Shown: one piece after another, positions 1 to 38,778 of the stretch | How positions within the stretch are numbered: position 1 is the stretch's first letter | Layout of the letters: each line of letters begins with the position of its first letter | Assembly (NCBI GenBank): GCA_028703835.1 | Contig: JAQVMB010000014.1 | Location: 1 to 38,778, forward strand | Reading direction: 5' to 3' | Origin: Candidatus Peribacteraceae bacterium | GTDB lineage: Bacteria > Patescibacteriota > Gracilibacteria > Peribacterales > Peribacteraceae | DNA: 38,778 nt | Notes under the pieces: generated by a model | What the model saw: the letters and a program-made list of their open reading frames with translations, nothing else | What the model was told of the DNA's origin: nothing | Databases searched by the model: none | Position numbers and translations under genes: made by a program

Positions 1-4
1 GAGT

Positions 5-116
5 AGAAGCCATGGTGTTTGGTGGCAGAAAGTAAATATTCGCCAAACACTCTAGGTTTATGGCTTCTCAAAGAGAGAAAACGTCAGTCGTTGGTGGCAG
101 ATTCTATATATTCCCC
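5..116. repeat. Inverted and direct repeats at left edge
   Basis: This gene-free edge downstream of tgt holds two overlapping patterns. One is an interrupted palindrome: AGAAGCCAT (5-13) pairs with ATGGCTTCT (60-68), and GTGTTTGG (15-22) pairs with CCAAACAC (43-50). The other is a direct repeat beginning TTGGTGGCAGA at 19 and at 91, with about 21 of 26 positions alike, each copy ending in ATATTC-N-CC. I see no gene here. It could be the end of a small mobile element or a transcript-end structure for tgt; neither is proven. Confidence 0.45.
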
Positions 117-123
117 TTATCAA

Positions 124-1266
124 TTATTTGGCTCCGTCTTGAATCCGCTCCCGGAGTCGTCTGATGCTGGAAAGCGTCACCGCCATGTTCTGCGCGCAAG
201 CGATGGTCTCCCCCAAGCGCTCGCCGGAACGGAGCAAATGGTTCAGGTAGCTCTTCTTGTGCGTGCGGCTGAACGGGGAAGGGGAATTAGGGTCGATGAA
301 GGAATGGTCGCGGACGTACCGGTTATTGAGGATGCGGACTTTCTCGCCGTTCGACAGGTAGATAGTCCCGTGGCGCGCCTCGCGCATCGGCAGAACGCAA
401 TCGAACATGTCGATGCCCTTCGCAACGGCCTGCTCCATCTGTTCGATCCTCCCGACGCCCATGAGATACCGCGGCGCGTCTTTGGGGAGCAGGGGGCACA
501 CGTCATCGAGGACGCCGTACATTTCGTCCGCCGACTCGCCGACGGCCAGCCCTCCGACCGCGTACCCGTCGAAACCGATGGCGATCAGTTCCTCGGCGCA
601 TTTCTTGCGCAGATCGCGGTGCAGGCCGCCTTGGACGATGCCGAACAACAACGGGAAACGTGTCATGGTGAGCTTCGTCGAACCATGCACGGTTGCCGCG
701 TGCCGCCCCTCGACGGGGCTCGGGGTGACACGCTTGTTACACAATCGCTCATGCACCCGCTTGCCTTCCGCCGCCCACCGCAACGTCCGGTCCACCGCCG
801 CTTCAATATCCCCGCGCGACGCGGTCGACGGCGGGCAGTGGTCGAAGCACATGATGATGTCCGCGCCCAGCTTGTGCTGGATAGTCATCGCTTCCTCGGC
901 CCCGAGGAAGAGGGGAGTGCCGTCGAGGTGGGAATTGAATGCGACGCCTTTGTCGGAGATTTTCCTGAGTGATTCCAGCGAGAACACCTGGAAGCCGCCG
1001 GAGTCCGTCAGGATCGGCTTGTCCCAACCGACGAAACCGTGCAATCCGCCCGCCTCCTGCACCACGTCTTCGCCGGGACGGATGTGCAAATGATACGTAT
1101 TGCACAAAAGAATCTCCGCGCCAAGCATTTCCAGATCTTCCAGCGTAAGCCCTTTCATCGCCCCCGCCGTGCCGACGGGCATGAAGAAAGGAGTTTGAAG
1201 CGTGCCGTGGCGAGTGTGCAATTCTCCACAACGACCAAGATCCGATTCCTTCAGCAACGTATACAT
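124..1266 (-). CDS. tgt: Queuine/preQ1 tRNA-guanine transglycosylase, with insertion and altered zinc site
   Basis: The product exchanges guanine-34 for a queuosine precursor in GUN-anticodon tRNAs. The 380-aa protein shows the substrate-pocket DSGGFQVF (Asp88, general acid), LFGIVQGG (about 207-214), YAVGGLAVGE and FDCVLPMREARHG with the nucleophile Asp289. The start at 1266 gives MYTLLKES, which matches the usual N-terminus; the upstream in-frame ATG adds a non-conserved extension. There are two oddities. Residues about 179-202 are an in-frame insertion encoded by a palindromic repeat (661-730). In addition, the C-terminal zinc motif, normally CxCxxC, reads SPSPFS, so all three Cys positions are Ser (328, 330, 333) while His343 remains. 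It follows clpP by 76 nt on the same strand and may be co-transcribed. No Shine-Dalgarno site is seen. The family call is firm; activity without zinc is uncertain. Confidence 0.95.
   Translation of the reverse strand: MYTLLKESDLGRCGELHTRHGTLQTPFFMPVGTAGAMKGLTLEDLEMLGAEILLCNTYHLHIRPGEDVVQEAGGLHGFVGWDKPILTDSGGFQVFSLESLRKISDKGVAFNSHLDGTPLFLGAEEAMTIQHKLGADIIMCFDHCPPSTASRGDIEAAVDRTLRWAAEGKRVHERLCNKRVTPSPVEGRHAATVHGSTKLTMTRFPLLFGIVQGGLHRDLRKKCAEELIAIGFDGYAVGGLAVGESADEMYGVLDDVCPLLPKDAPRYLMGVGRIEQMEQAVAKGIDMFDCVLPMREARHGTIYLSNGEKVRILNNRYVRDHSFIDPNSPSPFSRTHKKSYLNHLLRSGERLGETIACAQNMAVTLSSIRRLRERIQDGAK
661..730. repeat. Palindromic repeat inserted in frame inside tgt
   Basis: About 70 bp with imperfect inverted ends: the left end reads TGTCATGGTGAGCTTCGTCG and the right end, reverse complemented, reads TGTCACCCCGAGCCCCGTCG. 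It interrupts tgt between the helix ending LCNK and the conserved LFGIVQGG, adding about 24 codons without breaking the frame. The sequence style (GGTGAGC-TCGTCGAA ... TCGACGGGCTCGGGGTGACA) matches the dispersed CTCAGGGTGACA-type palindromes also seen near 7430 and 33800 in this window. Confidence 0.75.
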
Positions 1267-1342
1267 ATATGAAATCAAGGAATCCAAAGAAACCAAGGGA
1301 GCCAAGGATAGCACTCTTCGGTTTCTTCGGTTTCCGAAAAAA

Positions 1343-1990
1343 TCACTTCTGACTGATCTTCTCGATGATCTTGTCGATCAACCCGTAATTGAGCGCTTCT
1401 TTGGCAGACATGAACTTGTCGCGCTCGGTGTCCAGCTTCACCTGATCCAGCTTCTTGCCCGAGTGCTTGGCGATGAGCTCGTTGAGGAGGTTCTTCGTGT
1501 TGATGATGTGTTCCGCGTGGATGGCGATGTCCGTCGCCTGACCCTCCGTGCCGCCGAGCGGCTGGTGGATCATGATCTCCGCGTGGGGGAGCGCGAAACG
1601 CTTGCCCTTGGCCCCGCCCATGAGGATCACGGCGCCGCCGGACGCGGCCATGCCGAGACAGACCGTGGAAATGTCCGGGTCCACGTACTGCATGGTGTCG
1701 TACATGGCGAGCGTGGATGTCACTTGGCCGCCGGGGGAGTTGACGTAGAGGATGATGTCCTTCTTCTGGTCCTGCTTCTCCAGGAAGAGGAACTGCGCGA
1801 TAATGGAATTGGCAACGTCGTCATTGATGGGCGTGCCGAGGAACACCACGCGGTCTTCGAGGAGACGTGAGTAGATGTCGTACACGCGCTCGCCGAACTG
1901 CGTCTTTTCAATGACAGTAGGAACAATAAAGTTCTGGATGGAACCCGTGCGAGAGAGCTGTGCGGCGATCTTCTGGGTCTGGGGATGCAT
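1343..1990 (-). CDS. clpP: ATP-dependent Clp protease proteolytic subunit
   Basis: This is the serine peptidase subunit that forms the tetradecameric barrel fed by Clp ATPases in the cytoplasm. The protein is 215 aa, normal for the family. The catalytic triad is visible: Ser117 in GMAASGGA, His142 in [10 protein letters not shown] and Asp191 in [17 protein letters not shown] (about 82-88) is the oxyanion and strand region. Position 118 after the catalytic Ser is Gly, where many ClpPs have Met; this is a mild change. It is divergent from miaA across about 130 bp, and tgt follows 76 nt downstream. No clpX is adjacent, unlike many bacteria. The region before the ATG is pyrimidine-rich and lacks a Shine-Dalgarno site. 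Confidence 0.96.
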
Positions 1991-2121
1991 GATGGAAGGC
2001 AGAAAGGAAAGAAAGGCAGAAAAGTTCGCTGTCGAACTTCTATTTCTATCGTTACAATCATAGCAGATTTTGGCTTCTGCTCATACTATGCAAGGTATTT
2101 TCTCTGTGTTCTGCCCATCGT

Positions 2122-3108
2122 ATGTCATCCCAAATTGACAAGAAGACAGCAGAGCGAGTTTTGGCCTTCCTGCAGGGCTCTTCGCGGCCGCTGATTGTCA
2201 TTTTGGGGCCAACAGCGAGCGGGAAAACCGCATTCTCCCTCGATCTTGCCCATAGCATAAAAGCGGCCATTCCTGGCCGCGGCTTCGGTGCGGAAATCGT
2301 GAACGCCGATTCCAGGCAACTCTACAAATTCATGGATATCGGCACGGCAAAAATTTCGAAAGATGAAATGCAGGGAATACCGCACCACCTCATCAACGTC
2401 CTCGACCCCAAAGAACCGGTGACAGCGGCGTGGTACAAGACGCAAGCAGCCAAGGTCATCGATGACATCCACAAACGCGGGAACGTGCCGATGCTTGTCG
2501 GCGGATCCATGCTCTACATCAGCGCCGTCATCGATGATCTGCAATTCGTCGATGTGGCCGACCCAGGGCAACGCGCAATGTTGGAAGCGGCATATGACAA
2601 GGACGAAGGCATGGCATTGTATGAACGCTTACAAAAGGAAGATCCGGAAACAGCCGGACGCTTCGACCGGCGCAACAAGCCGTACGTCATCCGCGCCGCG
2701 GAAATCCTGGAATCGGGTCACAAGCCGTCGGCGGCAAAGCGGAAGGGAACTGCGCCGTACGATCTCCTCATCTTCGGCATGGACATCCCGCGCGACGCAT
2801 TGGCCCGGTGCATCGAAGAAAGAACGAAGACACTGTTACAGAACGGATGGATCGACGAAGTGCGGCAACTCTTGAAAGACGGATACACGGAACTCGATCC
2901 CGGCTTCGGAAGTGTCGGATATCGCGAAATCGCCGCAGCGATTTCGAATGGAAAATTGAAAACCTGTGGTGAGCAGAGCCGAACCATTGAAAATTCAAAA
3001 TTGAAAGAACAACTCGTGGAAACCATATCTGCGAAAACGAGACAGTACGCGAAGCGGCAGATGACGTGGTGGAGACGGGATGAGCGGATACAGTGGATCA
3101 AACTGTAG
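2122..3108 (+). CDS. miaA: tRNA dimethylallyltransferase
   Basis: The product transfers a dimethylallyl group to A37 of tRNAs that read UNN codons. The 328-aa protein has the P-loop GPTASGKT at residues 29-36, the substrate motif NADSRQLYKFMDIGTAK, GGSMLYI, and the C-terminal KTRQYAKRQMTWWRRD typical of MiaA. Between the conserved GYREIAAAI and KTRQYAKRQ the protein is longer than usual by roughly 15 residues. That stretch is encoded by AT-rich DNA with repeated GAAAATTGAAAA-like runs, unlike the GC-rich rest of the gene. It is divergent from clpP. The start at 2122 is the first ATG giving a sensible N-terminus before the P-loop. Confidence 0.95.
   Translation: MSSQIDKKTAERVLAFLQGSSRPLIVILGPTASGKTAFSLDLAHSIKAAIPGRGFGAEIVNADSRQLYKFMDIGTAKISKDEMQGIPHHLINVLDPKEPVTAAWYKTQAAKVIDDIHKRGNVPMLVGGSMLYISAVIDDLQFVDVADPGQRAMLEAAYDKDEGMALYERLQKEDPETAGRFDRRNKPYVIRAAEILESGHKPSAAKRKGTAPYDLLIFGMDIPRDALARCIEERTKTLLQNGWIDEVRQLLKDGYTELDPGFGSVGYREIAAAISNGKLKTCGEQSRTIENSKLKEQLVETISAKTRQYAKRQMTWWRRDERIQWIKL
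2947..3007. repeat. AT-rich low-complexity insertion inside miaA
   Basis: AATGGAAAATTGAAAA (2947-2962) and CATTGAAAATTCAAAATTGA (2985-3004) flank a short GC-normal core. The AATTGAAAATT style and low GC contrast with the rest of miaA. It falls in a poorly conserved loop before the C-terminal helix, where it adds codons in frame. I read it as a tolerated repeat insertion. Confidence 0.4.
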
Positions 3109-3187
3109 GTTGCTGGGTTCGGTTGCTGGTTACTGGATACATACGTCGAAACCTTTCCAGAAACAAGGAACCTGCAACCAGCAACTG
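3106..3187. repeat. Intergenic inverted repeat of TTGCTGG type
   Basis: GTTGCTGGTT (3122-3131) and AACCAGCAAC (3176-3185) are perfect 10-bp inverted copies. A further GGTTGCTGGGTT unit lies just after the miaA stop. The repeat fills the gap between convergent miaA and the next minus-strand gene. No T-tract follows it, so it is more likely a dispersed repeat than a classic terminator, although it could end transcription from both sides. Confidence 0.5.
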
Positions 3188-3204
3188 ATCTTCAGTTCTA
3201 CGGC

Positions 3205-3594
3205 TCAAAATTTGAGGATATCACCAAATTTTCCTTCGACTTTGTCCTTCATTTGCCAGAGTTGCTCGATCATCTGCTCCAGCTGGGGACTGGCGTCCGG
3301 GGTCTGCTTGGAGACGTAGAATTGCGCGATGTGGCGAAGCAGGTCCGCGATGTTGATCATCGCCAAGTCCACCTGCCCGCGATCCATCTCCGCGAGTTTT
3401 TCGTATGCACCGGGGTGGAAGAACGTCTTGATGTCGAACACGTTGATATCGCCGTCCTGAATCATCTTCGAAATCGTTTTGACGAAATCGGTCTGCTCAT
3501 CACCCATGGCGCCGGGAACGGCCTGCCCGATTTTCTTCTGCTCCTCGGGCGTGAGATCCTTTTGCCGACCGTACGGAGATGCAGAATCTGCCAT
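3205..3594 (-). CDS. Small acidic hypothetical protein
   Basis: I do not recognise this 129-aa protein. It begins MADSASPYGRQKDLTPEEQK and appears mostly helical and soluble, with no signal peptide or membrane segment. Helical stretches include TDFVKTISKMIQDG, a middle FDIKTFFHPGAYEKLAEM region, and a C-terminal amphipathic helix around QLEQMIEQLWQMKDKVE. The start at 3594 is chosen because TATACT sits exactly six bases upstream of that ATG, so the message would begin at the A of ATG; the longer in-frame ORF would start upstream of its own promoter. It converges with miaA. A role in cytoplasmic protein-protein interaction is possible, but nothing shows it. Confidence 0.75.
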   Translation of the reverse strand: MADSASPYGRQKDLTPEEQKKIGQAVPGAMGDEQTDFVKTISKMIQDGDINVFDIKTFFHPGAYEKLAEMDRGQVDLAMINIADLLRHIAQFYVSKQTPDASPQLEQMIEQLWQMKDKVEGKFGDILKF

Positions 3595-3606
3595 ATGTCC
3601 AGTATA
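3595..3606 (-). promoter_or_regulatory. -10 box for a leaderless transcript
   Basis: Reading the minus strand: TGG-TATACT-GGACAT-ATG. The TATACT hexamer (3606-3601) has an extended -10 TGn, and six bases separate it from the start codon at 3594, so the predicted +1 is the A of ATG. Confidence 0.6.
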
Positions 3607-3647
3607 CCACCGAAGGGAATGAAAAAGGTCAAATTTGATCGACGGCT

Positions 3648-4046
3648 TCAGGGAGCCGTGACCGTAATCGAACCCTTCGCTCCGGGCCGAAGCCGGTCCG
3701 CATACGACCAGGAACCCGCGGCGGTGAACGGGAAACACCACGTCGCGCCCGGTTGCAGCGCCGCGGCGGGAGCGAAGGCGAAACTGTTCAACGATCCCGC
3801 ATCATGCGACGACGGCCAACGGTCCTTGGCGTCCGCATTGATCCAACACACCGTCGAACGGACGGGGACCGACAGCGAAGAAGGGGAGAATCCGGCCGCC
3901 GATATGGTCACGGTTGCCGGCCTGACAGGAATCGCCTTCCCGCCAGGGCGCCACGACATGCCCCGGAACGCAAGCGTGAACAGGGCGAGAACCGCCACCA
4001 AGGACAACAGGTGCACTGGGCCGAAGCGGGAAAACAGGGGATGCAT
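3648..4046 (-). CDS. Membrane-anchored cupredoxin-like protein lacking usual copper ligands
   Basis: A 132-aa protein with one N-terminal membrane segment (about residues 10-30, HLLSLVAVLALFTLAFRG) followed by a single beta-sandwich-like domain. The domain pattern fits cupredoxins: VTISAAGFSPSSLSVP, then VCWINAD, a His in SSHDAG, FAFAPAAALQPGATWCF, and FTAAGSWSYADRLRPGAKGS. In copper-binding relatives the last motif carries ligands in a pattern such as YHDHxxPxMxG; here those places read A-D-R and A, so the metal site looks lost. The start at 4046 has TACACT exactly six bases before it. It is divergent from recG. It likely sits outside the membrane. The fold call is moderate and the function is unknown. 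Confidence 0.7.
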   Translation of the reverse strand: MHPLFSRFGPVHLLSLVAVLALFTLAFRGMSWRPGGKAIPVRPATVTISAAGFSPSSLSVPVRSTVCWINADAKDRWPSSHDAGSLNSFAFAPAAALQPGATWCFPFTAAGSWSYADRLRPGAKGSITVTAP

Positions 4047-4058
4047 ACCCGGAGTGTA
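4047..4058 (-). promoter_or_regulatory. -10 box for a leaderless transcript
   Basis: Minus strand reads GG-TACACT-CCGGGT-ATG. The hexamer (4058-4053) is exactly six bases before the ATG at 4046. It lies back to back with the recG promoter in a 73-bp divergent gap. Confidence 0.55.
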
Positions 4059-4107
4059 CCCCTCGGTTTTCTCCCGGAGAAATTGCTGTCCTCGCTATGA
4101 CCGGCGG

Positions 4108-4119
4108 TATACTGCTCCC
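4108..4119 (+). promoter_or_regulatory. -10 box for leaderless recG transcript
   Basis: The sequence reads CGG-TATACT-GCTCCC-GTG. TATACT spans 4108-4113 and GTG starts at 4120, giving the same six-base spacing as neighbouring genes. This supports GTG as the true recG start. Confidence 0.6.
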
Positions 4120-6165
4120 GTGCAGCTCTCCACTCCGCTCGCGGCCGTCCTGCGGACGACGAAGGACCACCTCCGGGCGCTGGAAGGCATCGGCCTGCGG
4201 ACGGTGCAGGACCTTCTCCTGTATTTTCCCCGCGCGCACGAAGACCTGAGCGCCATGCATACGATAGCGACCGCGGGATTGGACGAGAAAGTGACGATCC
4301 GCGGGACGTTGCACCACATCAAGCTCGTGCGCATCCGAGGCGGCAAGCAACTCGTGACGGCGAAGTTCCAGGATGCGGAAGGGGACTCCGTCGACGTGGT
4401 GTGGTTCAACCAGCCGCACGTGAAACGGATGATCGAGGAAGGAGGAGACGTCGTCCTCACCGGCAAAATCGTGGAGAAGGGAAGCAAGCTCCAGTTCCAG
4501 AGCCCGCAGTTCGAGAAGGAAGGCGCCAAGCCGCTCATCCACGCGGGACGCTTGGTGCCGATCTATCCTCAGCACGAGATCATCAATACGAAGTGGCTGC
4601 GCGAGAAGATGATGCTGGCCAGGGACGCCATCGACCTCCTCCCGGAAACGCTGCCGCAGGAAGTGGTGGATGAAGAACACCTCGTTTCCCGGAAAGACAT
4701 GGTGCGTTTCCTGCATTTCCCGGACCGTCCGGAAGACGTCGCCGGCGCGTATGACCGCCTCGCCTTCGAGCAGATGTACGACCTGCAGCGGGAGGCGCTG
4801 GAGCGGAAGAGAGAATGGCAGGGGACGCACCAGAAGCGGCTGCGGACGCCCATGGACATCGAGCTCATCCGCGCCCTCTTCGCCTCGCTGCACTTCACGC
4901 CGACGAACAGCCAGAAAATCGCCATCTACGAAATCCTGCGGGACATGGAGAAGGACGTGCCGATGTCGCGGCTGCTGGAAGGGGACGTGGGCTCGGGCAA
5001 GACGCTCGTGGCCGCCTCCGTAATGGCCAACACCGTGCGCCACGGCGGGCAGTGCGCCCTCATGGTGCCAACGGAAGTGCTGGCGCGGCAGCATGCGGAG
5101 AGCCTGTCGCGTTTACTGCTTCACTTCCACACGTACCTCCAACAGCAACAGCATCCCGTTGCGGCGGCATTCCGCCAGCCCGTCGTCACGCTCCTCACCG
5201 GCTCCACGCCGCGCGCGGAAGCCGACGCCATCAAGCGCAACCTCGCCTCCGGCCTCACCGACATCGTCATCGGGACGCACGCGCTCATCGAGGACACCGT
5301 GCGGTTCACGGACCTGCGGCTCGTCATCGTGGACGAGCAGCACCGCTTCGGCGTGATGCAGCGCGAACGCCTGCGGGAGAAGGGGAGCCCGCACTTCCTC
5401 TCCATGACGGCCACGCCCATCCCGCGCACCCTCGCCCTGACGGCCTACGGCGACCACGACCTGTCGGTGCTGCTGGAGAAGCCCGGCCGCCGCCAGGCCA
5501 TCGACACGAAAGTGGTGGCGCCCGGCGACCGGAAAGTGATCGAACTCTTCATCGACCACCAGATCCGGGAAGGACGTCAGGTGTTCGTCATCTGCCCGCT
5601 CATCACGGAGAGCGAGGAGCTGGACGAAGTGCGTAACGTCGAACAGGAGGCGAAGCGGCTGCGCGCGGCGTTTCCCCGACGCCGCATCGCCATGCTGCAC
5701 GGCAAGCTGCCGCCGCCGGAGAAGCAGGAAATCATGCGCGCTTTCCGCGACAAGGCGTCCGATATCCTCGTCTCCACTTCCGTGATCGAAGTCGGGATCG
5801 ACGTGCCGAACGCCACGATCATCCTCATCGAAGGAGCGGAACGGTTCGGCCTCGCCCAGCTCCACCAGCTTCGCGGACGCGTGGGACGCGGCGACCACAA
5901 GAGTTACTGCTTCCTCTTCACCACCCAGCAAACCCAAGCATCATCGCCTCGTTTGCGAGCCATGGAACAGTATGATTCGGGCTTCATGCTCGCGGAGATG
6001 GACCTGCGACTGCGCGGCCCCGGCGAAATTTTCGGCACGCGTCAGAGCGGCATCCCCGATTCCTTCATGCGATCGCTCCTGAAACCGGAACTGATCGCCC
6101 GGGCGCGGCGGGCGGCGGAGCGGGTTCTCTCGCCGGAGGGAAAGAAGCTGGAATCCGTCCTGTAA
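4120..6165 (+). CDS. recG: ATP-dependent DNA helicase RecG
   Basis: RecG remodels stalled replication forks and branch-migrates Holliday junctions. From the GTG at 4120 the protein is 681 aa, the normal RecG length, beginning (M)QLSTPLAAV followed by the wedge/OB domain (VTIRGTLHHIKLVRIRGG, LVTAKFQD). Helicase motifs: Walker A GDVGSGKTLVAA (about residue 288), DEQHRFGVMQRE (about 405), MTATPIPRTLALT (about 429), the C-terminal lobe with VSTSVIEVGIDVPNA, and QLRGRVGRG motif VI, then the RecG tail. The reading frame stays open far upstream (to 3253), but that part overlaps two minus-strand genes and is not RecG-like. The gene stands alone, divergent from the cupredoxin-like gene. Confidence 0.96.
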   Translation: MQLSTPLAAVLRTTKDHLRALEGIGLRTVQDLLLYFPRAHEDLSAMHTIATAGLDEKVTIRGTLHHIKLVRIRGGKQLVTAKFQDAEGDSVDVVWFNQPHVKRMIEEGGDVVLTGKIVEKGSKLQFQSPQFEKEGAKPLIHAGRLVPIYPQHEIINTKWLREKMMLARDAIDLLPETLPQEVVDEEHLVSRKDMVRFLHFPDRPEDVAGAYDRLAFEQMYDLQREALERKREWQGTHQKRLRTPMDIELIRALFASLHFTPTNSQKIAIYEILRDMEKDVPMSRLLEGDVGSGKTLVAASVMANTVRHGGQCALMVPTEVLARQHAESLSRLLLHFHTYLQQQQHPVAAAFRQPVVTLLTGSTPRAEADAIKRNLASGLTDIVIGTHALIEDTVRFTDLRLVIVDEQHRFGVMQRERLREKGSPHFLSMTATPIPRTLALTAYGDHDLSVLLEKPGRRQAIDTKVVAPGDRKVIELFIDHQIREGRQVFVICPLITESEELDEVRNVEQEAKRLRAAFPRRRIAMLHGKLPPPEKQEIMRAFRDKASDILVSTSVIEVGIDVPNATIILIEGAERFGLAQLHQLRGRVGRGDHKSYCFLFTTQQTQASSPRLRAMEQYDSGFMLAEMDLRLRGPGEIFGTRQSGIPDSFMRSLLKPELIARARRAAERVLSPEGKKLESVL

Positions 6166-6222
6166 ACGCATGACGATCCTGCGCTTCCTGATGCGATATC
6201 TTCTGTTCGTGCCCGTCGATGA

Positions 6223-6250
6223 TTGACTTGATTCCGACAACGGATATTCT
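6223..6250 (+). promoter_or_regulatory. Sigma70-type promoter upstream of candidate leader RNA
   Basis: TTGACT (6223-6228), a 16-bp spacer and TATTCT (6245-6250). Predicted transcription start is near 6257, about 105 nt before the terminator hairpin at 6360 and about 155 nt before the ORF at 6414. Confidence 0.5.
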
Positions 6251-6252
6251 TT

Positions 6253-6384
6253 GCCTCGTGCAAGTGCACACCTCCACACGCGGCATGATGCAGGCGATGA
6301 TAATGTCCCCTCTGCGAGGCGGGTGTAGGTCGTAAACGTTATCCTCCCACGTCACCCAACCCTCGCACCTGCGGGGGTTTTTTT
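6253..6384 (+). ncRNA. Candidate structured leader or small RNA with competing hairpins
   Basis: Between a plausible promoter and a strong intrinsic terminator lies about 130 nt with no convincing ORF. TGCGAGG (6313-6319) plus GGGTG (6321-6325) can pair with CACCC (6353-6357) plus CCTCGCA (6361-6367). That pairing uses the same bases as the 5' arm of the terminator (CCCTCGC, 6360-6366). The two structures exclude each other, as in an attenuator or riboswitch expression platform. I do not recognise a known riboswitch aptamer, SRP RNA, 6S RNA or tmRNA signature. It could instead be a free small RNA ended by the terminator. Confidence 0.45.
6360..6384 (+). terminator. Rho-independent terminator
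   Basis: CCCTCGC (6360-6366), loop ACCT, GCGGGGG (6371-6377, one G-T pair), then seven T. It lies 30 bp before the ORF at 6414, so it either ends a small RNA or recG transcript or attenuates the ORF. Confidence 0.75.
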
Positions 6385-6413
6385 ATTTCTTATCCCATTT
6401 TCCCCACTTCTCC

Positions 6414-6608
6414 ATGGTCAATATCCTGTCTCTCGAAACGCCTGATGGCAGCTTGGTCCCGGTGAACGCAGCTGAATTCCCGAAAGGGACAACTCTGCAG
6501 CATGCCGATGGTGCGTTTCGCGTCAAATCCGCCGAGCAACCGGAGGCGGTTGCCAACCTCATCCATGCCGCCACGGAAGCGACACTCCTGAATTCAAAGC
6601 CCGATTGA
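6414..6608 (+). CDS. Small 64-aa hypothetical protein
   Basis: The ORF starts ATGGTCAATATCC, 30 bp after an intrinsic terminator. The 64-aa product begins MVNILSLETPDGSLVPVNAA and ends LIHAATEATLLNSKPD. It is soluble, without signal peptide or Cys, and seems to hold a short beta-rich part (ILSLETPDGSLVPV, GTTLQHADGAFRV) and a C-terminal helix (EAVANLIHAATEATLL). I do not recognise a family. Codon use matches neighbouring genes, which favours it being real. Its position after a possible antiterminator structure suggests read-through control. No Shine-Dalgarno site precedes it. Confidence 0.55.
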   Translation: MVNILSLETPDGSLVPVNAAEFPKGTTLQHADGAFRVKSAEQPEAVANLIHAATEATLLNSKPD

Positions 6609-6628
6609 TGATTGCTGAGGACTTGCCG

Positions 6629-6655
6629 GGAGAAGGAGCGGGTGACTCCTTCTCC
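6629..6655. repeat. Perfect 10-bp hairpin upstream of the Pro-rich protein gene
   Basis: GGAGAAGGAG (6629-6638), a 7-nt loop and CTCCTTCTCC (6646-6655). No T-tract follows. It lies between the 64-aa ORF and the promoter-like GCTACACT (6698-6705) of the next gene; it could be a terminator for the small ORF or one of the dispersed palindromes. Confidence 0.5.
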
Positions 6656-6728
6656 GCGCTCGCCTCGGAAATGCGCTTTCGGCATCGGATACCCGCTGCT
6701 ACACTCCGAAGTACTTTCCCATCCCGGT

Positions 6729-7403
6729 ATGGCCGATCAGACGAATCCGCCCAATCCTCCCGCTCCTCCCCGCCCCGGCGACCCCGTCCCCGAAGGGGGA
6801 TTGGATCCGACGCAAGTTTTCGGCTCGCCGCCGCCCCCTCCGGGTGCAGGCCAGCCTCCCATGGGACAAGCACAGCCTCCGGCGGGGCAACAGCCCGCGG
6901 GGCAGGATCCCGCAGCCGCTCCGGTGAAAGACAACAGCCCAAAACCGCCGCCGCCGGGCGTCGCGGCCACGAAGGAAATGGGCTATGACGATGAGGACAT
7001 CAAGATCATCGCGCAGGTGGGCAACTACCGCTTCGGGACCATCGCCGCGACGTCGAACAACGCCGACATCGTCATGCCCGCCCATCCCGACACGACGTTC
7101 GACCAGGAATCGTTTCTCACGCTCCTGCGGGGGAGCATCTCTCTCACCCGCGACGAGAAGTGGCGCATCATCCAGGCCATCCCCAAGCTCAGCCAATTCC
7201 AGATCGACGAGCTCCAGAAGATCCTCCAGGAAGAGAAAGTGAAGTTCTCCGAGCTCAGCCCGAAGCACCTCCTCCAACTCATGAAACTGGAGCAGAAACA
7301 CACGGAAGACTGGAAAGACCTGCAATCCCTGATGCGCCAGAAGAACGTGAAGCAGGAAGAGCAGTCCAAAGTCGATGACATTCGCAAGCAACTGGGACTG
7401 TAA
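6729..7403 (+). CDS. Pro-rich N-terminus, helical C-terminus hypothetical protein
   Basis: A 224-aa soluble protein. Residues 1 to about 75 are Pro/Gly/Gln-rich and probably disordered (PPNPPAPPRPGDPVPEGG and similar). The rest is charged and helical: DEDIKIIAQVGNYRFGTIAA, FDQESFLTLLRGSISLTRDEKW, then a long helix set (IDELQKILQEEKVKF, LMKLEQKHTEDWKDL, QEEQSKVDDIRKQLGL). There is no signal peptide. The start at 6729 follows a TACACT -10 box (6700-6705) with a short leader of about 17 nt. I do not recognise a family. A diverged second copy of its last 18 codons lies 55 bp downstream (7459-7515), so a tandem paralogue may once have existed. Confidence 0.75.
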   Translation: MADQTNPPNPPAPPRPGDPVPEGGLDPTQVFGSPPPPPGAGQPPMGQAQPPAGQQPAGQDPAAAPVKDNSPKPPPPGVAATKEMGYDDEDIKIIAQVGNYRFGTIAATSNNADIVMPAHPDTTFDQESFLTLLRGSISLTRDEKWRIIQAIPKLSQFQIDELQKILQEEKVKFSELSPKHLLQLMKLEQKHTEDWKDLQSLMRQKNVKQEEQSKVDDIRKQLGL

Positions 7404-7418
7404 AGCGACGAAATCTCA

Positions 7419-7460
7419 ACCTCGGCGAAGTCCTGAGCGCAGCGAAGGACGGAGACGGGT
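7419..7460. repeat. CGAAG-type palindromic repeat between duplicated gene ends
   Basis: ACCTCGGCGAAG at 7419, then GTCCTGAGCGC...GCGAAGGAC (inverted GTCCT/AGGAC), ending GACGGGT at 7460. A similar block (ACCTCGGCGTAG...GCGAAGACGGGT) is found at 32350-32377 behind tRNA-Ala. Here it separates the stop codon of the 6729 gene from a second copy of its 3' end. Confidence 0.6.
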
Positions 7461-7515
7461 GAAACAGGAGGAACAGTCGAAAGTGGACGACATCCGGCAG
7501 AAGCGGGGCCTCTGA
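7459..7515 (+). pseudogene. Diverged second copy of the 3' end of the preceding gene
   Basis: Read from GTG at 7459, this encodes VKQEEQSKVDDIRQKRGL and a TGA stop. The preceding gene ends VKQEEQSKVDDIRKQLGL (7347-7403). Thirteen of the first thirteen residues match although at least eight of those codons differ at the third base, so the copy diverged while its protein sequence was conserved. It is in a different frame from the upstream gene and has no upstream body, so it looks like the remnant of a lost paralogue or of an alternative 3' exon-like tail. Confidence 0.65.
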
Positions 7516-7642
7516 TATATCGAGAGCGAGTCTTCGACCCTCAATATTCGGAACGATCGCGCACGGCTCTGTTCAACAATCGGACTGCCCCGCACGTCGA
7601 AGACGTGCTCTGTTCATCATTTGGTATCGAGGATGCGCATCC
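7516..7642. other. Intergenic stretch with two hairpins
   Basis: No gene is seen. GCACGTC-GAA-GACGTGC (7592-7608) is a perfect 7-bp hairpin, and GAGGATGCGCATCCTC (7629-7644) is a perfect 16-bp palindrome that overlaps the stop of the next minus-strand gene. The pair may end transcription arriving from both sides, although no T-tract is present. Confidence 0.4.
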
Positions 7643-8041
7643 TCAAACATTCATCACAAACACTGCCAGGATGATCGCCCCGACGAGCCCGAACAGCAGA
7701 CCGTGGGCCGCATGTCTCCCCGTGCTCCGGTGCAGGGACGTCGCCAAGAGGAAGAGGAACACTGCGAAAGACACCGTCACGACGACGGGGGAAAGCAGCA
7801 GCTCATCCACGAACGGGACCGAGAAGGGGAGGGAACGCGTCCGCTGGTAACCGCCGACCGCAAACAGAACGAAGTACCACCCGAGCAACCAGCCCGCATA
7901 GAGGCGGAACGTGTCCGTGAGCGGCGCGTACGTACGTTCTCTCCCGACCGCCACTTTCGGTTCTTGCGCGGCGGAAGAACCGTCCTCATCCGTTTCAATC
8001 CATGCGAGGCGCTTGCGGGACGGGTTGTCATCGTTCGTCAT
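7643..8041 (-). CDS. Small membrane protein, about three transmembrane segments
   Basis: From the ATG at 8041 the protein has 132 aa: a charged cytoplasmic N-terminus (MTNDDNPSRKRLAWIETDED...), then hydrophobic segments near residues 46-64 (LYAGWLLGWYFVLFAVGGY), 75-100 (LLLSPVVVTVSFAVFLFLLA) and 112-131 (GLLFGLVGAIILAVFVMNV). No family is recognised. The start is chosen over the upstream one because TGCTATCGT, an extended -10-like box, lies seven bases before it, close to the leaderless arrangement seen elsewhere. It lies just downstream of the DsbA-like/lipoprotein pair on the same strand, 28 bp away, and may be read through from it. Confidence 0.65.
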   Translation of the reverse strand: MTNDDNPSRKRLAWIETDEDGSSAAQEPKVAVGRERTYAPLTDTFRLYAGWLLGWYFVLFAVGGYQRTRSLPFSVPFVDELLLSPVVVTVSFAVFLFLLATSLHRSTGRHAAHGLLFGLVGAIILAVFVMNV

Positions 8042-8069
8042 GGCACCCACGATAGCACAGTCGCGCAAA

Positions 8070-9044
8070 TCATTCCGCTTCCGGTTCGTACGTGGAGAGG
8101 GCGTTGGTCATGTATTCCACGGCGGCGCGGAGATCGGACGGCGCGGAAATTTCGAAATGCCGTTTCGTCGTCCAGGAGCGGTAGCCGACGACCCTGCCGT
8201 CCGTTTCCTTCACCGTCCCGTCAACAACCCCGTCCAGCATCACGCCGCTCACGAAATCCACGCGCACCGGCCCGTCCCCGATATTTTCGATCGGCTTCGT
8301 GCTCATTTCCACGTGCCAAAGCGTGTCCTCGGTTGCGCCGAACGAAGTGTAGTACCAAAACTTATGGACCGGGACGCAGAAACCGATATGAGAAGAACAG
8401 TACCGCTGCGTCCAGACGGTCGCATCCGTCCCGCCGCCCGCCATAGCCGACACCTGGCTCCCCTCATCGGGAAGCGCCGCTGCGGACGAGGCGGGAACAG
8501 CAACGGGCTCGGAGGAAGAAACCGTCGGAAGAGGAGCGGAAGAAATGGCCGCCGCGGAGGATGACAAGAAAACGGCGGAAGAAACCGCCTCAAATGAAGA
8601 CGCAGCCGCATCGGATGAAGAAGCATCCTCCGAAGACGCGCTGCTGCTCTCTTCCTGCAACAATGTTTCAATGCGGGTCACACGCATGATCGTTGCATTG
8701 CCCTCCACCGTCGGACGGACGGGACCGAAAACGCGCACGGCTTCGCCGTCGTACTCATCCAGCAACAGCGTATCGCTCTCCAAAAGGAGAAACCTTCCTT
8801 CCCCCAAAGACATGCGGTGCGTTCCTTCCATGTAAATGCTCACTTCGATGGGCTCCACCCGCCCCTCGTACGTCACTTCCTCATACGCTCCCTCTTGGGA
8901 AGAAGCTTCCGAAGATGACGACGCGGTCCCCGCGTCCTGCGCGGGATTCAGCCCCGGCCAGGAGCAAGCGGAAAGCGACAAAGCAATGGAGACGGCGGCA
9001 AAAAGGTGAAAAGAGCGCATGGGAACGGTGGAAAAAATCTTCAT
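8070..9044 (-). CDS. Ser-rich predicted lipoprotein
   Basis: A 324-aa exported protein with an N-terminal signal and lipobox ending LSLSAC (Cys about residue 27; the first ATG may be replaced by Met9, MRSFHLF). After the anchor comes a Ser-rich spacer, a beta-rich domain (YEGRVEPIEVSIYMEGTHRM ... AVRVFGPVRPTVEGNATIM), a second long Ser/Ala linker (about 130-200), and a C-terminal globular domain with two Cys (RYCSSHIGFCVPVHKFWYY). I do not recognise the family. Its ATG overlaps the stop of the upstream DsbA-like gene as ATGA, so the two are probably translationally coupled, and the thiol protein might act on the paired Cys of this one. That last point is inference. Confidence 0.75.
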   Translation of the reverse strand: MKIFSTVPMRSFHLFAAVSIALSLSACSWPGLNPAQDAGTASSSSEASSQEGAYEEVTYEGRVEPIEVSIYMEGTHRMSLGEGRFLLLESDTLLLDEYDGEAVRVFGPVRPTVEGNATIMRVTRIETLLQEESSSASSEDASSSDAAASSFEAVSSAVFLSSSAAAISSAPLPTVSSSEPVAVPASSAAALPDEGSQVSAMAGGGTDATVWTQRYCSSHIGFCVPVHKFWYYTSFGATEDTLWHVEMSTKPIENIGDGPVRVDFVSGVMLDGVVDGTVKETDGRVVGYRSWTTKRHFEISAPSDLRAAVEYMTNALSTYEPEAE

Positions 9045-9769
9045 GAACCGGCGAGCATGGCGTCGATAGCGGACTTGAAGGCATCGAACGGCTGCGCACC
9101 GGAAATGTAGCGGGATTTCTTTGTGCGGTTGTCATAGACGAAGCTGCCCGGCGTGCCGCGCACGCCCGCGCTGGAACCGGCCTGCATTTCGTCGCTGATC
9201 TTCTGCGCGTATTTGCCGCTGTCCAGGCAGGACTTGAACTTCGCTTCATTCAAGCCGATTTTGGGCGCCAATGCGACGATGGCCGCGGACGTGAAATCCG
9301 TTCCTTCCGTGTCCCCGTAGACGGCATCCGCATACTTCCAGAACATCGCGCTGCCGCCCAATTCCTTCGCGCACTCCGATCCCTCGGCCAACTTCTGGGC
9401 ATTCGGGTGGAAACTCAGGGGATAATGCCGGTAGACGACGTTGACGTCATTCTTGTACGTCTCCAGCACCTTCGCGAGGGTCGGATGGTGGCGCTTCGAA
9501 TACGGACACTGGAAATCGGAGTAGGTGATCACGGTTAACTTCGCTTTGCTGTCGCCGCGGATGGGATCGGCGGAAGCATCCACCGCCGGCACGGGTCCGC
9601 CGGGAACGTCTTCGGGGGGAGCGACGACGGCAGGGGCGCTGGGCGGATTCTGCGCAATCGCGTCGCCCGTGCCCGAACCGGTGAAGGAGGCGGCGGAATA
9701 ACCGACGATGACACCCAAAAGACCGAGTGAAACGGCAAACCACACGTTGGAATTCTGCGGGGAATTCAT
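9041..9769 (-). CDS. DsbA/BdbD-like thioredoxin-fold protein with CPYS active site
   Basis: A 242-aa membrane-anchored protein: TM or signal anchor at about residues 8-28, a Pro/Ala-rich linker to about 68, then a DsbA-like fold (LTVITYSDFQCPYSKRHHP, VVYRHYPLSFHPNAQ, GVRGTPGSFVYDN). HYPLSFHPNAQ and the cis-Pro GTPG motif fit the Thioredoxin_4 group. The redox motif is CPYS (Cys88, Ser91) instead of CPYC, so the resolving Cys is missing. Two other Cys lie in SECAKEL and KSCLDSG. Such a monothiol protein could act as an isomerase or reductase-like partner or form mixed disulfides, not as an ordinary oxidase. The lipoprotein gene overlaps its stop by 4 nt. Confidence 0.85.
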   Translation of the reverse strand: MNSPQNSNVWFAVSLGLLGVIVGYSAASFTGSGTGDAIAQNPPSAPAVVAPPEDVPGGPVPAVDASADPIRGDSKAKLTVITYSDFQCPYSKRHHPTLAKVLETYKNDVNVVYRHYPLSFHPNAQKLAEGSECAKELGGSAMFWKYADAVYGDTEGTDFTSAAIVALAPKIGLNEAKFKSCLDSGKYAQKISDEMQAGSSAGVRGTPGSFVYDNRTKKSRYISGAQPFDAFKSAIDAMLAGS

Positions 9770-9882
9770 AAGGGGGGAGTAAGGAAAAACGTCGCCTTTC
9801 GACTATGACAGCATACGCGAGAATCCGCCGCGTTCACGGAATACCGTTTGACAGCACCTTCAAGACGGCATCTTGCAAACGA

Positions 9883-11295
9883 TCAATGCATGCTGACGTA
9901 ACCCTCGCCTTCCTGCGGGGCGTATTCGAGTTTCAGTTTCCGGGGCACGCTTTGGTAGCGCGAGAGGACGGGTTCGACGCTTGCGCTTCCGACCGGCGAA
10001 TGCACCGTCCGGATCCAGGCGATTTCATTCGTCCGCAGCGGCCGCCCGAGAAGTCCGTTCATTTCCTCCGTGCCGTTGGTCTGGAAATACGGCCCGGCCA
10101 TTTCCACCGTCCTGCCGTCGCGCACACCGTATACATGCACGAACGCTTCAAACCCGCGCGTGTAGGCCTGCAACAGAAGGTACCTGTCCGTGTCATTGTG
10201 GAACGTAAGGTCCTGACGTTTGGGGAATATGGTGGCATCGATCCCGACGCCGTACTTCTCATAATACGTGACGTACAAGCTGTGGTTGGCACGCTCCGTG
10301 ATGGGCAAGCCGGCAAGGAGCGCAGCCCGATAGACCGTCGTAGCCACTTGGCAGATGCCTCCGCCCGGGAAGGGAACCAAGTCGGTCCCGTTCATGATGA
10401 CGAGCGCATCCTGCCATTGGCCGCCCCGCATGTCGTTCACCGCCGCATTGAACGAAAACGTTTCCCCGGGCGGGATCAGGACGTTATTGAGGTAGCCCTG
10501 CAACCCGAGACGCACGTTCGCGATCCGCCCTCCGCCCGACCCGCGGTAATCGGACTTGCCGGTGGCCAGCAACTCCAGAGGGCCCAAATCTTCCCCCGAC
10601 TCATTGATGACGGCCCCCGGCACGGACGAAACGGGCAAATCGACGACCTCCAGGCCGGAAGCGAGCGCTTCGGAAAGGCGATGCGCTGCCGAAGATGCGT
10701 CGAACGCATATCCCGGTTCCGCAACGGTGTCGGCGACGGCATAAAGCACGCCGTGCCGCATTTCGGAACCGCGTAACAATGTGTCCTTCTGCGCCACGAT
10801 TCCCTCGGGCATGAATCGTTCCAAATGCAAACGCACTTGTTCCTCGTCCACGGCGAACCGGAGCGACCCGTCCTTGATATCCGCATGGACCCAATGGGCA
10901 TACGCAGTGAGTGCCGCATCCCATGTGCCGAAATCCGCGCCGTCATCGGCCGCATACCGCACGGTAACGGACCGCCCCAGGATTTCCCGTCGTTCCGCGA
11001 TGGCCTTGGCAAGCGTCGGAACGGACAATGTCTGACCGAACCGTTGCCGGATCCTGGCCTGCAACCGAAGCGCGACACGCTGCGAGGACGCATCGGCTCT
11101 CCGATCCTCCGCGGCAATGTGCATGATGACGCTGCCGCTGCCGCCCGGAGCGGCGGCATGCAACGGGGAAGGAGGAAGAAACGGGTGCAACGTCAGCGAC
11201 CGCTCTTCCGGCGACCGGAGAAAGAGCGCCCCTCCCGACAGGAGGACCGCCGACAGCGCGGAGATGACATATCTTTTATATTTATGTGTAAACAT
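9883..11295 (-). CDS. VanW-family exported protein
   Basis: A 470-aa protein with a short cytoplasmic N-terminus (MFTHKYKRY) and one membrane segment near residues 9-27, then an extracellular part. The C-terminal half carries the VanW core: LNNVLIPPGETFSFN, the signature FPGGGICQVATTVYRAALL, and ITERANHSLYVTYYE. The N-terminal half has a putative peptidoglycan-binding-4-like region (RSVTVRYAADDGADFGTWD and so on) often found with VanW. VanW proteins occur widely in Gram-positive and CPR genomes; their exact biochemical role in the cell wall is unknown. A near-consensus promoter lies 20 bp upstream (11315-11343). The gene is divergent from the alpha-2-macroglobulin operon, which is also a cell-envelope function. 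Confidence 0.9.
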   Translation of the reverse strand: MFTHKYKRYVISALSAVLLSGGALFLRSPEERSLTLHPFLPPSPLHAAAPGGSGSVIMHIAAEDRRADASSQRVALRLQARIRQRFGQTLSVPTLAKAIAERREILGRSVTVRYAADDGADFGTWDAALTAYAHWVHADIKDGSLRFAVDEEQVRLHLERFMPEGIVAQKDTLLRGSEMRHGVLYAVADTVAEPGYAFDASSAAHRLSEALASGLEVVDLPVSSVPGAVINESGEDLGPLELLATGKSDYRGSGGGRIANVRLGLQGYLNNVLIPPGETFSFNAAVNDMRGGQWQDALVIMNGTDLVPFPGGGICQVATTVYRAALLAGLPITERANHSLYVTYYEKYGVGIDATIFPKRQDLTFHNDTDRYLLLQAYTRGFEAFVHVYGVRDGRTVEMAGPYFQTNGTEEMNGLLGRPLRTNEIAWIRTVHSPVGSASVEPVLSRYQSVPRKLKLEYAPQEGEGYVSMH

Positions 11296-11314
11296 ATTAG
11301 TTGATTCGATGTAT

Positions 11315-11343
11315 ATTATATATTATTTTTGATTAATGGTCAA
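11315..11343 (-). promoter_or_regulatory. Near-consensus promoter for the VanW-family gene
   Basis: On the minus strand: TTGACC (11343-11338), a 17-bp AT-rich spacer, TATAAT (11320-11315). The predicted start lies about 13 nt before the ATG at 11295. This is the strongest sigma70-like match in the window and lies in unusually AT-rich DNA shared with the divergent operon. Confidence 0.75.
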
Positions 11344-11410
11344 GTAACGACGGGGCTGCTGTACCGTAGGAAGGAGAAGCCGTAGAATTCTTAAAAATCC
11401 CCCCCGACCC

Positions 11411-14400
11411 ATGGCTCTTTTTCCCGGACTGTCTTCGCTGCAAGCGCATTTTCGAAAAGCGTCTTTTCCGCTTGCCGCAGCGACGGTTGTCGTCCTTATC
11501 TGTGGGACAGTCTTCGCGCTGTATCCGCGAAGCGGGTCGCGGGGTCTCCCCCTTGTCCGCCACGTATCCGCGCAATCCGACCTCCGCATGGAATTACCGG
11601 AACCCATGAACCGGACGAGCGTGGAACAGCATTTGCTCATCCCGTCGGATACGAAGGGCGCGCTGGAGTGGGACGGGGATACACTGGTTTTCCGCCCCTC
11701 CGAACCGCTCTTGCAGGGCGAGAAATACGTCTTCGAAATCTGCAAGAACGCACAGACGGAGAAGGGGAGCGTGCTCGGCAGGAGCCTGTCCTTCACGTTC
11801 CAGGTTTCCGGCGCGCCGTCCGTCGCGAGCGCGATCCCGGGTTCGGGGTCGTTGCACATCCCCGCGACCGCGCAGATCAGCATCGTGTTCGACCGGCCCG
11901 TGGTCGCGCTGACGCAGGCGCAGGGAGAGCCGCAGGCGACGCTGGGAACGTCCTGGCCGATCACATTCGATCCGCCCCTGGACGGCCGGTGGCGGTGGCT
12001 GAGCACATTCGCAGCCGAGTTCATCCCCGCGAAGCCGCTGACGCTCGCGACGCGCCACACCGTCCGTGTGCCCGCCGGCATCGAAACGGTCAACGGCGAC
12101 AAGACCGAAAAGGATTTCACTTGGTCCTTCGAAACGCTCCGCCCCTCCGTCGTGGCGGCGGATCCGGCTCCCGGCAGCCGTCTCGCGGGACCGACGACCG
12201 CCGTGTCGCTGACGTTCAACCAGCCGATGGATGCGGACAGGGCGCGGACGTCGCTGTCCCTCCTCCGTCTCCCGTCGGCCGCTTCCTCTTCCAGTTTCCC
12301 GTCGGAGGAGCAACGGAAACGGGGTTGGGATATCGGGAAGGACACGTTGCTTCCCCCTTCCGTCGGCTCGCTTTCCGGCAGCGTCGTCGCGATCAAAGAC
12401 ATTCACTACGGGACGAAGGAAGAACAGGGAAAAACGGTCGTCGACCGCGCCACGCTGGTTCTCGTACCTGCTGCTCCGCTCGCATACGCTTCCGCCTACG
12501 GCCTGACGGTACGGAAAGGCATCCTCGCGCGGGAAGGTTCCCTGGGCGGCACGGAGGACTACTCTTTCACGTTCTCGACGGTAGGCCCCCTCGCGGTGGA
12601 GAAGGCGCAGTACCAGTACAACGCGCTGCATCTCGTCTTCAACAATCCCATGGACGACGCATCGCTGCGAAACGGCATCACGATGTCCCCCGAGCCGGAG
12701 AACTGGGATGACCTCGACCTCGCCACCAGCATGTGGGGGGAGAACCGGGAGATCAGCGCGTACCCTTCCCTGCAACCGAGCACCGACTACGTGCTGACGG
12801 TCACGGCCGACGCGGCGGACCGCTTCGGCCAGCGGTTGAAGGAACCCTACGTCTTCCGCTTCAAAACCGATCCGCTGCCGCCGGAAGTATCGGTGCGGTC
12901 GAAAGGGGAATTCGGCATCTTCGAACGCGGAAAACCGCCCGTTTTCCACTTGAACGCCGTCAATGTGAGCAGGCTGGACCTGGAATATGCGCCGCTGCCC
13001 TTCCCGGACTTCCTCGCGTGGCAACGCCAACGCCGCACGGGAGGAGGCGGCACCGTTTCCCTCGCGGGGCGCGACGGGATGCGGACATGGTCGATGCCCC
13101 AACAGAACGTGCTCAACGCCTGGCAAGCCACGGCCTTTGACGTGCAGGAGCGCGTCGGGTCCACGCTCTCGCCCGGCCTCTACGCCCTCACGGCCCGCGC
13201 GCCCGAGTACGTCTGGCAAAACGGGAAGGTGAAGGAACAAGTCGTCCAGCAGCAGTTCTTCGCCGTCACGAACATCGCCCTCACCTTGAAATTCTCCGGA
13301 TCACGGGCGCTGGTGTGGGCGGTGAACATGAACGACGGCTCGCCCGTCTCCGGCGCTTCCGTCGGTTTCCATGCCGGCGACGGCACGGTGGTGACGGGCG
13401 GCCAAACGGACAAGGACGGCTTCTTCGAAGCCCCCCTCGCCCTCGCGGATTTCGCGGAGGCGGACTACGAGTGGCGGCCGGAGTTCTACGTCACGGCGGA
13501 GAAAGACGGAGACATCGCGTTCCTGAGCAGCGAGTGGGCGGACGGGATCAGGCCCGAGGATTTCGCATACCCTTCGGATTTCCGCGGCATCCAAACGCCG
13601 CCGAACCGGCTGGAAGCCTACGTGTACACGGAACGCCCCGTCTACGCCGCCGGCGACACCGTGCATTTCAAAGCGGTCCTCCGCGTACGGGATGCAAACG
13701 GGACGATGGCGCTTCCCGCGACGAAGAAAGCGATCGTGGCGGCGACGGATGCGGAAGGACGGGAAGTGTACCGGCGTTCCCTGGACATCAGCGCCTTCGG
13801 CTCGGTGAACGATTCGTTCCCGCTCGACAAGAACGCGTCGCTGGGCATGTACAACCTCAATGTCCAGCTCCCGCCCGAAAGCCGGACGGGGGAAGTGTCG
13901 GTCGGCGCGTCGTTCTCGGTCCTCGCGTACCGCAAACCGTCCTACCGCATCGACTTGACGCCCGCATCAACGGATTACGCCAATCGTGACACCGTGTCTT
14001 TCGACGTGGCCGCCTCCTATTACTTCGGAGCGCCCATGGCGGGCGCCGCCGTGGAGTGGCGGGCGGAATCCACGGATTACCATTTTAACCGCTACACCGA
14101 CGGCTGGTACTCTTTCGCGACGGAAGAGCACTGGTGCTGGGAGGATTGCGCGCCCGCGACGCGCGGCCTGACGGAAGGCCGCGGCGCACTCGACGCGGGA
14201 GGACGGATGAACGTCTCCTTCCCGGTCCGCATCGACGACAAGGGAACGAGCCAGGTCGTATCGGTGGAAGCGGATGTGACCGACCCCGACAACCAAATCG
14301 TCAGCAACCGCACGTCCGTCCTGGTCCACAAGGCGGACGTGTATGCGGGCATCCGCTCCGCAGAGTACGTCCTGACGCCCGGGCAGCAGGCGAAAGCGGA

Positions 14401-17400
14401 CGTGGTGGCCGTGCGTCCCGACGGTTCGCCGGTCGCCGGCCAGCGCGTGACGGTGCAGCTGTACGCGCGTACCTGGAACACCACGCGCAAGAAGGGCGTG
14501 GACGGGCAGTTCTACTACGACAACCGCCCGACCGATACCTTCATCCGCGAGACGGCGGTGACGACGGGGAAGGACGGGAAGGCGCAGGCGGCTTTGGCCG
14601 TGGACAAAGGAGGCGAGTACCGCCTGGTGGCGGTGGCCGCGGACGGGAAGGGGCGGCAGTCGAAGGCGGACGCCGGCGTCTACGTCTGGTCCACGACCTT
14701 CGTGAACTGGCCGCACTCCAACAACGACCGCATCGGCATCGAAACCGACAAGGCGCAGTACGACGTCGGTGATACCGCCGTGCTCCTCGCCAAATCCCCG
14801 TACCAGGGAAAGGGCGTGAAGGCGCTCGTGACGGTGGAACGCGAACAAGTCATCCGCAAGCAGGTGATCGACGTGGAATCGAGCGGACAGGCCATCAGCA
14901 TCCCCGTCACCGAAGATCTCGCGCCCAATGCCTTCGTCTCCGTGATCATCCTCAAGCCGCGGATGGGCGAGACGTTCGACGAGCAGGGAAGGGACACGGG
15001 TGCGCCGGCCTTCAAGGCGGGATACGTGAAGCTGAACGTGGGCCTGAAAGAGAAGAAACTGGACGTGCAGGTGACGACGGACAAGGACACGTACGCGCCG
15101 GGCGAGACGGTGCGCGTCTCCCTCGCGACCGCCGACCACGCGGGCAAGCCCGTCCGCTCCGAACTGTCCTTGGGCGTCGTGGACATGAGCCTCCTCGCCC
15201 TCGCCGGCTTCGAACAGCCCGACTTGGTGCGGACATTCTGGAACGAGCGCAGCTTGGGCGTGCAGACGTCCGTGACGATCCTGCGGCTGCTCGAGCGCTT
15301 CAAGCCGGGCTCCAAGGGGGGCGGAGGAGGGGACTTCGAGACGCGCAAGCGGGGCACCTTCAAGGACACGGCGTACTGGAACCCTTCCGTCCTCACGGAC
15401 GACCAGGGAAAAGCCTCCGTCTCCTTCGCGCTCCCGGACAACCTCACCACCTGGAAGCTGCTTGCCGTCGCGCAGACGGCAGGCAACACGTTCGGCACGG
15501 GCATGAAAGACATCGTGGAAACGAAAAAGGTCCTCCTGCGCCCGGTGCGTCCGCGCTTCGCGGTCCGCGGCGACGAGATCCGCATCGGCGCCATCGTCCA
15601 CAACCAATCGGGGGAGAAAAAAACATTCACCGTTTCCCTCGCGGGAAGTGGCTTCGCGCTGACCGGCAAAGCATCCGTCGGCGTCACGGTGCCGAAGGAC
15701 GGCATGGAGAAAGTGGAATTCCCCGTCCGCATCGGTGACGTCGCGCGCGCGACGTTCCTGTTCCTCGCGGAAACGCAGGATGCGCGTGACGAAGTGGAAG
15801 AAACCATTCCCGTCCACACCTTCGGCACGCCGCAGACCGTCACCACCTCCGCTTCCGTCGAGGAAGGCGTGACCGAATCCGTCCTCGTCCCCTCCGTGCG
15901 CGACGCCGCGGACGGGACGCTCGCCGTCACGATCTCTCCCACTATGGCGACGTACCTGCCGACGGGCCTGGAAGCATCCGTGCAATTCCCGTACGGCTGC
16001 ACGGAACAAACCGTCTCCGCCATCCTGCCCTCGATCGCGGTGAAGGAGCTGCAGGGATTCCAGGCGTTCAAGATCACGGACGACGAAACGCTGCGCCGCA
16101 ACGTGACCGAAGCGATGCAGAAGCTGTATGACGCCCAGCGGAGCGACGGCGGTTTCGGCTTCTGGGCCGAGAGCGACGAGAGCCATCCGTACCTGACTTC
16201 CTACGTCCTGTACGCGATGCAGCTGACCCGGAACGCGGGCTACGCCGTCGACGAAAAAGTGATGGAACGGGCGCGCACCTACCTGCAGGAACGCCTCCGG
16301 ACCCTCGACGTCCGCAACACCCTGGACCTGACGGCGCGGACCTACATCCTGTACGTGCTCGGCGAAGGGGGCAGGAGCGACGCGGGCGCCCTGCAGGCGG
16401 TGTTCGAGAAACGCGGGCAACTCCCGGTCTTCGCCCGAGCGCAGCTGGCTTCCGCCCTCCACCGGGCGGGGTCGTCCGTTGCGCGCGCGCAGTCGCTCGC
16501 CGTCATCCGCGAACTCCTGAACGAAGCGAAGGTCGACCCGCGCGGGACGCACTTCGAGGAAAAGAAAGGGGCGCTGTACCGGGACGTGATGCACACGAAC
16601 GACCGCACCACCGCCCTCGTCCTGCTCGCGCTGCTCCGCGTCGAGCCGTCGCACCCGTTCATCCCGAACATTGTCCGCCACCTGTTGGCCGTCCGCGAAG
16701 GCGGACAGTGGGACACGACGCAATCCACCACGCACGCGCTCCTGGCGCTGACGGAATTCCTCCGCACGACGGAAGAAATGGATGCCGCCTTCGATGCCGC
16801 CGTGCTCGTGAACGGCAACGAACTGCTCCGCAAATCCTTCACGCCGCAATCCGTCCTCACGCGCGGCGTCGCGACGCTGTCACTGGATGACCTGCGCCGC
16901 GGCGCGCTCAACGACGTGGCGCTCTCGAAGGAGGGGAAAGGCCGCCTGTACTACGACGTCATCCTCACCTATTTCTACACGCCGGAAACCGTCCTCCCCG
17001 CGGAAGAAGGGCTGAGTATCCGCCGGACCGTGCAGCCGCTGCAGGGACGGGACGACGACGCTTCAGTGACCGCCGCACGCGTCGGCGAGACGTACCGCGT
17101 TTCCCTCACCGTCACGGCCGATGACGACCGGCATTTCGTCGCCGTCGAAAGCCCCCTGCCCGCCGGCATGGAAGCCATCGACTTCCAGTTGCAGACGTCG
17201 CAGCGCCAGCAACTGGGCGGATCGGTGAAGGCCGACGACAAGCTCCTGCCCTGGTCGGAAGACCCGTGGGCGCAAGCGCAGCGCCGATTCACGCACGTCG
17301 AATTCCGCGATGACCGCGTCTTCCTCTTCGCCGAGCGGCTGCCCGCAGGCATCTACCGGTACGAGTACCTCGTCCGCGCCACGACTCCCGGCCGCTTCCG

Positions 17401-17485
17401 CGACCGTCCGGCGCGCGCATGGGAGATGTATTACCCCGAAACGTTCGGGCAGACCGGCGGCAGCTGGTTCTCCGTCACGCCGTAA
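11411..17485 (+). CDS. Bacterial alpha-2-macroglobulin with thioester motif
   Basis: A 2024-aa envelope protein. It has an N-terminal membrane segment (about 18-38, FPLAAATVVVLICGTVFALYP) without a good lipobox, then three Ig-like SbsA-type domains (conserved FNQPMD, FRPSEPLLQGEKYVFEI). Macroglobulin domains follow (TERPVYAAGDTVHFKA near 740; DKDTYAPGETVRVSL near 1225), then the alpha-2-macroglobulin core (SFALPDNLTTWKLLAVAQT near 1340), and the thioester Cys1530-Thr-Glu-Gln1533 in FPYGCTEQTV within an alpha-toroid region. It is longer than E. coli YfhM (about 1530-1650 aa), mainly through the N-terminal Ig-like part. Such proteins trap attacking proteases covalently. pbpC follows after one base, matching the known pairing of the families. 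Confidence 0.93.
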   Translation: MALFPGLSSLQAHFRKASFPLAAATVVVLICGTVFALYPRSGSRGLPLVRHVSAQSDLRMELPEPMNRTSVEQHLLIPSDTKGALEWDGDTLVFRPSEPLLQGEKYVFEICKNAQTEKGSVLGRSLSFTFQVSGAPSVASAIPGSGSLHIPATAQISIVFDRPVVALTQAQGEPQATLGTSWPITFDPPLDGRWRWLSTFAAEFIPAKPLTLATRHTVRVPAGIETVNGDKTEKDFTWSFETLRPSVVAADPAPGSRLAGPTTAVSLTFNQPMDADRARTSLSLLRLPSAASSSSFPSEEQRKRGWDIGKDTLLPPSVGSLSGSVVAIKDIHYGTKEEQGKTVVDRATLVLVPAAPLAYASAYGLTVRKGILAREGSLGGTEDYSFTFSTVGPLAVEKAQYQYNALHLVFNNPMDDASLRNGITMSPEPENWDDLDLATSMWGENREISAYPSLQPSTDYVLTVTADAADRFGQRLKEPYVFRFKTDPLPPEVSVRSKGEFGIFERGKPPVFHLNAVNVSRLDLEYAPLPFPDFLAWQRQRRTGGGGTVSLAGRDGMRTWSMPQQNVLNAWQATAFDVQERVGSTLSPGLYALTARAPEYVWQNGKVKEQVVQQQFFAVTNIALTLKFSGSRALVWAVNMNDGSPVSGASVGFHAGDGTVVTGGQTDKDGFFEAPLALADFAEADYEWRPEFYVTAEKDGDIAFLSSEWADGIRPEDFAYPSDFRGIQTPPNRLEAYVYTERPVYAAGDTVHFKAVLRVRDANGTMALPATKKAIVAATDAEGREVYRRSLDISAFGSVNDSFPLDKNASLGMYNLNVQLPPESRTGEVSVGASFSVLAYRKPSYRIDLTPASTDYANRDTVSFDVAASYYFGAPMAGAAVEWRAESTDYHFNRYTDGWYSFATEEHWCWEDCAPATRGLTEGRGALDAGGRMNVSFPVRIDDKGTSQVVSVEADVTDPDNQIVSNRTSVLVHKADVYAGIRSAEYVLTPGQQAKADVVAVRPDGSPVAGQRVTVQLYARTWNTTRKKGVDGQFYYDNRPTDTFIRETAVTTGKDGKAQAALAVDKGGEYRLVAVAADGKGRQSKADAGVYVWSTTFVNWPHSNNDRIGIETDKAQYDVGDTAVLLAKSPYQGKGVKALVTVEREQVIRKQVIDVESSGQAISIPVTEDLAPNAFVSVIILKPRMGETFDEQGRDTGAPAFKAGYVKLNVGLKEKKLDVQVTTDKDTYAPGETVRVSLATADHAGKPVRSELSLGVVDMSLLALAGFEQPDLVRTFWNERSLGVQTSVTILRLLERFKPGSKGGGGGDFETRKRGTFKDTAYWNPSVLTDDQGKASVSFALPDNLTTWKLLAVAQTAGNTFGTGMKDIVETKKVLLRPVRPRFAVRGDEIRIGAIVHNQSGEKKTFTVSLAGSGFALTGKASVGVTVPKDGMEKVEFPVRIGDVARATFLFLAETQDARDEVEETIPVHTFGTPQTVTTSASVEEGVTESVLVPSVRDAADGTLAVTISPTMATYLPTGLEASVQFPYGCTEQTVSAILPSIAVKELQGFQAFKITDDETLRRNVTEAMQKLYDAQRSDGGFGFWAESDESHPYLTSYVLYAMQLTRNAGYAVDEKVMERARTYLQERLRTLDVRNTLDLTARTYILYVLGEGGRSDAGALQAVFEKRGQLPVFARAQLASALHRAGSSVARAQSLAVIRELLNEAKVDPRGTHFEEKKGALYRDVMHTNDRTTALVLLALLRVEPSHPFIPNIVRHLLAVREGGQWDTTQSTTHALLALTEFLRTTEEMDAAFDAAVLVNGNELLRKSFTPQSVLTRGVATLSLDDLRRGALNDVALSKEGKGRLYYDVILTYFYTPETVLPAEEGLSIRRTVQPLQGRDDDASVTAARVGETYRVSLTVTADDDRHFVAVESPLPAGMEAIDFQLQTSQRQQLGGSVKADDKLLPWSEDPWAQAQRRFTHVEFRDDRVFLFAERLPAGIYRYEYLVRATTPGRFRDRPARAWEMYYPETFGQTGGSWFSVTP

Positions 17486-17486
17486 C

Positions 17487-19835
17487 ATGCGCCTGCGCAG
17501 GTCGTTCACCGTCGCGGCGGCCGTTCCGGTCCTTCTTGTTCTCGCGGCGGCATTCTGGCCGCTGCCCGCGCGTGTGCGCGCACCGACCGGCCAGACGTCG
17601 CTGCGCCTCCTCGACCGGGAAGGACGGCTGCTCTACACGGTCCGTCCTCCGGAAGGATCCGGCGTCCATGCGCTCCCGCTCCGCGACATCCCCCGCACTC
17701 TCACCGATGCGCTGATCGCGACGGAAGACCGCGGCTTCCGCGACCACCGCGGCGTCAGCATCCGGGGCGTGGTCCGGGCGGCGCTGCAAAACCTGGCCGC
17801 CGGACGCATCGTCTCGGGCGCCAGCACCATCACGCAACAGCTGGTCCGCATGCGTCTCCCCCCCGGGAAGCGCAACGTCCCGCGCAAATTGCGTGAAATG
17901 CTGTATGCATGGAAGCTGGAACGGGTCCTGTCGAAAGAGGACATCCTCGAGGCCTACCTCAACGAGGCGTACTTCGGCCACCGGGCGTACGGCGTGCGGA
18001 ACGCCTCCCTCACGTTCTTCGGCAGGAATCCGCAGGAGTTGTCGACGGGGGAGAGCGCCTTCCTCGTGGGGCTGCTGCAAGCGCCCGGTTCGTACGACCC
18101 GTTCCGCGACCCCGCTCCCGGCACCGAGCGCAGGCGCCGCGTCCTCGATGCCATGCTGGCGACGGGCGTCATCACGGAGGAAGCGCACGCGCAGGCGGCG
18201 CAGGAACCCCTCACGCTCTCCCGCGGCCGCGTGTCCATCGAAGCGCCGCACTTCGTCTTCTGGCTGCTGGAGCAACGGGAAGCGGACCTGGAAGGACTCA
18301 CCGAGGTGCGCACGACCATTGACCTGTCCCTGCAGCGCGAGGCGGAACGCATCGTCGGGCGGCAATTGGAAGCGCTGCAAGACCGCAACGTGACCTCCGC
18401 AGCCGTCGTCGTGCTCGATGCGCACGACGGGGACGTGTTGGCGATGGTGGGAAGCGCCGACTACTTTGACGACGCGCATGACGGCGCCGTGAACGTCGCC
18501 GTGGCCCCGCGCCAGCCCGGATCCGCCCTGAAGCCGTTCACCTACGCGCTCGCGCTCGAACGCGGCGACACGCCCGCCACCGTCGTAGCCGACGTGGAAA
18601 CGCAGTTCCTGACGGAGGAGGGGACGCCGTACGTCCCGCGCAATTACGATTACGAATACCACGGACTCGTCCGCTACCGTGAGGCGCTCGCCAACTCGTA
18701 CAACATGGCGGCGGTGCGCGTCCTGGAGCGCGTGGGCGTCTCCACGCTCCTGTCGTTCCTGAAAGACGCGGGGCTCTCGACGCTCCGCCGGACGCCCGAG
18801 CATTACGGACTCGCCCTGACACTCGGGGATGCCGAAACCACGTTACTGGAACTCTCACGCGCGTACGCCCTCTTCCCGCGCGGCGGGACGACGCTGCCGC
18901 TGCGCACACTCCTGGATGATCCGCGGGAACAAGGCAGGCGCCTCCTCAGCGAACAGACGGCCTGGCTGATCGGCGACATCCTCTCGGACAACGATGCGCG
19001 CCTGGAAGAATTCGGAGGCGACAGCCCGCTCGCCTTCCGGAGGCCCGTGGCGGCGAAGACGGGCACCACGCGCAACTCGCGGGACAACTGGACCGTGGGC
19101 TTCACGCCCGACCGCATCGTGGGCGTGTGGGTGGGCAACGCCGACAACGCCCCCATGCGCGGCACTTCCGGCGTCACGGGGGCGGGGCCGATTTTCCACG
19201 ACGTGATGGAGGCGGCCGTCCGCGACCTGCCGCCGGACGGCTTCCCGCAGCCAAGCGGCATCGTCCAGGCGGAGATCTGCCGCCTCTCGGGCAAACTCCC
19301 GACGCCGGCCTGCACGGCGCGTACGGTGGAATCATTCCGCGCGGGCACCGTGCCGACCGAAGAGGATGACATCTTCACCGCCGTTCCCGTCGATGCCCGC
19401 AACGGCCTGCTGGCGAGCGACACGTGCGATCCCTCCCACGTGCAGATGCGGACGTTCGCCGTGTTCCCTCCCGACGTACGCGCTTGGGCGCGTGAAACGG
19501 GATGGCCGGAACCGCCACGCGAACCGTCCCCGCTCTGCGGCACGCATGCGCCGACGGGTGATGCCAGGCTCGCGATCCGTTCCCCCCTGGCGGGGGACAC
19601 GTTCGAAATCGATCCGCTCATCCCCCTCGCCTCCCAGAAGATCCCCCTTCGCGCGGAAGCGGGCAGCGCCGTGCGTACGGTGCGGTGGTACGTGGACGGG
19701 AAGCACGTCGGCGACGGGAACGCGCCCGATTTCGCCGCCGGATGGACGCCGTCGCCCGGCACATGGACGGTGGAAGCGAAAGCGGGAGAGGTCTCCGAAC
19801 ACATCGTCATCAACGTCACGAAAAGGCTGCCGTGA
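17487..19835 (+). CDS. pbpC: Penicillin-binding protein 1C
   Basis: A bifunctional cell-wall synthase: glycosyltransferase GT51 then transpeptidase. The 782-aa protein has an N-terminal membrane anchor (about 7-25), GT51 motifs with catalytic Glu80 in ATEDRGFRDHRG, GASTITQQLVRM, RKLREMLYAWKLER and EAYLNEAYFG, then the transpeptidase motifs Ser346-x-x-Lys349 (GSALKPF), Ser404-x-Asn406 and Lys524-Thr-Gly526. A C-terminal beta domain (about 690-782, RSPLAGDTFEIDP ... VRWYVDGKHVG) is the PBP1C-specific tail. It starts one base after the alpha-2-macroglobulin stop (TAA-C-ATG), so translation is likely coupled. In other bacteria this pairing is interpreted as sealing wall breaches while the macroglobulin traps the attacker's protease. 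Confidence 0.94.
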   Translation: MRLRRSFTVAAAVPVLLVLAAAFWPLPARVRAPTGQTSLRLLDREGRLLYTVRPPEGSGVHALPLRDIPRTLTDALIATEDRGFRDHRGVSIRGVVRAALQNLAAGRIVSGASTITQQLVRMRLPPGKRNVPRKLREMLYAWKLERVLSKEDILEAYLNEAYFGHRAYGVRNASLTFFGRNPQELSTGESAFLVGLLQAPGSYDPFRDPAPGTERRRRVLDAMLATGVITEEAHAQAAQEPLTLSRGRVSIEAPHFVFWLLEQREADLEGLTEVRTTIDLSLQREAERIVGRQLEALQDRNVTSAAVVVLDAHDGDVLAMVGSADYFDDAHDGAVNVAVAPRQPGSALKPFTYALALERGDTPATVVADVETQFLTEEGTPYVPRNYDYEYHGLVRYREALANSYNMAAVRVLERVGVSTLLSFLKDAGLSTLRRTPEHYGLALTLGDAETTLLELSRAYALFPRGGTTLPLRTLLDDPREQGRRLLSEQTAWLIGDILSDNDARLEEFGGDSPLAFRRPVAAKTGTTRNSRDNWTVGFTPDRIVGVWVGNADNAPMRGTSGVTGAGPIFHDVMEAAVRDLPPDGFPQPSGIVQAEICRLSGKLPTPACTARTVESFRAGTVPTEEDDIFTAVPVDARNGLLASDTCDPSHVQMRTFAVFPPDVRAWARETGWPEPPREPSPLCGTHAPTGDARLAIRSPLAGDTFEIDPLIPLASQKIPLRAEAGSAVRTVRWYVDGKHVGDGNAPDFAAGWTPSPGTWTVEAKAGEVSEHIVINVTKRLP

Positions 19836-19858
19836 CATTGAGCGCCGTCGATGGACCC

Positions 19859-20629
19859 TCACCGCGCGGCGCGGGAGCACCCCTGCTCCATCAGGCGCGT
19901 CCGCATGGGGAGCGTCACGACGACGCGATGTTCGTCGGGAACGTCTTCATCCAGTTCCACGGTGCCGTCCGCGACGAACTCGCCCGTCACCACTTCCTCC
20001 AGCTCCACGGTGCCGCGGAGGTGTTTCGCAAGTTCCTGCGCCATGGAGAGCATCAACCCCTGCGTCCCGCCGACCATGCGCAACGTTTCCGACGGCGCGC
20101 CGCCGTCCTTCGACAAGGTCGGGAAAATCACCGACGAACGGAAATTGACGACGAGGCTTTCCGGCGCGGCCGCCACGTCGACGAACACCGTCATCTCCCG
20201 TTCGGGGTCCGCTTCGGTGAACACGGCGGCGATATCCTTGAAGATCATCTCCAGGACATCGCGATCCGCGACTGCGTGGACATGCGGGGACTCGATGACC
20301 CATCGCACGCTCCGCGGGACACCCGCCTTCTCCCGCATCGCGTCAAAGAGGTCCTTGATGCAGTGTTCCTGCGGTTGCAGGCGCATCATCCCGTCTTCGA
20401 TTTTGGCGAGCAGCAACATCGACTCCAGCGCGACGCTCAACTTGCGCGCATTCGCGTACACGTGCTGCACGAGCTGCCGCTGGACAGGATTGAGCGCGCC
20501 GGTGGTGTCCTTGCGCAACCGCCCGCAGGCCCAACGGATGGCGGTGAGCGGACTGCGCAAGCCGTGGCTCTCCAGAAAGAGGTATTTCATCATGCCTTCG
20601 GACGGCGGAGAACCTCTTTTTTTCATCAT
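19859..20629 (-). CDS. Soluble histidine-kinase-like protein with degenerate catalytic motifs
   Basis: About 256 aa, without membrane or sensor domain. A HisKA-like helical region starts almost at once: ESHGLRSPLTAIRWA holds the His (about residue 22), but the usual His-Glu is His-Gly. A C-terminal region resembles the GHKL ATPase fold in order (ADRDVLEMIFKDIAAVF for the N box; GGTQGLMLSMAQELAKHLRG for the G2 area), but the N-box Asn and the DxGxG motif are not visible. It starts five bases after the stop of the receiver gene, with two adjacent ATGs (20629, 20626), so both are one operon. It may be a pseudokinase or phosphotransfer scaffold for that receiver. Confidence 0.7.
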   Translation of the reverse strand: MMKKRGSPPSEGMMKYLFLESHGLRSPLTAIRWACGRLRKDTTGALNPVQRQLVQHVYANARKLSVALESMLLLAKIEDGMMRLQPQEHCIKDLFDAMREKAGVPRSVRWVIESPHVHAVADRDVLEMIFKDIAAVFTEADPEREMTVFVDVAAAPESLVVNFRSSVIFPTLSKDGGAPSETLRMVGGTQGLMLSMAQELAKHLRGTVELEEVVTGEFVADGTVELDEDVPDEHRVVVTLPMRTRLMEQGCSRAAR

Positions 20630-20634
20630 GGTGG

Positions 20635-20994
20635 TCAGAGGTAACGCTGGATCTTCGGCCACAGTTCATCCTCGTCCATGTCGCTCTTGATGAAGTAATC
20701 CTTCGCACCCAGCTTCTCGCACTTCTCATGGTCCAGGTAATCGCTGAGGTTCGAGAGGATGATGACGGGGAATGTATAGGCCTTTTCCTTGATGTGGCTG
20801 AGAACGGCATAGCCGTCGCTCTTCGGCATGAGCAAGTCCAACAGGACGAGATGCGGTTGCCGACGGTCGATGGTCTGGATGGCCTCCTCGCCGTTGGCGG
20901 CCTCCTCGACGGTCACGCCCTGTTCCTGGAGCGTCAGCCGGAGCGTTTCTCGGAGGAACGCATCGTCTTCAACGAGGAGCACGACTTTGGACAT
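20635..20994 (-). CDS. Single-domain response regulator (CheY-like receiver)
   Basis: A 119-aa protein made of one receiver domain. It has the acidic pair Glu9-Asp10/Asp11 in VEDD, phospho-acceptor Asp53 in LVLLDLLMP, switch Ser81 in IILSN and Lys103 in YFIKSD, so it looks fully functional. There is no output domain; it must act by binding a partner. The start at 20994 is MSKVVLLVEDD; the longer ORF start lies before the promoter. The kinase-like gene follows five bases downstream. Confidence 0.92.
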   Translation of the reverse strand: MSKVVLLVEDDAFLRETLRLTLQEQGVTVEEAANGEEAIQTIDRRQPHLVLLDLLMPKSDGYAVLSHIKEKAYTFPVIILSNLSDYLDHEKCEKLGAKDYFIKSDMDEDELWPKIQRYL

Positions 20995-21045
20995 GGCGTG
21001 GGAGGGGGAGGAGGGAAGGGGAACGTCGCAGGTCGGAAGGCAAAC

Positions 21046-21051
21046 AGTATA
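21046..21051 (-). promoter_or_regulatory. -10 box for the receiver/kinase operon
   Basis: TGG-TATACT on the minus strand (21051-21046) with extended TGn, about 45 nt before the receiver ATG. The leader is pyrimidine-rich and has no Shine-Dalgarno site. Confidence 0.5.
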
Positions 21052-21126
21052 CCAGTGCCTGCCACCCACCAATGACAATTCCGTTATTTTCGGCGGGGAG
21101 AATGCTGGGAGACACGCGGCGTTTCT

Positions 21127-21134
21127 GCTAGAAT
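21127..21134 (+). promoter_or_regulatory. Extended -10 for the Hcp-like gene
   Basis: TGC-TAGAAT (21126-21134 region). It overlaps the first in-frame ATG at 21133, so translation probably begins at the later ATG (21166), with a leader of about 25 nt. Confidence 0.45.
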
Positions 21135-21165
21135 GATCGTTCGCTTATCCATTACCCATTGCTCT

Positions 21166-21882
21166 ATGAGACACGCAGGAACCATGTTGGGATTGGCCGT
21201 CGCGGGGATCGCGGTCATCGGGTGGTCCGTCGTCCAGGCGCAAACACTCTCCGGCACAAGCATCATTTTCGGCTCTTCCGCCGCGTCGGCGGACGCGGAA
21301 AGCGGACGATCGTCCGGCGGCGGCGCATCGGAGGACGCGGGCATCCGCTTCTTCAATGTCCCGCGTTCGTCATCCTCGCTCTCCCCGTCCAGTTCGTCCG
21401 TCGCCGTCCCCGTCCCGGAGGAAGACGGTTCCGCCCCGTTTCCCGCCGGCATCAATTTGCGGGTCGATGATTTTCCGCAGCCGAATCAGGCCGTGGACAT
21501 CCCTTTGGAATCGTACAGCTGGTCGGCGGAGCAGTCGTCCGGCAGGAACAGGGCGTCCCTGGGGGACTTCCGCATCGTCATGAAACAGAACCTGGCCTCG
21601 CCGCGCCTGTTCCTCGCGGCGGCGAACGGCGACCGCCTCCCGCGCGCGATGATCACCGTCCGCCGCAACGGCATGGCGCAGGAATATTTGCGTTGGACCC
21701 TGTCGGACGTGACGGTCTCGTCGTTCCAAACCGTTTCGACGCCCGCGGAAGCGCTCCCGACGGACACGCTCACGCTGGATTACGGCCGCATCGAATTCCA
21801 AGTGACGCCCGTCCTCCAGAACGGAACGGCCGGCGCATCCATCCGCAACGGCTGGGACGTGCTCGCGGAGCAGGAGCTCTGA
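21166..21882 (+). CDS. Exported Hcp-like (type VI secretion tube family) protein
   Basis: A 238-aa protein with an N-terminal signal peptide (MRHAGTMLGLAVAGIAVIGW..., likely cleavage after VVQA), then a Ser/Gly-rich spacer (about 45-85) and a C-terminal domain (about 100-238) with the Hcp1 pattern: IPLESYSWSAEQ, ASLGDFRIVMKQNLASPRLF, LPRAMITVRRNG, QEYLRWTLSDVTVSSFQT and LTLDYGRIEFQVTP. Hcp proteins form hexameric rings stacked into tubes in type VI secretion and normally lack a signal peptide. No other type VI gene is in this window. A Sec-exported Hcp-fold protein might form an extracellular tube or a surface ring. It is divergent from the receiver operon. Confidence 0.8.
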   Translation: MRHAGTMLGLAVAGIAVIGWSVVQAQTLSGTSIIFGSSAASADAESGRSSGGGASEDAGIRFFNVPRSSSSLSPSSSSVAVPVPEEDGSAPFPAGINLRVDDFPQPNQAVDIPLESYSWSAEQSSGRNRASLGDFRIVMKQNLASPRLFLAAANGDRLPRAMITVRRNGMAQEYLRWTLSDVTVSSFQTVSTPAEALPTDTLTLDYGRIEFQVTPVLQNGTAGASIRNGWDVLAEQEL

Positions 21883-21895
21883 GAAGCACGAAAGA

Positions 21896-21923
21896 AAAGG
21901 ACTCCCCGCGAGAGGAGCCCTTT
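21896..21923. terminator. Bidirectional terminator between Hcp-like and GH6 genes
   Basis: AAAGGACTCC (21896-21905) and GGAGCCCTTT (21914-21923) form a 10-bp stem with one mismatch and an 8-nt loop, with T-rich DNA on the minus-strand side. It sits between two convergent genes. Confidence 0.7.
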
Positions 21924-21940
21924 CCCGGACCGCGAACGCG

Positions 21941-23482
21941 TCACCATGCGGCCCGTTCCGCCAAGCCGATGCCGTACTCGGGCCAGAACGTACCCGCGGA
22001 CGGGCCGCCATTGCACTGGCCGTCGGATCCCGACGGTCCGCGGACCCACAGGACCGCATCGACGAGGGGGTGCCCCGTCGCGACGGTGGGACGCCGTCCC
22101 AAGGAGCGGCCGGAAGGGTTGCACCACTGCTTGTCCGGCGCGGGGCCGTTTCCGTTCCTGCCGGCATCGAAGACGAAGTGTTTTCCGCCGACCAGTGCGG
22201 ACAGTTCCGAACCGTAGCGGATGTTTTCCTCGTCCGTCTCGAAATTGGAAATGTTGAGCGAGAACCCGTCGGCTTCGTCGATGCCCGCCTTCTGCAAGCG
22301 CGATGCCATCTCGCCCGATTGGTTCCAGGATGGATGGCCGGCGTCGATGTACACCGCGATGTTCCCCTGCGCCTTGAACGTCCGGACCGCCTCACGCAGG
22401 AGCTGCATGCGCGTATCCCGGTCGGCCTGCGACAGGCAATCCATGCCAGCAAGCGCATCCGGCTCCAGGAGGACCACGGCCTTGCGGGATCCGATGCCCG
22501 CCGCGAGACCCTTGACCCACGCACGGTACGCATCCGGCGAACCGGATCCTCCCGCGGAATAACCGCCGCAGTCGCGCTGCGGGATGTTGTACGCGACGTA
22601 CACAGGCAACGCGCCCGCTTGCACGACCGTGTCCGTCATGGAGCGCGCATCCGCCGCGACATCCTGGTTCCAGTTCCCGAACCATTGCGTCTCCGCCTGG
22701 TCGGCGATCTTCTGGAGCATCTGCGCATCATGCGGGCGGGAAGTCCGCCAAGCCTCCGCCTGTTTCTGGACATCGTTGGACCGATTCACGTAGAGCGTCG
22801 CGCCCGCAAACGGGTTGGGTCCCGCGGAAGGAACGGACGGTTCCCCGACCGCCTTCGCCGCGGGAACGGAAGAGGACACTGAAGAAGAAGAAGAAGAAGA
22901 AGAAGAAGAAGAAGAAGAAGAAGAAGAAGAAGAAGAAGAAGCGGAAACAACGGAGGAACGGTGTTGTGACAGCACCTCCAGAAGATGGGGCAACACAGAC
23001 GACGTCACCGAAGAGGAGGAAACAGATGCCGCCGATGATGAAGATGAAAAGGACGATGCGGCGAGAGATCCCGGCGTGGAAATGGACACCGTTGTTTCGC
23101 CAAGCTGCGTTCCGTCCAGATCCCGTGCTACGAAACGGATGTGATAGGGGCCGCTCCCTTTCCAGTTCCATCCGCTCAGGTCCACTTGCGCTTCCTTATG
23201 GGGATACTCCGCGAACGATGTTTCCATGGGGTTGAGACGGTCGCCGTCGACCTGCCAATGCATCGTGTAGGTTGCGACATCGCGGTTTTGGACCATGGCT
23301 TTGAACGGTTGCGTGCCGCCCGTCGTGGCGCCGTCGACGGGCCACCAAACCTCCGGCGCGCCCGCAGCCTCGGCGGCCGCGACGGGGATAGAAGGCAGGG
23401 GGCCTGCAGCGGCCATGAAGAAGGCCAAGACGATAAGCAACGTGTTCGCCCGTATGTGTGTCTGCCGGGATTGGTCGCGCAT
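21941..23482 (-). CDS. Secreted GH6-family glycosidase with poly-Ser linker
   Basis: About 513 aa from Met at 23482 (earlier in-frame Mets exist at 23494 and above). A signal peptide (THIRANTLLIVLAFFMAAAG) leads to an Ig/carbohydrate-binding-like domain (about 40-135, WWPVDGA, MHWQVDGDRLN). A long Ser linker follows (about 140-210), partly encoded by a (GAA)20 microsatellite, then a GH6 catalytic domain. GH6 motifs: VAYNIPQRDCGGYSAGG with the catalytic Asp, VLLEPDALAG, YIDAGHPSW, FVFDAGRNGNGP, QWCNPSGRSLG and LWVRGPSGSDGQC. GH6 enzymes cut beta-1,4-glucan. It sits next to GT2 and GH8 genes, so it probably trims or releases the polymer made there; degradation of environmental cellulose is the alternative. 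Confidence 0.92.
   Translation of the reverse strand: MRDQSRQTHIRANTLLIVLAFFMAAAGPLPSIPVAAAEAAGAPEVWWPVDGATTGGTQPFKAMVQNRDVATYTMHWQVDGDRLNPMETSFAEYPHKEAQVDLSGWNWKGSGPYHIRFVARDLDGTQLGETTVSISTPGSLAASSFSSSSSAASVSSSSVTSSVLPHLLEVLSQHRSSVVSASSSSSSSSSSSSSSSSSSSSVSSSVPAAKAVGEPSVPSAGPNPFAGATLYVNRSNDVQKQAEAWRTSRPHDAQMLQKIADQAETQWFGNWNQDVAADARSMTDTVVQAGALPVYVAYNIPQRDCGGYSAGGSGSPDAYRAWVKGLAAGIGSRKAVVLLEPDALAGMDCLSQADRDTRMQLLREAVRTFKAQGNIAVYIDAGHPSWNQSGEMASRLQKAGIDEADGFSLNISNFETDEENIRYGSELSALVGGKHFVFDAGRNGNGPAPDKQWCNPSGRSLGRRPTVATGHPLVDAVLWVRGPSGSDGQCNGGPSAGTFWPEYGIGLAERAAW
22881..22940. repeat. (GAA)20 trinucleotide microsatellite
   Basis: Twenty uninterrupted GAA units on the plus strand encode a run of TCT serine codons in the GH6 linker. 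Slippage would change linker length in steps of one Ser without frameshift. Confidence 0.95.
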
Positions 23483-23806
23483 GCGCGCACGCATGCACAA
23501 GGTCAGGAGGGCTGGCCTCATGTGGGGAAGTGGGGAAGGGGATGCGACCCTAAGAAGGAGAGGGGAACGACGCAAGCGGGAAGCGACAATGTTTGCCAGT
23601 TATTTAAAATGCTGTCTGGTCGCTGTTCCACCTTCTTCGCATGTCATAAAGACAAATCAGAGGCCGTTCCACGAAGCCGGCCATGATTGACAATGGTGAT
23701 CACCGGAAGTCTCTTCACCTTGCAAATCGGGAAAAGTCCATCCGGATTTTGTAAGTGGCTTCCGCGGGCGCCGTCAAGAAAAGCAACGCGTCTCCTCCCA
23801 CTCGAG

Positions 23807-26128
23807 ATGAAACAGATTTCCATCGCAGCACCGCCCTCCTTCGCCCTGCCCGAGATCCTGAAAACGCTGCAGGAGGCCGAATTGACACGGCGGCCCGGAC
23901 GGCATCGCCACAAGGCCCGCGGCGGAAAAAACGTGCAAGACGGCTACGTACACGTCAGCATCATCATTCCGACGTACAACGAACGGGAGAATCTCCCGGC
24001 ATTGCTGCGGAGACTGGAACGGAGCATGAACAAAGAGCGGTACGACTACGAGTGCCTCATCATCGATGACCGTTCGACGGACGGGACGCTGTCGCGCCTC
24101 CGGGAGCTGCGGACATCCGTCCCGTACAGAGTCATCCCCAAGCAGGGCCCCCGCGGCAAATCCACCTCCATCCTGGAAGGGCTCCGCCACGCCCGGGGCA
24201 GCATCGTGGCCATGATCGACGCGGACCTGCAGTACCCGCCGGAAGCGATACCGAACATGGTGCGGAAAATCGGGCGGTACGACATCGTGGTCGCACGGCG
24301 TTCGGAACGCCGGACCAGCCTGCGGCGATCCGCTTTCAGCAGGACGTTCAATCTCGTCTTCGGGCGCATCCTCCTGTCCCTGGATGTCGACGTCCAGTCC
24401 GGCCTGAAGGTGTTCCGCCGCAAAACGTTCGCCCTGGCGGAGTTCTCCCCCTCGCCGTGGGGCTTCGACTACCAATTCCTCTTCCGCGCGAAGCGGATGG
24501 GATGGACCCTGGGATCCGAACCGATCATCTTCGAAGAGCGCTTCCACGGCACGAGCAACGTCCGGATGCTGTCGGTGGGCATGGAACTCGCCTGGGGCGC
24601 GGTCACGTTGCGATGGAAACAGCTGTGGAAGGACATCTTCGCCTTCGTATCCTACCCCCACAAGTCGGAGCTGCTCTTCGACGGGTTCGGCAACGACACC
24701 GACTACCTCTATCTCCCGGAAATCCACAGCGCGAAGAAGCAGGTGTACTGGGAATCCGTTTCGCTGCTCCTGGCCGTCGTCGCGACGCTGGCGGGAGCGG
24801 TCATCGGGCTCAGCCTGCTGCTGGGCGTCCCGGCGACCGTGATTCTCTCGGGAGCGGTCGCATGCCTGTACCTCTGGCTCATCACATTCAAGATAGCGGT
24901 GCTGTACAAGTCGACGCGCCACCGCCCCATCACCGTGTCTCCGGAAGCGATCCGCGCCCTGCGCACGGAAGACCTGCCGCACTACACCGTCCTGGTGCCG
25001 CTGTACCGGGAAGCGGCGGTCGTCCCGCAGATCCTGCAGGCGATGACGGCCATCGACTACCCGCCCGACAAACTCGAAGTGCTCATCACCCTCGAAGCGT
25101 ACGACCACGAAACCCGCGCAGCCATCGAGAAGACCCGTTTCCCCGCCCACGTGCGCGTCATCACGCTCCCGGACGTGCGCCCCAAAACGAAACCGAAAGC
25201 CCTGAACGTCGCGTTCCGCGAGGCGAAAGGGGAGTTCCTCGTCATCTACGACGCCGAAATCGTTCCCGACGCGGACCAGCTGAAGAAAGCGGTGGTCGCG
25301 TTCCGTTCCCGGCCGGACATCGCCTGCCTCCAGACGCGGCTGGATCATTACAACGCCGGCCAGAACTGGCTCACGAAACTGTTCAATGCGGAATTCAGCT
25401 TCTATTACGACCTCTTCCTCCCAGGCCTGCAGTCCATGGGATACCCGCTGCCGCTCTCGGGGCACAGCACGCACTTCCGGACCGGAATCCTCCGGCAGAT
25501 CGGCGCATGGGATCCGTACAACGTGACCGAAGATTGCGACGTGGGCATCCGGCTCTACCGCTGCGGGTACCGGAGCGACCTGCTCGATTCGCTGAGCAAG
25601 GAAGAAGCCACGGGTACGATCGGCGCGTGGACCATCCAGCGGTCGCGATGGGTGAAAGGTTTCATCCAGACGTCCATCATCCACCTCCGGCATCCGCTGC
25701 GCCTGAAGAACGAACTGGGAGGATGGAAAAACGTCGTCGCCTTCCTGACCATCATCCCCGGCAGCGTGCTCATCAACATTCTGAACCTCGGATACTGGCT
25801 TCTGCTGATCGGCTGGGTCGCGACGGGAGCGGAAACGATCCAGAGCTTGTTTCCGGGCATCATCCTCTACACCTCGCTGCTGTCGTTCGTCGTGGGGAAT
25901 TTCCTCTTCACGTACTGCAACCTTCTCGGCTCGTACCGGCGGGGACGCTACGACTTCGTGAAGTACAGCCTGCTCTCCTTCGCGTACTGGATTCTGCTGT
26001 CATACGCGACGATACGGGGGGCGCTGCAGATGGTGCTGCACCCGCATCTCTGGGAAAAAACCGATCACGGCACCCACCTGTCCGCACCCGACTATGCGCC
26101 TGCTTTCACGCGCCATCAGACGGTTTGA
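23807..26128 (+). CDS. Double GT2: DPM1-like domain fused to cellulose-synthase-like domain
   Basis: About 773 aa from the ATG at 23807 (an alternative start at 23687 adds 40 residues). The N-terminal GT2 domain resembles dolichol/polyprenyl-phosphate sugar transferases: VSIIIPTYNERENLPALLRR (about 50), DDRSTDGT, and DADLQYPPE (about 138). Two hydrophobic helices follow (about 317-366). The second GT2 has processive-synthase features: LVPLYREAAVVPQIL (about 393), IYDAEIVPD, TEDCDVGIRLYR and the QxxRW motif QRSRWVKG. At least three or four C-terminal membrane helices follow. This architecture suggests inner-membrane polymer synthesis with a cytoplasmic lipid-sugar-making domain attached. The next gene overlaps its end by 35 nt. 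Substrate is unknown; beta-glucan is suggested only by the neighbours. Confidence 0.88.
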   Translation: MKQISIAAPPSFALPEILKTLQEAELTRRPGRHRHKARGGKNVQDGYVHVSIIIPTYNERENLPALLRRLERSMNKERYDYECLIIDDRSTDGTLSRLRELRTSVPYRVIPKQGPRGKSTSILEGLRHARGSIVAMIDADLQYPPEAIPNMVRKIGRYDIVVARRSERRTSLRRSAFSRTFNLVFGRILLSLDVDVQSGLKVFRRKTFALAEFSPSPWGFDYQFLFRAKRMGWTLGSEPIIFEERFHGTSNVRMLSVGMELAWGAVTLRWKQLWKDIFAFVSYPHKSELLFDGFGNDTDYLYLPEIHSAKKQVYWESVSLLLAVVATLAGAVIGLSLLLGVPATVILSGAVACLYLWLITFKIAVLYKSTRHRPITVSPEAIRALRTEDLPHYTVLVPLYREAAVVPQILQAMTAIDYPPDKLEVLITLEAYDHETRAAIEKTRFPAHVRVITLPDVRPKTKPKALNVAFREAKGEFLVIYDAEIVPDADQLKKAVVAFRSRPDIACLQTRLDHYNAGQNWLTKLFNAEFSFYYDLFLPGLQSMGYPLPLSGHSTHFRTGILRQIGAWDPYNVTEDCDVGIRLYRCGYRSDLLDSLSKEEATGTIGAWTIQRSRWVKGFIQTSIIHLRHPLRLKNELGGWKNVVAFLTIIPGSVLINILNLGYWLLLIGWVATGAETIQSLFPGIILYTSLLSFVVGNFLFTYCNLLGSYRRGRYDFVKYSLLSFAYWILLSYATIRGALQMVLHPHLWEKTDHGTHLSAPDYAPAFTRHQTV

Positions 26129-28859
26129 CGACGAAGTCATCCTTGCGATCGTCGCGGCCGCCGCGGGAATTGCCGTCCTGGCGTTCGTGCACCGCCTGGA
26201 CCTGGCGAAGACCCTCATCGACCAGAATTCGCACCTCAACTTCGCGCGCCTGACCTTCGACAGCCTGACGCCGGGCATGAGCCAGATCGGCTTCTGGCCT
26301 CCGCTCCTGCATGTCCTGCTCATCCCGTTCGTCGCCATCCGCCCGCTCTACGCCTCGGGATTGGCCGCGGCGCCGGTCCTCGTGCCCTCCCTCTTCCTGG
26401 CGGCCGTCTTCCTGCGGCGCATCTGCCTGGAGCTGACGGGCAGCAGGACCTCGGGGAACATCGCCGCGGCCTTGCTCCTGCTCAATCCGTACCTGCTCTA
26501 CTACGCCGTCACGCCGATGATGGAAGTCCTGTTCATCGCGAACGTCTGCGCGACAGCGTACTTCCTGCTCCGGTGGCTGCGTGACGAACGCATGCGCGAC
26601 CTGATCCTGGCCGGCGTCTTCGTCAGTCTCGCATGCCTCTCCCGGTACGAAGGTCTGATGTTGCTTCCGGTGACCAGTTCGATCCTGCTCGCGCACCTGT
26701 TCGCCCGGAAGCGCCGGTACCATCAGGTGGAGGCGCTCCTGCTGCTCTTCGGCCTCCTGGCCGTCCTCGGCGTCACGTTCATCGTCGCGTACAGTTGGCT
26801 CTACGGCGGCACGCCCTTCGCGTTTTCCGGCGGAAGCTGGCTCCGCGACCCCGCCCCCGGCCTCCGTCCCGCACGCCACGACGCCGTCGCTTCGTTGCTC
26901 TACGCGCTCTACGCGTCGTTCTACATGCTCGGGCATCCGATGGTGGCGGCAGGCCTCTTCTCGACGGGCGCCCTGCTCCTCCTCCCGCGCCTGCGCACGC
27001 AACACGCCGCCGTTCTGTTCGTCCTCCTGAGCCCGCTCCTCTTCATCCTGCTGAGCGAATACATGGGCACGATCATCATCAACGTGCCCGATCTTCCGCC
27101 GTACGGCTTCTTCAACAACGACCGGTACGGCCTCACGTGGGCGGGCGCGGCCGTCGCGGCTCCCGCCCTGCTCTTCCATGCCCTGCGCTCCCAAGCTGCA
27201 TCCGGTTTCTGGAAAAGAGCAGCCACTGTCGTCGGCACCGCCGTCCTCCTGTTCCTCACGTTGGCCGAAGGGCGCCGCCTCCAGCACACGGTTTTCCGGG
27301 AACAGTATGCGGTCGTCCGCAGGGACATCAACAGCCCGAGCCGCGAACAGGAGGAAGTCGCACGCTTCCTCAGCGCACGTTACGACGGGGGGACGGTCCT
27401 GATGGCGCGCGTCGACAACGACCCCCTCATCGCGAACGCCGCGATCCCGCTCAACCGATACCTCTACGAAGGCAACTACCGCATCTTCGACCAGGCGCTG
27501 CAGGACCCGTGGGTCTTCGCGCGGTGGGTGGTGATGCACAACGCAGCGGCTTCGGGCGACGCGTGGGCGCTCCAGAACGAACCGGTGTTCCGCGAATGGG
27601 GCATCTCGCAGGTATTCCCGATGTATTACGACCTCGCCTTCGAGAACGAAAGCCGGCGGGTCTACCGCCTCAACGAGGAACACACGCGGCAGCTGATTGC
27701 AGCCAACGGATACCGGGCAGACGTCATGCCGTCCATGAACGGAACCGTGGTCGCCTGGGACCCGGAAACGATCTACGGGCGCATGCACGTGGAACCGGGA
27801 GAGCAGACGAAAGCCCTGTCGGCGACGAAGGAAGAGATCCGCACCGCACTCCTGCCGTTCTATGAGCAACGGCTGCGGCCGCTGTATGAGCGGGGATACT
27901 TCGCGGACGCACGGGGCGAAGGGACGTCCGAATCACAATCCTACGCGCTCTGGCAGTCCTTCGCCGTGGACGACCGCGAGACGTTCGACCGCGTCTGGCA
28001 ATGGACCCAAGGGCACCTGCAACGTCCGGACGGACTCTTCCATTGGAAATTCATGACCCCGAACCCCGGGCTCGTCCTGATCCTCGACGGCAACTCCGCG
28101 ACGGATTCGGACGTGGACATCGCCTACCTGCTCCTCGAAGCGGGACGGGCATGGGACGAACCGTCCTACGTGCGGGAAGCCACCGGCATCATGCGGAGCA
28201 TCTGGACGCTGGAGACCGCGGCGGGACGAGGAAACAGGAGGCACCTGACGGCGGGCAATTGGGCGGAAAGCCCTTCATCCGTCGTCATGAACCCGTCTTA
28301 CTTCGCACCCTATGCCTTCCGCGCGTTCGCGGAAGTGCTCCCCGAATACGATTGGGACGGGCTGGTCGAACAGGGATACGAAGACGTGGAACGGGCGTCA
28401 CGGCGGCGCTTGGGAGAGAAAGGCGTCGTCTTCCTGCCGCCCGACTGGGTGACGCTGCAGCGGCCGGACGGGACCCTGCGGCCGTTCGAAGGGAAAGACC
28501 ATTCTCTCGACTACTCCTACGACGCGTTCCGCACGTTCTTCCGCATCGCCCTCGATGCCGCCATTTCGGGAAACGAACAGGCGACGCGCTACCTCGGCCA
28601 TGCGACGACGTTCGAGAGCGACTGGCAGCACACCGGTACGCCGTGCAGCATCTACCCGGCCTCGGGGACCGGATGCCTGCTCAGCGTCGGGACGCTCGCA
28701 GGCCCCCTCGGCATCTGGAGTATCACGCAGCCGCGTTTCGCGGAGCAGCTGGTCGCGACGCACTATCTCCGCGACGGGAAAGTGAACATCGCGGACGATG
28801 CGGCATTCTACGAGCGGAGTTGGTACTGGTTCGCGTTATGGCTGTGGAGCAGGCCGTGA
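26094..28859 (+). CDS. GT-C-like membrane protein fused to a GH8 glycosidase domain
   Basis: A 921-aa protein. Residues 1 to about 385 hold around ten membrane helices and GT39-like features (DQNSHLNFARLTFDSLTPG, GFWPPLLHVLLIPF in the first outside loop). A middle part (about 390-585) is soluble. The C-terminal part (about 590-921) matches GH8 (BcsZ-type endoglucanase): TSE613SQSYALW with the general-acid Glu, WQWTQGHL, NSATD671SDVDIAYLLLEAG, and YSYD810AFRTFFRIAL. BcsZ is a standard partner of bacterial cellulose synthase. Fusion to a GT-C-like membrane module is unusual. It overlaps the double-GT2 gene by 35 nt, so both are one operon. The enzyme domain should face outside. GH8 call firm; membrane half moderate. 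Confidence 0.88.
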   Translation: MRLLSRAIRRFDDEVILAIVAAAAGIAVLAFVHRLDLAKTLIDQNSHLNFARLTFDSLTPGMSQIGFWPPLLHVLLIPFVAIRPLYASGLAAAPVLVPSLFLAAVFLRRICLELTGSRTSGNIAAALLLLNPYLLYYAVTPMMEVLFIANVCATAYFLLRWLRDERMRDLILAGVFVSLACLSRYEGLMLLPVTSSILLAHLFARKRRYHQVEALLLLFGLLAVLGVTFIVAYSWLYGGTPFAFSGGSWLRDPAPGLRPARHDAVASLLYALYASFYMLGHPMVAAGLFSTGALLLLPRLRTQHAAVLFVLLSPLLFILLSEYMGTIIINVPDLPPYGFFNNDRYGLTWAGAAVAAPALLFHALRSQAASGFWKRAATVVGTAVLLFLTLAEGRRLQHTVFREQYAVVRRDINSPSREQEEVARFLSARYDGGTVLMARVDNDPLIANAAIPLNRYLYEGNYRIFDQALQDPWVFARWVVMHNAAASGDAWALQNEPVFREWGISQVFPMYYDLAFENESRRVYRLNEEHTRQLIAANGYRADVMPSMNGTVVAWDPETIYGRMHVEPGEQTKALSATKEEIRTALLPFYEQRLRPLYERGYFADARGEGTSESQSYALWQSFAVDDRETFDRVWQWTQGHLQRPDGLFHWKFMTPNPGLVLILDGNSATDSDVDIAYLLLEAGRAWDEPSYVREATGIMRSIWTLETAAGRGNRRHLTAGNWAESPSSVVMNPSYFAPYAFRAFAEVLPEYDWDGLVEQGYEDVERASRRRLGEKGVVFLPPDWVTLQRPDGTLRPFEGKDHSLDYSYDAFRTFFRIALDAAISGNEQATRYLGHATTFESDWQHTGTPCSIYPASGTGCLLSVGTLAGPLGIWSITQPRFAEQLVATHYLRDGKVNIADDAAFYERSWYWFALWLWSRP

Positions 28860-28865
28860 ACGCGG

Positions 28866-29471
28866 TCACGCCTGCATGTGCGCACGTTCCTCCTCGATCC
28901 AACGCTTCATCGCCTTGAGAAACAATTTGCGGCGCTCCTGCATGGCGGGCGGCAGGGAAGCGGCAAGCCGCCGCTTATGATCATCGATCGGCGGCTCCAC
29001 GGGGAACGTCTCCTCCGCGTGCACCGGCAACGTCATGTCGGTCGTTCCGTCCCATGTCAGCAGCGGAAAACCGAGCGACACCAGCGCCTTGTCGAACGTC
29101 GCGTCGACGGTGACGAACCGGTCGCCTATCTTCACCTTCAAAAAATCGTGGAAACCCGTGATGGGCTCGTCCAAGAACTCCCGCAACGCATCCGGCCACG
29201 GACGTATCGGCATTTTGGTCAGATCATGTTTGCACCAGAATTCTTCCACCTCATATCCCAGGGACGTCAGAAGAAACTTCAGCAGGATATGCTTCCCTTT
29301 GCCCGTGCCGCGGTTGCGCTGGAGAACATCGAACGGATCGGGAGAGTTGGGCCTCCCGTAGGGGATGTCCCGCACCGACACGAACGCCCCGACGAGGCGC
29401 TCCTGCGGCGTCAGGTTCCCGATGCCCCGGACCAGTTCCCGGAACTGCGCCTCAGGAGTCGTTTCTGGCAT
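28866..29471 (-). CDS. Transglutaminase-like protein lacking the catalytic Cys
   Basis: A 201-aa soluble protein. The middle resembles the transglutaminase-like fold: QRNRGTGKGKHILLKFLLTSL aligns with the usual region in which Cys precedes a helix (GxC...LLxxLLRALG), but the Cys place is Lys/Gly. The later His and Asp are kept (GFHDFLKVKIGDRFVTVDATFD). The C-terminus is a basic/acidic helix (RRKLFLKAMKRWIEEERAHM). One other Cys (EEFWCKHDL) is unlikely to replace the nucleophile. Without Cys it may be a binding protein. It converges with the GH8 fusion gene (6-bp gap). TACGAT lies exactly six bases before its ATG, which fits the leaderless pattern. Confidence 0.65.
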   Translation of the reverse strand: MPETTPEAQFRELVRGIGNLTPQERLVGAFVSVRDIPYGRPNSPDPFDVLQRNRGTGKGKHILLKFLLTSLGYEVEEFWCKHDLTKMPIRPWPDALREFLDEPITGFHDFLKVKIGDRFVTVDATFDKALVSLGFPLLTWDGTTDMTLPVHAEETFPVEPPIDDHKRRLAASLPPAMQERRKLFLKAMKRWIEEERAHMQA

Positions 29472-29483
29472 GCGGGGATCGTA
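29472..29483 (-). promoter_or_regulatory. -10-like box for leaderless transcript
   Basis: Minus strand reads TACGAT-CCCCGC-ATG. Hexamer 29483-29478, six bases to the start codon at 29471. The hexamer keeps the key -12 T, -11 A and -7 T. Confidence 0.45.
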
Positions 29484-29535
29484 CAGAAGACCCGGCAGCC
29501 GTTCCAGCGGAATCGGGCCTATTCCCCGGGAACCG

Positions 29536-29748
29536 TCAGAAGGGGAGCGTATCGCCCGTCCCGTTTAACACGTCGCCCGTCCCGAACGGAACGTCATCCT
29601 CGCTGAAAGAGCCGTCCGAATCAAAGAAGGACTCCGAACTGAACGTGCCGTCCGTATCGGTATCCAGAACGTCTCCCTGCGAGGCGCATCCGGCCAGAAG
29701 CAGTGTCGCGCCGATGGTGATGGTGGTGATGGTGCGCATAGGTTGCAT
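29536..29748 (-). CDS. Small acidic predicted lipoprotein
   Basis: About 70 aa from ATG 29748 (or 67 aa from 29739). The signal peptide MRTITTITIGATLLLAGC ends in a clear lipobox (LLAGC). The mature part is short, acidic and repetitive: TDTDGTFSSESFFDSD, then GTGDVLNGTGDTLPF, with Asp/Ser/Gly pairs. It is likely disordered and could bind divalent cations. No family recognised. The gap to the transglutaminase-like gene is 64 bp. The longer ORF extension upstream is not protein-like. Confidence 0.6.
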   Translation of the reverse strand: MQPMRTITTITIGATLLLAGCASQGDVLDTDTDGTFSSESFFDSDGSFSEDDVPFGTGDVLNGTGDTLPF

Positions 29749-29900
29749 CCCGTTCCATGACGGATGCGGGCGTCCATTCTTACAGAAAGACGGAAAGCGG
29801 CAATGGACGCATACAAATGCCGCCGATATCTCGAACGAAGGGAGATGAGGAGAACGGTCACAATCGTTCTCCCCATCGTGCGGATGCCGTCGCGGCATCC

Positions 29901-30113
29901 TCAGGACTTCCTCCCGCCGCTGCGTCCGATGGCGGACATGTGTGTGCGGTCCCGACTGATGGATTTGCCTCCGCGTCGACCGATAATCGACATGTGCTTG
30001 GCGTTCCTGGAGACGGCTCGTCCCCCGGCCCGCGCTACGCGCAACCGCGTCGCGCGATCCGCGTTCGCCAGCCCTCGCTTACCGGTGCTTTTTCGCAATC
30101 GATCGTTTCTCAT
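29901..30113 (-). CDS. KGG-type small basic protein (stress-protein-like)
   Basis: About 70 aa, very basic. Repeated units ARAGGRAVSRNAKHMSIIGR and RGGKSISRDRTHMSAIGR match the GG-[KER]-x-[VS]-SR-[ND]-x-x-HM-x-x-IGR pattern of the KGG/YciG/Con-10-like general stress family. The Arg/Lys-rich N-terminus (RLRKSTGKRGLANADRAT) could bind nucleic acid. A GTG start at 30119 adds two residues; ATG at 30113 is chosen. The 200 bp upstream (30120-30319) shows no other gene apart from the promoter of the next plus-strand ORF. Confidence 0.65.
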   Translation of the reverse strand: MRNDRLRKSTGKRGLANADRATRLRVARAGGRAVSRNAKHMSIIGRRGGKSISRDRTHMSAIGRSGGRKS

Positions 30114-30269
30114 GGTCACGTCGGGAGGAATGTCGGCACTCGTTTGAATGCCGGTTTCTGTGACGGCCGATCGTGCGTCGCCTTACAGAAGAATGTCGAT
30201 CCTTGTCCCGCAACCGGCCATCGCGTCCGCGAACGGTCTTAAATGACGCTGAAACACATATGCTTCTCA

Positions 30270-30297
30270 TTGACAACGGCCTGTGACTCTCTATCCT
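30270..30297 (+). promoter_or_regulatory. Sigma70-type promoter
   Basis: TTGACA (30270-30275), a 16-bp spacer and TATCCT (30292-30297). The predicted start is about 16 nt before the ATG at 30320. Confidence 0.6.
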
Positions 30298-30319
30298 GCG
30301 CCAATCTTCCATTCTTCCC

Positions 30320-30634
30320 ATGATCGAACCCACAGGTTTTTCCGACCCCCGGCATGAAGGCAACCGCCGGACACAGCGCTCGCTCTCGCGGTATGAGCAA
30401 GACCAATTCGACCGCATCCGGCGCGACATCGAAGACGGCAGGATCGATGCGGCCCTCGGCTGCGCGACGGCCATAAAAATGCATTTGGGATACGTGGCGA
30501 ACCGAATCAAGAGCCTGTTCCCGGATCCGAAATTGCTCGAGGCGGACGGCACGGACCCCAACATCACCGATCACCGTCCCGTCCACGATCCGCGCGCGCG
30601 GCAGGACCGCGCATTCGACGACCACGAACGGTAA
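30320..30634 (+). CDS. Small charged hypothetical protein
   Basis: A 104-aa soluble protein with charged helices: RTQRSLSRYEQDQFDRIRRD, EDGRIDAALGCATAIKMHLG and YVANRIKSLFPDPKLLEAD, followed by a polar tail (HDPRARQDRAFDDHER). No signal peptide, no family recognised. A good promoter precedes it (30270-30297) and no Shine-Dalgarno site. GT2 follows 70 bp later but has its own promoter-like sequence. It may be a small regulatory or adaptor protein, without evidence. Confidence 0.65.
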   Translation: MIEPTGFSDPRHEGNRRTQRSLSRYEQDQFDRIRRDIEDGRIDAALGCATAIKMHLGYVANRIKSLFPDPKLLEADGTDPNITDHRPVHDPRARQDRAFDDHER

Positions 30635-30703
30635 AACGGTCTGCGCGCTCCGCAACGCGTCGCACTGTAAGAATCATGCATCCTCTTTCGTCAGAGGTGG
30701 TGC

Positions 30704-31393
30704 ATGCGATCCCGCCCCCCGCGTCCGGCAACCTCCGTCTCCGTCATCATCCCCGCGTTCGACGAAGAAGCGACGGTGGGATCCGTCGTGCGGACGGCGC
30801 GGAACCATCCGCTGGTCGGCGAAGTGATCGTGATCGATGACGGATCGACGGACCGCACGGCGCACCGTGCTCGAAAAGCGGGCGGGCGCGTCCTCTCCTT
30901 CCCGGAGAATCGGGGCAAAGGCGAAGCGATGGAAGCGGGCGTCCGCGCGACGGCGGGCGGTGTCATCGTATTTTTGGATGCGGACATGCTCGACCTCTCC
31001 GACGACATGCTCACCGCCATCATCCGCCCCGTCATGTCCGGCACGCACGACATGTTCACGCTGCTGCGCGACCGGTTGATCGGATCATTGCAACACCTCT
31101 CCCCCTCCTTCGTAATAAGCGGCAACCGGGCGATGAAACGCGAATTTTGGGAACGCATCCCCCGGAAAGACCGCAGCGGGTTCGACGTTGAAATCGCACT
31201 CAACTATTACGCGTTTCGGCAGAAACGGAGCACGGGGACGTTTGCGGTCGAAGGGCTGCACCATGTCATCAAAGAGCAGAAACACGGAGTGCTGCGGGGA
31301 TTCGTCGAGCGCCTGTACATGGTCATCGTCTGCATACGCGCATTCCACAAATTCTATGTGTTCGGCATATTCCGCAAGCAGGCGGCTGCGTGA
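30704..31393 (+). CDS. Soluble GT2 glycosyltransferase (DPM1-like)
   Basis: A 229-aa GT2 enzyme: VSVIIPAFDEEATVGSVV (about 12-29), VIVIDDGSTDRT, NRGKGEAMEAGVRATAGG and the metal-binding DAD in FLDADMLDLSDD. ISGNRAMKREFWERIP and FDVEIALNYYA match polyprenyl-phosphate sugar transferases. There is no membrane helix, though the C-terminal segment (GFVERLYMVIVCIRAFHKFY) could lie on the membrane. It probably loads a nucleotide sugar onto a lipid carrier. A short hairpin (CCTCT-TTCGTC-AGAGG) lies directly upstream of the start. Confidence 0.85.
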   Translation: MRSRPPRPATSVSVIIPAFDEEATVGSVVRTARNHPLVGEVIVIDDGSTDRTAHRARKAGGRVLSFPENRGKGEAMEAGVRATAGGVIVFLDADMLDLSDDMLTAIIRPVMSGTHDMFTLLRDRLIGSLQHLSPSFVISGNRAMKREFWERIPRKDRSGFDVEIALNYYAFRQKRSTGTFAVEGLHHVIKEQKHGVLRGFVERLYMVIVCIRAFHKFYVFGIFRKQAAA

Positions 31394-31394
31394 C

Positions 31395-31583
31395 TCAATC
31401 GGCCTCCTGGCCGCATCGGATGCTCTTGCGCGAGAGGGGATCGCCCGCTTCGTCGAAGAGGCTTCCCAATCGCTTGCGGGAACATCCGCGATCGGCATCA
31501 AGATCGGACGCCGCCCTTTGCGCCTCGCGCCGGCTTTTCGTGGAAGCACCTTCGAGAGCCGACGTTTTGCGAGATTGTTCCAT
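31395..31583 (-). CDS. Doubtful small basic ORF
   Basis: A 62-aa ORF (MEQSRKTSALEGASTKSRRE...), very basic, with no hydrophobic core and no recognised family. It can also start at 31619. The 355-bp gap 31394-31748 has no better candidate. Codon composition is ordinary. It may not be a gene. Confidence 0.25.
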   Translation of the reverse strand: MEQSRKTSALEGASTKSRREAQRAASDLDADRGCSRKRLGSLFDEAGDPLSRKSIRCGQEAD

Positions 31584-31686
31584 GTGAAAAATGGGAAGGC
31601 AGGCATCCTTCCAGTTCATCCTTCTTCAGTCAATGCGATCCGTAAATGCAGCGCAAAAAGCACAGGATTTGAAGAATGGAATGCTC

Positions 31687-31692
31687 TATACT
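31687..31692 (+). promoter_or_regulatory. -10 box upstream of tRNA-Phe
   Basis: TATACT, the preferred hexamer of this window, about 57 bp before the tRNA. No clear -35 was found. Confidence 0.4.
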
Positions 31693-31748
31693 GTCCCCGT
31701 CTGCAGTTGTGTTCCTTTGCATGTCTGGTAGGATTTTCGCACCCACAT

Positions 31749-31823
31749 GGCCCGGTAGCTCATCGGTAGAGCGCTGCCCTGAAGAGGCAGGCGTAGCCAG
31801 TTCGACTCTGGCCTGGGCCACCA
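31749..31823 (+). tRNA. tRNA-Phe (GAA)
   Basis: A full cloverleaf: acceptor GGCCCGG/CTGGGCC with one G-T pair, D arm GCTC...GAGC, anticodon stem CTGCC/GGCAG with loop CTGAAGA (anticodon GAA), T arm GCCAG-TTCGACT-CTGGC, discriminator A and encoded CCA. Confidence 0.95.
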
Positions 31824-31882
31824 CAGTTGAATTCGAGCCGAGTGAGAGTACGGAGTACGAAGCACGAGGCCGAAGATACTGT

Positions 31883-31983
31883 GTCCTCCGAAGCTCCGAA
31901 GGAGCGAAGGAGGACAATACTGATCTTTCTCCCAGACGCCCGGCCCTCCTTCGCTCCTCGCTACACTCAGAGCTTCGGAGGGC
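31883..31983. repeat. Two CTCCGAAG-type palindromes between tRNA genes
   Basis: First: GTCCTCC (31883-31889) and GGAGGAC (31909-31915) with an inner GCTCC-GAA-GGAGC hairpin. Second: GCCCTCC (31943-31949) and GGAGGGC (31977-31983). Each is a complete inverted repeat, related in sequence to the other. They fill most of the gap between tRNA-Phe and the tandem repeat block; no gene is seen in 31824-32042. Confidence 0.7.
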
Positions 31984-32042
31984 AAAGGATCTTGCGACTC
32001 ACTGTGTCGCTTTCGCTCCTTGTTCGTCTGCAATTCACTTTT

Positions 32043-32232
32043 GGGGCTGCAGCTCAGCTGTCTGGGATCGCGAAGCGATCCGCAATTGAAAAGTTGCGCT
32101 GCGCGTACGTTCCTTCCATCATTATTGCCACCATTGTGGGGCTGCAGCTCAGCTGTCTGGGATCGCGAAGCGATCCGCAATTGAAAAGTTGCGCTGCGCG
32201 TACGTTCCTTCCATCATTATTGCCACCATTGT
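32043..32232. repeat. Two tandem 95-bp repeats carrying the 5' start of tRNA-Ala
   Basis: Copies begin at 32043 and 32138, and the true tRNA-Ala begins at 32233, so the spacing is 95 bp each time. Each copy opens with GGGGCTGCAGCTCAGCTG, one base different from the tRNA-Ala 5' end. A perfect GGATCGC-GAA-GCGATCC hairpin and a shared leader ending CCACCATTGT follow. The anticodon and T arms are missing, so these are not functional tRNAs. Confidence 0.9.
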
Positions 32233-32308
32233 GGGGCTGTAGCTCAGCTGATAGAGCGCTGCATTCGCATTGCAGAGGTCAGGGGTTTAAGTCCCCTCAG
32301 CTCCACCA
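32233..32308 (+). tRNA. tRNA-Ala (CGC)
   Basis: Acceptor GGGGCTG/CAGCTCC with the G3-U70 alanine identity pair, D arm GCTC...GAGC, anticodon stem CTGCA/TGCAG with loop TTCGCAT (anticodon CGC), T arm AGGGG-TTTAAGT-CCCCT, discriminator A and encoded CCA. Confidence 0.93.
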
Positions 32309-32348
32309 ATTACTTCCACAAAACACATCACTTCAAATATCTGCGAAG

Positions 32349-32392
32349 GACCTCGGCGTAGCGAAGCGAAGACGGGTCCCCTCAGCTCCACC
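32349..32392. repeat. CGAAG-type repeat plus a 17-bp copy of the tRNA-Ala 3' end
   Basis: ACCTCGGCGTAG...GCGAAGACGGGT (from 32350) is directly followed by GTCCCCTCAGCTCCACC (32376-32392), identical to tRNA-Ala positions 32291-32307. The layout repeats the one at 7419-7515, where a related repeat precedes a copy of the upstream gene's end. Confidence 0.75.
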
Positions 32393-32410
32393 GCGACACA
32401 CTCAAAATCA

Positions 32411-32698
32411 TTACCGGACCACCATCGCGTCTTCAAGTCCGACTCCGTCCGGCAGTACCACTGAAACACAATGACGAACGGCATCTTGATGATGTCTTGT
32501 TTGAGCAACACCTGTCAAAATAACCGTGCCATTCGCATCAAATTGCACGTCAAAATTCTGCACGACACCACCAATGCGTTTTTGCACGATCGTCCGCAAT
32601 GAGGCAGATTGCTGTTGCTGTTCAGGAGTCATGACATGCTTGTTTTCGGGCTTCCCGTCAGACCCGCCCGTGGACTCAGAAGTTTTTTCATTTGACAT
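32411..32698 (-). CDS. Small BON-domain-like protein
   Basis: 95 aa: a disordered polar N-terminus (MSNEKTSESTGGSDGKPENK, then a Gln-rich stretch), followed by one alpha/beta unit resembling BON: LRTIVQKRIGGVVQNFDVQF, GTVILTGVAQTRHHQDAVRH and VLPDGVGLEDAMVV. There is no signal peptide. BON units bind membranes or ligands and usually occur in pairs; a single cytoplasmic copy is less common. Its promoter (TTGACG, 16 bp, TAGCAT, six bases, ATG) predicts a leaderless message. BON assignment is moderate. Confidence 0.6.
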   Translation of the reverse strand: MSNEKTSESTGGSDGKPENKHVMTPEQQQQSASLRTIVQKRIGGVVQNFDVQFDANGTVILTGVAQTRHHQDAVRHCVSVVLPDGVGLEDAMVVR

Positions 32699-32732
32699 AT
32701 GCCTATGCTACTACGAAACATTTGACCGTCAA
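32699..32732 (-). promoter_or_regulatory. Full promoter giving a leaderless transcript
   Basis: Minus strand: TTGACG (32732-32727), 16 bp, TAGCAT (32710-32705), six bases (AGGCAT), ATG at 32698. This is the best case with both -35 and -10 in place. Confidence 0.65.
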
Positions 32733-32763
32733 TTGATCCACAAGTGACTTCCTAAAGCCAATA

Positions 32764-34104
32764 TCAAAGATACTCATCCACCTTCTTCGTCCCGATATAG
32801 ACGGCATTTTCGGCGGTCCTCAAGCTCTGGAGAGCCTTCGTGATGCCGATGCGTTCCACCACGTCCCGGAAGCGCCGCACCGCACCTTCGTTGTTGAAAT
32901 CCGTCATATTCGTACATTGCTCCAGTCGTTGTCCGGTGATGACGATGATGCCGTCTTTCCTCTTGTCGATGCGGTAGGCACCCATCCGGACTCCGTTCAA
33001 ATGCGGCCGGAGGACGGGCACTTTCTTGCGCTCCTCTTCCGCGACGAGATGCCGCGCGTCTTCGCGCTTCCCGCGCTCCGCCAACACCAACGGCAGGAGA
33101 TCCCGCATGAGCTCCTTCGTCCCGCTCCGTGTCGCGGCGGAGATGCCCGCGAAGACGGCGATCTTTTTCTTCTTCAGCGCCTTCGAGAGCGCCCGAACAT
33201 CGCCGCCGACCAGATCGGCCTTGTTGAGCACCACGAGCTCCGTCTTCCCGGCCAGGGCGGGGGAGTAGGCCTCCAATTCCTTCCGGATGGCCTTGTAGTC
33301 TCGCACGAGCACGTCCGCGTCCGGCTCTTCGCCTTCGCGCAGGGCGCGGCTGATGTCCAGCACATGCAACAGGATGCCCGTGCGCTCGATATGCTTCAGG
33401 AACGCGTCGCCGAGGCCCTTCCCTTCGCTCGCCCCTTCGATGAGCCCGGGCACGTCGCACACCACGTAGGAACGCCCCGAAACGTGCACGACGCCGAGGT
33501 TCGGCACCAGCGTGGTGAACGGATAGGCGGCGATCTTTGGCTTCGCGGCGGATATGGCCGCGATGAGCGTGGACTTGCCGACGCTGGGATACCCGATGAT
33601 CCCCGCGTCCGCGACCAGCTTCAGTTCCAGCTTGACGGTCTTCGCTTCGCCCGGTTCCCCCAGTTCCGCGAAATCGGGCTTCTGGCGCGTGGAACTCTTG
33701 AAATGCGCGTTCCCGAATCCGCCCCGTCCGCCATGCGCCAGAAGGAGCCGGTCGCCATGCTCCAACAATTCCCCCACTTCTTCTCGCGCATTGTCATCCT
33801 GAGCTTGGCGAAGGACCGTCACCACCGTCCCCGGCGGCACGGGCAGCACGCGGTCCTCGCCATCCTTCCCCGCCATGAGCTGTCCCATGCCCGCACGGCC
33901 GTCCGCCGCCTCGAACTTCTTGCGGGACGCGAAATCCGACAGCGTATCGGTGTTCTCATCCGCCACCAGGTAGACATCTCCGCCCTTGCCGCCATCCCCG
34001 CCGTTCGGCCCGCCCATGGGAACATACTTCTCCCTGCGCCAACTTATGCAGCCCCCGCCGCCTTTCCCGCCTTTCACGTTGATGATCGCTTCGTCGACGA
34101 ACAT
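32764..34104 (-). CDS. obgE: GTPase Obg/CgtA
   Basis: An essential ribosome-assembly and stress GTPase. From ATG 34104 it is 446 aa: Obg Gly-rich domain (FVDEAIINVKGGKGGGGC ... HGGRGGFGNAHFKSS), G domain (G1 GYPSVGKST, G3 DVPGLIEGASEGKG, G4 NKAD) and a C-terminal OCT domain (about 365-446, FNNEGAVRRFRDVVERIG ... VYIGTKKVDEYL). In the Obg domain the loop after PPGTVV contains VLRQAQDDNA, about six residues longer than usual, encoded by a repeat-like segment (33792-33817). TATACT lies exactly six bases before this ATG, which rejects the longer start (MRHYTPR). It is divergent from the next hypothetical gene. Confidence 0.95.
   Translation of the reverse strand: MFVDEAIINVKGGKGGGGCISWRREKYVPMGGPNGGDGGKGGDVYLVADENTDTLSDFASRKKFEAADGRAGMGQLMAGKDGEDRVLPVPPGTVVTVLRQAQDDNAREEVGELLEHGDRLLLAHGGRGGFGNAHFKSSTRQKPDFAELGEPGEAKTVKLELKLVADAGIIGYPSVGKSTLIAAISAAKPKIAAYPFTTLVPNLGVVHVSGRSYVVCDVPGLIEGASEGKGLGDAFLKHIERTGILLHVLDISRALREGEEPDADVLVRDYKAIRKELEAYSPALAGKTELVVLNKADLVGGDVRALSKALKKKKIAVFAGISAATRSGTKELMRDLLPLVLAERGKREDARHLVAEEERKKVPVLRPHLNGVRMGAYRIDKRKDGIIVITGQRLEQCTNMTDFNNEGAVRRFRDVVERIGITKALQSLRTAENAVYIGTKKVDEYL
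33792..33817. repeat. Half palindromic repeat in frame inside obgE
   Basis: TGTCATCCTGAGCTTGGCGA followed by AGGACC. Translated on the gene strand it gives LRQAQDD, a peptide typical of this repeat family. It sits in a variable loop of the Obg domain. Confidence 0.6.
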
Positions 34105-34116
34105 ACGGGGAGTATA
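34105..34116 (-). promoter_or_regulatory. -10 box for leaderless obgE transcript
   Basis: Minus strand: TATACT (34116-34111), six bases CCCCGT, ATG at 34104. Confidence 0.6.
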
Positions 34117-34155
34117 GTGACGCACCCGGCTTTAATCACGGACTTCTTTCCACCG

Positions 34156-34797
34156 ATGTTCGAGCACCTGAACGAAGAAAGCATGGCCTCATACCGCACC
34201 GCATGGCGAAAGGAAGAGCAGGAATACGAAGCGGAGGCGCGAGGATTGCGCGAAGGTCCTTCCCTGAAACAGGCGGAAATCGAGCTTTGCTACGCCGAAC
34301 GCGACCGGCAATGGGACAGGCGCCAACGTTTGACCGTCCTCAGGCGGCGGATAGCGACGGACGTGACGCGCTGTCTCACGGCCATCGCGGTCCAGCGGGT
34401 CCTTTCCCACGCCATGCAACGGGCGGAAGAACTCCTGACCGTCATGAAAGGCGAACCGGGGCATTCCATGGTGGAAATCCTGGCAACGATGGGACGGTAC
34501 CTCCAAGACGAAGCGGGGGATGCATACGCATGCGCATGCAAGGAAGCGACGAATGTATCCGGCGCAGGATTCGACTCCCAACTGCCGCAAGATGTCCTCC
34601 GCGCGGCCCGCACCTACGTCACTCAAGAACTGTTCCCGCCTTCCCCGTCCCAGTCGGAACCGAAACCTGGAATCAATGCCCCCGTAGGGAAACATGAGAG
34701 ATCACCCGTCGTGAAAGACAACGCCCATGCCCCGCCGTCTTCGCGATCAGGAACCAAACTCATGGAAGATACGGGCACCGATGACAGAAACCATTGA
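34156..34797 (+). CDS. Charged helical hypothetical protein
   Basis: 213 aa from ATG 34156. Residues 1 to about 150 are helical and charged (YRTAWRKEEQEYEAEARGLR, ELCYAERDRQWDRRQRL, LSHAMQRAEELLTVMK, VEILATMGRYLQDEAGDAY), and the last about 60 residues are polar and Pro-rich (PPSPSQSEPKPGINA). No signal peptide or membrane segment and no family recognised. The frame stays open far upstream, but only as the opposite strand of obgE, so the start inside the divergent gap is taken. It ends 82 bp before dnaK, whose own promoter lies in that gap. Confidence 0.6.
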   Translation: MFEHLNEESMASYRTAWRKEEQEYEAEARGLREGPSLKQAEIELCYAERDRQWDRRQRLTVLRRRIATDVTRCLTAIAVQRVLSHAMQRAEELLTVMKGEPGHSMVEILATMGRYLQDEAGDAYACACKEATNVSGAGFDSQLPQDVLRAARTYVTQELFPPSPSQSEPKPGINAPVGKHERSPVVKDNAHAPPSSRSGTKLMEDTGTDDRNH

Positions 34798-34834
34798 CGA
34801 CACAAATTTGGCACTCTAAAATAGTGAGTGCTAA
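34794..34834 (+). promoter_or_regulatory. dnaK promoter with CIRCE operator
   Basis: TTGACG (34794-34799), a 17-bp spacer and TAAAAT (34817-34822) form a good sigma70 promoter. TTGGCACTC (34808-34816), nine bases, then GAGTGCTAA (34826-34834) is a CIRCE inverted repeat with one deviation, the binding site of the HrcA heat-shock repressor. The -10 box lies inside the operator loop, so HrcA binding would block polymerase. Confidence 0.93.
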
Positions 34835-34878
34835 CTCCTTGGAAACGGAGAACCCTACTCACTTTTCCCATTCAACGT

Positions 34879-36771
<1,893 letters not shown>

Positions 36772-36785
36772 TCTCCGAATCGTCA

Positions 36786-36813
36786 AAGCCGCCTGAACGG
36801 GCGGCTTTTTCTT
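36786..36813 (+). terminator. Rho-independent terminator after dnaK
   Basis: AAGCCGCC (36786-36793), loop TGAACG, GGCGGCTT (36800-36807), followed by TTTCTT. Perfect 8-bp stem. Confidence 0.92.
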
Positions 36814-36871
36814 GTAAGAATTGCCGCTGCGAAGCGTCTTTGATGGTAACAATCCTTTCCTTCACGATCCT

Positions 36872-37036
36872 ATGACCGCCGAAGCCAGAGGGAACGCAGA
36901 CTCGCACGAAGCAGAGCGACAGATCTTCCTGACCGCGATCCGTCTCGCCACCGAACACATGGCGCCGTCCTGGTCGAAGGGAGGGATCGTCTGGGTGGAC
37001 AGGTTTCCGGAGGAGAGGGGAACAAAAGAGGAATAG
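36872..37036 (+). CDS. Small hypothetical protein
   Basis: 54 aa from ATG 36872: MTAEARGNADSHEAERQIFL, then TAIRLATEHMAPSWSKGG, IVWVDRFPEERGTKEE. A helix followed by a short strand-like IVWVD. No family recognised, no Cys, no membrane segment. Ends seven bases before the inverted repeat of the DUF559 cassette. Reality is uncertain, although codon use fits. Confidence 0.45.
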   Translation: MTAEARGNADSHEAERQIFLTAIRLATEHMAPSWSKGGIVWVDRFPEERGTKEE

Positions 37037-37042
37037 TTATTT

Positions 37043-37496
37043 GCCCTCTCCCTAGCCCTCTCCCCGGCGCGGGGAGAGGGGATAATTCACACATTGAAAG
37101 ATTTGAAACAAAACCCAGTCAATGGATTGCTTCACTTGGCTGTTCGTAAATCGTAGAACCGTGTAGCCGGCTTCCTCCAGAAATAGATGCCGTCGCCTAT
37201 CGCGCTCCGCTTTCATCGAATGGACATAGCCATCGACTTCGATGATAAGCCGATGTGCTGCACAATAGAAATCCACAATATACGGCCCGATGGGTACCTG
37301 CCGTCGTATCTTCCACTCCTGAAACCTCTTCGCTCTCAATCGTCGCCATAACTGGATCTCTGCGACTGTCATTTTTTGTCGCAAGCGTCGAGCCATATCC
37401 CTCGTTCGCCGAATCCTCTTGGAAGCAAACACAGTGACAGCAAACATCCCCTCTCCATTTCAAGGGAGAGGGTTAGGGAGAGGGTTGTGAATGATA
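37043..37496. repeat. Inverted-repeat cassette around DUF559 gene
   Basis: Left arm 37043-37081 contains CCCTCTCCCTAGCCCTCTCC then GGGGAGAGGGGA. Right arm 37446-37483, reverse complemented, contains CCCTCTCCCTAACCCTCTCC then GGAGAGGGGA. The arms enclose exactly one gene, and supply part of its last codons and its ribosome-binding-like GGAGAGGGG. This looks like a small mobilizable or gene-capture unit. Confidence 0.75.
37052..37447 (-). CDS. DUF559 endonuclease-like protein
   Basis: 131 aa of the DUF559 family (Vsr/restriction-like PD-(D/E)xK fold). Motifs: ARRLRQKMTVAEIQLWRRLR, FQEWKIRRQVPIGPYIVDF, the catalytic-like region YIVDFYCAAHRLIIEVDG with the Asp and Glu, then HSMKAERDRRRHLFLEEAG and YTVLRFTNSQV. 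The family is thought to be a nuclease, but function is unknown. The last residues (YPLSPRRGEG) are encoded by the left inverted repeat. Upstream, GGAGAGGGG from the right repeat lies directly before ATG, one of very few Shine-Dalgarno-like sites here. Start could also be Met18 (MARRLRQ). It is probably a recent arrival. Confidence 0.85.
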   Translation of the reverse strand: MFAVTVFASKRIRRTRDMARRLRQKMTVAEIQLWRRLRAKRFQEWKIRRQVPIGPYIVDFYCAAHRLIIEVDGYVHSMKAERDRRRHLFLEEAGYTVLRFTNSQVKQSIDWVLFQIFQCVNYPLSPRRGEG

Positions 37497-37551
37497 AATC
37501 AGATTTCCGCTACAAGAAGGCAAGAAAGACGTTCTGCAGACATACAGAACC

Positions 37552-38559
<1,008 letters not shown>

Positions 38560-38587
38560 GGGAAGAAGAAGGGGAGGGAACGAAGCG

Positions 38588-38593
38588 AGTGTA
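38588..38593 (-). promoter_or_regulatory. -10 box for gap
   Basis: TGG-TACACT on the minus strand (38593-38588), extended TGn. Unlike the leaderless cases it is 28 bp from the ATG. Confidence 0.5.
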
Positions 38594-38618
38594 CCAAACA
38601 ATTGGATCGAGACGAAAA

Positions 38619-38647
38619 GCTATGAGACATGAGCTTTGAGCTATGAG
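38619..38647. repeat. Short tandem-like AGCTATGAG repeat
   Basis: AGCTATGAG at 38619-38627 and 38639-38647, with a related GAGCTTTGAG between them. Low-complexity intergenic repeat between gap and the transposase remnant. Confidence 0.5.
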
Positions 38648-38778
38648 CAACTTCTGTTAGGTTGCAGCATTGACCTTACACAAGAGGATTCGGGAAGAAG
38701 GGCTTCGCAGACCACCTGAGCGGGGGTCTTTTTCTGCATGCCCATGCCGAGGTGGATCTTGTGGTAGTTGTACCAGAC
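38641..38778 (-). CDS. C-terminal part of an IS-type transposase (partial, runs off window)
   Basis: Reading the minus strand from the window edge gives VWYNYHKIHLGMGMQKKTPA, then QVVCEALLPESSC and a TAG stop at 38641-38643. YN-x-x-x-x-H-L-G...KTPAQV is the typical C-terminal end of DDE integrase-core transposases (IS3/IS481 type). Only 45 residues are inside the window, so completeness and exact family cannot be judged. Confidence 0.75.
   Translation of the reverse strand, partial: VWYNYHKIHLGMGMQKKTPAQVVCEALLPESSCVRSMLQPNRSCS

Follow-up and report, generated by a model that had tools for sequence, protein, structure and literature searches.

The element described here lies on the forward strand of the window (by which we mean the whole stretch of DNA that was analysed, 38,778 nt from an uncultured Candidatus Peribacteria bacterium with a very small genome), directly 3' of recG, whose stop is at 6165. 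It is followed by a gene for a 64-aa protein and by a second, longer gene. Its parts and the genes behind it are as follows.

6223-6228, + strand: -35 box TTGACT (promoter scan; same leader-relative position in relatives)
6245-6250, + strand: -10 box TATTCT, 16-nt spacer from the -35 box (promoter scan)
about 6257-6258, + strand: transcription start predicted from the promoter
6258-6335, + strand: leader ORF VQVHTSTRGMMQAMIMSPLRGGCRS, 25 codons with GTG start and TAA stop, predicted to be leaderless; homologous leaders in relatives
6285-6305, + strand: methionine control codons ATG ATG CAG GCG ATG ATA ATG; Met tract conserved in relatives
6306-6323, + strand: small 1:2 hairpin UCCCCUC-UGC-GAGGcGGG, competitor of the antiterminator (folding energy)
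6313-6325, + strand: region 2, antiterminator 5' strand (folding and swap tests), which a ribosome sitting on the stop codon would cover
6353-6367, + strand: region 3, antiterminator 3' strand (folding and swap tests), common to the terminator 5' arm
6358-6386, + strand: intrinsic terminator, hairpin 6358-6379 plus T-run (folding)
6414-6608, + strand: putative target of the control; encodes a 64-aa protein from a small, rapidly evolving family whose members sit at this position in relatives
6729-7403, + strand: next gene, conserved at the locus with or without the 64-aa gene

The promoter proposed by the first-pass annotation, TTGACT-16-TATTCT, is present and is the sole promoter-like site on either strand of 5400-7500, where shuffles lead one to expect 0.3. 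Its predicted transcript start falls on the leader start codon. A strong terminator had also been claimed and is indeed there, though it extends slightly further than was thought (6358-6379 rather than 6360-6377). It reads AACCCTCGCACCTGCGGGGGTT, followed by TTTTTATTTC, and at -14.5 kcal/mol (z -4.0) it was equalled or bettered by none of 200 shuffles. The claimed 100 nt or so of structured leader did not hold up, as 6257-6390 is not unusually structured (z -0.7) and consists mostly of the coding sequence at 6258-6335.

The mutually exclusive pairing on which the earlier interpretation turned is real. TGCGAGG.GGGTG (6313-6325), which is also the end of the leader reading frame, pairs with CACCC..CCCTCGCA (6353-6367) in a hairpin spanning 6312-6367 (-19.1 kcal/mol, z -2.3; 7 of 200 shuffles as good), and this pairing uses up the 5' arm of the terminator. 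By energy alone, the smaller hairpin at 6306-6323 is no better than chance (-6.8 kcal/mol, z -0.6). With four Met codons, the tract in the window is below the consensus of its relatives, two sites having changed to CAG and ATA. We also scanned 424 kb blindly (window included; about one third of the genome, in stretches) for a promoter followed by a short ORF that begins at the start site and by a terminator. This returned the window element and one weak match; the same scan recovers an arginine leader in this genome and many of the relatives described below. Further downstream, past the 64-aa ORF and before the gene that starts at 6729, there is a strong G+C stem at 6630-6660 (GGAGAAGGAG..CTCCTTCTCC), which lacks a T-run.

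Methionine leaders in related genomes

Relatives of the 191-bp region, aligned in one orientation, have in common a short ATG-rich reading frame that typically ends in ...LRGG.. before the stop. A covariance model (R1) built from 11 leaders and containing the terminator stem only matched 43 of the 74 family genomes (E <= 0.001), where a few of the weakest matches are due to chance or to leaders of other kinds, and it also matched genomes from other families in the class. Chance-like weak matches (L079, L080, L082, L113, L116, L117 and L119-L122) were excluded from the counts. In the last 20 codons of 52 Met leaders, ATG occurs 296 times in frame with the leader, and 0 and 4 times in the other two frames, a count that is partly selected because R1, having been trained on ATG-rich sequences, favours Met-rich matches. 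The leaders average 5.7 Met within the last 19 residues, and the codon between the Met groups is variable (S, A, H, Q, G, L, P, D) while the flanking ATGs are kept. The bias of R1 is answered in part by two sets of leaders. The loci L096 to L098 were found by protein search alone, as relatives of SAM hydrolases, and also bear Met leaders upstream (in L096 the peptide SMMMRLHILRG, which has no model match), and low-scoring R1 matches proved to be leaders with other codons.

The distance from the stop codon to the terminator is mostly 20-28 nt among the leaders. Tandem arrangements were also seen, with two Met leaders in a row in L063 and L064 and two Thr/Ile/Lys leaders in L114, and a second Met-containing ORF lies beyond the first terminator in L008, L009, L010 and L013. 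L018 (G034:C41) carries the leader MTLFASIVSLVVLTRS, whose promoter and terminator are laid out in the same way, and the short ORF that follows it has no assigned function.

A strong promoter precedes 52 leaders of all kinds, and in 49 of these an ATG or GTG lies 5-10 nt past the -10 box, where 7.4 would be expected; the GTG in the window is 7 nt past it. Given this spacing, the leader is probably leaderless, with translation beginning right at the 5' end of the transcript.

Both stems, for which the first-pass annotation had suggested a covariance search, are conserved in relatives and vary together. Duplexes of region 2 with its own region 3 have a mean energy of -25.2 kcal/mol, compared with -19.4 kcal/mol (sd 0.49) when the strands are swapped among leaders, and none of 10,000 permutations was as low. 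When each genus contributed a single Met leader (n = 33), a sampling that lowers relatedness among the leaders and does not remove it, the corresponding values are -25.1 and -18.6 kcal/mol (sd 0.60), again with 0 of 10,000 permutations as low. Changes on both sides of a pair were found in 7 cells of the antiterminator core (1.6 when shuffled), which is otherwise nearly invariant. The terminator stem has 16 such cells against 6.3 shuffled; as the alignment had been fitted to this structure, the count is biased in its favour. The antiterminator strands coevolve with their own terminators.

Genes behind the leaders

In relatives where the Met leader precedes MetA, a homocysteine S-methyltransferase or a SAM hydrolase, the identity of the control codons matches the gene that follows. 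MetA lies behind the leader of L107 (PF04204, 8.9e-53), and homocysteine S-methyltransferases follow the leaders of L103, L108, L109, L112 and L118 (PF02574, five tested, best 2.3e-40), with L105 resembling a near copy of L103. The protein behind the Met leader of L074 is a clear SAM hydrolase (PF01887, 3.4e-26; PF20257, 1.5e-11), and that of L104 matches PF01887 at 1.1e-9. A methyltransferase stands behind the tandem Met leaders of L063.

Many other leaders of the family precede divergent proteins of 300-370 aa, which on the basis of profiles and predicted structures we would place with the SAM hydrolases. Structures of SAM hydrolases are matched by an alignment of these proteins (A3). When the L088 protein was modelled with AlphaFold (pLDDT 87), the first 40 Foldseek matches of the model were SAM hydrolase, fluorinase or SalL-type proteins (best E 7e-11, TM about 0.5-0.6), and the other subgroups match the L088 protein by profile. 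Several Met leaders, that of the window included, precede proteins with no assigned function. In L025 (whose protein was read as L009:2-1390:-) and L067, the proteins behind Met leaders resemble FAD/NAD-binding enzymes by eye (motifs GKGPAALG and GGGPGAL); a Pfam search with the L025 protein returned no match.

Leaders with other codons show the same kind of correspondence. For instance, eight consecutive Thr codons (MSQRATTTTTTTTSR, L072, G030:C1:615662-615764) precede ThrS, the threonyl-tRNA synthetase (TIGR00418, 3.1e-182). A Lys/Thr/Met leader lies before an aspartokinase-like protein in L068, and by eye L069, L073, L075, L076 and L078 resemble it; one such leader reads MQHCSSMKKTTKMTSLPGKDGC. 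A single peptide of this kind carries codons for three end products of the aspartate family. In the window's own genome (G000:C21), the Arg-rich leader MVLARLHSLRRRLTSRR of L086 precedes a fusion of acetylglutamate kinase and GNAT acetyltransferase, with a terminator 27 nt past the leader stop; to judge from its sequence, this is an arginine attenuator in the same genome as the window element.

Members of the family of the 64-aa protein lie at this position in a dozen or so relatives (12 listed), and the copy in the window matches positional homologues with pairwise E values of 2e-9 and 5e-7. Close pairs among the relatives have pN/pS of 0.27-0.40, and the family is therefore protein coding. 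No known domain was found in Pfam or NCBIfam, a scan of the genome collection gave no relative, and a search of 59 genomes returned only the query itself. The neighbourhood of L074 has the same plan as the locus in the window, with a leader, an intervening gene and a third gene that is 61% identical to the one at 6729-7403; there the intervening gene encodes the SAM hydrolase in place of the 64-aa protein. The idea that the 64-aa protein is a remnant of a SAM hydrolase was rejected, as profile comparison was negative and the two are unrelated. No SAM hydrolase was found in the window's genome by Pfam or by a search with alignment A5, the latter run without a positive control.

The methionine and SAM economy of the same genome would be controlled elsewhere too. 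On another contig, a SAM-I riboswitch (RF00162, above gathering score; L144, G000:C28:12719-12822) lies upstream of metK, and SAM-I matches (E <= 0.001) occur in 45 of the 74 family genomes. T-boxes (RF00230) were found neither in the 74 genomes, in a search that detected its controls, nor at the window element. It would be natural to suppose that two sensors operate here, with SAM read by the riboswitch at metK and methionyl-tRNA by the attenuator in the window.

A probable translated sensor and its alternatives

We propose that the element at 6223-6386 works by ribosome-mediated (leader-peptide) attenuation of transcription, with Met codons as its control codons, and we put the probability of this at about 0.86. 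The parts of the element, their conservation, the coevolution of the strands and, in relatives, the match between codons and pathway were computed directly. From these we infer leaderless initiation, ribosome stalling and the direction of the response. RNA polymerase would start at about 6257-6258, so that the mRNA would be leaderless and its GTG would be bound by the ribosome directly. With an ample supply of methionyl-tRNA, the ribosome would reach the stop codon at 6333 and mask 6313-6325, the terminator (6358-6379) would form and transcription would end at about 6386. When methionyl-tRNA is scarce, the ribosome would halt in the Met tract (6285-6305) and leave 6313-6325 free to pair with 6353-6367. 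That pairing would block the terminator, and the polymerase would proceed into the 64-aa gene and possibly into the gene at 6729-7403, which may be co-transcribed with it.

Folding at equilibrium, with the leading edge of the ribosome placed 12 nt past the first base of the A-site codon, is consistent with this scheme. The mean probability of the terminator is 0.44 with the ribosome on the control codons and 0.93 with it on the stop, and 58 of 59 leaders change in that direction. When the spacer is shuffled, the control-codon value is 0.86 instead of 0.43 (p 4e-11). A few relatives do not switch in equilibrium folding (L034, L065, L106, L107 and L110). For the leader in the window, placing the A-site at 6285-6294 gives a terminator probability of 0.03-0.06, compared with 0.90-0.96 at Met 6297 and 6303 and 0.96 with the ribosome on the stop. 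Given that it is low only at 6285-6294, the simple equilibrium model switches only over the initial part of the tract; co-transcriptional kinetics could extend switching over the rest.

The earlier interpretation as a transcription attenuator was thus largely right, in that homology, coevolution of the stems and matched gene function in relatives all support antitermination control. It overlooked the ORF whose Met codons would act as the sensor.

A different possibility is that the terminated RNA of about 125 nt, or the leader peptide, is a product that acts in trans and that the downstream gene is incidental. Both the attenuator RNA and the leaderless peptide of Sinorhizobium trpL act in trans (PMC7298713), and the gene after the Met leader differs among relatives. 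However, that variation falls largely within methionine and SAM functions, plus a few unassigned families, and the terminator and its pairing strand have coevolved, which a stand-alone RNA would not need. We consider a product of this kind improbable.

The first-pass annotation had also offered a riboswitch, and a ligand-binding RNA operating the same terminator would fit the mutually exclusive stems equally, in a genome that carries a SAM-I riboswitch before metK. Yet it had recognised no known aptamer, and Rfam agrees: no family reaches the gathering score at the window element, no riboswitch appears at gathering or permissive thresholds, and SAM-I (RF00162) has no match at 6223-6413. What is conserved is a frame of Met codons and a stop at a near-fixed distance from the terminator, not an aptamer, and leaders of the same architecture vary their codon content with the downstream gene. 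The predicted sensor is thus the translated leader peptide, and we find a riboswitch more doubtful still than a trans-acting product. The least credible explanation is an ordinary recG terminator or plain promoter region with a coincidental Met ORF and pairings, which the position directly behind recG would suggest but which is contradicted, as far as sequence can do so, by the promoter between recG and the hairpin, by the occurrence of the element apart from recG in L008, L010 and L013, and by the blind scan and swap tests.

Beyond the single locus, we tentatively suggest, at somewhat less than even odds, that Peribacteria and their relatives have a general amino-acid starvation system of leaderless attenuators (Met, Arg, Thr and Lys/Thr/Met). 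Methionine shortage might then induce SAM hydrolases that recover methionine from SAM or, in some lineages, would instead induce a previously undescribed small protein family that includes the 64-aa product and shares in this response. To our knowledge, the cellular role of SAM hydrolases is unclear. Under this proposal, a lack of methionine would induce them and they would regenerate it from SAM or its inactive epimer, while the SAM-I riboswitch would restrain metK. The attenuator would likewise predict a methionine-related role for the orphan 64-aa protein.

Relation to known systems

Little is known of gene regulation in Patescibacteria, and the attenuators are a concrete, sequence-defined family of regulators there, tied to methionine in a genome family with no detected T-box. 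Attenuators of the leader-peptide type are classical in Proteobacteria and have also been described in Actinobacteria and Firmicutes (PMC1262725, PMC2965389); in the open-access literature we found none described in Patescibacteria. Both Met leaders and leaderless attenuator leaders have precedents, and this kind of attenuation is itself known. We did not find a description of a Met tract combined with a probable leaderless start, a clade-wide distribution and targets that include both SAM hydrolases and an orphan small protein.

Like the attenuators of amino-acid operons (trp, his, leu, thr, phe), the window element has a short ORF with control codons, overlapping alternative stems and a terminator shortly past the stop, and in relatives the codons fit the downstream pathway. 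It differs from them in its Met codons, its predicted leaderless start, its Patescibacteria host and the lack of an Rfam match at threshold, the best weak matches being Leu_leader (21 bits) and Phe_leader (19.6 bits), below gathering scores of 50 and 55.

A likeness in codons is seen with MetL, proposed upstream of metBA in Campylobacter jejuni; this peptide of 20 aa has 3 Met codons and is known from a few species of Campylobacter (PMC3847290). Its translation start signal and another Met-codon ORF, CJsORF19 (MMYQMR), are described in PMC11955535. As in the family described here, a short leader ORF with Met codons precedes methionine genes, and MetL lies on a short RNA that ends just past its stop codon. 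In contrast to MetL, the family described here is clade-wide, averages 5.7 Met in the last 19 residues, is predicted to be leaderless and has other targets.

The leaderless start itself has a counterpart in trpL/rnTrpL of Sinorhizobium meliloti, an attenuator whose leader ORF is at the 5' end of the transcript, as predicted here (PMC7298713). That leader has Trp codons, belongs to an alphaproteobacterium and has known functions in trans, whereas the leader in the window has Met codons. The SAM-I riboswitch (RF00162) is likewise a 5' RNA that controls the methionine and SAM economy, but it senses SAM by an aptamer, whereas the window element would be read through the translation of its Met codons.

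Follow-up and report, generated by a model that had tools for sequence, protein, structure and literature searches.

Patescibacteria are ultra-small and mostly uncultured, and how they build their surfaces and hold on to their hosts is poorly understood. In the Bcs systems BcsZ is thought to cut or edit the chain. The GH6 family is mainly cellulolytic, and in tunicates it occurs in a CesA-GH6 fusion; we know of no GT-C or GH8 in the tunicate system. That system, in which a cellulose synthase and a GH6 are described in one organism (PMC7464555), differs from the locus studied here in belonging to an animal. In Streptomyces, the gene for the GH6 protein CslZ is described as lying after the cslA-glxA operon and being divergently transcribed, with CslZ and an LPMO acting in glucan deposition at the hyphal tips (PMC9040799), and the synthesis of cellulose in vitro by CslA-GlxA is also described (PMC11022532). 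In multi-component glycosylation, as outlined in PMC8035078, undecaprenyl phosphate is charged by a GT-A enzyme, flipping is ascribed to a GtrA-type protein, and a GT-C enzyme then passes the sugar on to a polymer of the cell wall on the outer side.

We analysed a stretch of 38,778 nucleotides (the window) from a Candidatus Peribacteraceae bacterium, which carries a cassette with features in common with these systems. It is like Bcs (BcsA with BcsZ) in having a processive-type GT2 with membrane helices and a GH8 of BcsZ-like fold (Z 29), and elsewhere in the phylum the cassettes made of separate genes have a BcsA-like GT2; the window cassette is unlike Bcs in that its GH8 forms one protein with a PMT-like GT-C and that the genome has no match to BcsB or PilZ. 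The source genome (1.34 Mb, 40 contigs, 98.5% complete) gave no match to BcsB, PilZ or GGDEF, with controls positive in 2, 5 and 8 of 14, so that the absence of BcsB and PilZ reported in the first-pass annotation was borne out for the genome searched, and a full Bcs system was rejected. With the Streptomyces cslA-glxA-cslZ genes (PMC9040799) the cassette shares a GT2 synthase next to which a GH6 gene is transcribed in the divergent direction, and in three relatives an extracellular oxidoreductase-like GSDH protein lies between the glycosyltransferases and the GH6; no radical copper oxidase (GlxA) was matched by Pfam among the window proteins scanned. In contrast to the Streptomyces genes, the window adds a GT-C and a GH8 and has a fused GT2-N. 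The GtrA/GtrB/GT-C systems are echoed by a DPM1/GtrB-like GT2 domain, a GtrA encoded in the genome and the PMT-like GT-C; in the window, however, a polymerase-type GT2 is joined to the lipid-sugar synthase domain and a hydrolase to the GT-C.

Our searches of titles and the beginnings of abstracts, which had preprints and most subscription journals outside their scope, turned up no description of such a system; among their results, obtained without naming the fusion, there was also no PMT-like GT-C joined to an endoglucanase. Our best reading is that the set is a modular variant of the known synthase-plus-hydrolase systems, recurrent in Patescibacteria, in which the GT-C-GH8 fusion is unusual.

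The three genes and their proteins

The coordinates of the open reading frames and the Pfam domains agree in placing the three genes together (Table 1), as the first-pass annotation had them. The start of the GT-C-GH8 gene overlaps the stop of the GT2-GT2 gene by 35 bases. The GH6 gene was missed by a codon-score gene caller, and for it the Pfam match was decisive. The GT2-GT2 tandem and the GT-C-GH8 fusion, also proposed earlier, were recovered by Pfam matches and then by comparison of AlphaFold models with the PDB.

Table 1. Features of the cassette, in positions of the window.
Feature	Position	Strand	Remarks
GH6 gene	21941..23575	-	544 aa, secreted; divergent from GT2-GT2 gene; Pfam
GH6 catalytic domain	22007..22756	-	RDC (D335), EPD (D373) and SDG (D518) retained; alignment with Cel6
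(GAA)20 perfect repeat	22881..22941	-	codes for poly-Ser linker of GH6 protein
N-terminal module of GH6 protein	23096..23380	-	present in 3/106 relatives searched
GT2-GT2 gene	23687..26128	+	tandem membrane protein, 813 aa from TTG; in-frame ATG at 23807
GT2-N domain	23942..24646	+	DPM1/GtrB/ArnC-like, putative polyprenyl-phosphate sugar synthase; 5mlz 1.1e-24, 5mm1 Z 26.1
GT2-C with flanking membrane helices	24764..26038	+	processive-type synthase; DAE, TED, QRSRW; PF13641 at 24977-25660
GT-C-GH8 gene	26094..28859	+	921 aa fusion; Pfam
GT-C domain	26094..27800	+	PMT/AglB-like fold
GH8 domain	27807..28856	+	acid E613 in SESQSYA, base D810 in DYSYDAFR; assigned by alignment to solved GH8

In the GT2-GT2 protein, Pfam matched PF00535 in the N-terminal part (6.5e-42) and PF13641 in the C-terminal part (7.7e-38). 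The AlphaFold model (mean pLDDT 77.9, pTM 0.71) was compared with the PDB by VIA-align. Its GT2-N resembled the dolichyl-phosphate-mannose synthase 5mm1 with an rmsd of 2.0 over 215 residues, and GT2-C with its membrane helices resembled BcsA 9fnn_A (Z 23.6, rmsd 4.2, 368 residues, in an alignment spanning residues 343-760) and the Chlorella virus hyaluronan synthase 8sne_A (Z 21.8, 373 residues). Among the structural matches of GT2-C, the highest Z belonged to the mannosyltransferase PcManGT 6yv7_B (Z 25.6, rmsd 3.8, 326 residues), which was also level with BcsA by sequence (2.6e-12 and 1.3e-12, respectively). The best NCBIfam match was PgaC (117 bits) followed by CelA (77 bits), both far below the cut-off. 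The D..ED..QxxRW signature was present, but the second D of DxD was replaced by E (DAE), and the KAG, QxPH/Q and FxVTxK motifs, fully conserved in the BcsA/CrdS/BgsA synthases, were all three missing from the window GT2-C. Hydropathy indicated two membrane segments ahead of GT2-C and at least two behind it. The positive charges counted near the membrane segments were all on the GT-domain side (13 versus 0), and thus both GT2 domains should be cytosolic. The membrane part of the model was BcsA/HAS-like, and the earlier proposal of a processive GT2 was not refuted by structure prediction.

In the GT-C-GH8 protein, PMT_2 (4e-08) and GH8 (3e-35) were matched in one polypeptide, modelled with a mean pLDDT of 80.8 and a pTM of 0.60. 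The GT-C part was similar to Pmt4 9i5l_A (Z 25.4) and to the archaeal oligosaccharyltransferase 3waj (Z 24.6), and D43-Q44 in its first loop was invariant in all 10 aligned sequences, the window included. The GH8 part has the profile, the fold, the acid Glu and the base Asp of the family; its model gave Z 31 to 5xd0_A and 1cem and 29.2 to BcsZ 9b87_A, with xylanase and chitosanase GH8 folds about equally close (Z 29). The "BcsZ-type" label of the first-pass annotation holds in that BcsZ is the best named family and the fold agrees, but the score of 117.6 bits is below the BcsZ equivalog cut-off of 299. The usual acid was missing from the GH8 in three of the 22 cassettes aligned below, one of which also lacked the base, and by eye the GT-C of G515 was without the loop Asp found in the others; some members may therefore have lost activity. 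G438 has two GH8 genes in tandem (L092:7093-11857), one of them fused to a PMT-like domain and without the usual acid Glu, the other coding for 721 aa, of which the N-terminal half is unassigned.

The GH6 protein is built of a signal-like segment, an N-terminal module (Ig-like by eye), a poly-Ser linker and the GH6 domain, and its single hydrophobic segment covers residues 45-63. The GH6 profile (Pfam, 4.2e-59) and the general-acid Asp were both found, the latter by alignment with Cel6; the general-acid motif RDC is retained, and the PGESDG motif reads PSGSDG. It had been called divergent, but a very divergent GH6 was rejected by the match to its closest solved structure, the cellulase Cel6/CelA1 (1up0, phmmer 1.6e-69). 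By eye on the alignment, the general-acid motif was lost from the GH6 of the three relatives that carry a GSDH protein. The three genomes with the N-terminal module are the three of the 106 searched that are known to carry the cassette, and in one of them, G029, it is also found on one GH113 and one GSDH protein. In-frame length variation of the (GAA)20 microsatellite in the linker is conceivable.

Gene linkage across the phylum

Among 338 genomes of the class, GH8 was present in three and GH6 in six, and all three GH8 genomes were among the six. Each of the three (the window genome, G029 and G306) has a GH8 fused to GT-C, a GT2-GT2 gene just upstream and a GH6 beside the set, and both hydrolases were absent from all three genomes of the same genus. 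The GH6 gene is divergent and upstream in the window, whereas in G029, G306 and G576 it lies downstream in convergent orientation, so the set is not one operon. A GalU-like gene adjoins GT2-GT2 in G306 (203 bits, below the cut-off of 327). In the same genome a DIE2/ALG10 family protein, of a family familiar from eukaryotic dolichol pathways, adjoins the GH6 (L027:13158-14450, PF04922 7.4e-35).

When GTDB contigs were scanned with the alignment of GT-C sequences, 10 loci were returned. GT2-C lay directly upstream of GT-C in nine of them, from eight genomes (one contributed two loci); eight of the nine are labelled as Patescibacterial lineages and L039 only as an uncultured bacterium. The tenth locus, from Bryobacterales, was a weak match without GT2-C. 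GH6 was close by in six of the nine and absent from L036 and L041, and the contig of L039 ends too soon to tell. In Wildermuthbacteria, Ryanbacteria and Patescibacteria S141 the order was GT2-C, GT-C, a secreted GSDH protein (1156-1492 residues) and GH6; the 1492-residue protein of Ryanbacteria (L038:11736-16214) combines GSDH, PA14, TIG, Kelch and two malectin domains. A DPM1-like GT2, GtrA, GT2-C and GT-C follow one another in L040. G029 has a second GT2-GT2/GT-C pair (L041:7587-9953) with neither GH8 nor GH6 nearby, which may be inactive since the DxD-like motif of its GT2-N is lost (DPN). In one further genome (L073) a GT-C fused to a GH5 cellulase stands behind GT2-GT2.

The scan bears on the division of labour between the two kinds of glycosyltransferase. 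Conceivably, GT-C could itself be the polymerase and use polyprenyl-phosphate sugars, with GT2-C making only a primer or a second lipid donor. The homopolysaccharide of Lactobacillus johnsonii is described as needing a putative bactoprenol glycosyltransferase and a flippase (PMC7117936), and the departure of GT2-C from the BcsA motifs would fit such a scheme. We nevertheless regard it as highly improbable, for GT2-C retains QxxRW and a BcsA/HAS-like membrane part, and in four of the nine relatives' loci a GT2-C without fused GT2-N stands beside GT-C.

In a sample of 379 genomes across the phylum, GH8 was found in 23, GH6 in 13 and both in nine, against 0.79 expected (hypergeometric 1.3e-9, kinship not corrected); 14 of the 23 GH8 genomes had no GH6. 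In 22 of the 23, G619 being the exception, GH8 belonged to one gene set with a GT2. These sets were of two types. In the fused type (n=10: G000, the window genome, and G401, G402, G427, G438, G515, G576, G586, G592 and G650) GH8 follows GT-C in one gene, which in G576 is split by a frame break. In eight of these ten, Pfam or the window-type model recognised the GT-C ahead of GH8; in G586, whose GT-C half had no Pfam match, and in G650 it was recognised by a model built from four Pfam-supported relatives (446 and 578 bits). The GT2 of G592 is an upstream open reading frame cut by the contig, which a model of the GT2s of five relatives matched at 201 bits. In the remaining 12 genomes GH8, GT2 and GT-C are separate genes, adjoined in six by a convergent GH6; three of the separate GT-Cs were PMT_2 by Pfam, a fourth (G412) had no PMT_2 match, and the remainder were assigned by a model of our own. 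The tight GT-C family of the window is rare: it was matched at E <= 1e-20 in 18 of the 379 genomes, at about 850 bits only in G000 and G576, and the other 16 were distant (74-259 bits), several of them without a GT2-C match nearby in the 14 places examined.

For alignments and trees we used 22 rows, namely 20 of the 22 cassettes (G592 and G650, with cut contigs, were omitted) and G029 and G306 from the class sample. D, ED and QxxRW were invariant in all 22 GT2s, that of the window included. KAG and QxPQ were present in 12/12 of the separate-gene GT2s and FxVTxK in 9/12, and the one scanned against NCBIfam matched CelA (6.2e-87, 292 bits, cut-off 699); by their sequences, the separate-gene GT2s are BcsA-like. 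None of the 10 fused-type GT2s, the window included, had KAG, QxPH/Q or FxVTxK, and they carry a WEKT or WSKT motif at the end instead. In the GT2 tree the two types were fully apart (100/100), and the fused type formed two deep clades, while the GH8 tree had long branches and was weak. The correlation of GH8 and GT2 identities was reached by 0/500 permutations for all 22 rows, 0/500 for the 12 separate and 7/500 for the 10 fused ones. Two or three different synthases with the same partners are strong evidence for a system.

The gene linkage of the cassette is real, and in the class genomes, the contig scan and the phylum sample alike the genes were clustered, not scattered, and the first-pass annotation was not refuted on this point. 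Chance proximity of the hydrolases was rejected on the linkage counts and the fusions. A virus-borne cassette was also set aside: 12 IMG/VR stretches matched the two patterns used and none encoded a relative, and a phage collection gave no match.

The same counts weigh on a second explanation, according to which GT2-N, GT2-C and GT-C would glycosylate proteins or another cell-wall polymer, with GH6 and GH8 serving nutrition or host attack and being neighbours by chance. The PMT-like fold of GT-C is compatible with it, and so are five GH6 loci (L030, L031, L032, L081, L082) without GT2-C, GT-C or GH8 matches to our models, the GH6 of G586, which lies about 10 kb from the cassette, and the interpretation of the hydrolases of freshwater CPR as degradative, as given in PMC9166423. 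We consider it improbable, because GT-C is fused to GH8 in several lineages and to GH5 in another, GH8 is nearly confined to GT2 gene sets, and GH8 and GH6 co-occur.

The proposed machine and its product

Building on what was observed directly, namely domains, folds, catalytic residues, gene linkage and recurrent fusions, we propose that the three genes probably serve the synthesis and finishing of a single extracellular polysaccharide, for which a beta-1,4-linked glucan or a close relative is the likeliest candidate. GT2-C would polymerise a nucleotide sugar and pass the chain out through its own membrane part, and GT2-N, in the same protein, would make a polyprenyl-phosphate sugar. The latter could be flipped by a GtrA-type protein encoded elsewhere in the genome, where GtrA was found unlinked to the cassette (G000:C3:8914-9252); lipid-sugar synthase, flippase and GT-C, the set of transmembrane glycosylation systems, are thus all three present, by homology only. 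Outside, GT-C would move the lipid-borne sugar onto the emerging chain or its anchor, and the GT-C-tethered GH8 and the secreted GH6 may cleave or edit the chain in the manner assumed for BcsZ and CslZ. The fusions of GT2-N with GT2-C and of GT-C with GH8 or GH5 indicate that these functions are tied together. The identity of the sugar, processivity, the direction of transfer and the action of GH8 and GH6 on the product of this GT2 are what we infer.

The first-pass annotation had suggested a lipid-linked assembly and trimming of beta-glucan, and our results support this in part. That the set forms a machine for making, modifying and trimming a polysaccharide is well supported; the beta-glucan is deduced from GH8 and GH6 and from the parallel cassettes of BcsA type. 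The term "lipid-linked" likely applies to the donor of GT-C and not necessarily to the main chain. Since different synthases share the same partners, the product of the window cannot be read from the family of its synthase; "beta-1,4-glucan" is derived from the partner hydrolases and the parallel cassettes, not from the window synthase itself.

A mannose or an amino sugar is also allowed, given the GH113 (mannanase family) directly behind GT-C-GH8 in G586, the structural match to PcManGT and PgaC as the best NCBIfam. The polymer could accordingly be beta-1,4-linked and yet not cellulose-like, that is, a mannan, a glucomannan or an amino-sugar polymer (PgaC/chitosan-like), with the hydrolases as matching editors. 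This would agree with the motifs of BcsA/CrdS/BgsA missing from GT2-C, with the sequence score of PcManGT, with the xylanase and chitosanase GH8 folds, and with the GH113 of G029, which carries the N-terminal module of the GH6 protein and is encoded elsewhere in the genome, away from the cassette. On the other side stand the mainly cellulolytic GH6 family, the BcsA-like synthases elsewhere in the phylum with the same set of GH8, GT-C and GH6, and the GalU-like gene beside one relative, and we hold such a polymer to be a less probable, though serious, possibility.

If the cellulose-like reading is true, the cassette would be a further cellulose-type system, one that lacks BcsB as well as the usual c-di-GMP components. 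A recurrent set of a few genes for making, decorating and trimming a cellulose-like polymer is a concrete candidate that can be tested heterologously, and the fusion of GT-C with an endoglucanase suggests physical coupling of transfer and cutting. More tentatively, and in our opinion with the chances clearly against it, Patescibacteria may possess polysaccharide machines of their own that are confined to the inner membrane, with a lipid-carrier glycosyltransferase and an endoglucanase in one polypeptide. GH8 would cut the emerging chain and the tethered GT-C would cap or anchor the new end with a lipid-borne sugar; short, covalently finished chains would coat the cell and mediate contact with the host, and synthase, transferase and hydrolase (GH8, GH5, GH6) would be interchangeable modules.

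Control and neighbouring genes

Since no c-di-GMP parts were found, control of the system must differ from that of Bcs. Near the cassette, the window encodes a HisKA-domain protein (267 aa) and a response-regulator receiver (19859-21078), and in G029 (L026) a PAS-GAF histidine kinase gene is divergent from GT2-GT2 and accompanied by a gene that is receiver-like by eye. This suggests that the cassette may be under two-component control.

The neighbour of the GH6 gene at 21133-21882 encodes a protein that has a T6SS Hcp domain (PF05638 1.5e-17) and whose N-terminus is signal-like; no other T6SS parts were seen among the window genes scanned. Further away, at 11411-19835, a bacterial alpha-2-macroglobulin (2024 aa) is followed by a transglycosylase/transpeptidase with BiPBP_C, apparently an A2M-PbpC pair. 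On the other side of the cassette, a 95-base unit is repeated 2.2 times with a 99% match (32042-32250), and the start of the unit resembles the 5' end of tRNA-Ala. The tRNA-Ala gene itself lies behind these repeats (32233-32308), which look like broken 5' ends of tRNA-Ala arranged in tandem.
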